This document shows, piece by piece, positions 1 to 64,000 of a DNA stretch of 64,000 nucleotides. The stretch's first letter is position 1. The number at the start of each line of letters is the position of its first letter. The translations under genes were made by a program, and so were the position numbers. The stretch is from Rhodococcus sp. P-2 (GTDB taxonomy: Bacteria > Actinomycetota > Actinomycetes > Mycobacteriales > Mycobacteriaceae), in contig NZ_CP066779.1 in the NCBI RefSeq assembly GCF_016598535.1, forward strand, positions 2,542,001 to 2,606,000. The letters run 5' to 3'. The notes under the pieces are model-generated. The model was not told where the DNA came from. It did not search any database and saw nothing but the letters and a program-made list of their open reading frames with translations.

Positions 1-39
1 GCCATGTGCGGTGAGGACTTCATCGAGCAATTCGTTCAT
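1..39 (-). CDS. 5' end of a gene running off the left edge
   Basis: Only the first 13 codons are visible, reading MNELLDEVLTAHG from an ATG at 39. This N-terminus resembles conserved actinobacterial hypothetical proteins that begin with a short 'LLxxVLxAHGG' helix, but 13 residues cannot fix a family. The frame is open to the window edge, and a weak GAAGAG lies upstream. It is divergent in position from nothing nearby; the next gene on the same strand starts at 362. Confidence 0.4.
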   Translation of the reverse strand, partial: MNELLDEVLTAHG

Positions 40-77
40 GATGTGAGACTCTTCGTCCCCTGACGAAATTGGGGAAA

Positions 78-362
78 TCAGCGATCAGACGGCCGCGGGG
101 CTGTAGTTGCGTTCTTCCGGCGGTACCACTGCCAACCCGCAGTGATGATGACAGCGCCGGCGAGGGAGCCCAGGATGCCGCTGGGGCGCAATGATATTCC
201 GTCGCCTGCAATCAAACTCACAAGCAGTCCACCCACCAGCGAACCACCGATTCCAGCGATGAACGCAAAGGTCCAATCCACTCGTGCGGCCTTTTGCCCC
301 AGAATCAACTGGGCTCCCGCTCCGATGACGATCCCGAACAGAAGTATTCCGATGATGAGCAT
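78..362 (-). CDS. GlsB/YeaQ/YmgE-type small membrane protein
   Basis: A 94-residue integral membrane protein of the transglycosylase-associated/GlsB family, linked to general stress responses but of unknown biochemical role. It has three hydrophobic segments (about residues 1-20, 30-52 and 58-77) rich in Gly, as is usual for this family (80-100 aa), and a charged tail. I start it at the internal ATG (MLIIGILLFG) because the first membrane helix begins there; an ATG 11 codons upstream would add only polar residues. Confidence 0.75.
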   Translation of the reverse strand: MLIIGILLFGIVIGAGAQLILGQKAARVDWTFAFIAGIGGSLVGGLLVSLIAGDGISLRPSGILGSLAGAVIITAGWQWYRRKNATTAPRPSDR

Positions 363-489
363 GAGCTGAGGCCCTTTCGTGGAGTGACGGCGCAAGACGC
401 GAACGACTTACTCTGCGCCATCTTTCCGGTATGTCCCCTATGTCGTGGTGAAATCCGTGTGAAAGGTCGTCGTCGCTCACTCCACGCCG

Positions 490-2097
490 CTAGGACGACG
501 CCAGTGTCGTCGCCCAGCGGTAGTCCGCCTTGCCGGCCGGGGTTCGCTTGACTTCATCGACCAGCACGATCGTGCGCGGCACCTTGTATCCAGCCAACGT
601 CTTGCGGCAATGCTCCTGTACCACTTCGAGAGTCAGCTCGTCGGATCCGGGGTAGGTCGCGATCACCGCTGCGACCTGCTGCCCCATGCGCGGGTCGGGT
701 GCAGGGACCACGAGCGCGTCCGATATTGCCGGATGCGCGTGAAGGGCAGCCTCGACCTCCTCCGCGAAGACCTTCTCGCCGCCAGTGTTGATGCACTGTG
801 AGCCGCGGCCCAGGAAGACAATCGTCCCGTCCGCTTCGACCTTGCCCATGTCGCCGAGCACCGAAAGGCGGGTGCCGTCGGCACGGGTCGGGAACGTGCG
901 GGCGGTCTTCTCTTCGTCCTTGTAGTACCCGAGCGGGACGTTTCCGATACGCGCGATGTAGCCCACGTCGTCGGAGCCGGCGGGGATCTCTTCGAGACGC
1001 TCGTCGACCAGGATCATGTTGGGTGAGGGTGGCATTCGCAGATTGCCCGCCTCGTCGATGGAGAAGGCCCCGTCGTTACCGGACTCGGAGGCTCCGAAGT
1101 TGTCGCGCAACAGTAGGTCCGGCTTCACTGCCAGCATGCGATCCCGAACACTCGTGGACCAGATCGCGCCACCCGACGTGATCGAGAAAAGGGTGCTGAA
1201 ATCGACCTCGTCTTTGCGTCGTTCCATCTCGTCGACCAACGGGAGTCCCATGCCGTCGCCGACGATCAAGATCACCTGTACCGAATCCTTCTCGATCGCT
1301 TCGACAACCTTCTCCGCGTCGAACTCGCGCCGTAGAACAACTCGCGCACCGAGCGTGAGGAAGGTGAACAGCGAGTACAACGCGGCGCCATGCATCAGCG
1401 GGGCGGCAATGAGGAACGAGAGTTCCGGAAATTCCTTTGCAGCACTGGCAATCTCGGCAAGGTCCTGTCGCGCTTCCTCTCCGTACGGATTTCCGCCGGA
1501 GAGCGGCTTACGGAAGAAGTCGTCATGACGCCACATGACGCCCTTCGGATATCCGGTGGTCCCGCCGGTGTAGAGGAGGTACACGTCGTCGCCCGAACGA
1601 GCGTCGAACTCCCCCACTGGCGACTGTTCACGGGCGTCGTCGGACGAAACTACAGAAACTTCATGCGCTTTCGCTGCGGCGACCAGTTCTGCGTCGATCT
1701 CGCCGATCACGATCACCGTCTTGACCTTCGGGCATGCACCGAAGAGGGAAGCAAGGACACGCTGATGCTCGGGCAGTTCCACGACCACCGCGACCGAATC
1801 GGAGTTGGTGAAGATGTACTCCAGTTCAGCGGGCGTGTATCGGTAGTTCACGTTGATCGGAACCGCGCGGATCTTGATCAACCCGAGGATCGACGTGACA
1901 TGTTCGACGCTGTTCTTCAGGAACAGAGCTACATGATCGCCACGTGAGATACCGGCTTTCGCGAGCAGATTGGCGGTTCGGTTGGCTTCCGCATCCAACT
2001 GAGCGTAGGAGAAGTTCTCTCCCTCGTAAGTCAAGGCGACGCGATCAGGTACCGAGCTGGCGACGGTTTCGAATACATCAGCGAGGTTGAACTGCAT
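490..2097 (-). CDS. Acyl-CoA synthetase (AMP-forming, FadD-type)
   Basis: A 535-residue member of the adenylate-forming ligase superfamily, which activates a carboxylic acid to acyl-AMP and then to the CoA thioester. The P-loop-like A3 motif YTGGTTGYPKG lies near residues 177-187, followed by the A5-type region (DNFGASESG) and a C-terminal domain with the catalytic-lysine segment TPAGKADYRW. Length is normal. The fairly polar N-terminus has no signal. The natural substrate (fatty acid, steroid side chain or other) cannot be told from the sequence. No partner genes are adjacent, so it is probably monocistronic. Confidence 0.9.
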   Translation of the reverse strand: MQFNLADVFETVASSVPDRVALTYEGENFSYAQLDAEANRTANLLAKAGISRGDHVALFLKNSVEHVTSILGLIKIRAVPINVNYRYTPAELEYIFTNSDSVAVVVELPEHQRVLASLFGACPKVKTVIVIGEIDAELVAAAKAHEVSVVSSDDAREQSPVGEFDARSGDDVYLLYTGGTTGYPKGVMWRHDDFFRKPLSGGNPYGEEARQDLAEIASAAKEFPELSFLIAAPLMHGAALYSLFTFLTLGARVVLRREFDAEKVVEAIEKDSVQVILIVGDGMGLPLVDEMERRKDEVDFSTLFSITSGGAIWSTSVRDRMLAVKPDLLLRDNFGASESGNDGAFSIDEAGNLRMPPSPNMILVDERLEEIPAGSDDVGYIARIGNVPLGYYKDEEKTARTFPTRADGTRLSVLGDMGKVEADGTIVFLGRGSQCINTGGEKVFAEEVEAALHAHPAISDALVVPAPDPRMGQQVAAVIATYPGSDELTLEVVQEHCRKTLAGYKVPRTIVLVDEVKRTPAGKADYRWATTLASS

Positions 2098-2200
2098 CGT
2101 CTTCCCTTTCAGAGTCTGCGCCGCGATATCGAGGCATACAACCCTGAATCTAGAACACGTTCCATGTCACGCGAGGCGAAACGGAACGATTAGCTGATCA

Positions 2201-2389
2201 TTACCTGGACCTGACTATCGGTGCGGCAACGGCCGAGGCTGCCCCGCCCGACATCCATTCGGTGAGCAGGGTCTGCCACGACCCACAATGACAGCGCAGA
2301 TAGGTGACCGTCCCCTCGCTGGTCCGATGCAGGGATTCGACCTCCCAGCGGTGGATGCAACCGATCGGCGTGAGCTCTGTTTTCTTCAT
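2201..2389 (-). CDS. Small conserved Cys-containing protein
   Basis: A 62-residue protein starting at MKKTELTPIG, with 'CIHRW' then 'YLRCHCGSW' spaced like a small zinc ribbon or knuckle. Short proteins with this 'HRW...HRTSEG...YLRC.CG' pattern are common in actinobacteria and have no known role. It is divergent from the CGNR-domain gene, with only 25 bp between starts, so the two probably share a promoter region. An upstream in-frame start would overlap that gene and is less likely. Confidence 0.6.
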   Translation of the reverse strand: MKKTELTPIGCIHRWEVESLHRTSEGTVTYLRCHCGSWQTLLTEWMSGGAASAVAAPIVRSR

Positions 2390-2414
2390 GCACCGAGCAT
2401 GATGTAATGGCATT

Positions 2415-2930
2415 GTGCATCTCAACCCTTACGGTGAATATGCGGTGACATTGGCCGCCGACCTGGCCAATCGAAATCCCGAGAGCTTGACCGAACTAGT
2501 CGAACGCTGCGTCGATGCAGGCATCATTCTCGATTTCCCCATCGCCGAGAAGGACCTCGACGAGACCCTCGACCTTCTGATCGAGTGGTCGAAAATCGTC
2601 GACGTCACGGAGGAGGCAGCCCGCGCCGAACTCGTGAACGTCATGCTCGAGCAAGCGTCGGCGTATCCGCGTATGACCAACCACGCGAACGACGGCTGGC
2701 ATCTGCACTACCGCGATCCCCAACAATCACTCGCCGAGGTCCTCAAGGCACTCTTCTCGGTGGGCACGGCGCTACACCTCGTCGGCCGCGGCATGCACCG
2801 ATTAGGTCGATGCACCCTGGACGAGTGCACCAACATCTACGCGGACACCTCCCGCAACGGCAATCAGCGGTACTGCTCCCCAACGTGCGCGAATCGCGAC
2901 GCGGTGCGACGTCATCGTGCACGCAAGTGA
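2415..2930 (+). CDS. CGNR zinc-finger (ABATE domain) transcription regulator
   Basis: A 171-residue protein with an N-terminal ABATE-type domain (stress-induced, predicted ligand binding) and a C-terminal CGNR zinc finger. Here the finger reads C-x4-C...RYCSPTCANRDAVRRHRARK: Cys pairs around residues 132-137 and 153-157, then the basic DNA-binding helix. In this copy the canonical CGNR tetrapeptide is 'CANR'. The start is a GTG at 2415, matching the usual N-terminus. It ends 11 bp from the convergent secreted-protein gene. The target is unknown. Confidence 0.85.
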   Translation: MHLNPYGEYAVTLAADLANRNPESLTELVERCVDAGIILDFPIAEKDLDETLDLLIEWSKIVDVTEEAARAELVNVMLEQASAYPRMTNHANDGWHLHYRDPQQSLAEVLKALFSVGTALHLVGRGMHRLGRCTLDECTNIYADTSRNGNQRYCSPTCANRDAVRRHRARK

Positions 2931-2940
2931 GCTGCACCTA

Positions 2941-3573
2941 CTACGACGTGGGACCCACTACCTCGAAATCCGAGCCACCTTGGTACTCGAACTGAAAGCT
3001 ACCGCCGCTGCTTCCCGAGTTGATGCGATTCCACGCGTCGATCAAGTCCTGAACCGTGGTGTATCCCAGATCCTCCAAAGATCCTGAGAGACTTCCGGTT
3101 CCTGCGCCCTCGAACCAGCCGCCGACCACAACTGCCTGCGGGATCGCGATAGTGGGGTTGGTCGGATCGAGCAGTCGAACACACGCTCCCGCAACGGCGT
3201 AGACGCCGGCCGGCAGATTGCCGACGGTCCGGGTGATCGTCTGGCCAGGCGAAACGGCGAACAGATCGAGGATGTTACTGACGGTCGGATACACCAACAC
3301 GCCAGGCTGGAGCAGCTTCGCCGGATCACGAATCACGTCGGAAACATCCCTGGCATTGAGGATCGCCACCGTGCAGTTGATGAAGCTGAACCGCGGGTTC
3401 GGGTTGGTGACGGTGAAGGTGATCGCATTGTCCGCTGCGCTCACCGACACCGGAGGCGGGAGAATCGCCGGTGCTGCCGACGCCGTCGCCGGAGACATGA
3501 CAACCAGTCCCACGACGGCGGCCGACGCCGCGGCAATGCTTCCGATGGCGCGTTTGAATCCACGACTTCGCAT
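2941..3573 (-). CDS. Secreted hypothetical protein (paralogue 1)
   Basis: A 210-residue exported protein. It has a basic N-terminus (MRSRGFKRAIG), a hydrophobic stretch and an Ala-rich signal peptidase I site around ATASA-AP (about residue 34). The mature part is predicted all-beta: 'ITFTVTNPNPRFSFINC', then a stretch near 'VYPTVSNILDLFAVSPGQTI' and a Cys pair (FINC...GACV) that could form a disulphide. The neighbouring gene encodes a clear paralogue. I do not recognise a named family; similar secreted proteins occur in Rhodococcus and Nocardia. Confidence 0.7.
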   Translation of the reverse strand: MRSRGFKRAIGSIAAASAAVVGLVVMSPATASAAPAILPPPVSVSAADNAITFTVTNPNPRFSFINCTVAILNARDVSDVIRDPAKLLQPGVLVYPTVSNILDLFAVSPGQTITRTVGNLPAGVYAVAGACVRLLDPTNPTIAIPQAVVVGGWFEGAGTGSLSGSLEDLGYTTVQDLIDAWNRINSGSSGGSFQFEYQGGSDFEVVGPTS

Positions 3574-3661
3574 TTTCCGAACCTCCAGGCAAGTCGGTCA
3601 GATCACCAGATGCATGAAGAATAGACCGCTCAGTCGGAAAATTGGGGAGGCAGACGGTGCG

Positions 3662-4198
3662 CTACCCGAAAAGGCCCTCGGCGCTGCCACTGCCGAACAG
3701 GTCGCTCAAGCTGCCGGTATTGATGCCGCTGAACGGTCCGCCGATGACAACGAGGCTTGGTACGCCAGGAACCGGCTTGCCCAACGTCTCGAGATCGAGA
3801 AGATCGAAGCAGGCACCGAGCACGGCGTAGGTTCCGTCCGGAACATCGGTCACGGTGTTGGTGACCGTCTGCCCCTTGCCCACGTCGAACAGCGAGGCCG
3901 GATCGGTGATCTTGGGGTACACCACAAGGTTCGGATCGAGCAGTTTCAGCGGATCATCAAGCACAGCAGCAGAATCCGCGGCGTTGACGACAAACGCCTG
4001 ACACAACGGGGCAATGCCCGTGTTGTTGTTCGTGATCGTCAGTGCCAGATCGTTTCCGGTCACCTTGTACGAGACGACCGGCGGGACCACCTCGGCCGAC
4101 GCAGTTGCAGGATTGACCATCGCGACGCCTGCCGCGGTTGCAGCGGCAACCGCGACGGTTCCCACTACGCGACGTACTCCACTCGTGCCCAGCTTCAT
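3662..4198 (-). CDS. Secreted hypothetical protein (paralogue 2)
   Basis: A 178-residue exported protein, paralogous to the product of the next gene downstream. Shared features include 'VVYPKITDPASLFDVGKGQT' against 'VYPTVSNILDLFAVSPGQT', 'GTYAVLGACFDLLDL' and the C-terminal 'INTGSLSDLFG'. Signal peptide: MKLGTSGVRRVVG, hydrophobic core, cleavage near ATASA-EV. I start at 4198 because AAAGGAACC sits just upstream; the longer frame lacks a signal peptide at its start. The tandem pair probably arose by duplication and may be co-transcribed (88 bp gap). Confidence 0.7.
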   Translation of the reverse strand: MKLGTSGVRRVVGTVAVAAATAAGVAMVNPATASAEVVPPVVSYKVTGNDLALTITNNNTGIAPLCQAFVVNAADSAAVLDDPLKLLDPNLVVYPKITDPASLFDVGKGQTVTNTVTDVPDGTYAVLGACFDLLDLETLGKPVPGVPSLVVIGGPFSGINTGSLSDLFGSGSAEGLFG

Positions 4199-4297
4199 CG
4201 AGGTTCCTTTCGTACTGCGCCTTGAGTTCGGCAACAGTGCGCAGCCTAGATCGGATCTAGCGCCCGAAATGGCCCAATTGTCCCGCCAGGAGGTCAT

Positions 4298-4313
4298 TCC
4301 CGAAAGATCGGGA
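4298..4313 (-). terminator. Hairpin after ssuD
   Basis: TCCCGA-AAGA-TCGGGA forms a perfect 6-bp stem with a 4-base loop, 36 bp beyond the stop of the monooxygenase gene on the minus strand. There is no T-run, which is common for actinobacterial terminators. Confidence 0.45.
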
Positions 4314-4348
4314 CATACGTCCCCTTCTCGAAGAGTTCGCTGTTCGAC

Positions 4349-5512
4349 TCAGTTCCCACTGGAGACGAAGGGCGTTCGCACCGGTCCGCCGGCCGTACCG
4401 TGCGGTGCCACCAATCCACGCTTTTCGAGGATCGGACGCACGCCCTCACCGAACTGATACGCCTCTTCGAGATGCGGATAGCCCGACAGTACGAAGTGAT
4501 CCAGACCGATCGCCGCGTACTCGGCAATCCGATCAGCCACTTCTTGGTGCGAACCGACCAATGCGGTGCCCGCTCCCCCTCGGACCAACCCGACGCCGGT
4601 CCACAGGTTCGGCGCAATTTCCAACGACCTTGCTCCGACGCCCTGCTTGTAAGCCGAACCGCCGCCGTGCAATTCCAGCATCCGACGCTGACCCTCGGAG
4701 CCGGATCGCGCAAGACTCGCCTGAGCCTGCTCGACGGTCGCCGGGTCGAGCGCGCTGAGCAGCCGATCCGCTTCTGCCCATGCCTGTTCCGAGGTGTCCC
4801 GGCTTATGACGTGCAAACGGATTCCGTAGTCGAGGTGACGACCTTGAACTTCCGCGAGGTCACGAATCCAGGCGATCTTGGCGGCGACAGCGGACGGCGT
4901 CTCACCCCAGGTGAGGTAGGTGTCGGCGTAACGCGATGCGACGGTTCCGGCTGCCGGCGAGGATCCGCCGAAGAAGATCGGCGGTACCGGATCCGGAATA
5001 CGCTGCAGCGTAGCTTTTTCCACGTTGACATACTCACCGGAAAAATCGACTGGCCCGTTACCGGACCACAGCTGGCGGATCACGTCGAGGAACTCACCGC
5101 ATCGTGCGTACCGCTGGTTCTTGTCGAGGAAATCACCGAACGTGCGCTGCTCGTGGTCCTCCCCGCCGGTCACGACGTTGAGCAGCAGACGACCGCCCGA
5201 CTGCCATTGGAAGGTTGCGGCCATCTGGGCGGCCAGCGTGGGGCTGAGCAATCCCGGTCGCAGAGCAACCAGAAACTTGAGTGTCTCGGTGGTCTCGATC
5301 ATCATCGCCGTCGTCAGCCATGCGTCTTCACACCACGCGCCGGTGGGCGTGAGGACGGCTTCGAAACCGTTCGTCTCGGCGGCCGCACCGATCTGGTTGA
5401 GGTATTTCAGCGTCGCCGGACGATCACCGGACATCGAGCTGCCGTGCCCACCCGCCATCAGATTCCGGGAATCACCGTAAGTAGGCAAGAACCAGTGGAA
5501 GCGCAGTGACAC
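4349..5512 (-). CDS. ssuD: FMNH2-dependent alkanesulfonate monooxygenase (SsuD-type)
   Basis: A 387-residue bacterial luciferase-family TIM-barrel enzyme that uses FMNH2 from a separate reductase to split the C-S bond of alkanesulfonates, giving sulfite and an aldehyde. It has the typical SsuD start (RFHWFLPTYGDSR), 'RPGLLSPTLAAQMAATFQWQSGGRLLLNVVTGG' spread over residues 84-118, and the C-terminal 'FVLSGYPHLEEAYQFGEGVRPIL' region. No SsuABC transporter or reductase adjoins it; the divergent neighbour is an MHS-type transporter, which might supply a substrate. A short dyad lies in the shared promoter. Confidence 0.85.
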   Translation of the reverse strand: MSLRFHWFLPTYGDSRNLMAGGHGSSMSGDRPATLKYLNQIGAAAETNGFEAVLTPTGAWCEDAWLTTAMMIETTETLKFLVALRPGLLSPTLAAQMAATFQWQSGGRLLLNVVTGGEDHEQRTFGDFLDKNQRYARCGEFLDVIRQLWSGNGPVDFSGEYVNVEKATLQRIPDPVPPIFFGGSSPAAGTVASRYADTYLTWGETPSAVAAKIAWIRDLAEVQGRHLDYGIRLHVISRDTSEQAWAEADRLLSALDPATVEQAQASLARSGSEGQRRMLELHGGGSAYKQGVGARSLEIAPNLWTGVGLVRGGAGTALVGSHQEVADRIAEYAAIGLDHFVLSGYPHLEEAYQFGEGVRPILEKRGLVAPHGTAGGPVRTPFVSSGN

Positions 5513-5580
5513 GGTGATTCCTTTCGTCGACGAACAGGCAGAACTCTTCTGTCATTACAACCACACTCCACCTCGAAGAA

Positions 5581-5599
5581 CAGGGTTGAAATCACCCTG
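5581..5599. promoter_or_regulatory. Dyad in ssuD/MFS divergent promoter
   Basis: CAGGGT-TGAAATC-ACCCTG is a 6-bp perfect inverted repeat in the 157-bp region between the divergent monooxygenase and transporter starts. It could be an operator; the binding regulator is unknown. Confidence 0.35.
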
Positions 5600-5669
5600 A
5601 TCGCTATGGGTGCCCACTTTCGGCTCCGGCGATACTTTCGTGAATTTGCACCGCTACCCGGGGGCTCCG

Positions 5670-7001
5670 ATGACCACGTTTGCCGAAGTCGAGCACAATT
5701 CACCGTTCTCGAACGAGACCGACGGTGAGCGACGTTCCAGACTGAGAACCGTCGTCGCCGCAAGCCTGCTCGGCACGACGGTCGAGTGGTACGACTTCTT
5801 CCTCTACGCGACGGCCGCGAGCCTGGTCTTCAACCAACTGTTCTTCCCCAATCAGAGTTCCTTCGTCGGGACCATGCTTTCTTTTGCGACCTTCGCGGTC
5901 GGCTTTCTCGTTCGCCCTATCGGTGGAGTGGTGTTCGGTCACATCGGCGATCGCATCGGACGCAAGAAGACGCTTGCTCTCACAATGTTCATCATGGGTA
6001 TCGCGACGGCGCTCATGGGTGTTCTTCCGACCGCCGCTCAGATCGGGGTTGTTGCTCCGATTCTGCTTCTGCTGCTTCGTATCCTGCAGGGATTTGCTCT
6101 CGGTGGCGAGTGGGCCGGAGCCGTTCTCCTGGCGGTGGAGCACAGCCCGGAGAAGAAGCGTGGCCTGTTCGGCAGCATCCCGCAGATCGGATTGGCTCTC
6201 GGGTTGGCATTGGGCACAGGAATGTTCGCGCTCCTTCAAACAGTCTTCGACGACGAACAGTTTCTCCGTTTCGGCTGGCGCATAGCCTTCGTTCTGAGCT
6301 TGGTTCTCGTGATCGTGGGGTTGGTGGTCCGTTTGAAGGTGGACGAGACGCCCGCCTTTCAGGCCGTTCGCGACCTCGAACAACGCTCCTCCGCCCCGCT
6401 CAAGGAAGTCTTCCAAGGAAAGGTCGCCCGAAACACCGTACTGGGCATGCTGTCTCGCTGGGGCGAAGGCGCTGCCTTCAATACCTGGGGCGTCTTTGCA
6501 ATCACGTATGCAACCAAGACTCTGCATTTCGAGAAGGTTCCCGTACTTCTCGTAGTCACCGTCGCCGCGGTCGTGATGGCGATCTTGCTGCCGTTTTCCG
6601 GTTTACTCACCGATCGGTTCGGCCCGCAACGGGTCTACATCGTGGGCATCGCCGCGTACGGCCTCGCGATCTTCCCCGCCTTCGCATTGTTCGGGACCGA
6701 GAACCTTCTGCTCTTCGGAGTCGCGATGGTCGTGGTCTTCGGAGTGATTCATGCCTTGTTCTACGGCGCCCAGGGAACGCTCTACGCCAGCCTCTACCCC
6801 ACCGAAATCAGATACACCGGCTTGTCTGTCGTTTATCAGTTCTCGGGCATCTACGCCTCCGGCGTCACTCCCCTGATTCTGACTGCACTGATCGGCGCCA
6901 GCGGCGGTTCACCGTGGCTGGCCTGTGGGTATCTGGTTGCCACGTCGGTGATCAGCGTCGTTGCCACTGCGGCGATCAGGAAGAGTGATCTGCATCTGTA
7001 G
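5670..7001 (+). CDS. MFS transporter, metabolite:H+ symporter (MHS) type
   Basis: A 443-residue 12-TM permease of the MHS/ShiA-ProP branch of the major facilitator superfamily. The family signature is clear: 'GTTVEWYDFFLYATAASLVF' in TM1, 'RPIGGVVFGHIGDRIGRKK' in loop 2-3 and 'ILQGFALGGEWAGAVLL' in TM5. Such proteins bring in organic acids or osmolytes. I start at 5670 (MTTFAEVEH) behind a GGGGG tract, since the upstream 20 codons look non-coding. The substrate is unknown; the divergent SsuD-like gene suggests a sulfonate as one option. Confidence 0.85.
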   Translation: MTTFAEVEHNSPFSNETDGERRSRLRTVVAASLLGTTVEWYDFFLYATAASLVFNQLFFPNQSSFVGTMLSFATFAVGFLVRPIGGVVFGHIGDRIGRKKTLALTMFIMGIATALMGVLPTAAQIGVVAPILLLLLRILQGFALGGEWAGAVLLAVEHSPEKKRGLFGSIPQIGLALGLALGTGMFALLQTVFDDEQFLRFGWRIAFVLSLVLVIVGLVVRLKVDETPAFQAVRDLEQRSSAPLKEVFQGKVARNTVLGMLSRWGEGAAFNTWGVFAITYATKTLHFEKVPVLLVVTVAAVVMAILLPFSGLLTDRFGPQRVYIVGIAAYGLAIFPAFALFGTENLLLFGVAMVVVFGVIHALFYGAQGTLYASLYPTEIRYTGLSVVYQFSGIYASGVTPLILTALIGASGGSPWLACGYLVATSVISVVATAAIRKSDLHL

Positions 7002-7096
7002 CGATCACACCTGAATATCCGTATCTATTGCACATTCACTAGATATGCATAGAAATACCTGAGAAGAAGAACAGCTCGAGATACGCCTACGCATCG

Positions 7097-7112
7097 GATA
7101 CATCGGTGTATC
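7097..7112. promoter_or_regulatory. Palindromic TetR operator candidate
   Basis: GATACA-TCGG-TGTATC, a perfect 6-bp inverted repeat, lies 30 bp upstream of the TetR-family start and inside its likely promoter. Size and position suit autoregulation by that repressor. Confidence 0.5.
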
Positions 7113-7141
7113 GTTTGGGGTCCACCCCGACGGAGGCGCCG

Positions 7142-7807
7142 ATGACGACTGGAACGGACAACTCGCCGGCCAAGCGTGTCACCAAACGCCGTGGTCAGAC
7201 CCGGCAGCGACTGCTCGACGCGGCCGCGGACGTCTTCTCCGAATCCGGGTTCGGACACGCAACGGTCGAGCAGATCTGCGAACGCGGCGGTTACTCCCGA
7301 GGCGCGTTCTACTCCAACTTCGATTCACTCGACGAACTGTTCTTCGCGATGTGGGAGCAGCGATCTGCAGCAATGCTCGCCGATCTGCGGTTGGCGACGG
7401 AGTCGATCACCGCCGGCAACGCCGTCGACATCCATTCCGCCGTGGCCCGAATCGTGTCCGTGGTTCCGGTCGACCCGCAGTGGTACCGGATCAACGCGGA
7501 ATTCACAGCCCACGCGCTCCGCAACCCGGCACTTCGTCAGGCGCTTGCCGACCGTGAAGACGCAATTCTTCGGACCCTGCTTCCCATCGTGGAGTCCGCA
7601 CTCAGCGATGTCGGTCGAACAATCGTCGGTGACCCGACGTCGTTGGGACGAGCATTGGTCGCAGTTCACGACGGCACGAGCGTCCAGTGCCTCGTCGATA
7701 CCGACACCAGCGCCGCCTTCGCGCTGCGTCGCGATATCTTCACTCGAATCCTGCTGTCCTACAGCGAAATAATCCAGAACAACCAATCTGAAGAGGAGCT
7801 GTCGTGA
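7142..7807 (+). CDS. TetR-family regulator of the KstD-like dehydrogenase
   Basis: A 221-residue one-component repressor. The N-terminal helix-turn-helix is typical (TRQRLLDAAADVFSESGFGH... ICERGGYSRGAFYSNFDSLDEL, about residues 21-66), and the C-terminal half is a variable ligand domain. The start at 7142 follows GGAGG at proper spacing. The stop overlaps the GTG of the flavoprotein gene (GTGA), so both are translated from one message and the repressor probably controls the flavoprotein. The ligand is unknown; a steroid-like compound is plausible from the neighbour. Confidence 0.85.
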   Translation: MTTGTDNSPAKRVTKRRGQTRQRLLDAAADVFSESGFGHATVEQICERGGYSRGAFYSNFDSLDELFFAMWEQRSAAMLADLRLATESITAGNAVDIHSAVARIVSVVPVDPQWYRINAEFTAHALRNPALRQALADREDAILRTLLPIVESALSDVGRTIVGDPTSLGRALVAVHDGTSVQCLVDTDTSAAFALRRDIFTRILLSYSEIIQNNQSEEELS

Positions 7808-9459
7808 GCGAACAAGCTGACGTCATCGTTGTCGGGGCAGGGCTGGCGGGACTGGTCGCCACCTACGAACTGACGCGCGCCGGCCGCAAAGTCCTTGTGG
7901 TGGAACAGGAGAACGCGGCAAACCTCGGAGCCCAGGCATTCTGGTCTCTCGGCGGGCTCTTCCTCGTGAACAGCCCCGAGCAGCGTCGCCTCGGTATCAA
8001 GGACTCCCTCGAGTTGGCAATGCAGGACTGGATGGGCACTGCCGGATTCGACCGCGACCGCGAAGATCACTGGCCGCGACAGTGGGCCAAGGCGTACGTC
8101 GAGTTTGCGGCCGGAGACAAGCGTCAGTACCTGCACGATCTGGGTCTTCGCCTGATGCCCAACGTCGGCTGGGCCGAACGCGGTCGCGGAATGGCTCTCG
8201 GACACGGCAATTCGGTCCCGCGCTTCCACCTCACCTGGGGTACCGGTCCCGGCGTGGTCGACGTCTTCCTGACCAAGGTCATCGCCGCTCAGAAGCGTGG
8301 ACTGGTCACGTTCAAGCACCGCCACCAGGTGGATCAGTTGGTGGTCACCGACGGTACGGTCACCGGTGTACGAGGAACCGTCCTCGAACCGTCCAGTGAT
8401 CTCCGTGGCGTGAAGAGCTCCCGCACTCCCATCGGCGAATTCGAGTTCGCCGCACAGGCCGTCGTCGTCACCTCCGGCGGAATCGGCGGCAACTACGAAC
8501 TGGTGAAGAAGAACTGGCCCGAGCGACTCGGCAAGGCACCGAAGCACATGCTGACGGGAGTGCCCGCACACGTCGACGGACGCATGCTCGAAATCACCGA
8601 ATCCGCGGGCGGAAACATCGTCAACCGCGACCGCATGTGGCACTACACCGAAGGCATCCAGAACTGGAATCCGATCTGGCCGAACCACGGAATCCGCATC
8701 ATCCCCGGACCGTCCTCGATGTGGTTCGACGCCACCGGCAAGCGTCTGCCCGTCCCCAATTTCCCGGGCTTCGACACGATGGGGACCTTCAAGTACATCC
8801 TGGACAGCGGCCACGAGTACACGTGGTTCATCCTCGATCAGAAGATCATCGAGAAGGAGTTCGCGCTCTCGGGATCGGAACAGAACCCCGACTTCACCAA
8901 TCGCGACTTCAAACTCCTTCTCGAACGAATCAAGAAGGGTGCGCCGGGGCCGGTAGAAGCGTTCAAGCAGAAGGGCGCCGACTTCGTGGTGCGCAACAAC
9001 CTTCGCGATCTGGTCGACGGCATGAACGCCCTCACCGACGAACCGCTCCTCGACTACGAGGACATCGAACGCGAAATGATCGCCCGCGACCGCGAAGTCG
9101 ACAACAAGTACAGCAAGGACTTCCAGGTCACCGCCATCCACGGCGCCCGTAATCTGTTGGCAGACAAGATCGTGCGTGTCGTTGCACCACATAAGATCTT
9201 GGACCCCAAGAACGGACCACTGATCGCGGTCCGGTTGCACCTGCTCACGCGCAAGACCCTCGGCGGCTTGGAAACCAACCTGGATTCACAGGTCATCAAG
9301 GCCGACGGCAGCGTCTTCGACGGCCTGTACGCGGCCGGCGAGGTCGCGGGCTTCGGCGGCGGTGGAGTCCACGGTTACAGCGCGCTCGAAGGGACCTTCC
9401 TCGGTGGCTGCATCTTCTCCGGCCGCGCAGCCGGACGAGCACTGGCGCGCAACCTGTAG
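7804..9459 (+). CDS. KstD-like FAD-binding dehydrogenase
   Basis: A 551-residue flavoprotein of the FAD_binding_2 (fumarate reductase/KstD) superfamily. The dinucleotide-binding loop is at residues 8-20 (VIVVGAGLAGLVA), a GGIGGNYE segment lies in the middle, and the C-terminal FAD-contacting motif is 'GLYAAGEVAGFGGGGVHGYSALEGT' in two parts near 500-525. It resembles the group of mycobacterial FAD-dependent dehydrogenases (Rv0785-like) more than true 3-ketosteroid delta1-dehydrogenase. The reaction is probably a desaturation or reduction of a cyclic ketone; no substrate can be named. It is translationally coupled to the upstream TetR gene. Confidence 0.8.
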   Translation: MSEQADVIVVGAGLAGLVATYELTRAGRKVLVVEQENAANLGAQAFWSLGGLFLVNSPEQRRLGIKDSLELAMQDWMGTAGFDRDREDHWPRQWAKAYVEFAAGDKRQYLHDLGLRLMPNVGWAERGRGMALGHGNSVPRFHLTWGTGPGVVDVFLTKVIAAQKRGLVTFKHRHQVDQLVVTDGTVTGVRGTVLEPSSDLRGVKSSRTPIGEFEFAAQAVVVTSGGIGGNYELVKKNWPERLGKAPKHMLTGVPAHVDGRMLEITESAGGNIVNRDRMWHYTEGIQNWNPIWPNHGIRIIPGPSSMWFDATGKRLPVPNFPGFDTMGTFKYILDSGHEYTWFILDQKIIEKEFALSGSEQNPDFTNRDFKLLLERIKKGAPGPVEAFKQKGADFVVRNNLRDLVDGMNALTDEPLLDYEDIEREMIARDREVDNKYSKDFQVTAIHGARNLLADKIVRVVAPHKILDPKNGPLIAVRLHLLTRKTLGGLETNLDSQVIKADGSVFDGLYAAGEVAGFGGGGVHGYSALEGTFLGGCIFSGRAAGRALARNL

Positions 9460-9465
9460 CCCAGA

Positions 9466-9603
9466 TCAGGCGAGCGAATGCGTGACCAGTATGTGATGGG
9501 CGCGCATTCGCCGTGCCTCGTGCACGGATTGATGGTGGTGATGATGCGTCGGCCCGCGCGCGTGGCGAACCAGATCGTGAACAGTGCGGATGACGGTCGG
9601 CAT
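9466..9603 (-). CDS. His-rich 45-residue small protein
   Basis: A short frame from ATG at 9603 encodes 45 residues with 10 His, including five in a row (residues 20-24: THHHHHQ), plus Arg-rich flanks and the end 'HHILVTHSLA'. A strong GAGGGAGG lies 6 bases before the ATG. It sits 47 bp downstream of the arylsulfatase gene on the same strand and ends 6 bp from the convergent flavoprotein gene. The good ribosome site and position argue for a real gene; metal binding is a guess from composition. It could also be a chance frame in a GC-rich gap. Confidence 0.5.
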   Translation of the reverse strand: MPTVIRTVHDLVRHARGPTHHHHHQSVHEARRMRAHHILVTHSLA

Positions 9604-9650
9604 TGCGACCCTCCCTCAGGAGATTGTGACTGCTGCTCTTACTGGTGAAA

Positions 9651-12017
9651 TCACTGTCTGGACACCGCCACTCGCGCCACCTCCTCCGGATCGATGAGGT
9701 GGGTATGGTCGTCGTCGCCGACGTCGATCTGCACGAGGTCGATACAGCCGTTGAATGTGGTTGCGCCACTGTAATCGACACTGACAGGCATGCCGTAGTC
9801 GTCACCGATGTCGGTGGTCTCGTCCGCAGAGAAGACCATCGGTTGGGTCTGCTCGACGCGACCCGAACCCACTTCGCGACCGTCGTGGTAGATCGTGACA
9901 CCGCCGCACCTCGCGAGACCACCTCCGTCGTAGGCGAACTCGGCCCTGATCTGATGTGATCCTGCCGGTATGTCAACGTCGGAACCGATGACGAACTCGG
10001 TCATGCCGAGCAGGTTGTAGACGAATTTCGCGCGGCCTTCCCGCGCGTAGAGCGCCCAGCCGCCGAACCTGCCTCCCTGCGCGATCATCACACCGTTGGC
10101 AGTAACGCCATCCGCGAGGTCGACTGCTGCTGTGACACTGAATGATCGGTTCTTGATACTCAGCACGCTGTGCTCGCTCAGTCGCTTCATTCCGGGAAAC
10201 AGAACTTGCCTGTTCCCGGATACCAACTGCGGACGCCCCGCGATGTGAGGGTTGAACCTCTCGAATCTACGATCGTCGATCGGAAGTACGTTGTACTTGA
10301 CCGCTTCGATCAACCACAAGCGTTGCAGTGCAGCGAGTTTCTCCGGCATCTCAGCGGCCAAATCATTGGATTGCGTCCAATCCTGTGACCCGTCGTAGAG
10401 TTCCCACACGTCGTCGTCGAGAGCGGGAAGCACCTCCGCGAACAGCCACGGAGTGCTGTGACGCGTGACCGCACTCCAACCCTTGTAATAGATTCCACGG
10501 TTGCCGGCCATCTCGAAGTACTGCAGATCGTGACGTTCGGGGGCTTCGGCGTCGTCGAAGGTGTAGACCATGCTGGTCCCCTCGATGGGTGATTGCTGGA
10601 CGCCGTTGACAAAGGTCGGTTCCGGCAGTTTCGCGACCTCGAGGATCGTCGGTGCAACGTCGATGACGTGGGCGAACTGCGATCGCGTCTCCCCCTTGGT
10701 CCGAATCCCCGCCGGCCAGTGCACGATCGTCCCGTTGCGAGTGCCACCCCAATGCGACGCAACCTGTTTCGTCCACTGATACGGCGTACACATTGCCCAC
10801 GCCCACCCCACGGAATAGTGGTTGTACGCGTCCTTGGTACCGAACTTGTCCTTCACTTCCGCCATGAACTCGGGCGTCTCGATGGCCGCGAGTCCGTTGA
10901 AGTTGGCCATCTCGTTGAAGGCTCCGTTGACCGTCCCCTCTGCGGACGCTCCGTTGTCTCCGATGATGTAGTACACGAGGGTGTTGTCGAGAGCTCCGAG
11001 TTCTTCGATCGCATCGACAAGCCTGCCGACATGGAAGTCGGTGTGTTCGAGAAATCCTGCATAGACTTCCATTTGGCGTTCGAGGACAGGCTTCAATTCC
11101 TCACCCATGTCCTCCCACGCCGGAATCGCCTCAGGGCGCGGGGTGAGAACCGCATCCGTGGGAACGACGCCCAGCTGCTTCTGCCGCTCGAGGATCTTCT
11201 CGCGTTGAGCGTCCCAACCTCCGGCGAACCGGCCCTCGTACTTGTCGGCCCACTCCTTCGGAACATGGTGCGGCGCATGGGTAGCGCCGGGAGCGAAGTA
11301 GACGAAGAACGGCTTGTCCGGAGCCAAGGACTTCTGCATCCGGACCCAGTCGATGGCGTGGTCGGCCAGGTCCTCGGTGAGGTGGTAGCCCTCCTCCGGT
11401 GTCTTGTCCGGCTCCACAGGCGCGACGCCTTCGTACAGCGCCGGGTAATACTGGTTGTTCTCCCCGCCGATGAATCCGTAGAAGTGCTCGAATCCGCCTT
11501 CTCCCGTCGGCCACGACGTGAACGGTCCCACCGGGGATGTTTGCCACGGCGGAACCTCGTGACACTTGCCGAACTGCGCCGTCGAGTATCCGTTGAGTTT
11601 CAACGTCATCGGCAGTGCGGCTTTGGTATTCGGCCGCAGGCCGGAAAGACCAGGAGCCGAGGTAGCGGTTTCGGTGATCGATCCCATGCCGACCGAATGA
11701 TGGTTGCGCCCGCTCAGAAGAGCGGCGCGGGTCGGAGCACACAATGCCGTCGTGTGAAACCGCGTGTACGTGAGCCCATTACCTTGCAACCGCTCAGCAG
11801 TCGGAGTGTCCGCCGGTCCGCCGAAGGCACTGCTTGCGCCATATCCCACGTCGTCCAACAGGACCACCAGAACGTTGGGTGCCCCGGTCGGTGGTAGTAA
11901 CGGAGTGATCGGCGGAAACTCGGTGTCCGGATCCTTCGCGTCGTACGTCACCAGACCAAGATGTTGTCGATCCGGGATCGGTAGTACAGCGCGGCTCTGG
12001 CCCGTCGGATCCGTCAT
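9651..12017 (-). CDS. Arylsulfatase (type I, formylglycine-dependent)
   Basis: A 788-residue sulfatase with the N-terminal metal ligands (LDDVGYG, residues 54-60) and the modification signature C-x-P-x-R at C93 (LCAPTRAALLSGR). C93 is converted to formylglycine by a separate enzyme not seen here. A later metal-binding stretch reads 'IIGDNGASAEG'. The C-terminal third is a beta-rich domain with 'CGGVTIYHDG', typical of the long (about 780 aa) actinobacterial arylsulfatases. No signal peptide is visible, so it is probably cytoplasmic. Start chosen at MTDPTGQ (ATG 12017); a GTG 8 codons upstream is possible. Confidence 0.9.
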   Translation of the reverse strand: MTDPTGQSRAVLPIPDRQHLGLVTYDAKDPDTEFPPITPLLPPTGAPNVLVVLLDDVGYGASSAFGGPADTPTAERLQGNGLTYTRFHTTALCAPTRAALLSGRNHHSVGMGSITETATSAPGLSGLRPNTKAALPMTLKLNGYSTAQFGKCHEVPPWQTSPVGPFTSWPTGEGGFEHFYGFIGGENNQYYPALYEGVAPVEPDKTPEEGYHLTEDLADHAIDWVRMQKSLAPDKPFFVYFAPGATHAPHHVPKEWADKYEGRFAGGWDAQREKILERQKQLGVVPTDAVLTPRPEAIPAWEDMGEELKPVLERQMEVYAGFLEHTDFHVGRLVDAIEELGALDNTLVYYIIGDNGASAEGTVNGAFNEMANFNGLAAIETPEFMAEVKDKFGTKDAYNHYSVGWAWAMCTPYQWTKQVASHWGGTRNGTIVHWPAGIRTKGETRSQFAHVIDVAPTILEVAKLPEPTFVNGVQQSPIEGTSMVYTFDDAEAPERHDLQYFEMAGNRGIYYKGWSAVTRHSTPWLFAEVLPALDDDVWELYDGSQDWTQSNDLAAEMPEKLAALQRLWLIEAVKYNVLPIDDRRFERFNPHIAGRPQLVSGNRQVLFPGMKRLSEHSVLSIKNRSFSVTAAVDLADGVTANGVMIAQGGRFGGWALYAREGRAKFVYNLLGMTEFVIGSDVDIPAGSHQIRAEFAYDGGGLARCGGVTIYHDGREVGSGRVEQTQPMVFSADETTDIGDDYGMPVSVDYSGATTFNGCIDLVQIDVGDDDHTHLIDPEEVARVAVSRQ

Positions 12018-12134
12018 GACGTCTCGCCTTCTGTCTCTCACATGGCTCTTTCAAGCGTTTCAGGATCACGACGACATCGACATCATCCGTTTCGGGTGAA
12101 GGCGCACCATTACCGCAGCGTGGAGGCTTGAAGT

Positions 12135-13346
12135 GTGGATCAGCCCGGACGTTTCGCTCCCACCCCGATCGGGCATGCCTTCCTCGTCCCCCGGCGCCGT
12201 GTACGTGCCGGCCTGACCCAGATCCTGTGCGTCGTCGTAGGACTGGCTGCCGGACTGGCGATGCCGTATATCCGGAGCGGCCCGATGATTCCCGCACGTC
12301 AGGTCAGCGAGATGCTCGTTGCCCTCGGACTGGGGTTACTGGGTGTAGTCGCAGTGATCTTCTCGCTGCTGTTCCTCGTCGTCCAGTGGGCTGCGACCAC
12401 CTTCACCCCTCGCCTCTTGTTGTTCCGCGACGACCCCATCGTGTGGCGTACGTTTGCCTTCGCGATAGGCCAGTCGGTTTTCGACATCACGGCAGCACTC
12501 GCCATCAGCAACGAAACGGATGTGTCCGTGGTCGTGCCCAGTCTCGCAGTGCTGGCACTCTTGGCCACGCTGACGCTGATCAGACTGCTCCAACTGCGCG
12601 CCTTCTCGGCCATCCAATTGGCTCCGGTCCTCGCCTCCATCTCGAGCCGTGGACGAGCAGTCGTCGAATCCGTATACCCCGACACCGATCGGGAGTTACC
12701 GCCTCTACCAACGCTTCCGGTGATCATGACGATCGAGTGGCATCGGCCGCCCGCCGTTCTGCAGCAGATCCTCGTCGAAGATCTGCTGCACAAAGCTCGC
12801 GGCTGTCACGCTCTTGTGGTCTTCCGAGTCTCGCCAGGCAGCACTCTGCGAGGCAGACTGCCGCTCGCCGACGTCTACGGCGAACCCATGCCCGCCGACG
12901 CGATCCTCGACGCCCTGGTCAGTGGGAGTGAGCGAACCTTCACGCAGGACCCCCTACTCGCGCTTCGGTTATTGGCCGACATCGCGCTCAGAGCGCTCTC
13001 ACCCGCGATCAACGATCCTGCTACGGCCGTCCAGGCTCTGGACGAGATCGAGGACCTCCTCTCGCGCGTGGCCTCCGTACGAGCAGATTCGATCCGGGCC
13101 CTCGACCAGCGTGGTGAACTGCGCGTGGTGGTTCCGCTGCCCGGTTTCACGACCTTCGTACGAACCGGACTGGACGACGTCATAGCCTCTGCATCGAACT
13201 CGCCGCTCGTTCTGGGTCGGCTTCGCGAGTTACTTTCGCACGTCGCCGCTCACTCGGAGTCTCCGAACCGCGACGTTCTCGCCACGCGCGCTGGTTGGGT
13301 AAGCCAGATGTCCGACGGGTTTCGTCGACGCGAGCCGCCGTTGTGA
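12135..13346 (+). CDS. DUF2254 membrane protein
   Basis: A 403-residue predicted membrane protein. Four hydrophobic helices (about residues 25-50, 62-88, 108-128, 135-158) are followed by a large soluble domain containing 'ALRLLADIALRALSPAINDPATAVQALDEIEDLL', which is characteristic of DUF2254. The function is unknown. The GTG start at 12135 gives the family's usual N-terminus (PRRRVRAGLTQIL). It is divergent from the sulfatase gene with a 117-bp gap. Confidence 0.8.
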   Translation: MDQPGRFAPTPIGHAFLVPRRRVRAGLTQILCVVVGLAAGLAMPYIRSGPMIPARQVSEMLVALGLGLLGVVAVIFSLLFLVVQWAATTFTPRLLLFRDDPIVWRTFAFAIGQSVFDITAALAISNETDVSVVVPSLAVLALLATLTLIRLLQLRAFSAIQLAPVLASISSRGRAVVESVYPDTDRELPPLPTLPVIMTIEWHRPPAVLQQILVEDLLHKARGCHALVVFRVSPGSTLRGRLPLADVYGEPMPADAILDALVSGSERTFTQDPLLALRLLADIALRALSPAINDPATAVQALDEIEDLLSRVASVRADSIRALDQRGELRVVVPLPGFTTFVRTGLDDVIASASNSPLVLGRLRELLSHVAAHSESPNRDVLATRAGWVSQMSDGFRRREPPL

Positions 13347-13428
13347 ACCCGTACAGATTTGCGGGCCATCGCGTCAAAGCATCGTCAAGATCAGTCTCAG
13401 TGCTGCGGGAAATGACGATACTGACTCG

Positions 13429-15273
13429 GTGAGACATGCAGTGATACTCGGACACCGTGGAGTCATATCGTCGACCACCCGCCCCGGCGGCGAACCTGAG
13501 AAGCAAAAGCTTTCCGTCGCAACCGGACTGGCGGGCCTGTCGCTCGACGCGATGGCCTCGGTGTCGTACGGTCCAGAGGCCATCGTGTTGGTGTTGGCCC
13601 TCGCCGGCGGCGCGGGGATCGGCTTCACCGTGCCGGTGACGATCGCCATCGCCGTGCTGCTTGTCGTCCTGGTGGCGTCGTATCGCCAGGTGATCGCCGC
13701 ATTTCCCGAAGGTGGTGGCGCCTACGCCGTCGCGAAGAAGCATCTGAGCCCCCGCGCGAGCCTGACCGCCGCCGCCTCGTTGATCGTCGACTACACACTC
13801 AACGTCGCGGTATCGATCGCAGCCGGTGTCGCGGCCCTGACCTCCGCCTTCCCCGCGCTTCTTCCCTACACGGTCTGGATTGCGCTGGCGATACTCGGCG
13901 GCATCACGGCACTGAATCTGCGTGGCATCGCAGATTCCGCGCGGGTATTCATGTTGCCCACCGCGATCTTTGTCGTCAGCATCTTCACGGTGATCGGCGC
14001 CGGACTGCTTCGGGAAAGCCCCGCCGCCGCAACGGCTCCCTTCGTCGCCGACAACGCACACACGATCGGCATTCTCCTTCTGCTCAAGGCATTTTCGAGT
14101 GGTTGTGCCGCATTGACCGGTGTCGAAGCCATCGCCAACGCGGTACCCAGTTTCAAAAAGCCTCGCGTGCGTAGCGCTCAGCGCGCCGAAGTTGCTCTGG
14201 GAATCCTGTTGGGCACCATGCTGATCGGCCTTGCCGTGTTGATCGAAAAGTTCTCACTGGCCCCGATCCCCGGAACAACAGTCCTGTCGCAGCTCACGTC
14301 CGCTGCCCTCGGAAATGGTGTGGGCTACTACGTCGTCCAATTCTCCACCGTGATTCTGCTGGCATTGGCCGCGAACACCTCCTACGGCGGACTCCCCAAC
14401 CTGATGCGGATCCTTGCCGACGACAACGTGCTCCCACACCGCTTCAGTCGGAAGTCGACGCGCGACGTCTTCACGTACGGCGTCTTGTCGCTCGGCGGCG
14501 TCGGCGCTCTCCTGCTCATCGGATCCGGCGGAAACATGAACACCTTGGTGCCGCTGTTCGCCATCGGTGTGTTCATCGGTTTCACGCTCGCGCAGTTCGG
14601 CATGGTGCGCCACTGGCTCGCCGAACGGACACCGGGTTGGAAATGGCGCCTGGCGCTCAACGGTTTCGGCGCTGTGTTGACTTCGATCGCAGCAGTGGTG
14701 ACCACCGCCATGAAGTTCACCGAGGGCGCCTGGCTGATCGCTCTCGCACTCCCTGCGCTCGTCCTCGGCATGGAACGCATCCGCGGCGCGTACACACATA
14801 TCGGTACACGGTTAACTACTCAGAGTGACAACGATTCTCTGTCCATCGGATACAAACCAGCGGTCCTAGTACCCGTCTCCGAAATTACATCGCTCTCCAC
14901 CCGCGCGATGGCCGCGGCAACGGCGATGTCGTCGCGGCCCATCGCAATTCGAGTCTGCCTGGCCCACGAATCTACGACGGACTTCACCCGCCGATGGCAA
15001 GCCCGACACCCGAATTCGCGTTTGATCGTCATCGATGACACCGAGAATTCTGTGGGGAACACCCTCGCTCGATATATCCGCACACACTTCCCTCACCGGG
15101 AAACATTTGTCGTCGTCGCCACCATCGACCCGGCGACCAGATGGCACCGGTTCCTCCCGAGCCAACGGACCGATGAGATCGCTCATGCACTGCGCAAACA
15201 CACCGAGGCCGTGGTGTGCCAAATTCCGGTCCGGATCGATCCGGCTCACCGCGATCCCGCCCTACGCGCGTGA
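13429..15273 (+). CDS. APC-superfamily amino-acid/polyamine permease
   Basis: A 614-residue secondary transporter. Twelve or so TM helices span residues about 30-440, with the APC hallmarks 'LSLDAMASVSYGPEAIVL' (TM1), 'FPEGGGAYAVAKKHL' (loop 2-3) and 'FSSGCAALTGVEAIANAVPSFKKP' (TM6). The last 150 residues form a cytoplasmic tail (VLVPVSEITSLS...), as in the KUP-like/long APC subgroup. The substrate cannot be read from sequence. It ends 8 bp from the convergent VIT1-family gene. Confidence 0.85.
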   Translation: MRHAVILGHRGVISSTTRPGGEPEKQKLSVATGLAGLSLDAMASVSYGPEAIVLVLALAGGAGIGFTVPVTIAIAVLLVVLVASYRQVIAAFPEGGGAYAVAKKHLSPRASLTAAASLIVDYTLNVAVSIAAGVAALTSAFPALLPYTVWIALAILGGITALNLRGIADSARVFMLPTAIFVVSIFTVIGAGLLRESPAAATAPFVADNAHTIGILLLLKAFSSGCAALTGVEAIANAVPSFKKPRVRSAQRAEVALGILLGTMLIGLAVLIEKFSLAPIPGTTVLSQLTSAALGNGVGYYVVQFSTVILLALAANTSYGGLPNLMRILADDNVLPHRFSRKSTRDVFTYGVLSLGGVGALLLIGSGGNMNTLVPLFAIGVFIGFTLAQFGMVRHWLAERTPGWKWRLALNGFGAVLTSIAAVVTTAMKFTEGAWLIALALPALVLGMERIRGAYTHIGTRLTTQSDNDSLSIGYKPAVLVPVSEITSLSTRAMAAATAMSSRPIAIRVCLAHESTTDFTRRWQARHPNSRLIVIDDTENSVGNTLARYIRTHFPHRETFVVVATIDPATRWHRFLPSQRTDEIAHALRKHTEAVVCQIPVRIDPAHRDPALRA

Positions 15274-15281
15274 CCCGTCAC

Positions 15282-16355
15282 TCAGAGCGAGGTCCCGAAC
15301 AACATGCCGAGCAGATACGTCGCGCCGGCAGCGCCGTAGCCGATCGCAAGTTGGCGTAGGGCCCGCTTGAACGGCGGCCCGCCCGACAGCAACCCGACCA
15401 CAACGCCGGTGGTCAGCAACGCGATCCCCACGAGAACAGACGCGACGATCAGGGCTGTCATGCCTTCCAGGCCGAACAGATACGGCAACACCGGAATGAT
15501 TGCGCCCGAGGCGAAGAAGCAAAAACTTGCCGCCGCTGCGCCCAATCCGGTTCCGACGGCTTCATGGTTGTCGACAACGTCCGCGGCGCCGAAGGTGCTG
15601 TTCGCTAGGACCTCGGCGGCGCGCTGGTCCGCTTCCTCGGCGGACATGCCGCGGGCCCGGTAGACCAGAGCCAACTCGTTGGCGTCGACGTCGAGCAGAC
15701 CGACAGCTTCGCTGGCGGCGGGACCAGGATTGGACGCTTCCAACAACTCTCGCTGAGAGCGGACGGAAACGTACTCGCCGGCACCCATCGACAGGGCGCC
15801 GGCCAGAAGCCCGGCCATGCCGGTGATCAGAACGATCTGGTTGGAGACGCCGCTACCACTGATGCCGAGTACGAGAGCGAGGTTGCTGACCAGGCCGTCG
15901 TTGGCCCCGAAAACGGCGGCACGAAACGTCCCCGAAAGTCTGTTCCGACCCCGAGTGGCCAAGGCCCGCACCACTTCTTCGTGGATCTTCTCGTCCGCGC
16001 CCATCGATGCAGTCGCGTCGGCGTCGTTGGGATACGGGGATCGCGTCTCCGCGCGCTGCGCAAGAGCAAGCACGAAGACGGAGCCGAAGCGCCTGGCCAG
16101 AAAGCCCAGTATCCGGGTGCGGATATCGCCGCGCAGTGGTTTGCCGACGTGATCGCCGAGTAGCGCTCGCCAGTGCGCCTCGTGTCGGCCCTCCGCGTCG
16201 GCCAGTGCGAGAAGGATTTCGCGCTCCTCGCCGCTGCGCCTACCCGCGAGGTCGCGGTAGACGGCGGCCTCAGCTTGTTCGTCGGCGAGGTATCGTCTCC
16301 AGCGCTTGACATCTCGCGGGTCTGGATCGGGTCGTGCGGCCGGAACTGTGGACAT
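15282..16355 (-). CDS. Rubrerythrin-VIT1/CCC1 fusion (Fe/Mn transporter-like)
   Basis: A 357-residue protein. Residues 1-140 look like a ferritin-like diiron domain (DEQAEAAVYRDLA... EGRHEAHWRALL... DEKIHEEVVRAL, giving repeated E-x-x-H ligands), and residues 140-357 form a VIT1/CCC1-type membrane domain with 'GANDGLVSNLALVLG' and 'LSMGAGEYVSVRSQRE'. Members move Fe2+ or Mn2+ out of the cytosol; the ferritin-like part probably senses or oxidises the metal. Length and order match other bacterial fusions. No neighbouring gene suggests the specific metal. Confidence 0.85.
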   Translation of the reverse strand: MSTVPAARPDPDPRDVKRWRRYLADEQAEAAVYRDLAGRRSGEEREILLALADAEGRHEAHWRALLGDHVGKPLRGDIRTRILGFLARRFGSVFVLALAQRAETRSPYPNDADATASMGADEKIHEEVVRALATRGRNRLSGTFRAAVFGANDGLVSNLALVLGISGSGVSNQIVLITGMAGLLAGALSMGAGEYVSVRSQRELLEASNPGPAASEAVGLLDVDANELALVYRARGMSAEEADQRAAEVLANSTFGAADVVDNHEAVGTGLGAAAASFCFFASGAIIPVLPYLFGLEGMTALIVASVLVGIALLTTGVVVGLLSGGPPFKRALRQLAIGYGAAGATYLLGMLFGTSL

Positions 16356-16379
16356 CGTGTTCCCCTTCCGGTGAGGCGG

Positions 16380-17225
16380 TCACGCTTCGAGTACGCGGTC
16401 CATCCACGTCGTCAGATCGTTGATGACGTCGTCGCGGTTGGTCTCGTTGAAGATCTCGTGCCTGGCGCCCGGATAGGTGTAGTAGGTGACGTCTTCGATC
16501 CCCGCCGAGTTGTACCGTTCGACTGCGACGTCGGTACGGCTCAGCGCGGCGTTGAGAGGATCCGAGGTGCCGACGAAGACCAGGATCGGAAGGTCTTGTC
16601 GCACGCCCTCGACGTCGACGAACCTCGGCCCCGCTGCGATAAGTCCGCCCATGCCGGCGTCATCCAGGCTGAAACCGCACAGCGGATCGTTGATGTACAG
16701 ATCCACCTGAGCTTCGTCACGGCTGAGCCAGTCGTGCGGAGTACGGGCCGGTTCGAACTCCGCGTTGAACTGGGCGAGGACGTCCGGGCCGTCGTTGACG
16801 AGGCTCTCTATGAGTTGATCGACCGCGGTGGTCCCCGACAGTGCGACGGCGTCGATCAGGTGCGAATGATCGAGGATGTACTGCTGCGAAGCGAACGAAC
16901 CAAGACTGTGGCTGAGCAGCACGACCGGCAGGCCCGGGTGTTTGTCGCGGATGATCCCCGTGAGGGTCACCATGTCTGCCACCAAGCGGTTCCAGCCGTC
17001 GTCGCCGATGTTGCCTGGGCCGGCGTGCATGCTCTCACCGTGGCCGCGGTGGTCCGCCGCGTAGACGAGGAAGCCGCGAGCATTCAGAGCTTCGGCAACG
17101 TGTGCGTAGCGTTTTGCATGCTCACCCATACCGTGCGCGAGTTGAACAACCCCTCGAGGTTCCTGCTCGGTGGGCCATTCGTGGACATGAATGACCACTC
17201 CGTCGTCGCTGGTGAAGGTGAACAT
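16380..17225 (-). CDS. Monoacylglycerol-lipase-like alpha/beta hydrolase
   Basis: A 281-residue serine hydrolase. The N-terminus reads 'DGVVIHVHEWP...GVVQLAHGMGEHAKRY' with the HG oxyanion motif. The nucleophile elbow is S-H-S-L-G-S (LLSHSLGSFASQ, about residue 108), the acid is probably in 'ILVFVGTSDPLN' and the catalytic His in 'YPGARHEIFNE'. This pattern is that of bacterial monoacylglycerol lipases (e.g. Rv0183-like), which hydrolyse lipid-derived monoglycerides. No signal peptide. It stands alone on its strand, 24 bp downstream of the VIT1-like gene start. Confidence 0.8.
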   Translation of the reverse strand: MFTFTSDDGVVIHVHEWPTEQEPRGVVQLAHGMGEHAKRYAHVAEALNARGFLVYAADHRGHGESMHAGPGNIGDDGWNRLVADMVTLTGIIRDKHPGLPVVLLSHSLGSFASQQYILDHSHLIDAVALSGTTAVDQLIESLVNDGPDVLAQFNAEFEPARTPHDWLSRDEAQVDLYINDPLCGFSLDDAGMGGLIAAGPRFVDVEGVRQDLPILVFVGTSDPLNAALSRTDVAVERYNSAGIEDVTYYTYPGARHEIFNETNRDDVINDLTTWMDRVLEA

Positions 17226-17416
17226 GCGCTACTCCCGGTGGTCGCGATCCGGACAGGTCATTTCTCATGCTAGATCCGCAGCGGCAATCCATCCGGGAAG
17301 TAGGTCCTGATCACCGGCGAGCCTGATTCGTTTCTGCACATCCGGGCTCGGATTCGGATATACCGGACACGGATGTTCCGGAGCCAGTTGTCGACCAGCT
17401 TGAGGAGTACAGAGCG

Positions 17417-18058
17417 ATGAATCCCAACCGCATGCGCAACGTCGGCTTGTTGGCGGCTCCTCTTGCTGCTCTCGCCCTTCTCAGCGGTTGCGGCTCGGAT
17501 GAAACGGGAACGGCCGAGAGTTCACCAGCACCCGCCTCAACCACGACCGCCTCTGCGCCGACGACCCAGACCGGTACTGCCGCACCTTCGACGACCCATA
17601 CCGATCACACCCAAACCACAACCTCGACGGCACCCAATCCCGAAGGCTGCGCGATCGGGGAACTGAACGTCACCCTCGGCGAGTCGAGTGGCGCCGCCGG
17701 TTCCGTGGAGCTTCCGGTTGTCTTCACCAACACGGGCGGCCGCACGTGCACGCTCGACGGTTTCCCTGGCGTCTCGTATGTCACGGGAGCGTCCGGAAGC
17801 GAAGTGGGTGCCGCCGCCGGCCGTTCCGGATCCGGTTCACTCGTCTCCCTTGCCCCTGGCTCCGCCGCAACGTCTTTGGTGCGAGCTACGAACGTCGAGA
17901 ACTACCCGGCAGATCAGTGCGGCGTGACCGACGTTGCGGGACTGAAGGTTTACCCGCCCAACAGCTACGACTCGGTCTTCCTCGCCTACCCCACCAAGGG
18001 TTGCTCGATGACCGGCGCGAACATCAACCAACTGACGGTCGCACCGGTCGCCCGCTGA
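17417..18058 (+). CDS. DUF4232 lipoprotein
   Basis: A 213-residue exported lipoprotein. The lipobox is LLSGC with C25 as the acylated residue, followed by a 45-residue Thr/Ser/Pro linker and then a DUF4232 domain (CAIGELNVTLGES...PVVFTNTGGRTCTLDGFPGVSYV). Its Cys pairs probably form disulphides. Family members are abundant at the actinobacterial cell surface with no known activity. It ends 1 bp from the convergent ABC permease gene. Confidence 0.85.
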   Translation: MNPNRMRNVGLLAAPLAALALLSGCGSDETGTAESSPAPASTTTASAPTTQTGTAAPSTTHTDHTQTTTSTAPNPEGCAIGELNVTLGESSGAAGSVELPVVFTNTGGRTCTLDGFPGVSYVTGASGSEVGAAAGRSGSGSLVSLAPGSAATSLVRATNVENYPADQCGVTDVAGLKVYPPNSYDSVFLAYPTKGCSMTGANINQLTVAPVAR

Positions 18059-18059
18059 G

Positions 18060-19118
18060 TCACGGCTTGAGGCGTCGTAGGCCCCAGAGCGCCGGCAGGA
18101 GGAACAGGCCCGAAAGGATCAGGACGAGTGCAGCTTCCGTGAACTGAAATCGTCGGACCTGGTCGACTGAGTGGTACCGCGTTTCGTAGTGGTCCACTCC
18201 CTGCGCGAGCACACACGCACGGTAGTCGGCATCGAGTTGGGCCAAGAAGGCCTTTTGGCGAACGTAGAAATCCACGTCACTCTCGTCGGTTCGCTGATCG
18301 TATTCACTGCCGGCTGTATCGGTAGTGCACGCCTGATAGTCGATCTCGACGGGCTTCCCGTTGGCATCGGTGTATCCGCTTCGCACGATCCACGCCATCG
18401 AGGAATCCATGACGTACGTTGCGTAGAAGGTGTCTTGGTCGATACCTTGTGTCAGCACAGTCGGCTCGGCATAGTGCGGCCGTGCCAGATTCTGAAATCC
18501 CACCATCAAACCGGCGACGGCAATCAAGGTGACGGCCACCGCGGCGATGGGTGATCGCACCAGCAGTGATACCGCAGCTCCGGCGACCAACGCCATGAAA
18601 GTGTATGCACCCAAGACGATTCCGCTGGAATTGAACAGAGGGAAGAGCATCGAACTCATTCCATACGACTGAACGGGTCCGACGTTGACCACATAACTCC
18701 AACTCTCGAATCCGACCCGAGCGGCTTCGAGAATGAAACCGAGGATCGCGGATGCGGCAGTGAGCGGAAGAAAGACAACAACGACTCGCATCCAGAACCA
18801 TCGTGCTCGACTCACCGACTGCGTCAGACCGAGAACATGTGTTTGCTGATCGATGTCGCGGGAGAATACGGTCGCACCCACCAGCGCCCCGAGTAGTACC
18901 GGTAAGGCAGCGGCGATCGTGTTCACACCGGTGACGGTGGTATCCGCCCAACAATCCCAACCGATCCCGACACACTCTAGGTAAGTCCCTCCGCCGTCCA
19001 CTCCCGAAGTACGTCGAGTTCCGATTCCGCCGAATATCGCTGCTATAGCCAAAGCTGCGATGAATCCCAACGACACAACGAGCGATGTGCGGTGATGCCG
19101 CCACGTAACCCAGATCAT
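18060..19118 (-). CDS. ABC-2-type transporter permease
   Basis: A 352-residue membrane subunit with about six TM helices (residues 12-30, 62-85, 105-128, 150-172, 178-200, 325-345) and a large extracellular loop between the last two. It begins 'MIWVTWRHHRTSL', as in permeases of GntR/YtrA-linked ABC systems in actinobacteria. The start overlaps the ATPase stop by 4 bases, so the two are translationally coupled. It probably exports a peptide or antibiotic, or senses cell-envelope stress. Confidence 0.75.
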   Translation of the reverse strand: MIWVTWRHHRTSLVVSLGFIAALAIAAIFGGIGTRRTSGVDGGGTYLECVGIGWDCWADTTVTGVNTIAAALPVLLGALVGATVFSRDIDQQTHVLGLTQSVSRARWFWMRVVVVFLPLTAASAILGFILEAARVGFESWSYVVNVGPVQSYGMSSMLFPLFNSSGIVLGAYTFMALVAGAAVSLLVRSPIAAVAVTLIAVAGLMVGFQNLARPHYAEPTVLTQGIDQDTFYATYVMDSSMAWIVRSGYTDANGKPVEIDYQACTTDTAGSEYDQRTDESDVDFYVRQKAFLAQLDADYRACVLAQGVDHYETRYHSVDQVRRFQFTEAALVLILSGLFLLPALWGLRRLKP

Positions 19119-19984
19119 GCCGCCACCATCGTTTCTGCGCTCAGGTGCCCGAGCACCACGTCATCGAGAGTTGCGTCGTCGATCACCCAGCCGGCCCGAG
19201 GGCTCGGACGGACTCCCTCCACCACATGAGAATTCGACCGCATCCCCTTGTCGGTATGAATGACCGCACCGGCGCCGACCACGTCCGAAGGATCGCCGTC
19301 CCCGATCAATACGTAATGGGCAGCGATCAATTCATCCAACGGTCCGGACAATCTCGCGTTTCCGCCGCCCAGTAGAAGTAGTCGATCCGAGACGTCTGCC
19401 AGTTCGGAGACGATGTGTGACGACAACAGAACCGTGGTGCCGTACTCGGCAACGTCTTCGAGCAGGGTGGTCGCCACGGATCGCCGCGCCACGGGATCAA
19501 GATCCGCCAAGGGCTCGTCGAGAAGCAGCAGTTGCGGCCTGCGTCCGAGTGCCAAAGCCAGTGCAACCCTGGTTCGCTGACCTGGTGACAGCGTCTTCGC
19601 CTTTGCATCGAGAGAAATCCCAGCGCGCTCCACCAGATCCAGAGCGTACTTCGCATCCCACTCGTCGTTGGTGTACGCGCCGAATCGAAGAAGTTCTGCA
19701 ACAGTGAATTTGGGGTACAGCGGCTTGTGCTGAGCGAGGTAGGACAGGCCTGGGCAGATGCCGTCCTGATCCGGCGTGCTACCCAGGACCGAGATCGAAC
19801 CGTGGTCAGGCATCGTCAATCCGACCGCCAAGGACATCAGTGTCGACTTGCCCGCTCCGTTCACCCCCACCAGGGCAGTGATACTTCCGGTGGCCACCTC
19901 GAAAGTGCAGGCGTCGAGCACCTTCTTCTTGCCGAAGCGCTTGTCCACGTCCTGCATCGTCATTGCCGATTCTTGCGCAGTCAT
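19115..19984 (-). CDS. ABC transporter ATP-binding protein
   Basis: A 289-residue nucleotide-binding subunit with Walker A GVNGAGKST (about residues 39-47), signature LSPGQRTRVALALAL, Walker B LLLLDEPLADLD and a switch His in LLSSHIVSEL. The signature carries P for the usual GG context ('LSPGQ'), common in CcmA-type exporters. It overlaps both neighbours by 4 bases (GntR upstream, permease downstream), giving one tight operon. Confidence 0.9.
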   Translation of the reverse strand: MTAQESAMTMQDVDKRFGKKKVLDACTFEVATGSITALVGVNGAGKSTLMSLAVGLTMPDHGSISVLGSTPDQDGICPGLSYLAQHKPLYPKFTVAELLRFGAYTNDEWDAKYALDLVERAGISLDAKAKTLSPGQRTRVALALALGRRPQLLLLDEPLADLDPVARRSVATTLLEDVAEYGTTVLLSSHIVSELADVSDRLLLLGGGNARLSGPLDELIAAHYVLIGDGDPSDVVGAGAVIHTDKGMRSNSHVVEGVRPSPRAGWVIDDATLDDVVLGHLSAETMVAA

Positions 19985-20397
19985 GATGTCTCCCCCTGCT
20001 TTCCGGACGGATCCGATTCGATGAACGTCTTCTCGAGCTCCAAGCTCACCAATGCTTCGATGTCCGTGCGCTCGAGTCCGGCGGCGACGGCATCTGCCAC
20101 CCAGCGAGCCAACTCGCGCCTCAGCGCAGAGCTTTCCGCCATACCGGGCTTGGCCAGGGACTTGACGACGAACGTGCCCAATCCAGGCCTCGGGGCAACA
20201 AGTCCGTCGCGCTCGAGTTCCTTGTAGGCCTTCAGGACTGTGTTCGGGTTGATCGCGAGCGCTCCCACGACGTCCTTGGCTGTGGGCAGCCGATCCCCGA
20301 CGTGGAGATCACCGAGCCTGAGCGCCTGCTTCACCTGAAGGACCAATTGCACGTATGTGGGAATGCCGGATCGGCGGTCGATACGGAAGTCGATCAT
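19981..20397 (-). CDS. GntR-family regulator, YtrA subfamily
   Basis: A 138-residue regulator with an N-terminal winged helix (IPTYVQLVLQVKQAL...LPTAKDVVGALAINPNTVLKAYKELERDGLV) and only a short helical C-terminal dimerisation part, as in YtrA-type GntR proteins. It is the first gene of the ABC operon, and a dyad overlaps its promoter, so it probably represses its own operon until a cell-envelope-active compound is present. Confidence 0.85.
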   Translation of the reverse strand: MIDFRIDRRSGIPTYVQLVLQVKQALRLGDLHVGDRLPTAKDVVGALAINPNTVLKAYKELERDGLVAPRPGLGTFVVKSLAKPGMAESSALRRELARWVADAVAAGLERTDIEALVSLELEKTFIESDPSGKQGETS

Positions 20398-20408
20398 CCG
20401 AACCCTTT

Positions 20409-20424
20409 CACTAGTTCATTAGTG
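20409..20424. promoter_or_regulatory. GntR (YtrA-type) operator candidate
   Basis: CACTA-GTTCAT-TAGTG sits 12 bp upstream of the GntR start. YtrA-subfamily regulators bind short AT-rich dyads of this kind around their own promoter. Confidence 0.55.
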
Positions 20425-20485
20425 GAATAGATATTTACCCTGCCTTGACCTCCCGGGTCAAGCCAGACGACCCCTGTAAAGTGCA

Positions 20486-20612
20486 GATGCCCCGGCTTGC
20501 CGGGGTGCCACGCTGCTCGTGTGAAGTTCGGTGAAACCCCGGCACTGTCGACGCAACTGTGAATTCGCCCGGCACTACTCGAGGCGGACGAGTCAGGTCA
20601 CCGGCCTCGTGG
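20486..20612 (+). ncRNA. Cobalamin riboswitch
   Basis: The conserved core is readable: 'GAAGTTCGGTGAAACCCCGG' (20523-20542), then 'ACGCAACTGTGAA' (B12-box region, 20551-20563) and the closing 'GAGTCAGGTCACC' near 20590-20602. Downstream, CCCCTC (20654-20659) can pair with GAGGGG of the Shine-Dalgarno (20695-20700), which suggests translational control of btuF. The genes that follow encode corrinoid uptake and cobinamide salvage, as expected. Confidence 0.85.
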
Positions 20613-20653
20613 CGACACGATGGTTCTCGGACGAAGGACCGCTCGTGGCGCTT

Positions 20654-20700
20654 CCCCTCGCGGCCGCGCTGCTCGCGGCCCTCGTCCACTAGCGGAGGGG
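20654..20700 (+). promoter_or_regulatory. Shine-Dalgarno sequestering element of the riboswitch
   Basis: CCCCTC at 20654-20659 is complementary to GAGGGG at 20695-20700, the ribosome-binding site 5 bases before the GTG of btuF. A GC-rich hairpin (GGCCGCG/CGCGGCC region) lies between them. This would form the 'off' structure when cobalamin is bound. Confidence 0.5.
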
Positions 20701-20705
20701 TGGCT

Positions 20706-21665
20706 GTGAGTACTCGGCCGACACGTAGATTCAGATCCGTACTTGCAGCGCTGACGGTGAGCACCGCACTGCTTGCCGGTGCCTGCAGTAGCTCGACGTC
20801 CGACGCACCCACGACCACAGCCGCCTCGGACGGTTCGTTCCCGGTGACTGTTGTTTCCGGTCCCACGGATTCAGGCACTGACATCACCATCGAGTCACGT
20901 CCGCAGTCGATCGTGTCGCTCAGTCCCAGCGCCACGGAAACCTTGTGGGCCGTCGACGCGGGCGACCAGGTGAAGGCCGTCGACAATCAGTCCGACTACC
21001 CGGCCGGTATCCCGGTCACCGACCTCTCGGGCTTTCAACCGAACGTCGAAGCCATCCTCGGTTACGCACCGGATCTGGTGATCGCGTCGGATGACATGAA
21101 CGATCTTGTGTCCGGACTGCAGAAGGCGAAGGTGCCGACGCTCCTGTTACCGGCAGCGACCAGCATCGACGACGTCTACGCCCAGATCGAGCGCGTCGCG
21201 AAGGCCACCGGCCACGAGGACAAGGGCACCGAGGTCGTCGACACCATGCGCTCGGACATCGACGCCGCTGTCGCCAGTGTTCCTGCGCGCCAACAGCCGC
21301 TGACGTACTTCCACGAACTCGACTCCTCGCTCTACACCGTCACGAGTTCGAGCTTCGTCGGGCAGATCTACTCGTTGTTCGGAATGAAGAGCATCGCCGA
21401 CGCCGCGGGGCAGGGCGACTATCCGCAGCTGTCCGCCGAATTCGTGGTGCAGGCCAATCCCGATCTCATCTTTCTCGCAGACTCCCAATGCTGCGGAGTG
21501 ACAGAAGAATCCGTCGCCGCCCGACCCGGGTGGAGCGGCATGAAAGCGGTTACCGGCAACCAGATCCATGTGCTCGACGAAGACCTCTCCAGCCGGTGGG
21601 GACCTCGTGTCGCCGATCAGGTGAAGGCTGTCGCGGCCATCGTTGCCCAAGTTCCCGCGGCCTGA
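20706..21665 (+). CDS. btuF: Corrinoid-binding lipoprotein (BtuF-like)
   Basis: A 319-residue ABC substrate-binding lipoprotein with lipobox LLAGAC (C27). The periplasmic-binding fold for corrinoids or iron chelates is recognised by 'PQSIVSLSPSATETLWAVDAG', 'VTDLSGFQPNVEAILGYAPDLVIAS' and 'GMKAVTGNQIHVLD'. The GTG at 20706 has GGAGGGG ahead of it; a longer frame would read through the riboswitch and is wrong. The riboswitch and the downstream CobU fusion assign it to vitamin B12 or cobinamide. Confidence 0.85.
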   Translation: MSTRPTRRFRSVLAALTVSTALLAGACSSSTSDAPTTTAASDGSFPVTVVSGPTDSGTDITIESRPQSIVSLSPSATETLWAVDAGDQVKAVDNQSDYPAGIPVTDLSGFQPNVEAILGYAPDLVIASDDMNDLVSGLQKAKVPTLLLPAATSIDDVYAQIERVAKATGHEDKGTEVVDTMRSDIDAAVASVPARQQPLTYFHELDSSLYTVTSSSFVGQIYSLFGMKSIADAAGQGDYPQLSAEFVVQANPDLIFLADSQCCGVTEESVAARPGWSGMKAVTGNQIHVLDEDLSSRWGPRVADQVKAVAAIVAQVPAA

Positions 21666-21672
21666 GCATTCG

Positions 21673-22707
21673 ATGATCAAAGCCGGTATCTCCCATCATC
21701 GGACGGCCGTTCTGCTCGGCGCCGCGCTGATTCTGTGCGCTGCCTTGCTGATCGGTGTTCTGGTGGGGCCGGCCGGTTTGACGCCTGATCGGACAATTCT
21801 CGAACTTCTGGACGGAATACCCGGCATCAACATCGATTCCGGTCTCACCGCGACACAGCAGGCGATTCTCTGGCAGATCCGGCTTCCGCGAGTAATCCTG
21901 GGCGCCTTGGTCGGAGCCATGTTGGCCGTGGCCGGCGCCGCATACCAAGGTGTGTTCCGAAATCCCTTGGCGGATCCGTATCTCCTCGGCGTTTCGAGCG
22001 GAGCCGGACTGGGTGCGACCCTCGCCATCGTTTCGGGTGGCGCCCTGGGCATGTTCGGAATTCCCATGGCCGCCTTCGTCGGTGGTGTGCTGGCCGTGTT
22101 CGCAACATATTCGCTCGGCCGAAGCATTGGCGGGCCGCAGAACGCGGTAGTCATCATCCTCGCCGGTGTCGCTGTCGCGGCGTTCACGAATGCAGCGCAG
22201 ACTTTTGTTCAGCAGCGGTTCGACGATTCACTCCGTGAGGTCTATTCCTGGCTGCTCGGCGGATTGTCCACCGACGGTTGGTCGGAAGTTCTGGTCGTCC
22301 TGCCGTACGTCGTGCTCGCATCTGTCGTCATCCTCGTACACCGGCGCGTACTCGACGTGATGGCGGTAGGTGACGTCGAAGCCTCCAGCCTCGGCGTCGA
22401 TCCGGCCAGATCGCGCCTGGTACTGGTGCTCGCTGCAACACTGGGAACAGCTGCAGTAGTGAGCGCCAGTGGGCTCATCGGCTTTGTCGGAATCGTTGTT
22501 CCCCATGCGGTTCGACTGGTCGTCGGCCCGTCGCATCGGCTGCTTCTCCCCCTGTCACTCATGCTGGGTGCGGCGTTTCTCGTCCTCACCGACGTCGCCG
22601 CCCGCACGGTCATGGCGCCGGCCGAACTCCCGATCGGCGTTGTGACCGCGATGATCGGCGCCCCGTTCTTCCTTCTGGTTCTGCGCCGCAGTCGAGTTTC
22701 CGCATGA
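21673..22707 (+). CDS. btuC: Corrinoid ABC transporter permease (BtuC-like)
   Basis: A 344-residue FecCD-family permease with about ten TM helices and the motif 'RLPRVILGALVGAMLAVAGAAYQGVFRNPLADPYLLGVSSGA', of which the GAxYQxxxRNPLAxPxxLG part is diagnostic. The coupling-helix region 'GLIGFVGIVVPHAVRLVVGPSHR' is also present. I start at ATG 21673 (MIKAGISHH), 8 bp after the btuF stop. It overlaps btuD by 4 bases. Confidence 0.9.
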   Translation: MIKAGISHHRTAVLLGAALILCAALLIGVLVGPAGLTPDRTILELLDGIPGINIDSGLTATQQAILWQIRLPRVILGALVGAMLAVAGAAYQGVFRNPLADPYLLGVSSGAGLGATLAIVSGGALGMFGIPMAAFVGGVLAVFATYSLGRSIGGPQNAVVIILAGVAVAAFTNAAQTFVQQRFDDSLREVYSWLLGGLSTDGWSEVLVVLPYVVLASVVILVHRRVLDVMAVGDVEASSLGVDPARSRLVLVLAATLGTAAVVSASGLIGFVGIVVPHAVRLVVGPSHRLLLPLSLMLGAAFLVLTDVAARTVMAPAELPIGVVTAMIGAPFFLLVLRRSRVSA

Positions 22708-23492
22708 CCGACACCGCAGTGCGATGCCGCGACCTCCGAATCAACCTCGGCGGCAAAGACGTCGTCGACGGCATCGATCTCGATGTGACACCCGGCGATT
22801 GGGTTGCCGTGGTCGGGCCGAACGGCGCCGGCAAGACGACCTTGATGCATGCCCTCGCTGGATTGATTCGGTCCACCGGTGAGCTCACCGTCGGGGGACT
22901 CAACCCACGCAGTTCGAGCCGCAAGGCCATGTCCGCAGTCGTCGCGCTGATGCCTCAGCGTCCGGTGGTACCCGAGGGCGCCACGGTTGCCGAACTGGTT
23001 GCGCTCGGCCGTACACCGTATCTCCGACGCTTCGGCACCGAAACCGCCACAGATCGTTCGGTGATCTCCTCGGTGATCGAAAGGCTCGACCTCACCGAGT
23101 TCGCCGATCGACGAGCCACCGAACTTTCCGGCGGCGAATTGCAACGCGTGGTCCTGGCTCGGGCACTGGCTCAAGAGCCGCAGGTACTGCTCCTGGACGA
23201 ACCCACCAGTGCTCTCGACATCGGCCACCAGCAGCAGGTTCTCGACTTGGTGGAGGAGCTGCGAGAAGCCGACGACATCACGGTCATCGCCGCGATGCAC
23301 GACCTCACCCTCGCAGGTCAATACGGGCGACGAATCGTGTTGCTGGACAAAGGCCGCGTCGTCGCCGACGGCGCGCCCTCAGCGGTATTGCAAGCCGACC
23401 TTCTCGGCCGTGTGTACGGAGCTCGGGTCGAAATCCTGGACCGGCCCAGCGGTCCCATAGTTGTTCCGATTCGGCAGGAAGGCACGCGCTGA
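22704..23492 (+). CDS. btuD: Corrinoid ABC transporter ATPase (BtuD-like)
   Basis: A 262-residue ATPase with Walker A GPNGAGKTT (residues 36-44), signature LSGGELQRVVLARAL, Walker B VLLLDEPTSALD and the switch His in AAMHDLTLAGQYG. This is the layout of FecE/BtuD proteins. Start ATG overlaps the permease stop (ATGA); the stop overlaps the next ATG by one base (TGATG). Confidence 0.9.
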   Translation: MTDTAVRCRDLRINLGGKDVVDGIDLDVTPGDWVAVVGPNGAGKTTLMHALAGLIRSTGELTVGGLNPRSSSRKAMSAVVALMPQRPVVPEGATVAELVALGRTPYLRRFGTETATDRSVISSVIERLDLTEFADRRATELSGGELQRVVLARALAQEPQVLLLDEPTSALDIGHQQQVLDLVEELREADDITVIAAMHDLTLAGQYGRRIVLLDKGRVVADGAPSAVLQADLLGRVYGARVEILDRPSGPIVVPIRQEGTR

Positions 23493-24814
23493 TGGAACTG
23501 GTGTTGCTCGGCACCGGTGCTGCTGACGGTTGGCCGAACCCGTTCTGTACCTGCCCTTCCTGCCTAGCAGCCTTGTCGAGTGGAACCATTCGCGGGCACA
23601 CTGCCGCTCTGATGGACAACCGAATCCTGTTGGACTGCGGTCCGGAAGTACCTCGAGCGGCGTCACGCTACGGACGCACATTGGCAGGCGTGGAACACAT
23701 TCTGCTGACGCACTCTCATCCCGACCATCTGGGCCCGATGGCATTGCTGTTCCGGTCCTGGGCCTCTCGTACCGAACCACTACAGGTTCTCGGGCCACCG
23801 GACGCGCTCGATCTCTGCCGAGACTGGGTAGGCCCCGCCGATCCGGTGACCTTCACGCCGCTCGAGCCCGGTCAGTCGATCATGTTGGGCACCTATCGTG
23901 TTCGCACACTCGAAGCCGCGCACGAAGTACCCACCCTTCTCTACGACATCACCGACGCATCCGGGACCCGAATCTTCTGGGCCACCGACACCGGGCCGCT
24001 GCCCGAATCAACTGTCGACGCCCTCGCCGACGCCTGTTTCGACGCCGTCTTTCTCGAAGAGACCTTCGGCTACAAAACTGACCACGGCACCGGGCACCAC
24101 GATCTGCCGACTTTCGCGAGAACCGTGTCACAGCTACGCAATTGCACCGCGATCACCGACAGAACCGATGTTGTCGCCGTACACCTCGGGCACCACAACC
24201 CAGTCGAAAACGAACTCGCCGAGGCACTTCGGGTGTCCGGGGCGCGAGTGGTTCCGGATGGAACTGCGCTCGAGATCGGGGTAGGACAGAGCCATCGAAC
24301 TCTGGTCACCGGTGGCGCCCGTTCGGGCAAGTCCACTCACGCAGAGGCCTTGCTTGCCGGCTACCGGCACGTCACGTACATCGCCACCGGGGATCCGCAG
24401 GACGACGATCCCGACTGGATCGAACGAATTGCGTCGCATCGCGCGCGGCGGCCGTCGACGTGGACGACGGTGGAGACCTCCGAGGTGTCCGAGATTCTTT
24501 TAGGCGCAACAACACCGATCCTGCTCGACTGCCTCGGCACGTGGTTGACCGCATGTCTGGACCGACATCAGGCGTGGGCGACGGGAGATCTCAGCGCCGT
24601 CCACGTGGACATCGACCACTTGGTCGACGCCTGGGCCGCCTCTCCGGTACCGATTGTCGCCGTGACCAACGAAGTCGGTAACGGCGTCGTCCCGGACACG
24701 AAGTCCGGGAGGCTGTTCCGTGATCTACTCGGTCTGCTGAACAGCCGCATCGCCGGTGCGTCGGAGTCCGTGGTTCTGATGACCGCCGGACTCCCCCAGC
24801 ACCTGCGCGGGTGA
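23492..24814 (+). CDS. cobU: Metallo-beta-lactamase-fold hydrolase fused to CobU
   Basis: A 440-residue two-domain protein. Residues 1-265 are a PhnP-like MBL-fold hydrolase: 'GTGAADGWPNPFCTCPSC', the metal motif T-H-S-H-P-D-H at 73-79, then 'WATDTGPLP' and 'VVAVHLGHHNP'. Residues 268-440 are adenosylcobinamide kinase/guanylyltransferase: P-loop GGARSGKS near 273-280, 'RPSTWTTVE', 'LLDCLGTWLTA' and 'VTNEVGNGVVPD'. CobU phosphorylates adenosylcobinamide and transfers GMP to it. The cluster (B12 riboswitch, BtuFCD) points to salvage of imported cobinamide; the MBL part may process the nucleotide loop or a phosphodiester, which is inference. Confidence 0.85.
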   Translation: MELVLLGTGAADGWPNPFCTCPSCLAALSSGTIRGHTAALMDNRILLDCGPEVPRAASRYGRTLAGVEHILLTHSHPDHLGPMALLFRSWASRTEPLQVLGPPDALDLCRDWVGPADPVTFTPLEPGQSIMLGTYRVRTLEAAHEVPTLLYDITDASGTRIFWATDTGPLPESTVDALADACFDAVFLEETFGYKTDHGTGHHDLPTFARTVSQLRNCTAITDRTDVVAVHLGHHNPVENELAEALRVSGARVVPDGTALEIGVGQSHRTLVTGGARSGKSTHAEALLAGYRHVTYIATGDPQDDDPDWIERIASHRARRPSTWTTVETSEVSEILLGATTPILLDCLGTWLTACLDRHQAWATGDLSAVHVDIDHLVDAWAASPVPIVAVTNEVGNGVVPDTKSGRLFRDLLGLLNSRIAGASESVVLMTAGLPQHLRG

Positions 24815-24816
24815 CG

Positions 24817-25602
24817 TCAGAGCAATCCGGTGAGCTGACGCGCACAATCAAGTAGGAACCCGACCAACTCTCGATCCCCCTCCGTCACTCGCCCGCTCGC
24901 TCCCTGAACACACAACCCGCCGGCCACCTGGTCTGCGTGATCGCGAACCGGTACTGCCACCGCGGATCGACCCAGGCGACATTCCTGGTTCTCGAATGCA
25001 TAACCCTGCAGACGAACCGATCTCAGCTGTTCAGACAAAGCATCGAAATCACCGATGGTGAACTCCGTGACCCGACGAAGTTCCAAACCCGACAGCAACT
25101 GCTCGTCGTGCGCCAACAGAACCTTCCCCAGCGCATTCGCGTGAAGGTTCTTCGGCAGTGCGGCTATTCCGATGATCTCGTGGTCCGGATCCTTGTCGAC
25201 GAACCGCAAGCGCCCACCGGCGAATGACGCAACGTGCAATCCGAACCTCGTGTGTGTCCGCATGTCCTCGACACGCTCGTGCAGCGTCGGCGCCGGACCA
25301 CTCGACGACGCCGCATGCGAGAGCTCGGCAGTTCGACGCCCCAACGCGAACCCCGACAGATCTGGCACTCGTACGAGGAAGCCCTCCGCCACCAACAGAT
25401 TGAGCATGCGATACGCCGTGGCCGAAGGGACGCCTGCAAAAGTGGCGATCTCCTTCGCGGTTGTTCCCGGTCCCAGATGAGCCACCGCCTCGAGCATCCC
25501 CAGCGCCTTCTGAACTGCACGCGGTTGTTGTCCACTGAAGTGGGTCTCTTCGCCGATCCGTTTGTCTGATCGTGGACCAGCGGTTGCACGGTCCGCGGAC
25601 AC
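24817..25602 (-). CDS. IclR-family transcription regulator
   Basis: A 261-residue regulator with an N-terminal winged helix (QQPRAVQKALGMLEAV... TTAKEIATFAGVPSATAYRMLNLLVAEGFL, residues 25-82) and a C-terminal IclR effector domain ('LPKNLHANALGKVLLAH', 'YAFENQECRLGRSAVAVPV'). The GTG start at 25602 has GGAG upstream. It follows the APC permease on the same strand and is overlapped by 439 bp of that gene's open frame. It probably controls the permease and perhaps the divergent amine-dehydrogenase operon; the effector may be an amine or its aldehyde or acid product. Confidence 0.85.
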   Translation of the reverse strand: MSADRATAGPRSDKRIGEETHFSGQQPRAVQKALGMLEAVAHLGPGTTAKEIATFAGVPSATAYRMLNLLVAEGFLVRVPDLSGFALGRRTAELSHAASSSGPAPTLHERVEDMRTHTRFGLHVASFAGGRLRFVDKDPDHEIIGIAALPKNLHANALGKVLLAHDEQLLSGLELRRVTEFTIGDFDALSEQLRSVRLQGYAFENQECRLGRSAVAVPVRDHADQVAGGLCVQGASGRVTEGDRELVGFLLDCARQLTGLL

Positions 25603-27137
25603 CGCCCATGCTCCGGCGAGTTACCCTCGGCGGTCCCACGATCCGGTACGAGTCGCCTTCGCCCGTCACCGTCTATCAGCAGAGTGCCAGCACCGGGCAA
25701 CAGGTCCGCCGTCTCGACGCTGTCGAAAGCGCCGAGCATCAGAAGGCTTTCAGGTCTGGCTCGTCGAAGCAACGAACTCCACACTGTCCCCGACACAGCA
25801 ACAGCAAGAGCAGCGATCGGCAGTGCCCACATCCCGTGAACCGCACCGTCGAGAACGATGTAGACCAGTAGACCGGCACCGGCGACGCTCACCGACACCG
25901 TGCATATCCGGGTCAGCGAAGTATGTTCCCCGATTCGGCGCAAGAACTTCCACGAAGCAAAGGCCACCAGCGTGTAAGCGCAGACCAACGCGGTCTCCAC
26001 CACGCCGTCGAAGGATCCCGAATCGTCGCGAACCGTATCCGAATAGATGAATACGCCCACCGCACTTACCGCGACGAACGCAAGTACCGCAACGTACGGG
26101 GTACGGAACCGTCTGTGCACGCGAGCGAGCGGCGCAGGCAGTACCCGTTCGATCCCCATCGAGTACAACAACCGCGAACCCGCCTGCGCACAACCGAGAG
26201 TGGATGCGAACCAGGAACACGTCATTCCGATCTTGACTGCCAGAACCACCTCCGCGCTGGCCCCGGATGCCGTTCCCTCGAAGTACGCTCCGACGATCGT
26301 TGCGCCGTGGCCGGTCATCGCCGCCCAGGCCGCAAAAACGAAGAGGACCCCGCAGATGATCGGCGAAATGAGGACCGTGCGTGTGACGCTGATGAGTGGT
26401 CGCTTCGCTTCTGGGCCGAAGAAGGCCGAACTTTCGAAGCCCGCCATGCTGAGTACCGTCAGCATCGCGAGAAACGGAACTGCACTCAGCGACGGATTCG
26501 GCAGGGCAACAGCAGTTGTCGTGTCACTGTGCGTCGCCAGCATGACTACGACGATCAGAATCAGCGAGCACGCCTCGACAACGAGGATCGCTCGAGTGGC
26601 GAACCGAACGCCTCGCACTGCAATCCACGCGACGGCCAGGGCAATCGCCACCGTCGTGATCACCGTCGCCGCCGTCCCCCGCACGTCGGGTCCGACAATG
26701 GCGATGGTATCGAGCAGACTCGGAACTGCCTGGGAGAAAACCGAAACCGAGATTCCGAGATACCCGAGCACCAGTGCCGCGCCCGCTGTCAGTGTCGCCC
26801 GGATACCGGAGCCTTGGAAGACGAAGCTGTACAACGATCCTGCTGCGGCCAGTCTCCGTGTGAACTGAGTGATGCAGAACGCAACGAGAAAAACAGCCGA
26901 AGTTGTCGCAGCAATCGCAGCCAACCCGACGTAACCGGGACTGTAGGTAATCATCCACAGGGCGATGAACACCATTCCCGTTGCGGGTGCGATCGTGGAG
27001 AGTGACTGCCCCAACAGATCGATCGGGGTCAGACGTCCCCGTCCGAGACCACGGAGCGGGGAGAACACGGGCTCACTGTGTTGATCCGCATTCTGCGCTC
27101 GCGTGATCGCTGCACGCAGTGCCGCACTCACGGCCAT
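25164..27137 (-). CDS. APC permease with an out-of-frame C-terminal extension
   Basis: The frame is 657 codons. Residues 1 to about 475 are a normal APC amino-acid/amine permease ('LTPIDLLGQSLSTIAPATGM', 'TRRLAAAGSLYSFVFQGSG', 'SMAGFESSAFFGPEAKRP'), the length of typical family members. Residues beyond about 485 are Arg- and Ser-rich and lie in another frame over the whole start of the IclR gene, so they are almost certainly not native protein. The +1 frame has tandem stops TGA-TAG at 25678-25673, where a normal permease would end. The likely cause is a frameshift or stop loss. It is divergent from the mau-like operon, hence a candidate amine importer. Confidence 0.7.
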   Translation of the reverse strand: MAVSAALRAAITRAQNADQHSEPVFSPLRGLGRGRLTPIDLLGQSLSTIAPATGMVFIALWMITYSPGYVGLAAIAATTSAVFLVAFCITQFTRRLAAAGSLYSFVFQGSGIRATLTAGAALVLGYLGISVSVFSQAVPSLLDTIAIVGPDVRGTAATVITTVAIALAVAWIAVRGVRFATRAILVVEACSLILIVVVMLATHSDTTTAVALPNPSLSAVPFLAMLTVLSMAGFESSAFFGPEAKRPLISVTRTVLISPIICGVLFVFAAWAAMTGHGATIVGAYFEGTASGASAEVVLAVKIGMTCSWFASTLGCAQAGSRLLYSMGIERVLPAPLARVHRRFRTPYVAVLAFVAVSAVGVFIYSDTVRDDSGSFDGVVETALVCAYTLVAFASWKFLRRIGEHTSLTRICTVSVSVAGAGLLVYIVLDGAVHGMWALPIAALAVAVSGTVWSSLLRRARPESLLMLGAFDSVETADLLPGAGTLLIDGDGRRRLVPDRGTAEGNSPEHGRCPRTVQPLVHDQTNGSAKRPTSVDNNRVQFRRRWGCSRRWLIWDREQPRRRSPLLQASLRPRRIACSICWWRRASSYECQICRGSRWGVELPSSRMRRRRVVRRRRCTSVSRTCGHTRGSDCTLRHSPVGACGSSTRIRTTRSSE

Positions 27138-27253
27138 GTCTCACCGTCCGTCGCGTCCAGGCCCGAACCTACGAGCGAATTGTCAGAATTCGGTCAAGTT
27201 AGTCCGCTTATGTTTCCGCGCAGTTTCGACGATGGCGCGCACAGAACTTTCAA

Positions 27254-27278
27254 GTGGGAATCCGACTCTGTTTCCCAC
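27254..27278. promoter_or_regulatory. Dyad in the permease/mauE intergenic region
   Basis: GTGGGAA-N11-TTCCCAC is a perfect 7-bp inverted repeat in the 348-bp gap between the divergent APC permease and mauE starts. IclR proteins often bind TGGAA/TTCCA-like dyads, so it is a candidate site for the nearby IclR regulator. I saw no small gene in the rest of this gap. Confidence 0.5.
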
Positions 27279-27485
27279 CCAGCGTCATGCCGGATCCAGG
27301 GCAGCCGACGATGCCCTGCCCCGCCGGCAGCGGCTTCACCTGCGAGTTCTCCGATTCTCACACGACAACTGCTCTCTCAGTTGCACCTCGTCCAGGCGTA
27401 GCGCGGTCGACGCGGGTTCGCAGCATCGCCCGTACAGGATGTGTCCCACACACCACCGGCACTACCTGAGAGGAACGGAGGAAGC

Positions 27486-28076
27486 ATGGGCTTGGTCAGC
27501 GCCACCACTTCGGCGATCATCGGATTCGTTCTCCTGCTCGCCGGCATTCCCAAGCTGAACGAGCACGACGGGGTCCTTCGTTCAGTGCGCGGATACAAAG
27601 TGTTACCGGTACGACTCGAAGCGCCGATCGCTCGCATCCTTCCCGTCGCGGAAACCGTCGTAGGCATCCTTCTGGTTCTCGGCGTTGCCCAACGCCTCGC
27701 TGCCTTGGCTGCTGCCGTCATGTTCGCGTCGTTCTTCACGGGCCTCACGATCAACCTCCTGCGTGGGCGACGCGATCTGGACTGCGGTTGTTTTGCATTC
27801 GGAGTCGGTGAGATTCCGCGAATCGGATGGTTCCACGCTGTTCGTGCCGGAACACTCGCGGTGATCGCTGTGGCAGTGTCGGCCACCGCCGGACAGGCTG
27901 AGATCGGCGTCCAGGTCGCGGCGGCGACCTTCGGATTCCTCCTCGTTCTGGCTGGAGTTGCTCTCGCACAGATTCGTTCGGTGGTCCATCTGGGGCGACG
28001 CCCTGTCGACGACTACCTGTCGAGCGCCTCCATCCGACTCCGCACCGCCGAAACCACATCCCGGTACGGCTCGTGA
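27486..28076 (+). CDS. mauE: MauE-like membrane protein (TTQ enzyme maturation)
   Basis: A 196-residue four-to-five-TM protein of the MauE/DoxX-like family. It starts at ATG 27486 after a good GGAGG. The sequence 'GIPKLNEHDGVLRSVRGYKVLP' and a conserved Cys pair, C100 and C102 (DLDCGCFAFG), fit MauE, which with MauD is needed to make the multi-disulphide light chain of methylamine dehydrogenase. It is first in a forward operon of eight genes and lies directly before mauD. A role in disulphide transfer across the membrane is family knowledge. Confidence 0.8.
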   Translation: MGLVSATTSAIIGFVLLLAGIPKLNEHDGVLRSVRGYKVLPVRLEAPIARILPVAETVVGILLVLGVAQRLAALAAAVMFASFFTGLTINLLRGRRDLDCGCFAFGVGEIPRIGWFHAVRAGTLAVIAVAVSATAGQAEIGVQVAAATFGFLLVLAGVALAQIRSVVHLGRRPVDDYLSSASIRLRTAETTSRYGS

Positions 28077-28119
28077 ACCACACCCACCGCACCGAAAACT
28101 CGAAGGCAGGACTTCCACG

Positions 28120-28728
28120 ATGACCACTTTCCTTCTCGTCGCGACCGTGATCCTGGTGATCGCCGTAGCCGTTCTCTTCCTGATGGTTCTTGCTCTGGCT
28201 CGTGAAATCGGCCGCGTCCAAGTACGTCTCGGACCTCTTGGCGCCCGGATGATGGATACCGGCCCCAAGGTCGAACAGGTCGGCCCGTCGTTTGCCGGTC
28301 TGATCGACCAGGAAGGACGAACCGTCGGAGTCGGTGGTCACCGCGACAAGCCCCAACTCCTGCTGTTCACAGCACCGAGTTGCTCGACGTGCAAGAGCCT
28401 TCTTCCCGGCGTAAGGGCAATGGCCCGAGCCGAATCGGATCTCGACGTGATCATCATCTCCGACGGAACACCCGAGGAGCATCGCGAGTTCCTGGCCGGC
28501 AGCGGGATCGGTTCCGAGCTCAGTTACATCGACGCTCGCGACGTCGGAATCGCGTACCAGGTGGGCACCACTCCGTACGGCGTGATTCTCGACGAGCACG
28601 GCAAGATCCGAGGGAAGGGCCTGTGCAATCACATGGCTCAGGTGGAAAGCCTGCTCAATGCACTCGAAACCGGCACCCCCTCACTCCAGCACCTTCATGC
28701 CCAGGCGAAATCCGGCAGCGCGGCCTGA
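28120..28728 (+). CDS. mauD: MauD-like membrane-anchored thioredoxin-fold protein
   Basis: A 202-residue protein with one N-terminal membrane anchor (residues 2-26), then a thioredoxin-like domain with C88-S-T-C91 (FTAPSCSTCKSLLPG) and 'TTPYGVILDEHGKIRGKG' for the cis-Pro region. Size and design match MauD, the disulphide isomerase or oxidase for the amine-dehydrogenase light chain. Start ATG 28120; the longer frame overlaps mauE without a signal. It sits 43 bp after mauE and 45 bp before mauA. Confidence 0.85.
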   Translation: MTTFLLVATVILVIAVAVLFLMVLALAREIGRVQVRLGPLGARMMDTGPKVEQVGPSFAGLIDQEGRTVGVGGHRDKPQLLLFTAPSCSTCKSLLPGVRAMARAESDLDVIIISDGTPEEHREFLAGSGIGSELSYIDARDVGIAYQVGTTPYGVILDEHGKIRGKGLCNHMAQVESLLNALETGTPSLQHLHAQAKSGSAA

Positions 28729-28773
28729 TCTTCCCGCACAGTTCGATCCTCTTCACGAATCAGGAGAAAATCG

Positions 28774-29475
28774 TTGGACGACAATGAATTCCCGCAGCAC
28801 AACATGACGGAGAACCGATATCCCGTCGACGAGGCGACAGTTCAGGCCCAGGCCGAATGGATGGCCGGCCAAGGCGGTTCGCTCACCAGTCGAACCGGAC
28901 GCAAACTTTCCGAACGAGTTTCGCGGCGGTCCATGATCAGTCGGATCGGCAAGTGGACCATGGGTGTGTCAGGAGTGGCACTGATCAGCACACTTCCTGT
29001 GACGCGTAGTGCCTTCGCCCAAGAGCCCGAGGTTCCTGCACCGGCACCTGGCCCCGAACCCCTTGTCCCTGTCTACGACGGTAAAGATCCGGCCGAGTGC
29101 GAGTACTGGCGCTGGTGCAACATGGACGGAACGTCTTGTGCCGCATGCAACGGCGGCGGTGTCACCACCTGCGCCCCCGGCAGCAAGCCCGGCGCAGAGT
29201 TCTGGGTCGGATGCTGCACGAACCCTGATACCGGTAAGACCTATCTGATCGCCTACTACGACTGCTGTGGTGCGCCTTCGTGTTCCAACGCATTCTGCGG
29301 CGAACCGGACATGCAGGCCGTGATGTACAACCCGGTCTCCGGAAGCTACGACCAGGAAATCATCTGGTGTGTCTCCGACGAGTCTCAGGCATACACCTGC
29401 ACGATGGCGCCCATCATCGGTGAGGACTGCCAGACTCGACCGGCCGAGCGCCCCAAGGTCGGTGCCGGATCATGA
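28774..29475 (+). CDS. mauA: TTQ-containing amine dehydrogenase light chain (MauA-like)
   Basis: A 233-residue precursor. It has the unusually long leader of MauA with a twin-arginine (VSRRSMISRIGKW, residues 49-61) and cleavage near RSAFA. The mature part aligns along its length with methylamine dehydrogenase beta subunit: the TTQ tryptophans are W144 (EFWVGCC) and W198 (EIIWCV), and D118, D163, Y207 and T210 match D32, D76, Y119 and T122 of the Paracoccus enzyme. Fourteen Cys are present from residue 109 on, against twelve in the classic chain. The start is TTG 28774 with AGGAG 8 bases ahead. It overlaps the next gene by 4 bases. Whether the substrate is methylamine, an aromatic amine or another amine is open. 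Confidence 0.9.
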   Translation: MDDNEFPQHNMTENRYPVDEATVQAQAEWMAGQGGSLTSRTGRKLSERVSRRSMISRIGKWTMGVSGVALISTLPVTRSAFAQEPEVPAPAPGPEPLVPVYDGKDPAECEYWRWCNMDGTSCAACNGGGVTTCAPGSKPGAEFWVGCCTNPDTGKTYLIAYYDCCGAPSCSNAFCGEPDMQAVMYNPVSGSYDQEIIWCVSDESQAYTCTMAPIIGEDCQTRPAERPKVGAGS

Positions 29476-30791
29476 GCAGTCCGCGAACCCGAAAACTGGC
29501 GCGCCCCGCCGTTGCCGTCATCCCACTCACCGTCGTACTCGCGCTGGCCGGTTGCAGTTCGTCCGACAACGACGAACCGTCCAGCGCAGGTGATGTCACC
29601 TATCCGACAGTTCCGTTCACTGCTCCGGGCGAGGGAATCTCCCTCGGACACGACGACCAGGAAATCGGCGATACCATTCCCGAGCCATTGCACGTCGGTT
29701 CGATCACCCCGATCGCAGCTGACCGCCTACTCGGCGTCGAAGGTGGATTCGGCCAGCTCGAGCTCAGCGTCAACGTCATCGATCCGAAGACCGGTGTGGC
29801 CGAGAGCCGGATCACCGTCGGCCCGGGCATCTGGGATCCGGTCATTCACGGATTCGTCGGGGATTCCGCCGAAGATCCTGCGGTGCTCGCTGCGGAGGTG
29901 TGGCGCCCCCGAGGTTCCCGTGGCGCAGCCGATTTCACGGTCAGCACCTACTCCGGCAACCTGCTGGAACCAGCCGAGGTCATGCTTCCGGACGTCGCAC
30001 GCGTACATTCCCGTCCCGGCTCCAATGCGGTGACCTCGGACGGCAAGTTCTTTGTCACTTGGGATGACGGTTTGTACGGCATCAGAGTGGTCGATCTCGA
30101 GAAGAAGGAAGCAACCGGCGCACTCCAGATAGTCGGCTGCGGTCCGTTCACGTGGATGGTCGATCACGAGCTGTACAGCGTCTGCGAGGACTCCCGGGAA
30201 CTGCTACACGTCACGATCGGTGACGACGGTGTTCCCAAGGAAACCGCCCGAAGCAAGGTCCTACCCGAAGATTTTGTCTCCACCCGAAAGGTCACGTGGG
30301 CATCGGAAGCACAAAAAGCCTTGCTGGTCAGTGAGAACGGCGATGTGTACGTCTTCGACTTCTCCAACGGACTGCCTCAGGAAGGTGTCAAGCCGATCGG
30401 AAACGCCGGGCAGGACTCCGGTCGATTCTCGGAGAACGTCATCAACGCCGACGCAACCCGGCTCGCAATCGCGTACACGGACACGGCTATTCATCCGGAC
30501 TCTGCTCGGGGAGGCTCACTGGTCAAGATCGACCTGTCCGACGCGACGACCTTCGCCCCGGTGAAGAGCTTGACGCTTGCAGACCTCGGCCTGACAGACA
30601 TCAAGAGCATGACCTTCTCCGTCGACGGCGCCACGTTCTACGTGCTCGGTTCGGGACCAGAAGTCGAAGGCTCCGCTCCGCAGAAGATCGTGGGTTACAA
30701 CGCGAGCACCGGTGAGCAGGTCAGTTCCGTCGATGTCTCGGGCAACGTCGGGGATGTCAGCGGGTTGATCACACCAGAAGTACTCCGATGA
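29472..30791 (+). CDS. Predicted beta-propeller lipoprotein, heavy-chain equivalent
   Basis: A 439-residue lipoprotein (LALAGC, C28) whose mature part is a run of beta-strand repeats: 'GKFFVTWDDGLYGIRVVDLEKKEATG', 'VSENGDVYVFDFSNGLPQEG' and 'MTFSVDGATFYVLGSG' look like propeller blades with D-rich turns. In classical enzymes the heavy chain MauB is a seven-bladed propeller; here this gene follows mauA with a 4-base ATGA overlap, so it is the obvious partner. Overall similarity to MauB is weak by eye and the lipid anchor is unlike the soluble periplasmic heavy chains, so the assignment rests on fold guess and position. Confidence 0.6.
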   Translation: MSSPRTRKLARPAVAVIPLTVVLALAGCSSSDNDEPSSAGDVTYPTVPFTAPGEGISLGHDDQEIGDTIPEPLHVGSITPIAADRLLGVEGGFGQLELSVNVIDPKTGVAESRITVGPGIWDPVIHGFVGDSAEDPAVLAAEVWRPRGSRGAADFTVSTYSGNLLEPAEVMLPDVARVHSRPGSNAVTSDGKFFVTWDDGLYGIRVVDLEKKEATGALQIVGCGPFTWMVDHELYSVCEDSRELLHVTIGDDGVPKETARSKVLPEDFVSTRKVTWASEAQKALLVSENGDVYVFDFSNGLPQEGVKPIGNAGQDSGRFSENVINADATRLAIAYTDTAIHPDSARGGSLVKIDLSDATTFAPVKSLTLADLGLTDIKSMTFSVDGATFYVLGSGPEVEGSAPQKIVGYNASTGEQVSSVDVSGNVGDVSGLITPEVLR

Positions 30792-32377
30792 GCCGTCCCG
30801 GATCCGGTGTGGTGATGGGCCGGCGCCGCTTCCTGAGTTTGGGAGCGCTCGGCGCCGGAGCACTCGGGCTCGGCGCCATGGGGACGATTGCCGGATGCAG
30901 TTCCACTGCAGCATCTCCGACGCCCACGACCGATCTCGACTACATCCTGCCCACCGACCCCGAAGTTACTGCCGCAGAATCGGCGCGAGCCTGGAACGGG
31001 ACCACCGCTGCGTTTGCCCTTGCCGCCGGATTCTCGACGGTAGATCTTGGCGGACGCCTCGCGGACACGTGGACGTACGGAGGCGCTGCGGTGGCTCCGG
31101 AACTTCGACTGAAGTCCGGTGACCGGGTGAACGTCAGCGTCCAGAACGGCCTCGACGCCGAAACAACACTGCACTGGCACGGAATTCGAATCCGCAACGA
31201 CATGGACGGCGCGGCACCCACCACGCAGGCTCCCATCGGCGCCGGTTCGAGCTTCGAGTACAACTTCATCGCCCCGGATCCGGGAACGTACTGGTACCAC
31301 TCGCACAGCGGATTACAGGCCGATCGGGGGCTCTTCGGCGCCATGATCGTCGAGGATCCGAACGACACCACCGGGGCCGACGTCGATGCCGTCCTGGTGC
31401 TCGACGACTGGCTCGACGGATTGGGAACCTCCCCGGATTCCGTCCTGATGGCCCTGAACCCGGCAATTTCGGGTGGGCACGGCGGACACGGCGGTGGGGC
31501 AACAACTCCGGCGGAACACTCGGAAGCCGACATGTCCGTCGCGCAGCAGTTGGTCAGCGGCGGACACGGTTCTTCCGAACCACTCGGCGGGATGACTCAA
31601 CACATCGCGTATCCGCTGCACTTGATCAACGGGCGGCCACCCAATGATCCTGCTGTCGTCACTGCAGCGCCCGGTTCGACCCTGCGACTACGAATCGTCA
31701 ACGCAGCGGCCGAAACTCCGTACCGGTTTGCTGTGGCCGGTCACGAGATGACAATCGTCGCTACCGATGGCTACGACGTGGAGCCAACTCCTGCCGACAC
31801 CATCATCGTCGGCATGGCCCAACGCTACGACGTATTGGTGACGGTGAAGTCGGGAACATGGCCGGTGGTAGCGAAGGTCGAGGGCCGAGATGGTTATGCG
31901 TCGACCGTCCTACGCAGCACCGACGCGTTGGCGCTGGCGAATCCGGATGTGGGCGGAAACCTCTCGGAGCTGGCCGGGCGGCTGGTAACCGAAAGCGAAC
32001 TCCGGCCCACGGAATCCGCACGACTCGAGACGAAGACGCCTGATCGCGACTACCACATCGAGTTGATCCAGGCCGGCGATCGATACGTGTGGGGAATGGC
32101 GGGAGCCGATGCGGGCAAGCTCGTCATGAAACAGGGCGAACGGGTCCGCATCACGATGAAGAACACGTCCACGATGTGGCATCCCATGCATACCCACGGC
32201 CACACCTTTGCGGTACCGGATTACGGCGGGCTTCGCCGCGACACCGTGAACGTCCTACCCGGCACCGAGCTCGCCATCGAGTTCGACGCCGACAATCCCG
32301 GCGAGTGGATGTTCCACTGCCACAACGCCTACCACTTCGAAGCAGGCATGACGGCAAATCTGCGTTACGTCCGCTGA
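30788..32377 (+). CDS. Tat-exported multicopper oxidase lipoprotein in the mau operon
   Basis: A 529-residue laccase-type enzyme. The N-terminus has a twin-arginine motif (GRRRFLSLG, residues 11-19) followed by lipobox AGC (C37). Copper ligands are all present: HWH 129-131, HSH 171-173, H465-P-M-H468-T-H470-G-H472, and H510-C511-H512...H516...M521, the last giving a type-1 site with axial Met. A His-rich insert lies at 231-260 (HGGHGGG...). It oxidises a reductant and reduces O2 to water outside the membrane. It overlaps the propeller gene by 4 bases and precedes two cupredoxins. Possible roles: electron acceptor for the dehydrogenase, or oxidation step in TTQ making. Confidence 0.85.
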   Translation: MSRPGSGVVMGRRRFLSLGALGAGALGLGAMGTIAGCSSTAASPTPTTDLDYILPTDPEVTAAESARAWNGTTAAFALAAGFSTVDLGGRLADTWTYGGAAVAPELRLKSGDRVNVSVQNGLDAETTLHWHGIRIRNDMDGAAPTTQAPIGAGSSFEYNFIAPDPGTYWYHSHSGLQADRGLFGAMIVEDPNDTTGADVDAVLVLDDWLDGLGTSPDSVLMALNPAISGGHGGHGGGATTPAEHSEADMSVAQQLVSGGHGSSEPLGGMTQHIAYPLHLINGRPPNDPAVVTAAPGSTLRLRIVNAAAETPYRFAVAGHEMTIVATDGYDVEPTPADTIIVGMAQRYDVLVTVKSGTWPVVAKVEGRDGYASTVLRSTDALALANPDVGGNLSELAGRLVTESELRPTESARLETKTPDRDYHIELIQAGDRYVWGMAGADAGKLVMKQGERVRITMKNTSTMWHPMHTHGHTFAVPDYGGLRRDTVNVLPGTELAIEFDADNPGEWMFHCHNAYHFEAGMTANLRYVR

Positions 32378-32404
32378 CAAGTCGAAGAATGGAGAAAACC
32401 CCTC

Positions 32405-32752
32405 ATGAAGAAACTCGTTCCCGCTTTCCTCGCAGCCTGCGCGGCATTGAGCCTCACCGCCTGCAGTAGTGACGCCGGTGCGTCGTCGGACGAACCTGCC
32501 GTCGTGATCGAGGTGAAGAACATGGCGTACACACCAGCATCGGTCACCATCGAGAAGGGGCAGACCGTCGAATGGAAGTTCGACGACAGCGGACTCCCCC
32601 ACGACGTGGTCGGCAACGGTGATCTCGACGGGAAACTGAAGAGCGAGTTGCTCACCGAGGGAACCTTCTCGTACACGTTCGACGACACCGGCACCTTCAC
32701 CTACCACTGCACGCCCCACCCGATGATGGTGGGCACCGTGATCGTTCAATAG
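32405..32752 (+). CDS. Amicyanin-like cupredoxin lipoprotein 1
   Basis: A 115-residue blue-copper-type protein with lipobox SLTAC (C20). The type-1 copper ligands can be read: H66 (GLPHDVV), C102, H105 and M108 (HCTPHPMM), with the short C-x2-H-x2-M spacing of amicyanin and pseudoazurin-type domains. Amicyanin is the natural electron acceptor of methylamine dehydrogenase, so this is the likely carrier from the TTQ enzyme. It lies 28 bp after the copper oxidase and overlaps the next gene by one base. Confidence 0.8.
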   Translation: MKKLVPAFLAACAALSLTACSSDAGASSDEPAVVIEVKNMAYTPASVTIEKGQTVEWKFDDSGLPHDVVGNGDLDGKLKSELLTEGTFSYTFDDTGTFTYHCTPHPMMVGTVIVQ

Positions 32753-33075
32753 TGAGGAGGTGGATCGCCGGCTTCGTCCTCGCCGTCACAGCGACGTGTG
32801 TTTCGTCCTGCGGCACAGAAGATCCCGTCCCCGACGTGGTGGTCGAGATCAGCAATGTTCAGTTCAGCCCGATGGACGTCACGGTGGAACACGGCGGCAC
32901 CGTCGAGTGGCGCTTCGACGACGGTGGACTCCTGCATCACGTGGAATCACCCGGCCTGTTCGACAGTGGTATCACCGGAGACGGAACGTTCCGGCACACG
33001 TTCGAGAGCGTCGGCGTCTACGAGTATTCGTGCTCCGTCCACCCGTACATGATCGGAGTCATCACAGTGCTGTGA
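32752..33075 (+). CDS. Amicyanin-like cupredoxin lipoprotein 2
   Basis: A 107-residue protein homologous to its upstream neighbour. It has a lipobox-like end VSSC (C20), a 'DVTVEHGGTVEWRFDDGGLLHHV' strand pattern, and copper ligands H62, C94, H97 and M100 (SCSVHPYM). The GTG start overlaps the preceding stop (TAGTG). The second Cys at 16 and the HH pair at 62-63 differ from copy 1. The two cupredoxins may pass electrons in sequence or serve different partners. Confidence 0.75.
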   Translation: MRRWIAGFVLAVTATCVSSCGTEDPVPDVVVEISNVQFSPMDVTVEHGGTVEWRFDDGGLLHHVESPGLFDSGITGDGTFRHTFESVGVYEYSCSVHPYMIGVITVL

Positions 33076-33149
33076 ACTCTGGCTCATCACTTTTCGCTGC
33101 GACTTCGACTCAATACTTTTCCTGAACCACAAACACTTCGGAGGATCCG

Positions 33150-33986
33150 ATGACTACTGTTCTCTCACACGGCCCACTGCAGACCGATGTCCCTGACATC
33201 CGGCCGACCCTTCAAGGCTCCGTCGGCACCGCGACCCGTGTCAGCCTCGTCGCGGCGGGCGCTGCTGCGGGTGCCGGCCTCGCACTCGTGGCCACGCCTT
33301 CCGCGACAACAGCTTTGACCACAGCTGTTATCGGCGCCGGACTGGTTACGTCGCTGGCCGCGAACTGGTCGACCTGCGGAATGTCCGTCGCCGGAGTTGT
33401 TGCCGCGCCGAAGCAGGTAGATCGGAAGGGATCCTCGACTCCCGTCCGCCGACTCGGCTGGCACGCACTGGGTTCGGTCACGACGGGGGCCGTCACCGGG
33501 GCATTGATCGGCGCCCTCGGTGCGACGATGTCCGGCTACGTCCCGATCAGCTGGGCGCTGGGCGTCTGGGCCGTCGTCGCGGTTGCGTACGGGCTGCACG
33601 AGCTGGGTGCAATGAAGATGCCGACTCCGATGCGGCGCCAACAGCTTCCTCGTCATCTGCGCCGCACCATGGCGCCCTGGAAGGTCTCGCTGATCTTCGG
33701 CGCGATCATCGGCCCGGGATTTCTGATCTTCATCCGCTCCAGTGCGTACTACCTCCTGGCGCTCGGCGTCATCGCCTCGGGTTCACCGGCTCTCGGCGCG
33801 GCGCTGTTCACGGTCGTATCCCTTGGCCGCTGCATGCCCAGCCTCGCGGCAATCGTGCACACCAAGCGTGGTGGCTCGATGCCGGGATTCCTCTCGATCA
33901 TGTGCGTCGTGGACCGTCGCGTGCAGAGCGTCACCGGCGCGGCATTGATCGCACTGGGAGCATTTGCCGCCGCAGCACTGATCTGA
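33150..33986 (+). CDS. Polytopic membrane protein, MauF-position gene
   Basis: A 278-residue membrane protein with about seven hydrophobic segments (residues 30-50, 53-70, 105-125, 128-148, 175-195, 200-232, 255-278). It has a lone conserved-looking Cys in 'ANWSTCGMSVAGV', others at 'GRCMPS' and 'SIMCVVDRR', and a His-rich junction 'GLHELGAMKMP'. Classical mau operons contain MauF, a DsbD/CcdA-like membrane protein of about this size needed for enzyme assembly; this protein could fill that place, but I cannot confirm homology. It is last in the operon, followed by a strong hairpin. Confidence 0.5.
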   Translation: MTTVLSHGPLQTDVPDIRPTLQGSVGTATRVSLVAAGAAAGAGLALVATPSATTALTTAVIGAGLVTSLAANWSTCGMSVAGVVAAPKQVDRKGSSTPVRRLGWHALGSVTTGAVTGALIGALGATMSGYVPISWALGVWAVVAVAYGLHELGAMKMPTPMRRQQLPRHLRRTMAPWKVSLIFGAIIGPGFLIFIRSSAYYLLALGVIASGSPALGAALFTVVSLGRCMPSLAAIVHTKRGGSMPGFLSIMCVVDRRVQSVTGAALIALGAFAAAALI

Positions 33987-34009
33987 CTGTCGAGCTAGCA
34001 CCCTTCATC

Positions 34010-34055
34010 TCGAGTGAACACACGTTCCGACTCTCGGGAGCGTGTGTTCACTCGA
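34010..34055. terminator. Bidirectional terminator between mau-like and siderophore operons
   Basis: A perfect 15-bp inverted repeat (TCGAGTGAACACACG and its complement) with a 16-base loop lies between the convergent ends at 33986 and 34082. There is no T-run on either side. Position and strength make a shared terminator the best reading. Confidence 0.7.
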
Positions 34056-34081
34056 CAGAAACCGTGCGCACTCACCCCGCG

Positions 34082-34771
34082 TCAGGGAATCGACAGCGCC
34101 ACCTGGACCGAGTCCTCCGACGGCGACGTCACCTTTGCGTCCCGACTCCACAGCATGTCCAGCGCTGCCTTGGGCTTGGCAAGAACCCACTCCCGCGCGG
34201 CGTTCTTGATCAGCGTCGGAGTTGCGCACCCGCAATCGCTGTTCACCCCGTCGGCGTCGATGCCGACGTCTCGGCACAACGCCACAGCGCGTGGCACGTG
34301 ATACCCCTGAGTGACGATCAACGCCTTGGTCACCCCATACGTATGTATGGCCCGGAAGCAGGTGTCATAGGTGTCGAGGCCGTACGGATCCCCGACGATG
34401 CGACGCTCATCTATTCCCTGCTCCACCAGGTAGTTCGTCATCGCCGCGATCTCGTCACCCGAGCCGCCGTTCGCGTCGCCGGAGACCAGGACCGCTTTAG
34501 CCTTTCCCGCTTCCACCAGTTCGACTGCTGCGTCCAGTCGCCCTTTCAGGAAAGCCATCGGCTTACCGTCCTTGATCTGCGCGCCCAGCACGATCACCAC
34601 CGGAGCGTCGGGAGCATCGGCGGCGTCTGACGTATGTCCGGCCGACGCCACGGAAATCCACACGATCGAGCCCGCGTAGACAACTGCTCCGAGCACCGCA
34701 ATGCCTGCGACCCATCGAGGCCATCGGCGCTTCCGCGGCGGTTTCACCGGATCTGCAGCGGCTTCGTCCAT
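34082..34771 (-). CDS. SanA/YdcF-like DUF218 membrane protein
   Basis: A 229-residue protein with an N-terminal membrane helix (about residues 20-42) and a DUF218 domain outside: 'PVVIVLGAQIKDGKPMAFLKGRLDAAVELVEAGKAKAVLVSGD' then 'TQGYHVPRAVALCRDVGIDADGV'. Members (SanA, 'vancomycin high-temperature exclusion') affect envelope permeability. It starts after a small CAAACC/GGTTTG hairpin beyond the ABC gene; an in-frame longer start overlapping that gene is possible. It is the last gene of the reverse operon. Confidence 0.8.
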   Translation of the reverse strand: MDEAAADPVKPPRKRRWPRWVAGIAVLGAVVYAGSIVWISVASAGHTSDAADAPDAPVVIVLGAQIKDGKPMAFLKGRLDAAVELVEAGKAKAVLVSGDANGGSGDEIAAMTNYLVEQGIDERRIVGDPYGLDTYDTCFRAIHTYGVTKALIVTQGYHVPRAVALCRDVGIDADGVNSDCGCATPTLIKNAAREWVLAKPKAALDMLWSRDAKVTSPSEDSVQVALSIP

Positions 34772-34779
34772 TCTTCGAT

Positions 34780-34795
34780 CAAACCACACGGTTTG
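34780..34795. terminator. Short hairpin between ABC gene and SanA-like gene
   Basis: CAAACC-ACAC-GGTTTG, a 6-bp stem 2 bp past the ABC stop and before the next start on the minus strand. It could attenuate readthrough within the operon. Confidence 0.3.
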
Positions 34796-34796
34796 C

Positions 34797-36530
34797 TCAT
34801 GGCTCTCGCGCTCGGTCGATCCTCCATCCCTCCGCGCCACTGCGCTCGGCCCACAGATCCGAGTACTTTCCGCCGTGCGCGATCAGGTCTTGGTGAGAAC
34901 CCACCTCTTCAACTGTGCCGCCTTCGAGAAACACGATGTGATCTGCTCCCTGAATAGTCGACAGGCGGTGAGCGATGACCACCACCGTTCTACCACGGGC
35001 CAATCGGTGAATTGCCTCGGTGATCGCTACTTCGTTCTCGCCGTCGAGGGCGGAAGTCGCTTCGTCGAGTAGAACTATCGGAGTGTCCTTGAGGAAGGCG
35101 CGCGCAATCGACACCCGCTGACGTTCACCGCCGGACAGCAGCGATCCGCCTTCACCTACTCTCGTCTCTTCGCCGCTCGGCAGACGATCGATCACTTCGC
35201 CTAGTCTGGAATCGACCACCGCTTGGAGGACCTCCGACTCGGTGGCATCCGGTCTCGCCAACCGAACGTTCTCCACAATGGTTCCGTCGAACAGGTAAAC
35301 CTGCTGCGAGACAGTCGATATCCGAGACATCAATGCTCTCGTTCCGATGTCGCGAACATCTACTCCCCCGATCGACACCGTTCCTTCGTCAACGTCCCAG
35401 AATCTGGAGATCAGCCGAACCAGCGTTGTCTTTCCGGAACCGGAAGGGCCGACCAACGCGGTGACCGAACTTTCCGGGAATTCGAGGCTGACGCTACGAA
35501 TCACGCGATCCGGGCCGTAGCCGAAGGAGACCGAATCGAACCGAATACCGTACGACGTCGGCTCTTTCGGCACCTCAGGCTCCGCCAGCACCGGTACATC
35601 GATCATCTCTCGGACAGATCCGAGCGACACCCGGGCCAGTGAGATACCTTCACCGAATCCTGCGAGCATTTCCATCGGCTCCACGAACCTCACGGCCAAC
35701 ACGAGCACAACGATCACGCTTGCGGTGTCGATGGACCCGGTGGTGACCAGCAGTGCCGCCAGAGCCAGTACAGCAAGGAAGGCAACCTGAACGACGATCA
35801 TGAAGCGCAGCAGATACTTGTCGACCGAGCCGATTTCCTGGAGGTGTGCGTCCCGGTTGGACACAAGAGCTTCGTCCAGCCGATTCCATCCTTCGTCACT
35901 CTTACCGGCTGAGCGCAGAACCTGTTGCGCCTGTGCATATTCGACGACGCGCGATGCCAATTCGGATTCACTCTTTCCAATCGCCTCGTATTCGGGCACA
36001 ACCGCCCGCTGCACGTTGCGGTAAGCGCGAATCCCCAGTGGAACGAAGACGACCATCGCGAAGGACAATCTCCAGTCGACGAACAGGACAGCGATCGCCA
36101 CGGTCGCGGGAGTGACGGTCACGGTGACGAGTTGCACGACGATCATTCCCGGGATACTCATCAAGATCGCTGTGCCCTCGGTGACCAGACGAGTGAACGC
36201 TCCACGGTTTGCCTTACTGAACCACCCGAGCGGAATCTGCACCAGATGCTCGCCCAGTCGGTGCATGATTCCACCGGCAAAACGCTCGATTCCGATGCGG
36301 TACGCACGATTCTCGGCTATCCACCGTACGGCGCCGCAGGCCGCCGCCACGAGAGCAGCCGAGACAACCCATGGAATTGCAGCGCCGTAGTCGCCGCGGA
36401 CAACCGCTTTCAGTATCGGGATCGTCAAGGCGAAAACGACACCCTCGAGTATCCCGGCGAGCGTGAAACCTACTATCTGGCCTCGCATCCCGTTGTCTCG
36501 TCCGAGGATCTCGTCCAGGTCCCGAATCAT
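34797..36530 (-). CDS. ABC transporter, membrane-ATPase fusion (IrtB/YbtP-like)
   Basis: A 577-residue half-transporter: six TM helices (residues 15-300) and a C-terminal ATPase with Walker A GPSGSGKTT, signature LLSGGERQRVSIARAF, Walker B VLLDEATSALD and H-loop IAHRLSTI. The fold is that of exporters, but with a siderophore-binding lipoprotein in the same operon the pair resembles IrtAB and YbtPQ, exporter-fold importers of ferric siderophores. I start at ATG 36530, which overlaps the partner stop (ATGA). Confidence 0.8.
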   Translation of the reverse strand: MIRDLDEILGRDNGMRGQIVGFTLAGILEGVVFALTIPILKAVVRGDYGAAIPWVVSAALVAAACGAVRWIAENRAYRIGIERFAGGIMHRLGEHLVQIPLGWFSKANRGAFTRLVTEGTAILMSIPGMIVVQLVTVTVTPATVAIAVLFVDWRLSFAMVVFVPLGIRAYRNVQRAVVPEYEAIGKSESELASRVVEYAQAQQVLRSAGKSDEGWNRLDEALVSNRDAHLQEIGSVDKYLLRFMIVVQVAFLAVLALAALLVTTGSIDTASVIVVLVLAVRFVEPMEMLAGFGEGISLARVSLGSVREMIDVPVLAEPEVPKEPTSYGIRFDSVSFGYGPDRVIRSVSLEFPESSVTALVGPSGSGKTTLVRLISRFWDVDEGTVSIGGVDVRDIGTRALMSRISTVSQQVYLFDGTIVENVRLARPDATESEVLQAVVDSRLGEVIDRLPSGEETRVGEGGSLLSGGERQRVSIARAFLKDTPIVLLDEATSALDGENEVAITEAIHRLARGRTVVVIAHRLSTIQGADHIVFLEGGTVEEVGSHQDLIAHGGKYSDLWAERSGAEGWRIDRAREP

Positions 36531-38341
36531 TGAAGTACCTTCCACGGAGTCATGTCCTCGCCGAGGGGATTCTGGAGCGCCCACATCCGCGCGTAGGTTC
36601 CCCCGAACTCCGACAGCTGTTCGTGTGTACCCTTCTCCACAATTCTTCCGTCGTCGAGTACGAGTATCTGGTCCGCGTAGCGGATGGTGTGCAGTCGATG
36701 AGCGATCACCATCATGGTGCCGCCGTCTGCACTGATCTCGCCCAGCGCCCGTTGAACGGCCGCTTCGCTGTGCGGATCAGCCTGCGAGGTCGCCTCGTCC
36801 AGGATGACGATCGGCGGATTCTGAAGGATCGCGCGAGCGATGGTCAGGCGTTGCTTCTCCCCACCCGACAACTCACCACCCGAACTACCACCGATCTCGG
36901 TGTCGTACCCGTCGGGCAGTCGCATGATCACGTCGTGAATCTGCGCCCGCTTCGCTGCTGTCTCCACCTCCAGATCGGTTGCATCCGGCCGACCGAGCCG
37001 GATGTTCTCGCGCACGGTATCCCGTAGGAGGACAACATCCTGGAAGACGATCGCCATCGATTTCAAGACTTCACGACTGGACTGATCTCGTACATCGCTT
37101 CCACCGAGGCGAACAGACCCGTCCGTCACGTCCCAGAACCGCGGAAGTAGACGTGCCAACGTGGTCTTTCCGGAGCCGGACGGTCCGACGATCGCGGTAA
37201 CGGTGCCCGGTTGCATCTCGAAGGAAATATTCTCGAGGACGCGCTGCCCGGCAGTGTATTCGAATCCTACGCAATCAAACTCGACCAAGGTGCCCCGAGC
37301 CGAGACCGGATCCTGGGGTTCGGCCAACGCGGGTTCGCCGAGAATGCCCTCGACGTGAGTGGCTCCCAGTTGGCCTTCGCGGTAGAGGTTGGCCATCGTT
37401 CCCAGATGGAGAACCGACGACGGCACACCTATCCCGACGACCAGAAAAGCAACAAGAGCTACCGGGGTGATCCAGCCCCCGGAGAGCAACGCAATCCCCG
37501 TCGCCGTGATGACCACGATGAGCACCGCCGGAGAGAGAAGGATCGACATCGCGACCACCGGCCTTCCCATCCCCGACATCCATCGCACGCACACCGCGAC
37601 CATCGAATCCACAGCACTCGAGTAGCGCGCGAACGCGCGACTCCCACTCCCGTACGTCTTGACAACCTCGATGCCGTCACCCAGTTCGACTGTTGCAGAG
37701 GTCAATGTCGCCATGGCGCGGTTCCACGAGTCGACGTTCGTTCGATACGCATTGCGCATCGATGGTGCGGCAAGGGCGAGACACACTCCGATGTAGCCGA
37801 CCAGGACAAGACTGAACTTCCAGTCGATCACCACCAGATAGACCAGAGCCACTACCGGCGACAGGATGGCAGGCACCACGTCGGCAGGAAGATGAGCGAC
37901 GAGGAGATGCATCCGTTTGACGTCGTCGGTCATCGCTTGTTTCACTTCACCGGTTCCGCCGTTTGCGAACCACCCCAGAGGAACTCGGGACAGGTGCCGC
38001 GCGATACGCGAGCGGATCGAGTACTTGAAGTGTGCGTCGGCGGTGTGACACACCGTCAGAGCCGCGTTGTAGACCACGAAACCGAGAACTGTGCCCGCTG
38101 CGCCGATCGCGGCCCACCACCAGACCACGTTCAACGACGTGCCGGTCAAGAGCACTCGTGCGATCTCGACCACCGCAATGTAGGGCAGAAAGCGCAGCGG
38201 CACCGACAGCGCAGACAGACCCGCCCCCAGGAGGAGTCGATCTCTCACCGGCGCGATCATCCTGCCCAAAGCGTCGCGGTCGACGAGTCCGCGCGAATCA
38301 TCCGAGGCTGCAGCCTCGTTCACTTTCATGTCGTCACTCAC
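36527..38341 (-). CDS. ABC transporter, membrane-ATPase fusion (IrtA/YbtQ-like)
   Basis: A 604-residue half-transporter with TM region (residues about 25-310) and ATPase: GPSGSGKTTLARLL, signature LSGGEKQRLTIARAIL, Walker B ILDEATSQADPHSE and IAHRLHTI. The D-loop 'SQAD' differs from the consensus SALD in the partner, so the two ATP sites may be unequal. The GTG start at 38341 overlaps the cupredoxin stop (GTGA). It lacks the siderophore-interacting domain that mycobacterial IrtA has at its N-terminus. Confidence 0.8.
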   Translation of the reverse strand: MSDDMKVNEAAASDDSRGLVDRDALGRMIAPVRDRLLLGAGLSALSVPLRFLPYIAVVEIARVLLTGTSLNVVWWWAAIGAAGTVLGFVVYNAALTVCHTADAHFKYSIRSRIARHLSRVPLGWFANGGTGEVKQAMTDDVKRMHLLVAHLPADVVPAILSPVVALVYLVVIDWKFSLVLVGYIGVCLALAAPSMRNAYRTNVDSWNRAMATLTSATVELGDGIEVVKTYGSGSRAFARYSSAVDSMVAVCVRWMSGMGRPVVAMSILLSPAVLIVVITATGIALLSGGWITPVALVAFLVVGIGVPSSVLHLGTMANLYREGQLGATHVEGILGEPALAEPQDPVSARGTLVEFDCVGFEYTAGQRVLENISFEMQPGTVTAIVGPSGSGKTTLARLLPRFWDVTDGSVRLGGSDVRDQSSREVLKSMAIVFQDVVLLRDTVRENIRLGRPDATDLEVETAAKRAQIHDVIMRLPDGYDTEIGGSSGGELSGGEKQRLTIARAILQNPPIVILDEATSQADPHSEAAVQRALGEISADGGTMMVIAHRLHTIRYADQILVLDDGRIVEKGTHEQLSEFGGTYARMWALQNPLGEDMTPWKVLQ

Positions 38342-38685
38342 TCTTCGACGATGATCGTGCCGGTCATGTTCGGATGTGGTGTGCACGTGTACGTGAAGGT
38401 TCCGGCTTTGTCGAAGGTCTGGCTGTAGGTTCCACTTCCTTGCAGGTCACTCTTGGTCCCGAGTTCCGCGAACACGACATCGTGTGGCATACCTTGATCC
38501 TCGAAAATCCACGTGACGGTCTGTCCCGTGTGCACGGTGACGGAGTTCGGCGTGTACGCAAGGTTCTTCACCGAGATCTCGACCGGCGTCTGCTCGGTGG
38601 ATCCCGTCGAATCGCTACCGCACGACGTCAGGGTAAACACGGCTGCAACAGCGATCAAAGTGGTCAACCCGGTGCGAACTGACAT
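38338..38685 (-). CDS. Amicyanin-like cupredoxin lipoprotein 3
   Basis: A 115-residue blue-copper-type lipoprotein (LTSC, C22) with ligands H68 (GMPHDVV), C101, H104 and M107 (TCTPHPNM). It is closely related to cupredoxin 1 of the facing mau-like operon, down to 'VKN.AYTP.SVT'. Here it lies between a multicopper oxidase and a siderophore-type ABC pair. It may donate electrons to that oxidase. Confidence 0.8.
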   Translation of the reverse strand: MSVRTGLTTLIAVAAVFTLTSCGSDSTGSTEQTPVEISVKNLAYTPNSVTVHTGQTVTWIFEDQGMPHDVVFAELGTKSDLQGSGTYSQTFDKAGTFTYTCTPHPNMTGTIIVEE

Positions 38686-38695
38686 TCTGCTCTCC

Positions 38696-40243
38696 TCATC
38701 GAACGTAGTGGAGGTCGGCAGTCATCCCGGCCTCGAAGTGGTACGCGTTGTGACAATGGAACATCCACCGTCCTGGATTGTCGGCGTCGAAGTCGATCGC
38801 CAATTGTGTACGCGGAAGCGAAATCACGGTGTCTCGACGAAGCCCGCCGTACGAGGGAACCGAGAAGGTGTGCCCGTGGGTGTGCATCGGGTGCCACATG
38901 TCGGTGTTGTTGTTCATGACGATTCGTATTCGCTCGCCCTGCTTCATGATCAACCGACCTGCGTCGGCGCCCGCCATTCCCCAGACGTATCGATCGCCGG
39001 CTTGAATGAGATCCACCGAATACTCACGATCCGGCACCTGATGCTCCAGCGCGCCGAACGGGCGAAGCACCGATTCCAGAAGGAGTCGGCCGCCGGAACC
39101 TGACAGCACTGCAGGAGAAGTCAGGTCGACGCTCGCGACCGAATCCGGTGTCCGAAGCAGGCACGCAGCGCCACCTGTCTTGCCTTCCACCTTCGCGGCT
39201 ATGGGCCACGAACCAGACTGCACCGTCACCAGCACGTCGTATCGCTGCGCGGGCGCGATCAGAATCTCGTCTCCGACCGCGTAGGAGACGTCCTGCCCGT
39301 CAGCACTGACAACGGTCAACTCGTGCCCGGCTACGGAGAATCGGTACGGAGTCTCGGCCCCGGCATTGATCACCCGCAGACGGAGTCGCGTCCCGGCCGG
39401 CACACTGACGACGAACGGATCTTCTGCCGGTCGTCCGTTGATCAGGTGCAATGGATAGGTGATGTGCGTTGCCATGCCGCCGAGCGCTGTCGAACTCCCG
39501 TGGCCGTCCTCGAGAAGTTGTGCAGCAGAATCGATCTCTGCTTCGTCGATTTCCGGCGGCGGCCCTCCGTGTCCGTGGTGTCCTCCCGGAACTTCCGGAG
39601 ACAGTGCACGTAGAACTGCATCCGGGGTTGTTCCCAGCCCGTCCAGCCAGTCGTCGATCACGATGACGACATCTTCGTCGGCTCCGGTCCGGTCGTTCGG
39701 GTCCTCGACCACGAGTGCACCGAAGAGCCCTCGATCAGCCTGCAACCCCGAATGGGAGTGATACCAGTAGGTTCCGTGGTCGGGAGCCACGAAGTCGTAG
39801 GTGAACTCGGCACCTGGTTGGATTCGTTCCTGGGTGATCGGCGGGACACCGTCCATGTCGTTGCGGATCGCAATGCCGTGCCAGTGCACTGACGTCTCCG
39901 ACGAAAGGTCGTTCTGCAACCGCAGGTTCAGCCGGTCTCCCTTGGAGATTCGGATCTCCGGGCCAACTGCTTCTGCTCCGTACGACCACGTGTCGACGTG
40001 CCTGCCGCCCAGATTCACCCGAGCCGGTGCGGCTGTCAGATTCCGCTCAACTGTACGTCCGCTACGAAACCGCGATTGCTCGGCAGCACGAACTTCATCG
40101 TCGAACGGCGAAATTTCGGAACTGACTTCATTCGCCGCACCACGGCTGCACGCACTCAGCGCCACAGAGCCCAGTGCCGCAGACCCGAACGTCACAGCTC
40201 CCCATCTCAGCGCCAGGCGCCGACTCAACGCACTCGAACTCAT
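38696..40243 (-). CDS. Multicopper oxidase paralogue in the siderophore operon
   Basis: A 515-residue enzyme closely related to the oxidase in the mau-like operon. It has an Arg-rich export signal with lipobox LSAC, copper motifs HWH, HSH, H-P-M-H-T-H-G-H and H496-C497-H498...H502...M507, and a similar His-rich insert (GGHHGHGGPP). I start at ATG 40243, which overlaps the binding-protein stop by 4 bases; the longer frame is the other gene's tail. In an iron-uptake operon a ferroxidase or siderophore-oxidising role is plausible. Confidence 0.85.
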   Translation of the reverse strand: MSSSALSRRLALRWGAVTFGSAALGSVALSACSRGAANEVSSEISPFDDEVRAAEQSRFRSGRTVERNLTAAPARVNLGGRHVDTWSYGAEAVGPEIRISKGDRLNLRLQNDLSSETSVHWHGIAIRNDMDGVPPITQERIQPGAEFTYDFVAPDHGTYWYHSHSGLQADRGLFGALVVEDPNDRTGADEDVVIVIDDWLDGLGTTPDAVLRALSPEVPGGHHGHGGPPPEIDEAEIDSAAQLLEDGHGSSTALGGMATHITYPLHLINGRPAEDPFVVSVPAGTRLRLRVINAGAETPYRFSVAGHELTVVSADGQDVSYAVGDEILIAPAQRYDVLVTVQSGSWPIAAKVEGKTGGAACLLRTPDSVASVDLTSPAVLSGSGGRLLLESVLRPFGALEHQVPDREYSVDLIQAGDRYVWGMAGADAGRLIMKQGERIRIVMNNNTDMWHPMHTHGHTFSVPSYGGLRRDTVISLPRTQLAIDFDADNPGRWMFHCHNAYHFEAGMTADLHYVR

Positions 40244-41262
40244 GCCGTCAGCGCCGTGAATTCCTGATAGCGTTTCGCAGCAACAGATTCGGTACCGGTG
40301 CCGGCCAGATTGCCGCCAGCCATGGCGTCCATGTCCTCGATCATCCAGAAGGTGGCAAAGGGGTGAGTAGCGAGCCACATGTCCCCGTTGACCTTGGCCA
40401 CCCGGTTCTCCTGCGCCGCCGAAAGACTCGAGAACCCGGGGACGCTGGCAACCTTGCCGAATTCGTACACACCCTCGTCGAAGACGGCAACGATCCGAGC
40501 GTCCTGCGCCGGAATCGCCTCATCGGACAGGGGTGCATACGGTAGGCCTCCCGCGGCATTCGCTCGCTGCGATTCGGGACGCCCGAATCCGCTCTCCGCC
40601 AACAGCAACGAGGGCGGTGCTTGCTCGGTGGTGGTGGCAAGAATGCCAGAGCTGCTCATCAGCACCGACACGGTGTTCGCTTCGCCACGGGAGCGAGCAG
40701 AGACGTCAGAGATCTTGCCCTCCAAAGCGCCTGTCAACTTGTCGGCAACCGACTGACGATCGAAGGCCCGACCGAAGAAGGCAAGATTCTCACGCCACGG
40801 AGTGGTCACGGCAGGGACCGGGACTGTGGGAACCGTCGACGCGATGGAGTCGTAGTAGCTCCGATCGCCCATCGACGTGAAGATGACCAGTCCCGGATCC
40901 TGGGCGAGGACCTGCTCGATCGGCGGCGCACCGAGCGGCGGCACCGTGACCACCTCGGTACCTGCCGAGGCCAGGATGTCCTGGCCGATCTCCGATCCCC
41001 AGGACGTGAAGACCACGTCGGGCGTGATGCCGACGGCAAGGAGACCGAGTGCGGCGTATTCGTCCAAGGAAACGATTCGCCCGAGGTCGTCCGGAACCGA
41101 CGTCTCACCGAATTCGTGGGTCACGGCATGCGTTCCCTCGGCAAGTTCCGTCGTCTGTCCCGCCTCACTCGAGCTACAGGCGGCCGCAGTCAGGGCAACG
41201 ACACTGACCAGCAGCGAAGCACCCAGCTTCGATAGATAACCGGGTCGCGTTTTCAACTTCAT
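40240..41262 (-). CDS. Siderophore-binding ABC lipoprotein (FepB/FecB-like)
   Basis: A 340-residue substrate-binding lipoprotein, lipobox TAAAC (C29). It has the class III binding-protein layout: 'GRIVSLDEYAALGLLAVGITPDVVF', 'PPIEQVLAQDPGLVIFTS' and C-terminal 'RVAKVNGDMWLATHPFATFWMIEDM'. Such proteins bind ferric siderophores or haem. First gene of the reverse operon, with an IdeR-like box 62-80 bp upstream, so expression is probably raised by iron lack. Confidence 0.8.
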   Translation of the reverse strand: MKLKTRPGYLSKLGASLLVSVVALTAAACSSSEAGQTTELAEGTHAVTHEFGETSVPDDLGRIVSLDEYAALGLLAVGITPDVVFTSWGSEIGQDILASAGTEVVTVPPLGAPPIEQVLAQDPGLVIFTSMGDRSYYDSIASTVPTVPVPAVTTPWRENLAFFGRAFDRQSVADKLTGALEGKISDVSARSRGEANTVSVLMSSSGILATTTEQAPPSLLLAESGFGRPESQRANAAGGLPYAPLSDEAIPAQDARIVAVFDEGVYEFGKVASVPGFSSLSAAQENRVAKVNGDMWLATHPFATFWMIEDMDAMAGGNLAGTGTESVAAKRYQEFTALTA

Positions 41263-41323
41263 GGTGTCCTTCAGCTTCGAAAAATCGGGGGTTCGCTACA
41301 AATCGGAGCACTGCTCGGATTTG

Positions 41324-41342
41324 GCAAGTAAACCTCACCTAA
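41324..41342 (-). promoter_or_regulatory. IdeR/DtxR-like iron box
   Basis: On the minus strand the sequence reads TTAGGTGAGGTTTACTTGC, matching about 13 of 19 positions of the IdeR consensus (TTAGGTTAGGCTAACCTAA), with the left half nearly perfect. It lies upstream of the siderophore-binding gene at a normal operator distance. Confidence 0.6.
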
Positions 41343-41408
41343 GTTCATCCGTCAATCGGTTGCGCCCAGTGCATGCCCCGATCCGACGCCGCTAAGCTCG
41401 GTCGGACC

Positions 41409-42140
41409 ATGACTGCGCCATCACCTGACAAGAAGCCCACCGCGACATCACAGCGCCGCCGGAGCTACAACACCGGGATCACTGCGGACGCCGTGCTGAC
41501 CGTGGCACTCGGGCTCAGTCGCGAGCACGGAGTCGAGGGGTGGTCGCTGCGGCAGTTGCTCGGCGAACTCGATACGTCGTTCTCCGTCGTCTATCGACTC
41601 GTCGGAGATCGCGATGCGCTCTCGGCGGCGGTGGTCGACAGTGCGATTTCGGCCGTGAGCGTGCCGTCCGCAGAGAGAGATTGGCGCCAATGGCTGACAC
41701 ATCTGCTCGTGCAAATGCGAGAAGCGCTGGTCGAGTGTCCGGGTGCAGCGCAGTGGCTGTTGATGAACGGCGTTGCCACCGAGCGCAGCCGGGAACTCAT
41801 GGAGGCCGGATTGGCATCGCTGACCGACGCCGGGTTCGGAGCGGAAGCCGCCCAGGCTTACACCGTCGCCTTCACCTCTACAACCACACTGATAGCCATG
41901 CACGACGCCCGGCGCATTCCCAGCGGGGAGCCTTCACCCGATCACGGCGCAATGCTGGATCAGCTGAGCAAGGACGGGCCCACCGATCCGCGTTCATCGA
42001 TGGAGGCACTCATCGGGAAATTCGCCGGCCCACCGGATACTGCGGAAGCGACACGGGCAGAACACTATCGCTACACACTCGACCGTGTCCTCGACGGCCT
42101 CGAGGCGCGGCTGGACGCAATCAAAGAGTCGCGGAAATGA
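41409..42140 (+). CDS. TetR-family regulator
   Basis: A 243-residue regulator. The helix-turn-helix is recognisable (ITADAVLTVALGLSREHGVEGWSLRQLLGELDTSFSVVYRLVGDRDAL, residues about 24-70), with the WSLRQL core typical of TetR/AcrR proteins with a C-terminal TetR_C domain. It is divergent from the siderophore operon and ends at a strong hairpin. Start at ATG 41409; an earlier start adds 12 residues. Confidence 0.75.
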   Translation: MTAPSPDKKPTATSQRRRSYNTGITADAVLTVALGLSREHGVEGWSLRQLLGELDTSFSVVYRLVGDRDALSAAVVDSAISAVSVPSAERDWRQWLTHLLVQMREALVECPGAAQWLLMNGVATERSRELMEAGLASLTDAGFGAEAAQAYTVAFTSTTTLIAMHDARRIPSGEPSPDHGAMLDQLSKDGPTDPRSSMEALIGKFAGPPDTAEATRAEHYRYTLDRVLDGLEARLDAIKESRK

Positions 42141-42145
42141 CCCGC

Positions 42146-42179
42146 GGGGCCGCTGTCGCACGTGTGCGACAGCGGCCCC
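42146..42179. terminator. Strong bidirectional terminator
   Basis: GGGGCCGCTGTCGCAC followed by its exact complement (16-bp arms, 2-base centre) sits between the convergent TetR gene (stop 42140) and the lipase gene (stop 42206). Confidence 0.8.
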
Positions 42180-42205
42180 TCGAATGATCTGGATTCTGGG
42201 TACGA

Positions 42206-43369
42206 CTAACGGAACAGGTTCGCGACGAATGGAATCGTGTCAGCCTGCGATTCGACCAAGGCGCCGCTGTGATCGGTGTTGTAGGTCTTGAACGTGACCG
42301 GCTCACCATTGGCGACCAAGGCTGCAACCAGCGAAAGCGCCGACGGCGCAGGGACATCCACGTCGAGCAGTCCCTGCCCGATGAAGATAGGGCGATCGTA
42401 TCCGCTCGTCGGCACACCCATGTAATCGTTCAACAGACCCTGGAAGTTCGGAATCTGACTGAGCGGGCGGGAGAAGATGTCACCGAGGACCAGATCCTTG
42501 GATGCCTCGTCCAGGTCTGCGGCGCAGAGCTTTTCGGCCGAGTCGACCTTTTCCCGTCCCAGTTCGTTGAGATACGAGTTCAGGTCGATCTCGGGGTGCG
42601 CTTCCCGCAGGCCCGCGAGGATGTAGAGCGCGTACGAGGTCAATCCGCCACCGAGTGCGATGGGCGGGAAGCCCGGACCTGCAGGCAGGAGGGTCAACTC
42701 GATGTTGGCCGGCACTCCGGTGCCCACGCCGCCGCGGTAGTCGAGCGAATCCCCTCCGTACTCGGTGGCGTAGCGGGCCGTCGTGATGGCCGCACCGCCG
42801 CCCTGCGACTGCCCGACCACCGCCCAACGATTCGAGATGGAGGAGTCGACAACCCGGGCTGCCTTGACCGAGTCGACTACGCTGTGCGCCTCCACCTTTC
42901 CGTCGAGGTACGGCATCAGCCCTGGTGTTCCCAGTCCGACGTAGTCGGTGGCGACGACGGCATAGCCCTCCGAGAGCCAGCGTCCCAGGTACGGGTAGTC
43001 ACGTTCGGGCAGGCCGGGACCCACCAGCGAAGGGGCACAGGAATCGTCGAGTCCGGTGGTGCCGTGCGCCCACGCGATGACGGGCCAACCGCCTTCCGGA
43101 GCGGGACCGGCCGGGACGTAGTACACGCCACTGCTGAGCGCGGGTCCGCCATTGGAACCGATGGTCCAGTACGTGAACCGCTTGGCGTCGGCGGTACCCG
43201 GAATCCACAGATCTTTCGGCAGCGGCTCACTGGACACCACCGTGCCCGTGGCCTGCGACGCACTCGGCGCCTGCGCGGACGCGACGGGCGCGGCCACTGC
43301 GGAGCCGATGGTTGCAGCGCAGAGCGCAGCGATGGATATGCGGGCAAACGATTTCGACTGGAATTTCAC
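42206..43369 (-). CDS. Secretory lipase (LIP family)
   Basis: A 387-residue exported alpha/beta hydrolase. Signal peptide: VKFQSKSFARISIAAL..., cleavage near ASAQA. The mature enzyme shows the family features 'VIAWAHGTTGLDDSCAPS', nucleophile elbow G-Q-S-Q-G (VVGQSQGGGAAI), acid region 'PIFIGQGLLDVDVP' and His in 'YNTDHSGALV'. These enzymes (Candida lipase A-like, common in Rhodococcus and Nocardia) split triglycerides or esters outside the cell. GTG start at 43369 with GGAG ahead. A large palindrome lies 52 bp upstream. Confidence 0.85.
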   Translation of the reverse strand: MKFQSKSFARISIAALCAATIGSAVAAPVASAQAPSASQATGTVVSSEPLPKDLWIPGTADAKRFTYWTIGSNGGPALSSGVYYVPAGPAPEGGWPVIAWAHGTTGLDDSCAPSLVGPGLPERDYPYLGRWLSEGYAVVATDYVGLGTPGLMPYLDGKVEAHSVVDSVKAARVVDSSISNRWAVVGQSQGGGAAITTARYATEYGGDSLDYRGGVGTGVPANIELTLLPAGPGFPPIALGGGLTSYALYILAGLREAHPEIDLNSYLNELGREKVDSAEKLCAADLDEASKDLVLGDIFSRPLSQIPNFQGLLNDYMGVPTSGYDRPIFIGQGLLDVDVPAPSALSLVAALVANGEPVTFKTYNTDHSGALVESQADTIPFVANLFR

Positions 43370-43420
43370 GTCTGACGACTCCGGTTCTTGCGGTGGGCGA
43401 CCTCGTTGGACGTTATCGTA

Positions 43421-43452
43421 GATTTTGTTTAACCGATCGGTCAAGCAAAATC
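43421..43452. promoter_or_regulatory. 32-bp palindromic operator (TetR type)
   Basis: GATTTTG-TTTA-ACCGATCGGT-CAAG-CAAAATC pairs at 14 of 16 positions. The ACCGATCGGT core with A/T-rich wings is a classic TetR-operator form. It sits in the divergent region between the secretory lipase and the VOC gene, so it may control both; the TetR gene at 44007-44636 is the nearest candidate binder. Confidence 0.65.
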
Positions 43453-43544
43453 TTGCGGCTCGACAACACGAACATGTCGAGATCCCGGCCCCGACTCCGA
43501 CCTAGCATCGAACCGGCACGAAACAACCGCAGGAGGATGGATCC

Positions 43545-43985
43545 ATGGCACACGTACAGCGTTTCGACCACATCGGCATCACCGTCGCGAACCTCGAATC
43601 GGCAACGGCGTTCTTCGTCGGACTGGGGCTCGAACTGGAGGGCACCGGATCCGTGGAGGGTGAGTTCGTGGAAACCGTCTGCGGTATCCCTGGAGCCAAG
43701 TGTGAAATCGCGATGCTGCGCCCTCCTGGCGAAGGGTCACGGCTGGAGCTCTCGTCCTTCGTCACGCCCGACCACGTGCCCGGATCACCTGCTCCGATGG
43801 CCAACGAGATCGGGCTGCGCAATGTTTCCTTCGAGGTAGGCGACCTGCAGGCGGCGGTCGACGCGGTGGCTGCGGACGGTTACAGGCTCATCGGCGGGAT
43901 CGGCGAGTACGAGAACAGTGTGCGCATGGCCTACGTCCGAGGACCGGAAGGGATCATCGTGTCTCTGTTCGAGCAGATCGGCTGA
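43545..43985 (+). CDS. VOC-family (glyoxalase/dioxygenase-fold) protein
   Basis: A 146-residue single-domain member of the vicinal oxygen chelate superfamily: 'FDHIGITVANLESATAFFVGLGLELEG' with a first metal His (H10), and 'VRGPEGIIVSLFEQIG' at the end carrying the usual Glu. Such proteins act as lyases, epimerases or dioxygenases on small metabolites; the substrate cannot be inferred. AGGAGG precedes the ATG. Confidence 0.8.
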   Translation: MAHVQRFDHIGITVANLESATAFFVGLGLELEGTGSVEGEFVETVCGIPGAKCEIAMLRPPGEGSRLELSSFVTPDHVPGSPAPMANEIGLRNVSFEVGDLQAAVDAVAADGYRLIGGIGEYENSVRMAYVRGPEGIIVSLFEQIG

Positions 43986-44006
43986 GGCGTCACGACTACC
44001 GGACCG

Positions 44007-44636
44007 TCAAATCGCCCTCCAGGAGCTGACCAGAGCGCCCATCGCAGCCGCGAATTCGGCAAATGCCGCGTCAATTCTGACGCGGTCACCGGTGGTCACG
44101 AGATCGAGCGTCAACCCCCGAATCTGCGCCAACACGATCGTCGCGTAACGATCAGCGCGATCGGGCGGACATCCATGTGCGAGCGCAGCTTCCGTCAAAC
44201 CACCCAACCAGTCCCCCACCACATGATCGAGAAACTCGCGATACCGCTCCGGATGCAGCAACGCCTGTCCGTAGATCTCGAACATCAACCGAAAGTTCGG
44301 CAACGATTCCGCTGACGTACGCCGATTCCAGTAACTCGTCATCATCTCGACGATGTCGGTCCCGGGAGAAATGTCGAGAGAAGAGCTGTCTCGCAGGGTG
44401 GCGACTACTTCAGTGAGCAGTTGTTCCTTCGAACCGAAATGATGGATGAGTGTCGCATGGCTGATCCCCAGGTCCTTGGCCAACGGCCGCATGGACAGTT
44501 CACCGACGCCGTTCGCCGTGACGTACGCGGTTACCTGCTCGAGCAATTCGGCACGGCGATGCTGGTAACGCAGTTTCCGGCCGTCGATCGGCGTGCTGTC
44601 CTCCACCTGCAGGAGCCTACGGAGGATGGGAAACAC
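44007..44636 (-). CDS. TetR-family regulator
   Basis: A 209-residue regulator with HTH 'RAELLEQVTAYVTANGVGELSMRPLAKDLGISHATLIHHFGSKEQLL' split over residues 28-74. The C-terminal ligand domain is unremarkable. It is convergent with the VOC gene (21 bp gap) and 12 bp downstream of the FUSC gene on the same strand, so it may share that transcript. It is the closest TetR gene to the 32-bp palindrome at 43421. Confidence 0.8.
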   Translation of the reverse strand: MFPILRRLLQVEDSTPIDGRKLRYQHRRAELLEQVTAYVTANGVGELSMRPLAKDLGISHATLIHHFGSKEQLLTEVVATLRDSSSLDISPGTDIVEMMTSYWNRRTSAESLPNFRLMFEIYGQALLHPERYREFLDHVVGDWLGGLTEAALAHGCPPDRADRYATIVLAQIRGLTLDLVTTGDRVRIDAAFAEFAAAMGALVSSWRAI

Positions 44637-44648
44637 AGCAGCACTGGG

Positions 44649-46082
44649 TCACACGGTGACGTGGTGGCGATCCGATCGACTGATCGTGACAGCGGCGACG
44701 ACAACACCGATCACCACGCCGATCAACGTGTCCGCGACGCGAGCCACTGCCGCTTCGGTTCCGATCGGAGCGCTGAAACCGATGAGGAGGAGTGCCATCG
44801 GGGTGACGGCCAGCGACGTCAGCGCATAGTTCTTGATCACGAGCAGCTCCGCAGCAGTCTGCAGAATCACGACCACGGCAACGGCTTGCCAGTAACCGAG
44901 CGTCAACGCGATGAGCCCAGCGGCCACGACGGCGCCACCTACATTTCCCACCAACCGCTGAATCCCGCGCTGGACGGTCTGCTTGTAGTTCAGTCCCTGC
45001 ATCGCGGCGATGGCACCCATCGACGCCCACAGCGGATGCTCCAGCCCGGCTCCCGCCGCGAGCCAACCAGCCAGGGCCGACGCTGCCACGATGCGGAGAG
45101 CATTCATCCGCACCGGGCGCGAATAGAGCCGATTCAGTCCCTCGAGGAAATAGCCTTCGGGCGCGGCCAGGGTCTGTGCCGGCGCAAGGTCGTGTTCGAT
45201 CATGCTGGAGCGCTTGAGCTTCCGCAGCTCCTTCTCGTGCCGAGCGATGCTGCGAATCAGGGTGGCGTCGCCGTGCAACTGCCACTGCTGTACTGCCGCT
45301 TCTGCCTCGTCGAGCACCGCGACCAATTCGCGGCCGTGATCGACGGTCGACTTGATCCGGCCACTCGACGCTATGACCAAGCGGGCGTTGGCAATCGATC
45401 CGAGCGCCGGTTCCACTCCGCCTGTGCCGGACTGTTCGAGACGCCCCACCGCAGAGACTGCACGAGCCACGGCCAGGCGCGCAGGGCCCATCGGCAAGAC
45501 GAGCGCTGGAAGCATCGCGGCCACCCAACCGACCAGAACTCCGAGCGCACCGGCAGTCACCAGTCTCGCCAGATCATCGACACTGGAGGCATATCCGGCT
45601 GCACCGGTCGCCGCGAAGACGAGGATGACCGGCCCTGGTCCGGTGATCCGGAAGCCCGACATGAAGCAGTACGACGCACCGGCCAGCAGCGAGAGGATGC
45701 CGATCTGCAACCAGGTCGGAACGCCCACAACACCCATGGCGCCGCCGAAAGCGATGGAAACCACCAATGCGGCACCGACCATCGCCAGCTTGCCGGCCAA
45801 CCGGGGATACGGCTCGTACCTACCGAAGGCGGCACACAGCGCACCCAAGGCCGCGAAGCCGGCCAACTCCCGATGCCCGAGCAGTCCGCCGACCACGAGC
45901 ACTACGGCGGTGGCGAGTCCGACCCTGATCGCGGGCGCGATGGTCGCGTCCGCGGACCCGATGCGAAAAGCCGCTCGCCACGTCGCCCCGGAGACGGTGT
46001 GTGCAATGGCCTCACTCGAATGAGTGAGACGGCTGGGCATCCTGGCTGCGGTTTCGGTTCGGGTCACCGAACCAGCATACAT
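44649..46082 (-). CDS. FUSC-family aromatic-acid/fusaric-acid exporter-like protein
   Basis: A 477-residue membrane protein with two blocks of TM helices (about residues 30-165 and 325-460) separated by a soluble middle, the layout of FUSC/YccS-type proteins. Motifs include 'GHRELAGFAALGALCAAFGRYEPYP' and 'WLAAGAGLEHPLWASMGAIAAMQGLNYKQTVQRGIQRLVGNVGGA'. The exact start is unsure (ATG 46082 or ATG 46043); no ribosome site is seen, so it could be leaderless. It is divergent from the MarR gene across a shared operator. Confidence 0.8.
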   Translation of the reverse strand: MYAGSVTRTETAARMPSRLTHSSEAIAHTVSGATWRAAFRIGSADATIAPAIRVGLATAVVLVVGGLLGHRELAGFAALGALCAAFGRYEPYPRLAGKLAMVGAALVVSIAFGGAMGVVGVPTWLQIGILSLLAGASYCFMSGFRITGPGPVILVFAATGAAGYASSVDDLARLVTAGALGVLVGWVAAMLPALVLPMGPARLAVARAVSAVGRLEQSGTGGVEPALGSIANARLVIASSGRIKSTVDHGRELVAVLDEAEAAVQQWQLHGDATLIRSIARHEKELRKLKRSSMIEHDLAPAQTLAAPEGYFLEGLNRLYSRPVRMNALRIVAASALAGWLAAGAGLEHPLWASMGAIAAMQGLNYKQTVQRGIQRLVGNVGGAVVAAGLIALTLGYWQAVAVVVILQTAAELLVIKNYALTSLAVTPMALLLIGFSAPIGTEAAVARVADTLIGVVIGVVVAAVTISRSDRHHVTV

Positions 46083-46086
46083 TTAT

Positions 46087-46114
46087 TTCACTAGTAAATT
46101 ACTTGTGAAGTAAT
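46087..46114. promoter_or_regulatory. MarR operator in FUSC/MarR promoter
   Basis: ATTACTT-GTG-AAGTAAT (46098-46114) is a perfect 7-bp dyad. An overlapping second, imperfect dyad TTCACTAGTAAA lies at 46087-46098. Both sit between the divergent starts and have the size of MarR binding sites. Confidence 0.7.
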
Positions 46115-46140
46115 GTGAATTCTGTCGCTAAGATGGGTCC

Positions 46141-46656
46141 ATGGGCGTGGCAAACAGATCCGAAGACGACTTCATCGACAGAGTCCGTCGCGAATGGAAG
46201 CGCGCCTACCCCGACTTCGACACCGCCCCCGTCGAGGTGATGGGCCGGATCGCCCGCATCAACGCGCAATCTCTTCACCAACTCGACCGCGCACTGGCGT
46301 CCAGCGGGGTCTCTCGCACCGAATTCGACGTGATGAGCGCGCTCGCTCGCAGCGACCGTCCCCTGCGGGCGAGCGAAGTCACCGCCGTCACGATGGTCAG
46401 CGGCGCCGCCACCACAAAACATGCGGATCGCCTGGCCAAACTGGGCTACGTCGAGCGTCAGCGTTTCGAACACGACGGGCGAGTGGTTCTGCTTCAACTC
46501 ACCGATGCCGGCCGAGCCTTGGTCGAGGCAGAGTTTCCCCGACGCGTCGAGCGAGACCGTCAAGTACTGACCGGACTCGACGAGGACGAACGTGCCCAGT
46601 TGACGGCACTGCTCAAAAGAATCTCGCTCAACATCGACTCGGGAATCTGGGACTGA
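46141..46656 (+). CDS. MarR-family regulator
   Basis: A 171-residue winged-helix regulator: 'SSGVSRTEFDVMSALARSDRPLRASEVTAVTMVSGAATTKHADRLAKLGYVER' spread over residues 55-107, with the wing 'HDGRVVLLQLTDAGRALV'. It is divergent from the FUSC exporter and the visible operator suggests it represses that exporter until a phenolic or aromatic ligand is present. It ends 1 bp from the convergent thioesterase. Confidence 0.85.
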   Translation: MGVANRSEDDFIDRVRREWKRAYPDFDTAPVEVMGRIARINAQSLHQLDRALASSGVSRTEFDVMSALARSDRPLRASEVTAVTMVSGAATTKHADRLAKLGYVERQRFEHDGRVVLLQLTDAGRALVEAEFPRRVERDRQVLTGLDEDERAQLTALLKRISLNIDSGIWD

Positions 46657-46657
46657 C

Positions 46658-47062
46658 CTACTTCGGCAGCGGTACGTTCTGCAAGCGCACCTGACCGCGC
46701 GCCACCTCTTTGCCCGATTCCGGATCGGTGATGACCACCGACCACAACTGCTGAACGCGGCCCTGCTGTATCGGCACAGCCACGACGTCCACGCGCCCAC
46801 CCGTACGGGCCCGGAGGAAATCCGTTCCGTTGTGCACTCCGACGGCGAATTCGCCGCGATCTGCCACTGCAGTGCTGGCTCCGATGCTCGCGGCCGACTC
46901 GACAGCAGTCGTGTAGACGCCGCCGTGGACTACACCCCACGGCGTGTGATGCGCCTCGGACAGATCGATGTGCCCGACGACCTTCGTGCCGGAGACCTCG
47001 TCCAGTTGCAATCCGGCAGCGCTGACAAATCCGCTTGCTGCCTCGAGATTCAATTCCGTCAT
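46658..47062 (-). CDS. PaaI-type hotdog thioesterase
   Basis: A 134-residue hotdog-fold protein with 'HTPWGVVHGGVYTTAVESAAS' (the HGG helix with catalytic-type Glu/Ser) and 'VGVHNGTDFLRARTGG'. Family members hydrolyse acyl- or aryl-CoA thioesters and act as tetramers. It is divergent from the HxlR gene. Confidence 0.8.
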   Translation of the reverse strand: MTELNLEAASGFVSAAGLQLDEVSGTKVVGHIDLSEAHHTPWGVVHGGVYTTAVESAASIGASTAVADRGEFAVGVHNGTDFLRARTGGRVDVVAVPIQQGRVQQLWSVVITDPESGKEVARGQVRLQNVPLPK

Positions 47063-47135
47063 GACGACCCCTCATCTGCTCCGTTGGATTTCTCGACCCA
47101 CCTTCCGCCCTCGAATACATGCCGTCAAGTGCTAA

Positions 47136-47150
47136 GTTGGAATTACCAAC
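47136..47150. promoter_or_regulatory. HxlR operator candidate
   Basis: GTTGG-AATTA-CCAAC, a perfect 5-bp dyad, lies 33 bp before the HxlR start in the region shared with the divergent thioesterase. Confidence 0.45.
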
Positions 47151-47183
47151 CAACATTTTCGACAAACAGGGGACCCAGAGACG

Positions 47184-47624
47184 ATGGCGACAAGAGGACG
47201 CAACTGCTCCATCGCCAACGCCTTGGAGGTCGTCGGCGAGAAATGGTCACTTCTGGTGCTCAGAGAAATCGTCCTCGGGCGACGACGGTTCGACGAGATC
47301 GCCGCGGGCACGGGCGTCAGCCGTGACATCCTCGCTGCGCGTCTGCGGACCCTTGTCGACGCCGACGTCCTCACGAAGCGTCGCTACGAAGACCATCCAC
47401 CGCGCTACGAATACGTCGCCACCGAATCAGGGAAGGCGCTTTACCCGATCCTGATGGCACTCATGGAATGGGGAGACACCTTTGCGACGACGGGTCCGCC
47501 GCCAACCGTCGTCGAACATCGTTGCGGTGAGATCCTGCACGCCCAAGTTGTGTGTGCACACTGCAAAGAACCGCTGGCCGCGAGAGACGCGCACATAGTC
47601 GAACTCTCGCCACCTGCTCGATAG
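47184..47624 (+). CDS. HxlR-family regulator
   Basis: A 146-residue winged-helix protein with the HxlR signature 'CSIANALEVVGEKWSLLVLREIVLGRRRFDEIAAGTGVSRDILAARLRTL' (residues 8-57) and a C-terminal extension with C-x2-C (VCAHCKEPL) that could bind a metal. The N-terminal Cys8 is often redox- or aldehyde-reactive in this family. It ends 2 bp from the convergent PPOX gene. Confidence 0.85.
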   Translation: MATRGRNCSIANALEVVGEKWSLLVLREIVLGRRRFDEIAAGTGVSRDILAARLRTLVDADVLTKRRYEDHPPRYEYVATESGKALYPILMALMEWGDTFATTGPPPTVVEHRCGEILHAQVVCAHCKEPLAARDAHIVELSPPAR

Positions 47625-47626
47625 CG

Positions 47627-48082
47627 TCAGCGTCCGGGCGGAAACCCGCCTGTTGCGATCGGACCCCACGAGTCGACGGTGACGCGGATCAGACTCTTGC
47701 CCTGCTTGCGCATGGCTTCGCGGTACTCGTCCCAGTCGGGATGATCACCGGCGATGGATCGGTAGTAGTCGACCAGCGGTTCCACCGAGTCCGGAAGATC
47801 GATCAACTCCGCAGTTCCGTTCACCTGGACGTACGGCCCGTTCCACTCGTCGGAGTGGATACACAGAGACACCGCCGGCGTGCGGCGGACATTCGCCGCC
47901 TTGGCCCGTTCCGGGTACGTGGAGATGACGATCCGCCCCTCGTCGTCGACTCCACACGTCACCGAAGAGATCTGCAGCTCGCCCGATTTCTTCACCGTCA
48001 CGAATGTGGCCCGATGGCGCGGCCTGACGAATTCGAGGAGTTCTGCAAACGACACACGATCTGCGCTGGCGATCTTGGACAT
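47627..48082 (-). CDS. PPOX-class F420/flavin-dependent protein
   Basis: A 151-residue split-barrel protein: 'RHRATFVTVKKSGELQISSVTCGVDDEGRIVISTYPERAKAANVRRTPAVSLCI' over residues 22-76, then 'VQVNGTAELIDLPD'. The R/K pattern after the second strand fits the F420-binding FDOR-B group common in Rhodococcus and Mycobacterium. The reaction is not known. Confidence 0.75.
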   Translation of the reverse strand: MSKIASADRVSFAELLEFVRPRHRATFVTVKKSGELQISSVTCGVDDEGRIVISTYPERAKAANVRRTPAVSLCIHSDEWNGPYVQVNGTAELIDLPDSVEPLVDYYRSIAGDHPDWDEYREAMRKQGKSLIRVTVDSWGPIATGGFPPGR

Positions 48083-48115
48083 GACCTCAGCCTAATTCGA
48101 TTTACGAGCTGACGC

Positions 48116-48670
48116 TCAGGGCATCTCGATGGTCTGAGCACGCGCGATTTCGTCGATTGCACGAATGATGTACGCGCTCTGAGCCTTCTTCACTCCGGTC
48201 GACAAGCTCCCGATTACCAGAACCGCCGAACGCAGGTACGCGCCGTGCCCGATGCGGAACGAATCGTCCTCCAGATCCGAAATCCCGAGCGCCCCGGTAT
48301 AGACCGCAGCGAGCGCCTGCACGTCCAGATCCGGCAGCCACACGATCGTGGACTTGGCGCAGGCAGTCAGCGCATCCTGCACGTCCTCACTGGACAAGCC
48401 GTCGGGATGCGTGTCCTCGAGCAATTCGCGCACGATCGCCGCGTGAACCGAACTGACCTGCTCGAAAGAGAGCCCGCGCAGTTCTTCGACGGCACCGCGC
48501 AGTCCGTCACGATTTGCCGCCCGCACCGCGGCGAGTGCGTCGGCTGTGGCGTCGGCGATGTCACGGGCCACCTTCGGCCAATGCGTCGGCCAGCTCTGTT
48601 CGGGCGTCCGCTGTTCTGGCGTCCGCTCTTCTGGCGTCCGCTGTTCTGGCGTCCGCTGTTCTGACGTCAT
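48116..48670 (-). CDS. Hypothetical protein with EQRTP tandem repeats
   Basis: A 184-residue protein. Residues 2-25 consist of repeated EQRTP/EERTP pentapeptides encoded by a 15-bp DNA repeat. The rest is helical ('WPKVARDIADATADALAAVRAANRDGLRGAVEELRGL' then 'FEQVSSVHAAIVRELLEDTHPDGLSSEDVQDALTAC'), with no family I can name. ATG 48670 with GGAG ahead; the longer frame to 48784 overlaps the DUF72 gene and is unlikely. The repeat number may vary between strains. Confidence 0.65.
   Translation of the reverse strand: MTSEQRTPEQRTPEERTPEQRTPEQSWPTHWPKVARDIADATADALAAVRAANRDGLRGAVEELRGLSFEQVSSVHAAIVRELLEDTHPDGLSSEDVQDALTACAKSTIVWLPDLDVQALAAVYTGALGISDLEDDSFRIGHGAYLRSAVLVIGSLSTGVKKAQSAYIIRAIDEIARAQTIEMP
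48603..48662 (-). repeat. 15-bp in-frame tandem repeat, four copies
   Basis: Unit GGCGTCCGCTGTTCT (plus strand) repeats four times with one substitution in copy 2, plus a partial fifth. It encodes the EQRTP pentapeptides at the N-terminus of the overlapping gene. Confidence 0.9.
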
Positions 48671-48740
48671 CGTGATGTCTCCTCGGTCTTCGCGTTCACG
48701 CGGAAGCCTGCCACAGCCCACCGACAGGCGAGACGATCCT

Positions 48741-49556
48741 TCAGCGCAACCGATCCAACAGAGACATTGCGTTATGCGGCGCAAAGCCTTTCATGTCGTT
48801 GTCGAAGTAGACGTACACGTCGAGGCCCTCGTCCGCCCAGGCCTGAAAGCGCTTGGACCACTTGCTCAGAGCTTTGTCGGTGTACCCACTCGCATACAAC
48901 TCTTTGTCCCCGTGCATCCGCACGTAGACGAAGTCGGTAGTCGGAGTGGTGATGCGGGGGTACCTGCCGGCGGTGTCAGCGACGACGAAACCGATGGAGT
49001 GCTCGCGCATCAGGTCGACGGCTTCGTCGGTTTCGAAACTGGCGTGCCGCGCCTCCACGGCGTAACGAATCGGCGCGTCCCTCTCCGTCTGGGCGAACAC
49101 TCTGTCGTCGGTGAGCTTGTCGTCGTGCTGAGCTGCCAGATCGGCTGCAGCCTGCGTGGTGCGGGGAAGACCGTCGAAGAAGTCGACCAACCGCTGCGGT
49201 TCGAACTGCAGCGTCGGAGGTAGTTGCCACAGAATCGGCCCGAGCTTGGGTCCGAGGGCGAGTGTCCCGGCGGCGAAGAAATTGGCGAGTCCGTCACGGG
49301 CGTCGAGCAGCCGTTTCATGTGCGTGATGTACCGGCCGCCCTTGATCGCGAACACGAAATTTTCGGGAGTTTCACTGCGCCATTTGGTGTAGCTTTCCGG
49401 CTTCTGCAGCGCATAGAACGAGCCGTTGATCTCGATCGAAGTCAATCTCTCTGCGGCATAAGACAATTCTTTGCGGTGAGCAAGACCTTTCGGATAGAAA
49501 TCTCCGCGCCACGCGGGATACGTCCACCCGGAGATACCTACCCGAATATCTGCCAT
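48741..49556 (-). CDS. DUF72 TIM-barrel protein
   Basis: A 271-residue DUF72 (YecE-like) protein: 'RVGISGWTYPAWRGDFYP', 'LTSIEINGSFYALQKPESYTKW', 'KLGPILWQLPPTLQF', 'AVEARHASF', 'FVYVRMHGD', and C-terminal 'VYFDNDMKGFAPHNA'. The family has a TIM-barrel fold, no proven reaction. Length is typical. Confidence 0.9.
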   Translation of the reverse strand: MADIRVGISGWTYPAWRGDFYPKGLAHRKELSYAAERLTSIEINGSFYALQKPESYTKWRSETPENFVFAIKGGRYITHMKRLLDARDGLANFFAAGTLALGPKLGPILWQLPPTLQFEPQRLVDFFDGLPRTTQAAADLAAQHDDKLTDDRVFAQTERDAPIRYAVEARHASFETDEAVDLMREHSIGFVVADTAGRYPRITTPTTDFVYVRMHGDKELYASGYTDKALSKWSKRFQAWADEGLDVYVYFDNDMKGFAPHNAMSLLDRLR

Positions 49557-49586
49557 CGCCTCAGACTAAGCGGCAGTCGAGAGTTT

Positions 49587-49769
49587 TTACACTCCCGCGC
49601 TGAGCGCCACGGATACCGGTACGACGGTCAGGCACACCACCGCGGCGACGAACAACGCGATCACGAGGCGACGGTCCCACTTTCCGCGTGCACCACTGGC
49701 AGCCAGCATGAAGATCACAAAACCTACACACACGGACACGATAGTCACGATCACCGGAGTTCCAACCAT
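49587..49769 (-). CDS. Small two-TM membrane protein
   Basis: A 60-residue protein with two hydrophobic helices (residues 4-24 and 34-57) around a basic loop (SGARGKWDRR). It has an ATG start and ends 30 bp before the DUF72 start on the same strand. No family recognised; the two-helix plan with a charged turn is common in small actinobacterial membrane proteins. Confidence 0.55.
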   Translation of the reverse strand: MVGTPVIVTIVSVCVGFVIFMLAASGARGKWDRRLVIALFVAAVVCLTVVPVSVALSAGV

Positions 49770-49850
49770 GCCGTGATTGTCCCCTACCCATTGCCACCGA
49801 GCGCCCTACGGGTACACGATCGAAGTACCCATCCCGAGCTAGGAGTGGAA

Positions 49851-50171
49851 ATGCCGAAATACCTCTGGCAAGTGACGTACTCACCCTCCGGCGCCGCCGG
49901 CCTACAGCAGGAGGGAGGCACTGCACGGCGCGACGCGATAACCCGAATGGTCGAAAGCATTGGCGGCACAGTCGAATCCTGCCACTTCGCACTGGGCGGT
50001 CACGACATGTTCGTGATCGGCAACCTGCCGGACGATGTCGCAGCCGCCGCATTGAGCATCCGCACGGCTGCAGCAGGTGCAGCACGCTCGGAGTCGATCA
50101 CACTACTCACGCCGGAGCAGATCGACGAGGCAGTCAAGCGACCGACCGACTACCGAGCGCCGGGCAAATGA
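49851..50171 (+). CDS. GYD-domain protein
   Basis: A 106-residue GYD-like protein: 'YLWQVTYSPSGAAGLQQEGGTARRDAI' and 'MVESIGGTVESCHFALGGHDMFVIGNLPDDVAAAA', the usual N-terminal half and core. AGGAG precedes the ATG at 49851; the upstream part of the longer frame is not coding. It overlaps the LLM oxidoreductase gene by 4 bases (ATGA), so the two work from one message. Function unknown. Confidence 0.8.
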   Translation: MPKYLWQVTYSPSGAAGLQQEGGTARRDAITRMVESIGGTVESCHFALGGHDMFVIGNLPDDVAAAALSIRTAAAGAARSESITLLTPEQIDEAVKRPTDYRAPGK

Positions 50172-51064
50172 CGGCGGAAGGAATAGATCCCGGCAGCGGC
50201 CGAGTTGCACCCGCTGTGACGGAGACTACGCAAACACCTGACCTGGGCACCTACGGAATCTGGCGCGGAGCGGCTGGTTTGCCGCCCGAGCTGGGAACAG
50301 CGATCGAGAAACTCGGTTTCGGCACCATCTGGATCGGCGGCTCACCGCGGGCCGATCTACGAATCGCCGAGAAACTTCTCGACGCGACCGAGCACATCAC
50401 CGTGGCGACAGGAATCGTCAACATCTGGTCCTCGCCTGCGGCTGAGGTGGCGGAGTCCTATCACCGACTCGAAGCCGCACATCCGGGGCGATTCCTCCTC
50501 GGTGTTGGTGTCGGACATCCGGAGGCGACCGGCGACTACACCAAGCCGTACGCCTCGCTGGTGTCGTACCTCGACGAACTCGACGCGGCCCAGGTCCCGG
50601 AATCGCGGCGCGTTCTCGCCGCACTGGGACCGAAGGTGTTGAGACTGTCCGCAGATCGCGCCGCCGGCGCGCATCCGTACCTGACCACCCCCGAACACAC
50701 GGCCGAAGCTCGCGAAATCCTCGGACCCTCGAAGATCCTGGCCCCGGAGCACAAGGTTGTTCTGGAAACCGATCCGGAGAAGGCCAGAGCAATCGGTCGC
50801 CCCGCCGTTGCCAATCCGTATCTGTACCTACGCAACTACACGAGCAATCTCGAGCGCCTCGGTTTTGCACCCGAAGAGTTGGCGAACGAGGGAAACGATC
50901 GCGTCATCGACGCTCTGGTTGCGCGCGGTACCGCGAAGTCCATCGCGGATCGGCTACGCGAGCATGTCGCGGCGGGCGCCGATCACGTTGCGATCCAAGC
51001 ACTTCCCGCCGAGGGTGATCCACTCGCGACCTACGAAGCACTGGCCGCCGAACTTTTCGGCTGA
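50168..51064 (+). CDS. LLM-class F420-dependent oxidoreductase
   Basis: A 298-residue luciferase-like TIM-barrel protein. 'EKLGFGTIWIGGSPRADLRIAEKLL', 'ITVATGIVNIWSSPAAEVAESYHRLEAAHPGRFLLGVGVGHPEATGDY' and 'LAALGPKVLRLSADRAAGAHPYL' match F420-dependent LLM enzymes of mycobacteria (MSMEG-type TIGR03620 group). It would reduce or oxidise a small metabolite using F420. Coupled to the GYD gene upstream. Confidence 0.85.
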   Translation: MTAEGIDPGSGRVAPAVTETTQTPDLGTYGIWRGAAGLPPELGTAIEKLGFGTIWIGGSPRADLRIAEKLLDATEHITVATGIVNIWSSPAAEVAESYHRLEAAHPGRFLLGVGVGHPEATGDYTKPYASLVSYLDELDAAQVPESRRVLAALGPKVLRLSADRAAGAHPYLTTPEHTAEAREILGPSKILAPEHKVVLETDPEKARAIGRPAVANPYLYLRNYTSNLERLGFAPEELANEGNDRVIDALVARGTAKSIADRLREHVAAGADHVAIQALPAEGDPLATYEALAAELFG

Positions 51065-51077
51065 CGGGAAACCCTTG

Positions 51078-51125
51078 ACTTGGATAAGTCATGTCCGAGT
51101 ATACTTGGACACGACTTATCCAAGT
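51078..51125. promoter_or_regulatory. Double Rrf2-type operator
   Basis: Two mirrored copies of ACTTGGA-N9-TCC(A/G)AGT lie at 51078-51100 and 51103-51125, together forming a 48-bp palindrome with 22 of 24 positions paired. It ends 13 bp before the NmrA-like start, so bound regulator would block expression. The Rrf2 gene downstream is the likely binder. Confidence 0.75.
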
Positions 51126-51138
51126 AAAGGAGAAAATC

Positions 51139-51888
51139 ATGAAAATCGTCATTTTCGGAAGCGGACTCATCGGAAGCCAGGTCGCCGCCAAGCTCGCTGA
51201 TGCCAGGCACGACGTGAAGGCACTCGGTCGCGGCGACGGGATCGACATCACCACCGGCGCAGGTATCGCCGAGGCAGTCGAGGGGGCCGACGTCGTCGTG
51301 GATCTGACCAATTCCCCTTCGTGGTCGGACGAGGACGTCTTGGCCTTCTTCCGTGACGGAACCAGCCATATCCTCGCTGCGGAAGAGAAGGCGGGAGTCG
51401 GTCACCACGTCATCCTGTCCATCGTCGGCGCCGATCGACTGCCCGATTCCGGGTACATGCGAGCCAAGGTCGCCCAGGAAGACCTGGTCAAGGCCGGCCC
51501 GACTCCCTACACGATCGTCCGCTCCACCCAATTCTTCGAGTTCGTCGCCGGAATCGCCGACGCCGGAACCACTGACGGCACGGTCCATGCGACGCCGGCA
51601 CATCTGCAACCCATTGCATCGCGGGACGTCGTTTCTCACGTCGCCGAGGTAGTGACCGGTGCGCCGCGTAACGGCACGGTCGAGATCGCCGGGCCCGAAC
51701 CGCTGGGTATCGACGAACTGGTCCGGCGCCTGTTCCTCGTCACCGGCGACAAGCGTTCGGTGATCTCCGATCCCGAGGCCGGCTACTTCGGCGCGAAACT
51801 CGACAACTCGGCACTCACCCCGACACCCGGCGCCGATGCATGGATTGCGCCGACAACGTACGACGCGTGGCTTGCCGAGAAGGCCTGA
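51139..51888 (+). CDS. NmrA/SDR-type NAD(P)-binding protein (YwnB-like)
   Basis: A 249-residue atypical SDR with an N-terminal GxGxxG (IFGSGLIGSQVAAKL, residues 5-19) and no Tyr-x3-Lys catalytic pair visible; 'YMRAKVAQEDLVKAGPTPYTIVRSTQFFEF' is the typical NmrA-like stretch. ATG 51139 with AAAGGAG. It probably acts as a redox-related reductase or sensor. The downstream Rrf2 gene and upstream operator mirror the B. subtilis ywnA-ywnB pairing. Confidence 0.8.
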   Translation: MKIVIFGSGLIGSQVAAKLADARHDVKALGRGDGIDITTGAGIAEAVEGADVVVDLTNSPSWSDEDVLAFFRDGTSHILAAEEKAGVGHHVILSIVGADRLPDSGYMRAKVAQEDLVKAGPTPYTIVRSTQFFEFVAGIADAGTTDGTVHATPAHLQPIASRDVVSHVAEVVTGAPRNGTVEIAGPEPLGIDELVRRLFLVTGDKRSVISDPEAGYFGAKLDNSALTPTPGADAWIAPTTYDAWLAEKA

Positions 51889-51950
51889 CATCGACTGCTG
51901 AACCGATGTCCGACCCGCACCACTTTCCGCGGCGTCGATAGAGTCCAATC

Positions 51951-52415
51951 ATGAAGCTTTCCGGAGGCGTGGAGTGGTCACTCCACTGCTGTGTGGTTCT
52001 CAGCCAGGCCGAGGCGCCGGTACCCGCAGCCAGACTCGCCGAACTTCACGGGGTGTCGAAGACATACCTGGCGAAGCATCTGCGAGCGCTCGCGCACGCC
52101 GGTCTGGTCAATCCGACCGAGGGCCGTGACGGCGGGTACGTCCTCACCCGAGCTCCCGAGAAGATCACCGTTCTCGACGTCGTGCAGGCCGTCGACGGCA
52201 CCGAACCTGCTTTCCGGTGCACGGAGATTCGACAGCAAGGAATCCTCGCCGCCCCACCGGAACAGTGCCGTTCCGCCTGCGGAATTGCCAAAGTGATGGC
52301 CGACGCCGAAAAAGCTTGGCGCGCATCGCTGTCAGGGGTCACTATTGCAGATCTTGCTGCAACCCTGGATCTTCCGGCCCTCAGAAAGATCCTGACCGCG
52401 CCGATCACGCCCTAG
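51951..52415 (+). CDS. Rrf2-family regulator (YwnA-like)
   Basis: A 154-residue regulator with winged helix 'VSKTYLAKHLRALAHAGLVNPTEGRDGGYVLTRAPEKITVLDVVQAVDG'. Three Cys follow the DNA-binding domain (RCTEIRQQG...EQCRSACGIAK, about residues 84, 103, 107), which in Rrf2 proteins bind an iron-sulphur cluster or react with oxidants. The double operator upstream of the preceding gene is its likely target. Confidence 0.85.
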   Translation: MKLSGGVEWSLHCCVVLSQAEAPVPAARLAELHGVSKTYLAKHLRALAHAGLVNPTEGRDGGYVLTRAPEKITVLDVVQAVDGTEPAFRCTEIRQQGILAAPPEQCRSACGIAKVMADAEKAWRASLSGVTIADLAATLDLPALRKILTAPITP

Positions 52416-52533
52416 AGCAGTCCTCACCTCACGAGGCATCAATCCATCGTTCAACTATCGGGTACCTTGTTCGGGGATCAAATCTTGACGAAGAATCTTC
52501 CGGGAATTTTCGCAAGATCTCGGAGGGGGTTTC

Positions 52534-53676
52534 ATGGGAGTCAGTGGCACTGCGGGGTTGGGGCAGAACATTCGTCAAACAACTGGACTGTTGAGTCGCT
52601 GGTGGTCTCTTGCCTACGACGGCGAATGGTTCCCGAGGTTCCTGGCTGCTCGATCGATGTTGGGGACAGCCAGGGTGGTCGTCACCTTTTGGTGTGCTGT
52701 GTTCGTGGCACTCGCCGTACTGGCTCAATTCGTGAAGGGCGGCGCAACCGAACTCCCTGAACGGCTCGCGGCGGGCACAGCATGCATGATCGCGCTCTAC
52801 TGCATGGTTCGTTGGTCACTCGGACGATCCTGGCCGAGCCACCGCCAATCCGTTCGATTCATTGCGCTCACCAACATCTGTTTGTCCTTGATACTGCTCG
52901 CCGGAATCCATGCGAGTTTCCTGGCATTGACCGGCGCCGTTCTGTTCGTGGTCGTCGCGAACTATTCGTCGGTATTCCACAGCCCCCGGATAGTCACTGC
53001 ACAGATCATCGGCGCGCTGTTCGTCGTTGCCCTACTGACAATTCGAGCTGTAACCGATCCGGATACCGACTCTTCGCTGTCGGTGTCCACCGGATTCGTC
53101 ATCGGGTGTGTCATCGCCTCAGCCGCGATGACCGTGCATTTCCTCGTCTTGTACTTGACCGACGATGCACGACACTCTTGGCGCGATCCACTTACCGCTG
53201 CTCTGAACCGACGTGGGCTGCACAACGTCAGGCAACAGCTGTTCGGTGTCGGCGAACTCCAGGGACACGTCGTTCTCGCGGTGGTGATCGACGTCGATTC
53301 GTTCAAGAGCGTCAACGACAAACTCGGTCACGCAGAAGGTGATCGAATGCTGGTGACAGTGGGCCGACGACTGAACTCGGCCGTCGGAGAGACCGGACTG
53401 GTCGCGCGGACCGGCGGCGACGAGTTCGTGATTCTCATGCCTGTCGAGCCACGTCGCATCGAACAAACCGTGGTCGACATCCACAACTCGATCTCGAAGC
53501 CTGCCGGCAGACAGACGATCTCGGTGAGTGTCGGAGCCAGCGTGTGGCTGTCCTCGACAATCCCGGACGCATCAGGAACCATCGATCGAATACTTGCCGA
53601 CGCCGACAACGCTATGTATCGAGCCAAGCGACGAGGTGGAGACCAAGTAGCCTGGGCGGTAACGCATCTGAGCTGA
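52534..53676 (+). CDS. Membrane GGDEF-domain diguanylate cyclase
   Basis: A 380-residue protein with about six N-terminal TM helices (residues 45-210) and a C-terminal GGDEF domain with intact active site R-T-G-G-D-E-F (GGDEF at 294-298), plus 'LTAALNRRGLHN' and 'FKSVNDKLGHAEGDRML'. It should make c-di-GMP from two GTP. No RxxD inhibitory site lies five residues before the motif, so product inhibition may be absent. No EAL partner is in the window. Confidence 0.9.
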   Translation: MGVSGTAGLGQNIRQTTGLLSRWWSLAYDGEWFPRFLAARSMLGTARVVVTFWCAVFVALAVLAQFVKGGATELPERLAAGTACMIALYCMVRWSLGRSWPSHRQSVRFIALTNICLSLILLAGIHASFLALTGAVLFVVVANYSSVFHSPRIVTAQIIGALFVVALLTIRAVTDPDTDSSLSVSTGFVIGCVIASAAMTVHFLVLYLTDDARHSWRDPLTAALNRRGLHNVRQQLFGVGELQGHVVLAVVIDVDSFKSVNDKLGHAEGDRMLVTVGRRLNSAVGETGLVARTGGDEFVILMPVEPRRIEQTVVDIHNSISKPAGRQTISVSVGASVWLSSTIPDASGTIDRILADADNAMYRAKRRGGDQVAWAVTHLS

Positions 53677-53698
53677 ATCGGCACGTTTGACTGCCGAT
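53677..53698. terminator. Bidirectional hairpin
   Basis: ATCGGCA-N8-TGCCGAT, a perfect 7-bp stem immediately after the GGDEF stop and 6 bp from the convergent MmyB-like stop. Confidence 0.65.
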
Positions 53699-53703
53699 CG
53701 AAA

Positions 53704-54588
53704 TCAGAGCGCCGCTTCGCTGTCGTTCGCCGGATCCAATTGATCCTGGGTTGCCGCCCAACTCGCCAGGAGTTTGAGTGCATCAGCCGTGGGCGTCCCG
53801 GGCGCGGCGGTGTAGACCAGCAGTGTCAGACCGGGATTGGACGGCAGTTCCATCGCCTCGAAGTTCAGCTCCAGGTCGCCGACGACGGGGTGACGAACCT
53901 TCTTGACACCCGTCCGATGAAAGCGCACATTGTGTTTCGCCCACCGGGTGCGGAATACCTCACTGCGAGTGGCAAGTTCACCGATGAGCTCGGTCAGCGC
54001 CTTGTCGTGGGGGTTGCGTCCCGCTTCCGAGCGGAGCATCGCGGCGATGTCGTCTGCCGCGCGCTCCCAATCTACGAAGAAGTCCTGCGACGCCGGGTCC
54101 AGGTACACGAAGCGGGCGTTGTTCGCCGGCCTACGCGGATCAGCCAAGACTGGCGAATACAACGCGCGCGCCATGCGATTGGCCGCCAGCATGTCGTGCC
54201 TGGCATTGCGTACCCACGCCGGCGCGTCCGTGATGGCGTCGAGTATCTGCTGAATCGCCGGGCTCACGCCCTTGGGGGCGGGCCGCTTTCTACTCGGCGC
54301 GCCTGCACTGGCGGCTTTCGCGAGGTCGTACAAATGGGCAGTTTCGGCTTCGTCGAGTTGCAATGCTCGGGAAAGGCTTTCGAGCACCGAGTCCGATGCT
54401 CCCGCCAGATTTCCGCGTTCCATGCGCACGTAGTAGTCGATGCTCACACCGGCGAGCAGAGCGACTTCCTCACGGCGCAACCCCTTGACGCGGCGGTTTC
54501 CGCCGTAGGCCGGCAGCCCTGCCTGCTCGGGTGTGATGCGAGCACGACGGGAGCTGAGGAATTCGCGAATCTCGGCTCGGTTGTCCAT
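53704..54588 (-). CDS. MmyB-like helix-turn-helix regulator
   Basis: A 294-residue regulator with N-terminal XRE-type HTH ('GNRRVKGLRREEVALLAGVSIDYYVRMERGNLAGASDSVLESLSRAL') and a C-terminal MmyB-type ligand domain (about residues 105-270), thought to bind fatty-acid-like ligands. ATG 54588; the longer frame extends into the promoter. It is divergent from the alcohol dehydrogenase gene, which it probably controls, as in many actinobacterial pairs of this kind. Confidence 0.85.
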   Translation of the reverse strand: MDNRAEIREFLSSRRARITPEQAGLPAYGGNRRVKGLRREEVALLAGVSIDYYVRMERGNLAGASDSVLESLSRALQLDEAETAHLYDLAKAASAGAPSRKRPAPKGVSPAIQQILDAITDAPAWVRNARHDMLAANRMARALYSPVLADPRRPANNARFVYLDPASQDFFVDWERAADDIAAMLRSEAGRNPHDKALTELIGELATRSEVFRTRWAKHNVRFHRTGVKKVRHPVVGDLELNFEAMELPSNPGLTLLVYTAAPGTPTADALKLLASWAATQDQLDPANDSEAAL

Positions 54589-54755
54589 GCAGTTCACGTT
54601 ACTCGAGCGGCGATGGCCGAGGGAGGTACTGCCGTTACCTGGAACAACAGACACTCCCGCGCCCGCGAGGCGCGGCGTTGACTGATTGCAGTCGACCGGT
54701 TCACGCAGAAACGTCGACTTCTATGCACGCGACACCAGAAGCAAAAGGGGACACC

Positions 54756-55793
54756 ATGCGAGCAACCATCATGTACGGCGCCGGAGACGTTCGAGTCGAG
54801 ACCGTGCCCGATCCGGTACTGCAGCAGCCGACGGACGCGATCGTGCGGGTCGTCAGGGCCTGCGTTTGCGGCTCTGACCTGCACCCTTACCACAACATGC
54901 CGGCGACGCCCGGTGGTTCCCCGATGGGCCACGAATTCGTCGGAGTAGTGGAAGAGACCGGTCGCGAGGTGTCCACGTTGAAGAAGGGCGACTTCGTCAT
55001 CGCCCCCTTCGCCTGGTCGGACGGAACATGCGACTTCTGCCGCGAAGGCTTGCAGACCTCCTGCCGACACGGCGGATTCTGGGCCGGAAACGGGATCGGA
55101 GGCGGTCAGGCGGAGGCCATCCGAGTGCCGTTGGCAGACGGCACCCTGGTCAAGGCGCCGGTCGGTGAGGATTCCGAACTCCTGCCGTCACTGCTGACGC
55201 TCTCCGACGTCTTCGGCACCGGCTATCACGCGGCGGTCAAGGGTGGCGTCAACGAACGCACGACGGTCACAGTTATCGGCGATGGAGCAGTGGGGTTGAT
55301 GGCAGTGCTCTCCGCCAAACGCCTCGGTGCCGAGCGCATCATCCTGATGGGGCGCCACAAGGCCCGTACGGACCTCGGTGTCGATTTCGGAGCCACCGAT
55401 GTAGTTGCTGAACGTGGTGACGAGGGCGTCGAGAAGGTCCGCGAACTGACCGGCGGCGACGGCACTCACGTCGTCCTCGAAGCGGTAGGCCACATGCCTG
55501 CCTACGAGCAGTCGCTCGGAGTTGTCCGACCGGGCGGCGTCATCAGCCGAGTCGGAGTACCCCAATACGAAGAAGCTCCAATCGGTTTCGGGTCGCTCTT
55601 CGGACCGAACATCACGCTCACCGGTGGACCGGCCCCGGTGCGCGCGTACATCGAAGAGCTGATGCCGGATGTACTCGACGGAAAGATCGAGCCGGGCAAG
55701 GTCTTCGACCGCACCGTCGGGCTCGACGACGTTGCGGAAGGCTACCGCGCCATGGATTCCCGTGAATCGTTGAAGGTCCTCGTCCGCCCGTAA
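54756..55793 (+). CDS. Zinc-dependent alcohol dehydrogenase
   Basis: A 345-residue MDR enzyme with catalytic-zinc ligands C38 (VCGSD), H59-E60 (GHE) and structural Cys at 92, 95 and 103. Only three of the usual four structural Cys are in place. The NAD(P) site is 'VIGDGAVGLMAVLSAKRLGAERIIL'. Start ATG 54756 behind AAAGGGG; the longer frame has no support. Divergent from the MmyB regulator and followed by a DHA2 exporter 42 bp later, which suggests a detoxification unit. Confidence 0.85.
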   Translation: MRATIMYGAGDVRVETVPDPVLQQPTDAIVRVVRACVCGSDLHPYHNMPATPGGSPMGHEFVGVVEETGREVSTLKKGDFVIAPFAWSDGTCDFCREGLQTSCRHGGFWAGNGIGGGQAEAIRVPLADGTLVKAPVGEDSELLPSLLTLSDVFGTGYHAAVKGGVNERTTVTVIGDGAVGLMAVLSAKRLGAERIILMGRHKARTDLGVDFGATDVVAERGDEGVEKVRELTGGDGTHVVLEAVGHMPAYEQSLGVVRPGGVISRVGVPQYEEAPIGFGSLFGPNITLTGGPAPVRAYIEELMPDVLDGKIEPGKVFDRTVGLDDVAEGYRAMDSRESLKVLVRP

Positions 55794-55835
55794 TCCACCA
55801 TTTGCGAAGGTCCACCACTTGCGAAGAAGAAGCGC

Positions 55836-57308
55836 GTGACCCACACTGCCACCCGTCCCGTTGCCGGTCGCATCAATTCCACCGCGATCTTGGCGATCAT
55901 TCTGATTAGCTATTTCATGATCCTGCTCGACAATTCGATCATCTTCACCGGGCTGCCCAGCATCCAAAGCAGCATGGGTTACTCGGCAACCGGGCTGTCC
56001 TGGGTCCAGGACGCCTACACCCTGGTGTTCGGCGGGCTTCTCCTGCTGGGTGCTCGTCTCGGGGACATCTTCGGCCGTCGTCGCGTATTCGTGGCCGGTC
56101 TCGCGATTTTCGCCATTGCGTCGTTTCTCGTCGGGGTCGCGTCGAACGGTTGGTGGCTCATCGCAGCGCGTGCTCTCCAAGGCGTCGGAGCCGCAGTGGT
56201 GGCCCCGGCGTCGCTGTCACTGCTGACGGCCAGCTTTCCGCCCGGCCCGGGGCGAACGCGTGCTGTTGCCTGGTACGGCGCTGCGGCGGGAATAGGCGCC
56301 AGCCTCGGACTCGTGATCGGCGGCGCCCTTGCCGACTGGGTGTCCTGGCGCGCGGGCTTTTTCATCAACGTTCCGATCGGCATCGCGATGATCGTGCTCG
56401 CTCCCCGGTTCATTCCGGAAACCCAGCCGAGCACCGGACGTTTCGATGTGGCCGGTGCTGTTCTCGCGACACTCGGCATGACCGCGCTCGTCTTCGGCAT
56501 CGTCAACTCGGCCGACGCGGGGTGGACCTCACCGATCACTGTTTCGACACTGGCGGCTGGGGCGATACTACTGATCCTGCTCTTCCTCAACGAAGCGAGA
56601 GCGGAGCAGCCGATCATGCCACTGCGGTTGTTCCGTAGCCGGGAGCGATCCGGCGCTTATGCCGCCCGAATGCTCTATCTGGGTGCCATGATCGGATTCT
56701 TCTACTTCACGACTCAGCTACTCCAAGGCGTCATGGGCTTCAGCGCGTTCCAAGCAGGCATCGCGTTCTTCCCGATGACGATCGTCAATTTTGCTGTGGC
56801 GATGCTTATTCCGCGGCTGACACCGCGATTCGGAAATTCCACAATTCTGTCGGTTGGCATTGCCGTCACCCTAACCGGGATGGCGTGGCTCAGTCTGGTC
56901 CATCCCGGCAGCACGTACCTCACGGCGATAGCACTTCCGATGATCTTGATCGGCGCCGGTCAGGGGTTGTCTTTCGCCCCTCTAACTTCTGCCGGGATCT
57001 CCGGGATAGAGGCCGAGGATGCCGGTGCCGCATCAGGATTGGTCAACACTGCACACCAACTGGGCAGCGCTCTCGGACTCGGCGTACTCGTCGCGGTCTC
57101 GTCAGGAGCCGGACCCTCTGCCGACAACGCTGCAACGGCACTCACCGATCACGTGTCAACGGCTCTCACTGCAGGAACCGCCCTGCTCGCCGCTTGTCTC
57201 GTCATCGCCCTCGCACTGATCGTCCCGTCCACGAGAACGCGAAGTACCACAAAGCAATTCGAACCGGAGAAGGGAATTCGAGATGGCGCACTCGTGAACC
57301 GAGGCTGA
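55836..57308 (+). CDS. DHA2-type MFS drug/solvent exporter
   Basis: A 490-residue permease with about 14 TM helices. Motif C-like and A-like sequences 'LGARLGDIFGRRRVFVAGLAIFAIASFLVG' and 'GVGAAVVAPASLSLL' fit the DHA2 (EmrB/QacA) family of proton-driven exporters. GTG start at 55836. The last 26 bp overlap a decayed DUF2255 frame. It probably belongs with the alcohol dehydrogenase upstream. Confidence 0.85.
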   Translation: MTHTATRPVAGRINSTAILAIILISYFMILLDNSIIFTGLPSIQSSMGYSATGLSWVQDAYTLVFGGLLLLGARLGDIFGRRRVFVAGLAIFAIASFLVGVASNGWWLIAARALQGVGAAVVAPASLSLLTASFPPGPGRTRAVAWYGAAAGIGASLGLVIGGALADWVSWRAGFFINVPIGIAMIVLAPRFIPETQPSTGRFDVAGAVLATLGMTALVFGIVNSADAGWTSPITVSTLAAGAILLILLFLNEARAEQPIMPLRLFRSRERSGAYAARMLYLGAMIGFFYFTTQLLQGVMGFSAFQAGIAFFPMTIVNFAVAMLIPRLTPRFGNSTILSVGIAVTLTGMAWLSLVHPGSTYLTAIALPMILIGAGQGLSFAPLTSAGISGIEAEDAGAASGLVNTAHQLGSALGLGVLVAVSSGAGPSADNAATALTDHVSTALTAGTALLAACLVIALALIVPSTRTRSTTKQFEPEKGIRDGALVNRG

Positions 57309-57447
57309 ACTGATCACGATCGGCGGCGCCGAGGAATCGCAGATCTCCTCGCACCGCCGCGACGGCACCGCAAGGCCATACATCACGATTTGGGTTGTCC
57401 ATGCCGAGAACCAACTGTACGTTCACTCGGACTACGGATTCCGCTGA
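57283..57447 (+). pseudogene. Decayed DUF2255-family gene
   Basis: Reading from ATG 57283 gives MAHS, a TGA stop at 57295-57297, then in the same frame TEAELITIGGAEES, QISSHRRDGTARPYIT, IWVVHAENQLYVHSDYGFR and a second stop at 57445. DUF2255 proteins normally read 'W-T-E-A-E-L...I-A-S-x-R-x-D-G-T-x-R-P-Y...W-V-V', so the first stop replaces the usual Trp codon (TGG to TGA) and the C-terminal part (usually 50-70 more residues) is lost. AGAAGGGA lies before the ATG. The stretch had no gene otherwise. Confidence 0.7.
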
Positions 57448-57487
57448 CGCAGAACTGAACCGCCCCTTTCGATTCCGAGGAGACCTC

Positions 57488-57901
57488 ATGGAAATCTTGA
57501 AGCCCCAGCCCACCAGCAAGGCACCCGGCGACTGGTTCACCGGCGACGTCTGGTGGGACGTCATCTATGCCGGCCAGGAGCCGTCGAGGATGCGCGCCAA
57601 CATGGTTCGCTTTGCACCGTGTGCGCGAACCGACTGGCATTCCCATGTCCTCGGGCAGACCCTCCACATCGTCTCCGGGACCGCGCTGGTTCAAGCTCGC
57701 GGCGGCGAGATCGTCGAAGTTCACCCGGGCGAGACCGTCTATACCCCGGCGGGAGAGGAACACTGGCACGGCGCGGCACCCGACCGTTTCATGAGCCACC
57801 TTGCACTGTGGGAAGGACCCGGCGACGGAAGCACCGAAACGACATGGGGCGACAAAGTCACCGATGAGGAATACAACGGTCCCCGCGCCAACCTCCGCTG
57901 A
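57488..57901 (+). CDS. Small cupin protein
   Basis: A 137-residue single cupin with 'RTDWHSHVLGQTLHIVSGTALVQARGGEIVEVHPGETVYTPAGEEHWHGAAP', giving the metal-binding G(X)5HXH...E-type residues (WHSH, Gln/His and EEHWH). GAGGAG precedes the ATG. Similar proteins bind Mn2+ or Fe2+; a quinone- or aldehyde-handling role is guessed for some but is not shown. It ends 13 bp from the convergent LexA-family gene. Confidence 0.8.
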   Translation: MEILKPQPTSKAPGDWFTGDVWWDVIYAGQEPSRMRANMVRFAPCARTDWHSHVLGQTLHIVSGTALVQARGGEIVEVHPGETVYTPAGEEHWHGAAPDRFMSHLALWEGPGDGSTETTWGDKVTDEEYNGPRANLR

Positions 57902-57914
57902 GACCGGATCCCCC

Positions 57915-58574
57915 TCAGATACGTCGCATCACGGAAACGACCTTGCCCAGGATGGCCGCGCGATCGCCGTCGATGACGCTGTATGCGGGATTGCGGGGTT
58001 CGAGGTACACGTGACCGTCGCGGCGCCGGAGCACCTTCACGGTGGCCTCGCCGTCGATCATCGCGGCGACGATCTCGCCGGAGTGTGCCTCGTCCTGGCG
58101 GCGCACCACGACGACGTCGCCGTCGCAGATGGCTGCGTCGACCATCGATTCACCACGCACCCGAAGCCCGAATACCGTGCCGGAACCGACGAGCTCGCGA
58201 GGAAGCGCCAGCACCTCGTCGGTGTGCTCCTCCGCGAGGATCGGCGCGCCGGCGGCAATGTCACCGACCACCGGAACCGTCACGGTGTTCGACGACGACT
58301 GTTCCTTCGCGCCTGCGAGGAACGGCCGCACGTCCAACTGCCGAGCCATGGCTGCTCCCCTACGGAGGAAGCCCTTCTCTTCGAGACTCTTGAGGTGCTT
58401 GGACACTGTCGACGTCGAGCGCAGACCAACCGCGTCTCCGATCTGCCGCGTGCTCGGCGTGCACCCGTTGGCAGCCACGAGGTCCCGGATGGTCATCAGG
58501 ATCTGCTGCTGGCGGAGCGGCAGGGAGGAGGGGTCGAGGCCACCGAACATGTCGAGATCGTCGTAATCGGTCAC
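57915..58574 (-). CDS. LexA-family repressor-protease
   Basis: A 219-residue protein: winged helix (LPLRQQQILMTIRDLV... STRQIGDAVGLRSTSTVSKHLKSLEEKGFL, residues 19-70) and a C-terminal S24 protease domain with Ser143 (GESMVD), Lys180 (GEATVK) and cleavage site Ala108-Gly109 (DIAAGAP). I prefer the GTG at 58574 (MTDYDDLDMF); a longer frame reaches 58667 into the promoter. The HTH departs from the usual actinobacterial LexA, and I see no CGAAC-N-GTTCG SOS box upstream, so it may be a paralogue rather than the main SOS repressor. Confidence 0.75.
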   Translation of the reverse strand: MTDYDDLDMFGGLDPSSLPLRQQQILMTIRDLVAANGCTPSTRQIGDAVGLRSTSTVSKHLKSLEEKGFLRRGAAMARQLDVRPFLAGAKEQSSSNTVTVPVVGDIAAGAPILAEEHTDEVLALPRELVGSGTVFGLRVRGESMVDAAICDGDVVVVRRQDEAHSGEIVAAMIDGEATVKVLRRRDGHVYLEPRNPAYSVIDGDRAAILGKVVSVMRRI

Positions 58575-58681
58575 GACGAGAATCGTAGTGATGGGTCCCG
58601 ACATCCAGGCCTGGCGGCCGGAGTCTGCCAGAAACGGCACAAGCAGTTTGTTTATCGTGCAGCACATGGCACGCTGGGTTG

Positions 58682-59152
58682 ATGGAGCCCCTCGAACCGA
58701 TGCGCCCGGTGGGCGTCACCGAGGACACTCATACCTCGACGCCGATCTGGAAGTCGGCGCCGGTCACTCTGGGAACGGTGGGCGTATTTGCCTACGCCTT
58801 GATGTCCACGAGAACCGGCGTCGTCGAAGTTGCACTTGGCGCGGTGATCGCGATCGCCGGCGTCGCCCTCTACTTCATTTCAGTAATGCGCACGATCAGA
58901 GAAAACTCGGACAGCCGCGTACCCCTGCTCGGAACCCCACCCGTCTCGCCCCGTGACGTCGACCTGCTCGCCGGGGCCGGGATGCCCTTGATCATGGGCG
59001 GATCGTTGCTGGCCATACGAGCAGCGGGATGGACCTGGCCCTACCTCTACCTCGGACTGCTGGCCGTGATCATGGTCGCTGCCTATGTTCTTCCCGTCGT
59101 GCTGCACAACCGACGATTGCGGAAGCGAACTCACCGATCACGAACCCCGTGA
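58682..59152 (+). CDS. Small polytopic membrane protein
   Basis: A 156-residue protein with four hydrophobic helices (about residues 27-46, 48-68, 98-112, 117-140) and a basic C-terminus (NRRLRKRTHRSR). No family recognised. It is divergent from the LexA-family gene (108 bp between starts) and could be one of its targets. Confidence 0.55.
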   Translation: MEPLEPMRPVGVTEDTHTSTPIWKSAPVTLGTVGVFAYALMSTRTGVVEVALGAVIAIAGVALYFISVMRTIRENSDSRVPLLGTPPVSPRDVDLLAGAGMPLIMGGSLLAIRAAGWTWPYLYLGLLAVIMVAAYVLPVVLHNRRLRKRTHRSRTP

Positions 59153-59235
59153 CGCGATCGGGTACGCCGACGCAACATCGCCAGCCCATTCGCCGACGTT
59201 CGAGTGGTGCGACCGGCTCGCCTCAGTGAAGTCGG

Positions 59236-60735
59236 CTAGGCACTGGCGACCTTGCTGACAGGTTCGACCGGAATGTCGACCTTGCTGAACTGCAGCACAC
59301 CGTCTTCGATCTCGGCGTCGTGCATCAGCTTGCGGTCGCGGTAGTAATTGTTGACCACTTTCCACGCACCGCGGGCACCCTGACGCGGCATTTCTCCGTC
59401 GCCGCGCTGGATGTAGCCCGAGGTCAGAGCTCCGCCCATGAGAGATTCTTCGGCGAAGTCCTCAGGTTCGGCGTGAACCTCGAAAGTCGTGTAGTCGCGC
59501 TTACGCATGATCTCGAGTACGCGGCACAGATAGGACGCGGCCAGATCGGCCTTGAGCGTCCAGGATGCGTTGGTGTATCCGAGAATCATCAGGAAGTTCG
59601 GGATGTCGGAGTAGAGAACACTCTTGTAGGCGACTGTCTCGTTGAGCTTGACCGGCTCGCCGTCGATGCTCATGGTCGCCCCGCCCAGGATCTGTACGTT
59701 CAACCCCGTCGCCGAGACGATGATGTCGGCCTCGAGTTCGCGGCCCGACTCGGTCACGATGCCCTTCTCGGTGAAAGTCGCGATACGGTCCGTGACGATG
59801 TCGGCCTTGCCGCTCTTGAGCACCTTGAACAGGTCCCCGTTGGGAACCACGCACAGGCGCTGATCCCACGGGTTGTAGTTGGGGGTGAAGTGACGCAGGT
59901 CCACGTTCTTGCCGAGTTGCAAGCGGATCTGGGTGAGGAACAGCTTCTTGGCCAGCTTTGGATTGGTACGTGAGAGCTGAAAGCTGGCGCGTTGCAGTGC
60001 GATATTGCGGGCTCGACCGATCTTGTAAGCAATCTGGTCGGGAACGCGTGCGAGCTTGAGACCCTTGGCAACAGGGTCCTCGGACGGTAGCGCCTGGATC
60101 CACGTGGGCGAGCGCTGCAGCATGGTGACGTGGCCGGCCGTGGGAGCCATCGACGGGATCAGTGTGATCGCGGTGGCACCGGACCCGATCACCACTACCT
60201 TCTTGCCGCTGTAATCGAGATCTTCCGGCCAGTGCTGCGGGTGCACGATCTGACCGCGGAAATCGTCCTCACCGGGGAAGGTGGGGCGGTAACCCTTGTC
60301 GTAGTTGTAGTAACCACAGGCGCCGACGAGGACGTTCGCGGTCCACGTCTCGGTCGCACCCGTCGCCTCGATCAAGACGGTCACGGTCCACTGAGCCCTC
60401 GCGCGATCGAAGTCCATGGCCACGACCTTGCGGCCGAAGTTGATGTGGTCGGTGACGCCGTATTCCTTCGCGGTTTCCTCGACGTAGTCACGAATACTGG
60501 CGCCGTCCGCGAGCACCTTGGTGCCGATCCACGGACGGAAACCGAATCCGAAGGTGAGCATGTCGGAGTCCGAACGGATGCCGGGGTACTTGAACAGGTC
60601 CCAGGTGCCACCGATGTTCTCGCGGCGCTCGAGGATCGCGTAAGTGCTTCCGGTCTGCTCACGAATGAGGTGGCAAGCCGCGCCGATTCCGGACAAGCCA
60701 GCGCCGATGATCAGTACGTCGACATGCTGTGTCAT
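59236..60735 (-). CDS. Baeyer-Villiger-type flavin monooxygenase
   Basis: A 499-residue class B flavoprotein with FAD motif GAGLSGIGAACHL (residues 11-23), 'GGTWDLFKYPGIRSDSDMLTFGFGF', and the BVMO fingerprint F-x-G-x3-H-x3-W-(P/D) as FRGQIVHPQHWP near residue 160, followed by the NADPH motif GSGATAIT. The variant resembles EthA-like monooxygenases of mycobacteria and rhodococci, which oxygenate ketones, aldehydes or thioamides. Stands alone; no adjacent TetR regulator of the EthR type. Confidence 0.9.
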   Translation of the reverse strand: MTQHVDVLIIGAGLSGIGAACHLIREQTGSTYAILERRENIGGTWDLFKYPGIRSDSDMLTFGFGFRPWIGTKVLADGASIRDYVEETAKEYGVTDHINFGRKVVAMDFDRARAQWTVTVLIEATGATETWTANVLVGACGYYNYDKGYRPTFPGEDDFRGQIVHPQHWPEDLDYSGKKVVVIGSGATAITLIPSMAPTAGHVTMLQRSPTWIQALPSEDPVAKGLKLARVPDQIAYKIGRARNIALQRASFQLSRTNPKLAKKLFLTQIRLQLGKNVDLRHFTPNYNPWDQRLCVVPNGDLFKVLKSGKADIVTDRIATFTEKGIVTESGRELEADIIVSATGLNVQILGGATMSIDGEPVKLNETVAYKSVLYSDIPNFLMILGYTNASWTLKADLAASYLCRVLEIMRKRDYTTFEVHAEPEDFAEESLMGGALTSGYIQRGDGEMPRQGARGAWKVVNNYYRDRKLMHDAEIEDGVLQFSKVDIPVEPVSKVASA

Positions 60736-61170
60736 GAGGAAACTCGTTTCGTAGGTCGTCGCGAAGCTACATCTGGCGTCGGCAGTGGCCGAGAATCATC
60801 AACCGGTCCAGGCCGGATTCCCTAAGGTCAGCGCCAATCAACAGGGTATGTGCAACCGACGGTAACAGTCAATATCTCGACCAGGCTCGAGACAGAACGT
60901 CACGAATGGCGGCGCGCCTGCCGCATGGCAATTCGATCGAGACGGCTGAACGCCTCACGCCACCGAGGTGTCGTTCACACCGCCGACGAAATGCCCGACG
61001 GCTCGCCTACTCGAGATAGCCATCCCCAAACATTCATCGCTCCAACATAATTCGATAACCAAACGTGCGAGCTTCTCCAGGCGGACGGGCAACTGAGATA
61101 TCGCCGTTACCCTCGTGCGCATCAGATGGAGAGGTCACTGCGACCGCTGGCGCACTGACGAGACCACTCT
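60736..61170. other. Gene-poor intergenic stretch
   Basis: About 435 bases between the divergent BVMO and LuxR-type genes. I find no convincing small gene; the short frames here lack ribosome sites and family patterns. It should hold both promoters. Confidence 0.5.
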
Positions 61171-61191
61171 GAAACCAACGGTGTTGGTTTC
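61171..61191. promoter_or_regulatory. Perfect 9-bp dyad upstream of the LuxR-type gene
   Basis: GAAACCAAC-GGT-GTTGGTTTC, 50 bp before the LuxR-type start. Size and symmetry suit a dimeric regulator's operator; the binder is unknown. Confidence 0.6.
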
Positions 61192-61241
61192 GCGGCAAAG
61201 AGAACAGACCGGATTGGGCCTCCACCGGCGGTGTAGTCCCT

Positions 61242-61901
61242 ATGACACACTCCAGCACAGTCACCGTGTACACCACTCGTCGCGATCGAGGATTCGCCCA
61301 TGCAATCGCTGCCGGAATCAGCGACAGGGCTGATTCCGGGCCACACACCGCAGACATGAGTCTGTTGGAGAACCACACCAGCGAGCACGGTAGAGCGCTT
61401 GTTCTTCTACCACTCGGGGGCGTCGATTGGCAGGTGAAGGAGCTCTCCGCGCTCGAAGGATCGGTCCTGATCGGCGATCTCAGTGGCGGCCACTCCCTCA
61501 TTCGAGGGCTCGCGGCGGGCGCCCACACCGCGCTCAACTCGCAACTACCGTTCGCATCGCTACTCGATGAGCTGCAGGCCGCGCTCAACCCCAACTCCGC
61601 TCAGCCTGCGCACGACACTTCCTCTCTCGTACAACGCATCCGGTTGCGCGCCGAAGAATTCGCACGAATCAGCAGTCTCACCGATCGCGAATTCGAAATC
61701 ATGGGACTTCTCTACGGCGGTTCCAATGTCGACTCGATTGCTCGAACCGCCCACATTGCACCAACCACGGTTCGCGCCCACATCCGAAGCATCTTGCAGA
61801 AGCTGGGGGTGCACTCCCAGCTGGAGGCCTGCGGGATGCTCCGCCGCTCTGGTCACGACACACGCAGATACCCGTTGGAGCTTCGGATCGGACGCTTCTA
61901 G
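61242..61901 (+). CDS. LuxR-type (GerE) response regulator-like protein
   Basis: A 219-residue protein with C-terminal LuxR helix-turn-helix 'LTDREFEIMGLLYGGSNVDSIARTAHIAPTTVRAHIRSILQKLGVHSQLEA' (residues about 147-198). The N-terminal part resembles a receiver fold ('LLPLGGVDWQ...GSVLIGDLSGGHSLIRGLAAGAHTALNSQLPF') without the usual phospho-acceptor Asp, so it may be an orphan, atypical regulator. It lies upstream of the AfsA gene, and may control it. Confidence 0.75.
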   Translation: MTHSSTVTVYTTRRDRGFAHAIAAGISDRADSGPHTADMSLLENHTSEHGRALVLLPLGGVDWQVKELSALEGSVLIGDLSGGHSLIRGLAAGAHTALNSQLPFASLLDELQAALNPNSAQPAHDTSSLVQRIRLRAEEFARISSLTDREFEIMGLLYGGSNVDSIARTAHIAPTTVRAHIRSILQKLGVHSQLEACGMLRRSGHDTRRYPLELRIGRF

Positions 61902-61969
61902 CAGGAAGCACCCACAGACACACTCATTGAGATGGGTGCTCACTCTGATCGAACTCGACCTTCGCAAAG

Positions 61970-62012
61970 ATCGTCAATTTTGACGATTCGACGACGTGCC
62001 CGGACGTCGAAT
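61970..62012. promoter_or_regulatory. Two dyads upstream of afsA
   Basis: ATCGTCA-ATTT-TGACGAT (61970-61987) and ATTCGACG-N11-CGTCGAAT (61986-62012) lie 58-100 bp before the AfsA-like start. They could be sites for the butyrolactone receptor or the LuxR-type protein. Confidence 0.5.
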
Positions 62013-62069
62013 ATTAGGTCCTACACGACGCCGAAGACACGAGTGAACATCGAAAGGTGCATTCAATCA

Positions 62070-62957
62070 ATGGAATACACACGCACAGTGCCGCGACATC
62101 TCGTCCACAGACATGCGGTTGCCGAGGTTTTCCTGACGGACTACCGGATCGAATCGAACTCGGCGTACCAGGTTGCTGTGCAACTGCCGCTCTCGCACCG
62201 AATATTCGACGCATCGAGCGAGCAACACGATCCGCTCGGGGTGGCAGAAGCATTCCGGCAGGCAGTGGTGCTTCTGTGCCACACCCGATACGACATTCCA
62301 CTGCACTACAAGTTCCTCATGGAAACATTCAGCTTCGAGATGTTGGATGCACTCGACGTGCAACCAGTCGCGGAGCCGTTGAGTTTCTCGATGACAGTGG
62401 ACAACCTCACCCATCGCGACGGAGCGGTCTCGGGCGTCGAAATGACGGGGGTCCTCCGAGAGGGCGCCCGGCACGTCGCCGGATGCAAAGCTGTTGCGCG
62501 AGGAGTCAGCCCCGAGGGATACCGTCGCATTCGGCAAGGACGAGAAGACTACCGCCCGAGTCGGCGCATCCTTCCCACCGGAACCGCGGTGGTCGGTTCG
62601 GAGCGGGTCGGACGTTTAACCGATGGAGATGTGCTCATCAGCACTGATGCTGCTGGGCACACGATGTTCTGCACTCCCGATCCGCGCAACCACTCCCTTT
62701 TCGACCACCCCGTCGACCACATCCCGGGAATGATTCTTTTCGAGGCCGCTCGACAGGCGGTGCGGTACCGCACCGGCGCCCCAGCAACACGTATCGCCTC
62801 ACTCTCGGCGACCTTTCCGAGGTTCACCGAATGGGAAACGCCGTGCGAGGTGTCAACGACTCCACTCGACGCGTCGGGCCGTGTGCACCGAGTTCGGTTC
62901 ACTCAAGAACTGGAAACCACCGCGGAACTTGAACTTACAGTTGCGGACCAACTATGA
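62070..62957 (+). CDS. gblA: AfsA-like gamma-butyrolactone synthase
   Basis: A 295-residue protein with two AfsA hotdog repeats: 'TVPRHLVHRHAVAEVFLTDY' and 'LPLSHRIFDASSEQHDPLGVAEAFRQAVVLLCHTRYDIPLHYKF', then 'DHPVDHIPGMILFEAARQAVRY'. AfsA joins a beta-ketoacyl chain to dihydroxyacetone phosphate in making gamma-butyrolactone signals. ATG 62070 with AAAGG 12 bases ahead. It faces the receptor gene. The symbol follows the Rhodococcus gbl naming as I recall it. Confidence 0.8.
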   Translation: MEYTRTVPRHLVHRHAVAEVFLTDYRIESNSAYQVAVQLPLSHRIFDASSEQHDPLGVAEAFRQAVVLLCHTRYDIPLHYKFLMETFSFEMLDALDVQPVAEPLSFSMTVDNLTHRDGAVSGVEMTGVLREGARHVAGCKAVARGVSPEGYRRIRQGREDYRPSRRILPTGTAVVGSERVGRLTDGDVLISTDAAGHTMFCTPDPRNHSLFDHPVDHIPGMILFEAARQAVRYRTGAPATRIASLSATFPRFTEWETPCEVSTTPLDASGRVHRVRFTQELETTAELELTVADQL

Positions 62958-62995
62958 CAGGACACGGACACGCCCTTCTCGTAGCGTCGTTTACG

Positions 62996-63640
62996 TCAAA
63001 CGCTCGGAGGTTCCCACTCTCTCGGTGCAAGCGCGGCCAGTTGCATGACATGCGCCAACTTGTCCTCGCGGACAATCGTGGGCAACACCAAGTTCCACAT
63101 CTGACTCAACCGCTCGTACAGATCGGTTCTGCCCGTCAGCATTTCCGAGAGAATCTGCACTCCGGTGAACGACCCCACGACGAATCGAGCCAACGCGTCG
63201 ATGTCGGTGCCCGGGACGATATCGCCGGCTTCCGCCGCTTGGGTTGCCACCTGCTTGATGGCCTCGATCCAATCGAGGTACGGCTGTTCGATGGGACCTT
63301 GAATACTGCCGATCTCCATCGTCAACCGCATGCCACCTCGCGCGATGGGCTCCGTCACAAGCTGCCGAGCCATCTCCTGCGAAACGAGCACAAGGGTTTC
63401 GACCGCAATGTCGGAATGCGCAGCAACCCGTCGGGTCCCCTCCATCGCCATACCGTGCTGGGCAGCGATGACCGCGTGCGCAAGCTCCTCCTTCGACGCG
63501 AAATGAAAATACATCGCGCCCTTGGACACACCCCCGTGTTGCAAGATCGTGCCCAGACTGGCGGAGTACCCGAACTTCTCAAAACTCTTCGCAGCACCCA
63601 AAATGACAGCCTGGCGCGTGAGGACCGCACGCTCCTGCAT
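62996..63640 (-). CDS. gblR: ArpA/ScbR-like gamma-butyrolactone receptor
   Basis: A 214-residue TetR-fold repressor: 'RAVLTRQAVILGAAKSFEKFGYSASLGTILQHGGVSKGAMYFHFASKEELAHAVI' (residues 4-58), with the long HTH and 'YFHFASKEELA' typical of the ArpA/ScbR group, and 'GGMRLTMEIGSI' in the ligand domain. It should release DNA on binding a butyrolactone. It faces afsA and is divergent from the epimerase gene, which fits autoregulated signalling. Confidence 0.85.
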   Translation of the reverse strand: MQERAVLTRQAVILGAAKSFEKFGYSASLGTILQHGGVSKGAMYFHFASKEELAHAVIAAQHGMAMEGTRRVAAHSDIAVETLVLVSQEMARQLVTEPIARGGMRLTMEIGSIQGPIEQPYLDWIEAIKQVATQAAEAGDIVPGTDIDALARFVVGSFTGVQILSEMLTGRTDLYERLSQMWNLVLPTIVREDKLAHVMQLAALAPREWEPPSV

Positions 63641-63726
63641 GATCTACCCAGCTCTCGTTGCCGACGGAATGAATCTCAACGATACGTCGAAAGACCCGGC
63701 AGCAACGCTCCCGACACGGACACACC

Positions 63727-64000
63727 ATGACGACTCTGGTCCTCGGGGCCACTGGTTTCATCGGCTCGGCGGTGATGAACCAGCTGGTTTCCCGGGACGG
63801 AAACGCTGCGATCGGTTTCGTTCGCACGGACGGCGCGGCCAAACAACTCAGCCGCAACGGAATTGCCGCCACTATCGGCGACATCAACGAAAGCGTCTCT
63901 CTACGAGTTGCAATGAGCCAGGCGTCGACCGTCATCTGCTGCGTGTCGTACGTGGGCGACGACGAACAACAGTGTGTTCACGTCAACGAACACGGCATAC
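63727..64000 (+). CDS. NAD-epimerase/dehydratase-type protein (right edge, partial)
   Basis: The first 91 codons are visible from ATG 63727; the gene continues past the window. The Rossmann start 'TLVLGATGFIGSAVMNQL' (residues 3-20) marks an extended SDR. In Rhodococcus butyrolactone loci an epimerase-type enzyme lies beside the AfsA and receptor genes and probably carries out a later step in signal making. Its role here is inferred from position. Confidence 0.75.
   Translation, partial: MTTLVLGATGFIGSAVMNQLVSRDGNAAIGFVRTDGAAKQLSRNGIAATIGDINESVSLRVAMSQASTVICCVSYVGDDEQQCVHVNEHGI

Follow-up and report, generated by a model that had tools for sequence, protein, structure and literature searches.

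An actinobacterial mau-type operon in which a multicopper oxidase appears to take the place of MauG

MauG is the textbook TTQ synthase. According to PMC7876137, both MauG and LodB/GoxB act on a tryptophan that is already mono-hydroxylated, the first hydroxylation being thought autocatalytic and, for LodA, copper-dependent; PMC4417212 adds that a multicopper oxidase (MCO) is also present in some LodA-like operons. As outlined in PMC8292978, Gram-negative bacteria use the methylamine dehydrogenase route and Gram-positive bacteria methylamine oxidase, and a Novosphingobium carrying mauBEDA failed to grow on methylamine. A sequence-only reading of the DNA described here took known mau operons to be from Gram-negative methylotrophs; this last case shows that TTQ-type loci are not limited to such organisms, as does the fact that many of the TTQ-type loci among the best 80 of 265 that make up our set of related loci belong to Sphingobium and relatives. 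A literature search returned no report of an actinobacterial TTQ operon, a result that is weak as a sign of novelty in print because subscription journals were mostly outside its scope.

The operon occupies positions 27486-33986 of the window, i.e., the whole 64,000-nucleotide stretch of Rhodococcus sp. P-2 DNA that was analysed, and reads mauE-mauD-mauA-mauB-MCO-mauC-like-mauC-like-mauF, all eight open frames being found at the coordinates of Table 1. The search of actinobacteria with MauA and the mapping of gene order that had been proposed for it gave an identical order in 32 of the 37 actinobacterial loci examined, and three of the five exceptions are located on short contigs. The sequence-only reading had this order right and its naming incomplete, the propeller being MauB and the membrane protein MauF. 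Because of these two assignments, and because the first cupredoxin is nearest to amicyanin in the PDB, the mau core F-B-E-D-A-C is complete rather than stripped down, G being the missing member, along with J, M and N. We read the operon as encoding a putative mau-type TTQ dehydrogenase, anchored by lipoproteins, with a copper oxidase in MauG's place; its genes and their order, the cofactor residues, the copper sites, the co-occurrence of genes and the absence of the MauG domain were established by sequence comparison.

Table 1. Features of the operon and its divergent neighbours (positions in the window)
Feature	Coordinates	Strand	Evidence
IclR-family regulator	24817..25602	-	Pfam IclR_C 9e-21, HTH_IclR 1e-11; adjoins permease, divergent from operon
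APC-type amino acid/amine permease	25164..27137	-	TIGR00909 4e-10; divergent from operon
MauE, membrane accessory protein	27486..28076	+	PF07291 9e-25
MauD, thioredoxin-like accessory protein	28120..28728	+	TIGR02661 1.5e-48, under equivalog cut-off
MauA, TTQ light chain (predicted)	28774..29475	+	PF02975 1e-31; PDB 3c75_L 6e-33
MauB, diverged heavy chain propeller, lipoprotein	29472..30791	+	phmmer to MADH heavy chain 5e-5
Three-domain laccase-type MCO, Tat leader and lipobox	30788..32377	+	three Cu-oxidase Pfam domains
Cupredoxin lipoprotein 1, amicyanin-like	32405..32752	+	Copper-bind 1e-13
Cupredoxin lipoprotein 2	32752..33075	+	Cupredoxin_1 4e-6
MauF, multi-spanning membrane protein	33150..33986	+	hhalign 99.1%, E 4.5e-19 vs two MauF

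The regulator and permease genes are each present in 31 of the 37 actinobacterial loci. The permease matched cationic amino acid transporter 1 in the PDB (E 1e-6) and no family in a Pfam search; its frame as listed overlaps the IclR gene, and its true 3' end is uncertain. The flanks of the Kineococcus, Microbacterium, Corynebacterium and Actinacidiphila loci offered no clue to the substrate, the one exception being respiratory genes in Microbacterium, the operon of Microbacterium stercoris lying between COX2/COX1 genes and genes for cytochrome b and a dihaem cytochrome c. Intergenic sequences were alignable in six near relatives only.

An HMM built from 46 MauB/AauB sequences ranked all 37 actinobacterial rows first among 6423 ORFs, and an AlphaFold model of MauB (pLDDT 73) matched MADH heavy chains at 1.6e-18, its 28 best PDB folds all being methylamine or aromatic amine dehydrogenase entries. 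These two results place the protein among the seven-bladed propeller heavy chains of the MauB/AauB family and rule out an unrelated propeller in this position; its score against PF06433 is 16.9 bits, under the 21-bit cut-off. No Pfam family matched the MauF-like protein. That this membrane protein is an unknown one is ruled out by the alignment in Table 1 and by an HMM of the operon's protein, which matches MauF in loci L095, L096 and L099 (E 7e-21 to 5e-25) and nothing in the other 45 of the 48 comparison loci; the motifs WSxCGxS and PxPxRRxQxP are common to both. MauE and MauD, whose presence had been claimed at the outset, complete the accessory set of a mau-type cluster: the CxC motif of MauE occurs in 35 of 36 rows (the remaining row is a gap) and the CSTC of MauD in all 36, MauD most likely starting, from its sequence, at ATG 28120.

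In MauA, W144 and W198, which we take to be the TTQ-forming pair, align with tryptophans of the methylamine dehydrogenase light chain 3c75_L. The conservation asserted for the single protein holds throughout the actinobacterial rows, W144, D118 and D163 being kept in 37 of 37, W198, Y207 and T210 in 36 of 37 and all Cys in 36-37; the exception is L048, a 3 kb contig on which the MauA match is split over two reading frames. A Rhodococcus erythropolis locus (L018) encodes an identical MauA. The TTQ and active-site positions are also kept in all 48 comparison rows, with Ser replacing Thr in 43. The protein thus combines PF02975, both Trp and the active-site Asp, Tyr and Thr/Ser of a TTQ amine dehydrogenase light chain (MADH/AADH), and matches TIGR02659 at E 1e-34, under the equivalog cut-off. 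It has 14 Cys and a twin-arginine-like leader with no lipobox, and orthologue N-termini suggest that it may start at ATG 28804 instead of TTG 28774. That its product is no TTQ enzyme, lacking the crosslink and forming a complex with some other role, we regard as very improbable: MauG is found in 0 of 41 genomes, the NCBIfam scores lie under equivalog cut-offs and MauB is very diverged, but the tryptophan pair, every cysteine and the catalytic Asp, Tyr and Thr are conserved (36-37 of 37 rows), which argues against it, as does the full accessory set E, D and F.

The absence of MauG, claimed at first for the window, extends to genomes. A search with PF03150 (CCP_MauG), which detects the MauG encoded on plasmids of Paracoccus denitrificans and Methylobacterium, gave no match in the Rhodococcus sp. 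P-2 genome, where a mauG homologue had been proposed as something to look for, and none in the 41 MauA-positive actinobacterial genomes. A MauG elsewhere in the P-2 genome is ruled out by this search and by one for Cytochrom_C-family genes, the sole such gene encoding a QcrC-like dihaem protein; no CxxCH frame of at least 90 aa occurs in a 27 kb slice of the window (17001-44000). Because 45 of the 48 comparison loci, in which cytochrome c genes are typical, have neither MauG nor MauF, and because PF03150 is wholly absent from 9 of the 19 searched genomes of these aau-type loci, a MauG-less cluster is not new by itself. The suggestion of a distinct TTQ system survives insofar as this is a rearranged actinobacterial operon of TTQ type.

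Within the family, 43 of 301 genomes have a strong match to MauA, and the set with one to MauB is identical; the count leaves out four further weak partial matches per search (E 1e-4 to 9e-4). In the phylum sample (1 of 396) and the class sample (1 of 394) the only strong MauA match was in the P-2 genome, indicating that few genomes outside the family carry the operon. The MauD tree joins the actinobacteria to mau, not aau (95/92); the MauA tree unites them in one clade that is not placed beside mau. A recent plasmid-borne import was rejected, as MauA matched 30 plasmid records, none of them named as an actinobacterium.

As had been noticed from the sequence, several products (MauB, the MCO and both cupredoxins) are lipoproteins. 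The description of the system as surface-anchored is correct to that extent; membrane-anchored on the outer face is better, MauA itself having no lipobox. Cupredoxin 1 has amicyanin 3c75_A as its best PDB match (1e-14), which makes it amicyanin-like, and the score against TIGR02657 is 51 bits, below the 110-bit cut-off. The ligands H, C, H and M are present in 35 of 35 rows for cupredoxin 1 and likewise for cupredoxin 2, at least three rows of the latter being a second selection of the cupredoxin-1 frame. A search of the P-2 genome for the copper amine oxidase domain (PF01179) gave no match, so the operon may be a main extracytoplasmic route of amine oxidation in such Rhodococcus.

With three cupredoxin domains and the ligands of type 1, 2 and 3 copper, the product encoded after mauB is a three-domain multicopper oxidase; its motifs HxH, HxH, HxxHxH and HCHxxxHxxxxM are present in 35 of 36 rows, the remaining row being a gap. 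It is closely bound to the operon. No actinobacterial locus of sufficient length to judge (34 in all) lacks the gene, whose frame shares 4 bp with mauB in 32 of 36 loci. Of 28 Rhodococcus genomes, the 12 that have MauA, and no others, carry a close orthologue (75-100% identity), other Rhodococcus MCOs being 61-62% identical (a paralogue) or at most 46% over near full length. In the PDB the operon's MCO matches laccases and FET3 best. The P-2 genome also holds a 61% MCO paralogue, with its own cupredoxin, within an iron-uptake locus.

A copper-handling oxidase of the CueO/CopA kind, which would protect or load the operon's copper proteins and would not be directly involved in either TTQ or electron transfer, is an unlikely explanation of these facts. 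The best NCBIfam match is indeed copper_res_A (below the cut-off), and domain 2 contains, in nearly all orthologues, a loop that is rich in His and some 50 residues long, but this loop varies in length and composition, and so tight a tie to MauA and MauB in presence, order and overlap would be needless for an enzyme of general copper resistance.

We favour, tentatively and as a reading that falls only slightly short of probable, an extracytoplasmic TTQ amine dehydrogenase of the mau lineage in which the MCO has MauG's role as TTQ maturase; TTQ formation, the electron path and the part of the MCO are what we infer. MauE, MauD and MauF would serve disulfide formation in exported MauA and its preparation, MauA would pair with the lipoprotein MauB, TTQ would be reduced by the substrate amine, and electrons would exit singly via the pair of amicyanin-like lipoproteins. 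Most likely the MCO, which is translationally coupled, would replace MauG in the late O2-dependent oxidations that convert hydroxylated Trp144 and Trp198 to TTQ, acting as laccases do through one-electron oxidation of a phenol and its coupling; the first hydroxylation, before this step, may be self-catalysed. Such a role is consistent with the presence of all the MauA, MauB, MauE, MauD, MauF and amicyanin-like genes, with the shared distribution of MauA and MauB, with the MauD tree, with the linkage of the MCO described above, and with the precedents of MauG and LodB/GoxB acting on mono-hydroxylated Trp and of MCOs in LodA-like operons. In the four mau clusters inspected (L095, L096, L099 and, by annotation, L135), MauF is always accompanied by MauG, yet it is kept here, beside an MCO, with MauG gone.

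Several observations weigh against the MCO as maturase. Proteobacterial aau-type clusters manage without MauG and without MauF, and a nearby MCO is missing from 41 of the 44 non-actinobacterial loci among the best 80 of 265, so that a dedicated replacement may be unneeded for TTQ. A Met-ligated type 1 copper is expected to have a modest potential, too low for unmodified Trp. The paralogue pair in the iron-uptake locus indicates that an MCO and a cupredoxin can exist without a TTQ partner, and the MauA tree does not group the actinobacteria with mau.

If TTQ were made without the MCO, as presumably in aau-type systems, the cupredoxins could pass electrons to the MCO as terminal sink, O2 would be reduced to water, and the operon would encode a complete amine:O2 oxidase outside the membrane. 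We consider this a serious possibility that stops short of probable: the cupredoxin-MCO pairing recurs in the paralogue locus in the absence of a dehydrogenase, the single QcrC-like Cytochrom_C-family gene means that no soluble cytochrome c was seen as electron acceptor in the P-2 genome, and aau-type loci are MauG-free, 9 of 19 of their genomes being without PF03150. However, the retention of MauF despite the loss of MauG stays unexplained, and bcc-aa3 could carry the electrons to O2 with a gain of energy, the Microbacterium stercoris operon sitting between respiratory genes.

The MCO as maturase would imply, in a form that we hold plausible without being probable, haem-free TTQ synthesis, a laccase-type copper oxidase with MauE, MauD and MauF having replaced MauG in the actinobacterial lineage to give a copper-plus-quinone amine dehydrogenase anchored to the outside of the membrane in Gram-positive cells. 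The conservation in Gram-positive bacteria of a TTQ operon with the mau core minus MauG plus a copper oxidase raises the question of whether a copper enzyme makes TTQ or no dedicated synthase is needed, and either answer also bears on the aau-type loci, given the searched genomes without a MauG domain.

Among known systems, the mau cluster of Paracoccus denitrificans (mauRFBEDACJGMN, L096) shares homologues of MauF, MauB, MauE, MauD, MauA and amicyanin, has Thr at MauA position 210 as in Rhodococcus, and groups with it in the MauD tree. The Rhodococcus operon differs in its order E-D-A-B-MCO-C-C-F with the added MCO, in showing no MauG, J, M or N, in the lipoboxes of MauB, MCO and cupredoxins, and in two extra conserved Cys of MauA (147 and 219). 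Aromatic (aralkyl)amine dehydrogenase clusters of the aau type (B-E-D-A-cytochrome c; L097, L134 and most of L052-L094) have MauA, a MauB-type subunit, MauE and MauD in common with it and likewise no adjoining MauG; however, they have no MauF and, in annotated examples, have cytochrome c genes after the light chain, where Rhodococcus has MauF, cupredoxins and the MCO, and it is thus not of that type. The LodA/LodB cysteine tryptophylquinone oxidases make a tryptophylquinone without a dihaem enzyme, as proposed for Rhodococcus, with an MCO in some operons (PMC4417212), but have an unrelated fold, Cys rather than Trp as cofactor partner, and the flavoprotein LodB as known modifying enzyme (PMC7876137), which has no counterpart in the Rhodococcus operon. 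Three-domain laccases and CopA-CueO-like MCOs, finally, have the three Cu-oxidase domains and four copper motifs of the operon's oxidase, which differs from them as a separate orthologous group tied to MauA.

The rearranged gene order described by the sequence-only reading was recovered in 32 of the 37 actinobacterial loci (window counted, order judged from frame ends) among the best 80 of 265 MauA loci found in genome contigs: mauE-mauD-mauA-mauB, followed by the gene of a three-domain multicopper oxidase (MCO), two mauC-like cupredoxin genes and, last, mauF. The exceptions are L044, with a single cupredoxin, L045, where mauF lies between mauA and mauB, and the short contigs L048-L050. MauA of the actinobacterial loci L016-L051 is 64-100% identical to that of the window, the remainder of the best 80 of 265 standing at about 34-43%, and R. 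erythropolis NBRC 15567 (L018) and R. qingshengii IEGM 1359 (L016) encode the identical protein. Within this same selection, mauB overlaps the MCO gene by 4 bp in 32/36 loci, and in 31/37 the operon has next to it a divergent permease of the APC type and a regulator of the IclR family; the closest solved relative of the permease, at a weak match (E 1e-6), is a cationic amino acid transporter. As listed, with a provisional 3' end, the permease frame overlaps the IclR gene, which is read in a different frame, by 439 bases.

Positions of the operon and of other features discussed in the text
Feature	Sequence	Positions	Strand	Remark
TTQ operon, eight co-directional frames	window	27486-33986	+	spacing small or nil
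IclR gene and listed permease frame, overlapping	window	24817-27137	-	
ABC transporter pair	window	34797-38386		beside paralogue MCO
Cupredoxin lipoprotein of the MCO paralogue	window	38338-38685	-	
MCO paralogue	window	38696-40378	-	61% identical to operon MCO
Periplasmic-binding-protein gene	window	40240-41262		beside paralogue MCO
mau operon, with COX2 and COX1 on one side and genes for cytochrome b and dihaem cytochrome c on the other	L046 (Microbacterium stercoris)	3052-19564		
Quinohaemoprotein amine dehydrogenase alpha subunit	L052 (Sphingobium fontiphilum)	11174-13054		CTQ enzyme

MauE and MauA belong to Pfam families PF07291 and PF02975, and MauD matches TIGR02661 at a score under that model's cut-off; the propeller has no Pfam match at 1e-3 and the membrane protein belongs to no Pfam family. 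Both had been listed only in those general terms, which hold, and they can be named more exactly. The propeller is MauB: its top phmmer matches in the PDB are methylamine dehydrogenase (MADH) heavy chains, at only 5e-5, and when 6423 frames are scored with an HMM of 46 MauB/AauB sequences from comparison loci, the 37 actinobacterial propellers take the top 37 places (the weakest of them at 4.7e-5, the next-best frame at 0.0052); the profile-profile probability is 98.6%. Its AlphaFold model (mean pLDDT 73, N-terminus poor) has as its 28 best PDB matches exclusively MADH or aromatic amine dehydrogenase entries (E between 1.6e-18 and 3.3e-12, with TM-scores of 0.60-0.65 normalised to query length); a propeller of an unrelated kind first appears at 7.5e-11. 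The membrane protein is MauF, aligning by hhalign with MauF of Paracoccus denitrificans and Methylobacterium (99.1%, E 4.5e-19, 209 columns) and sharing motifs that include WSxCGxS and PxPxRRxQxP. Of the 48 comparison loci L052-L099, an HMM of the actinobacterial proteins matches L095, L096 and L099 and no others, and these are also the three where MauF and MauG of P. denitrificans, used as queries, give matches. The annotation of L135, a fourth mau cluster, includes both MauF and a cytochrome c peroxidase.

The MauA residues first noticed in the window alone are retained throughout the actinobacterial rows (best 80 of 265, window included): W144, D118 and D163 in 37/37, and W198, Y207 and T210 in 36/37; the one departure is L048, where MauA falls into two frames. 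All 14 cysteines are likewise kept (36-37/37), and C147 and C219 are cysteine in none of the 48 comparison rows, a pattern that makes a further disulfide likely in the actinobacterial protein. The MauD CSTC motif is present in 36/36 rows, the MCO copper motifs in 35/36 (the remaining row is a gap), and the cupredoxin ligands in 35/35 of each of two sets, the second of which repeats the cupredoxin-1 frame in at least three loci (L044, L046, L049). The proposal that several products are lipoproteins fits, by a simple lipobox pattern, MauB (37/37), the MCO (34/36), cupredoxin 1 (34/35) and cupredoxin 2 (30/35), and does not extend to MauA (0/37), whose leader contains an RR pair, R51-R52, invariant across the five rows compared.

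Of 28 Rhodococcus genomes, 12 have MauA, and it is these 12 that also encode the MCO, with 75-100% identity; in the remaining 16, MCO matches do not exceed 46% near full length or 52% over short stretches. Strong MauA and MauB matches fall side by side in the same 43 of 301 genomes sampled from the family, and in the phylum and class samples a strong MauA match came from the window's own genome only.

The lack of MauG noted for the window applies to the whole genome (one contig, 6.34 Mb), where a search with the MauG domain PF03150 gave no match, and to all 41 MauA-positive actinobacterial genomes searched, a set that includes draft assemblies and metagenome bins; the same search recovers the domain on P. 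denitrificans and Methylobacterium plasmids. The sole Cytochrom_C (PF00034) gene of the genome encodes 295 residues with two CxxCH motifs and is taken for QcrC, and the copper amine oxidase domain PF01179 is absent genome-wide. Nor is lack of MauG beside MauA unique to Actinobacteria: phmmer and HMM searches found neither MauG nor MauF in 45 of the 48 comparison loci, some of which lie on short contigs, and both TTQ-position tryptophans are present in 48/48. PF03150 is absent from 9 of the 19 genomes searched for these MauG-less loci (completeness not stated). These nine are proteobacterial and carry an intact-looking MauA (L053, L055, L057, L060, L061, L062, L064, L069, L078); TTQ may thus often form without MauG.

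The operon is of interest chiefly for the question whether MauG can give way to a copper oxidase. Hydroxylated tryptophan is a phenol, and laccases oxidise and couple phenols, so the MCO, in place of MauG, could supply the oxidising steps on that residue. In the established chemistry, MauG completes TTQ on a precursor whose tryptophan already bears one hydroxyl, the first hydroxylation being thought autocatalytic, and copper-dependent in LodA (PMC7876137). Retention of MauF without MauG and the strict co-occurrence of MCO and MauA across the genus point toward such a TTQ maturase, a role we hold tentatively, at a little under even. The MCO could instead be the O2-reducing end of a chain running from MauAB through a cupredoxin, a reading we consider only slightly less likely: it gains from the paralogue, which has its own cupredoxin and sits among iron-uptake-type genes, and from aau-type loci that manage without MauG, but bcc-aa3 exists as a better electron sink and the Microbacterium stercoris operon has the COX2/COX1 genes on one side and those of cytochrome b and a dihaem cytochrome c on the other. 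The paralogue was seen in 3/28 Rhodococcus genomes, each with MauA. Maturase and sink may both hold; a role in copper handling is improbable. Outside Actinobacteria, an MCO lies a few kb from MauA in 3/44 loci of the best 80 of 265 (the aau-type L065, L066 and L092), on the strand of MauA in L066 only, possibly an independent link of MCOs with MauG-less TTQ clusters.

The MauD tree, which leaves out four loci that gave no match to MauD and has branches flagged as long, unites 15 actinobacterial rows with 3 mau rows and separates them from 12 aau rows (95/92). The MauA tree gives a single actinobacterial clade (100/100) that is not placed beside mau. Position 210 of MauA is threonine in Actinobacteria, mau, L065 and L092, and serine in 43/48 comparison rows. 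The CTQ enzyme gene of Sphingobium fontiphilum directly follows an aau-type TTQ cluster, so that, at the gene level, two tryptophylquinone enzymes adjoin. The aau-type loci L097 and L134 differ in having annotated cytochrome c genes 3' of the light chain, the gene next in order in L098 being annotated as hypothetical. Gene content (MauF and an amicyanin-like protein) favours placing the actinobacterial operon with mau. Judged from its genes, this is a real and conserved, functionally putative, actinobacterial branch of the mau-type TTQ dehydrogenases, apparently undescribed so far.
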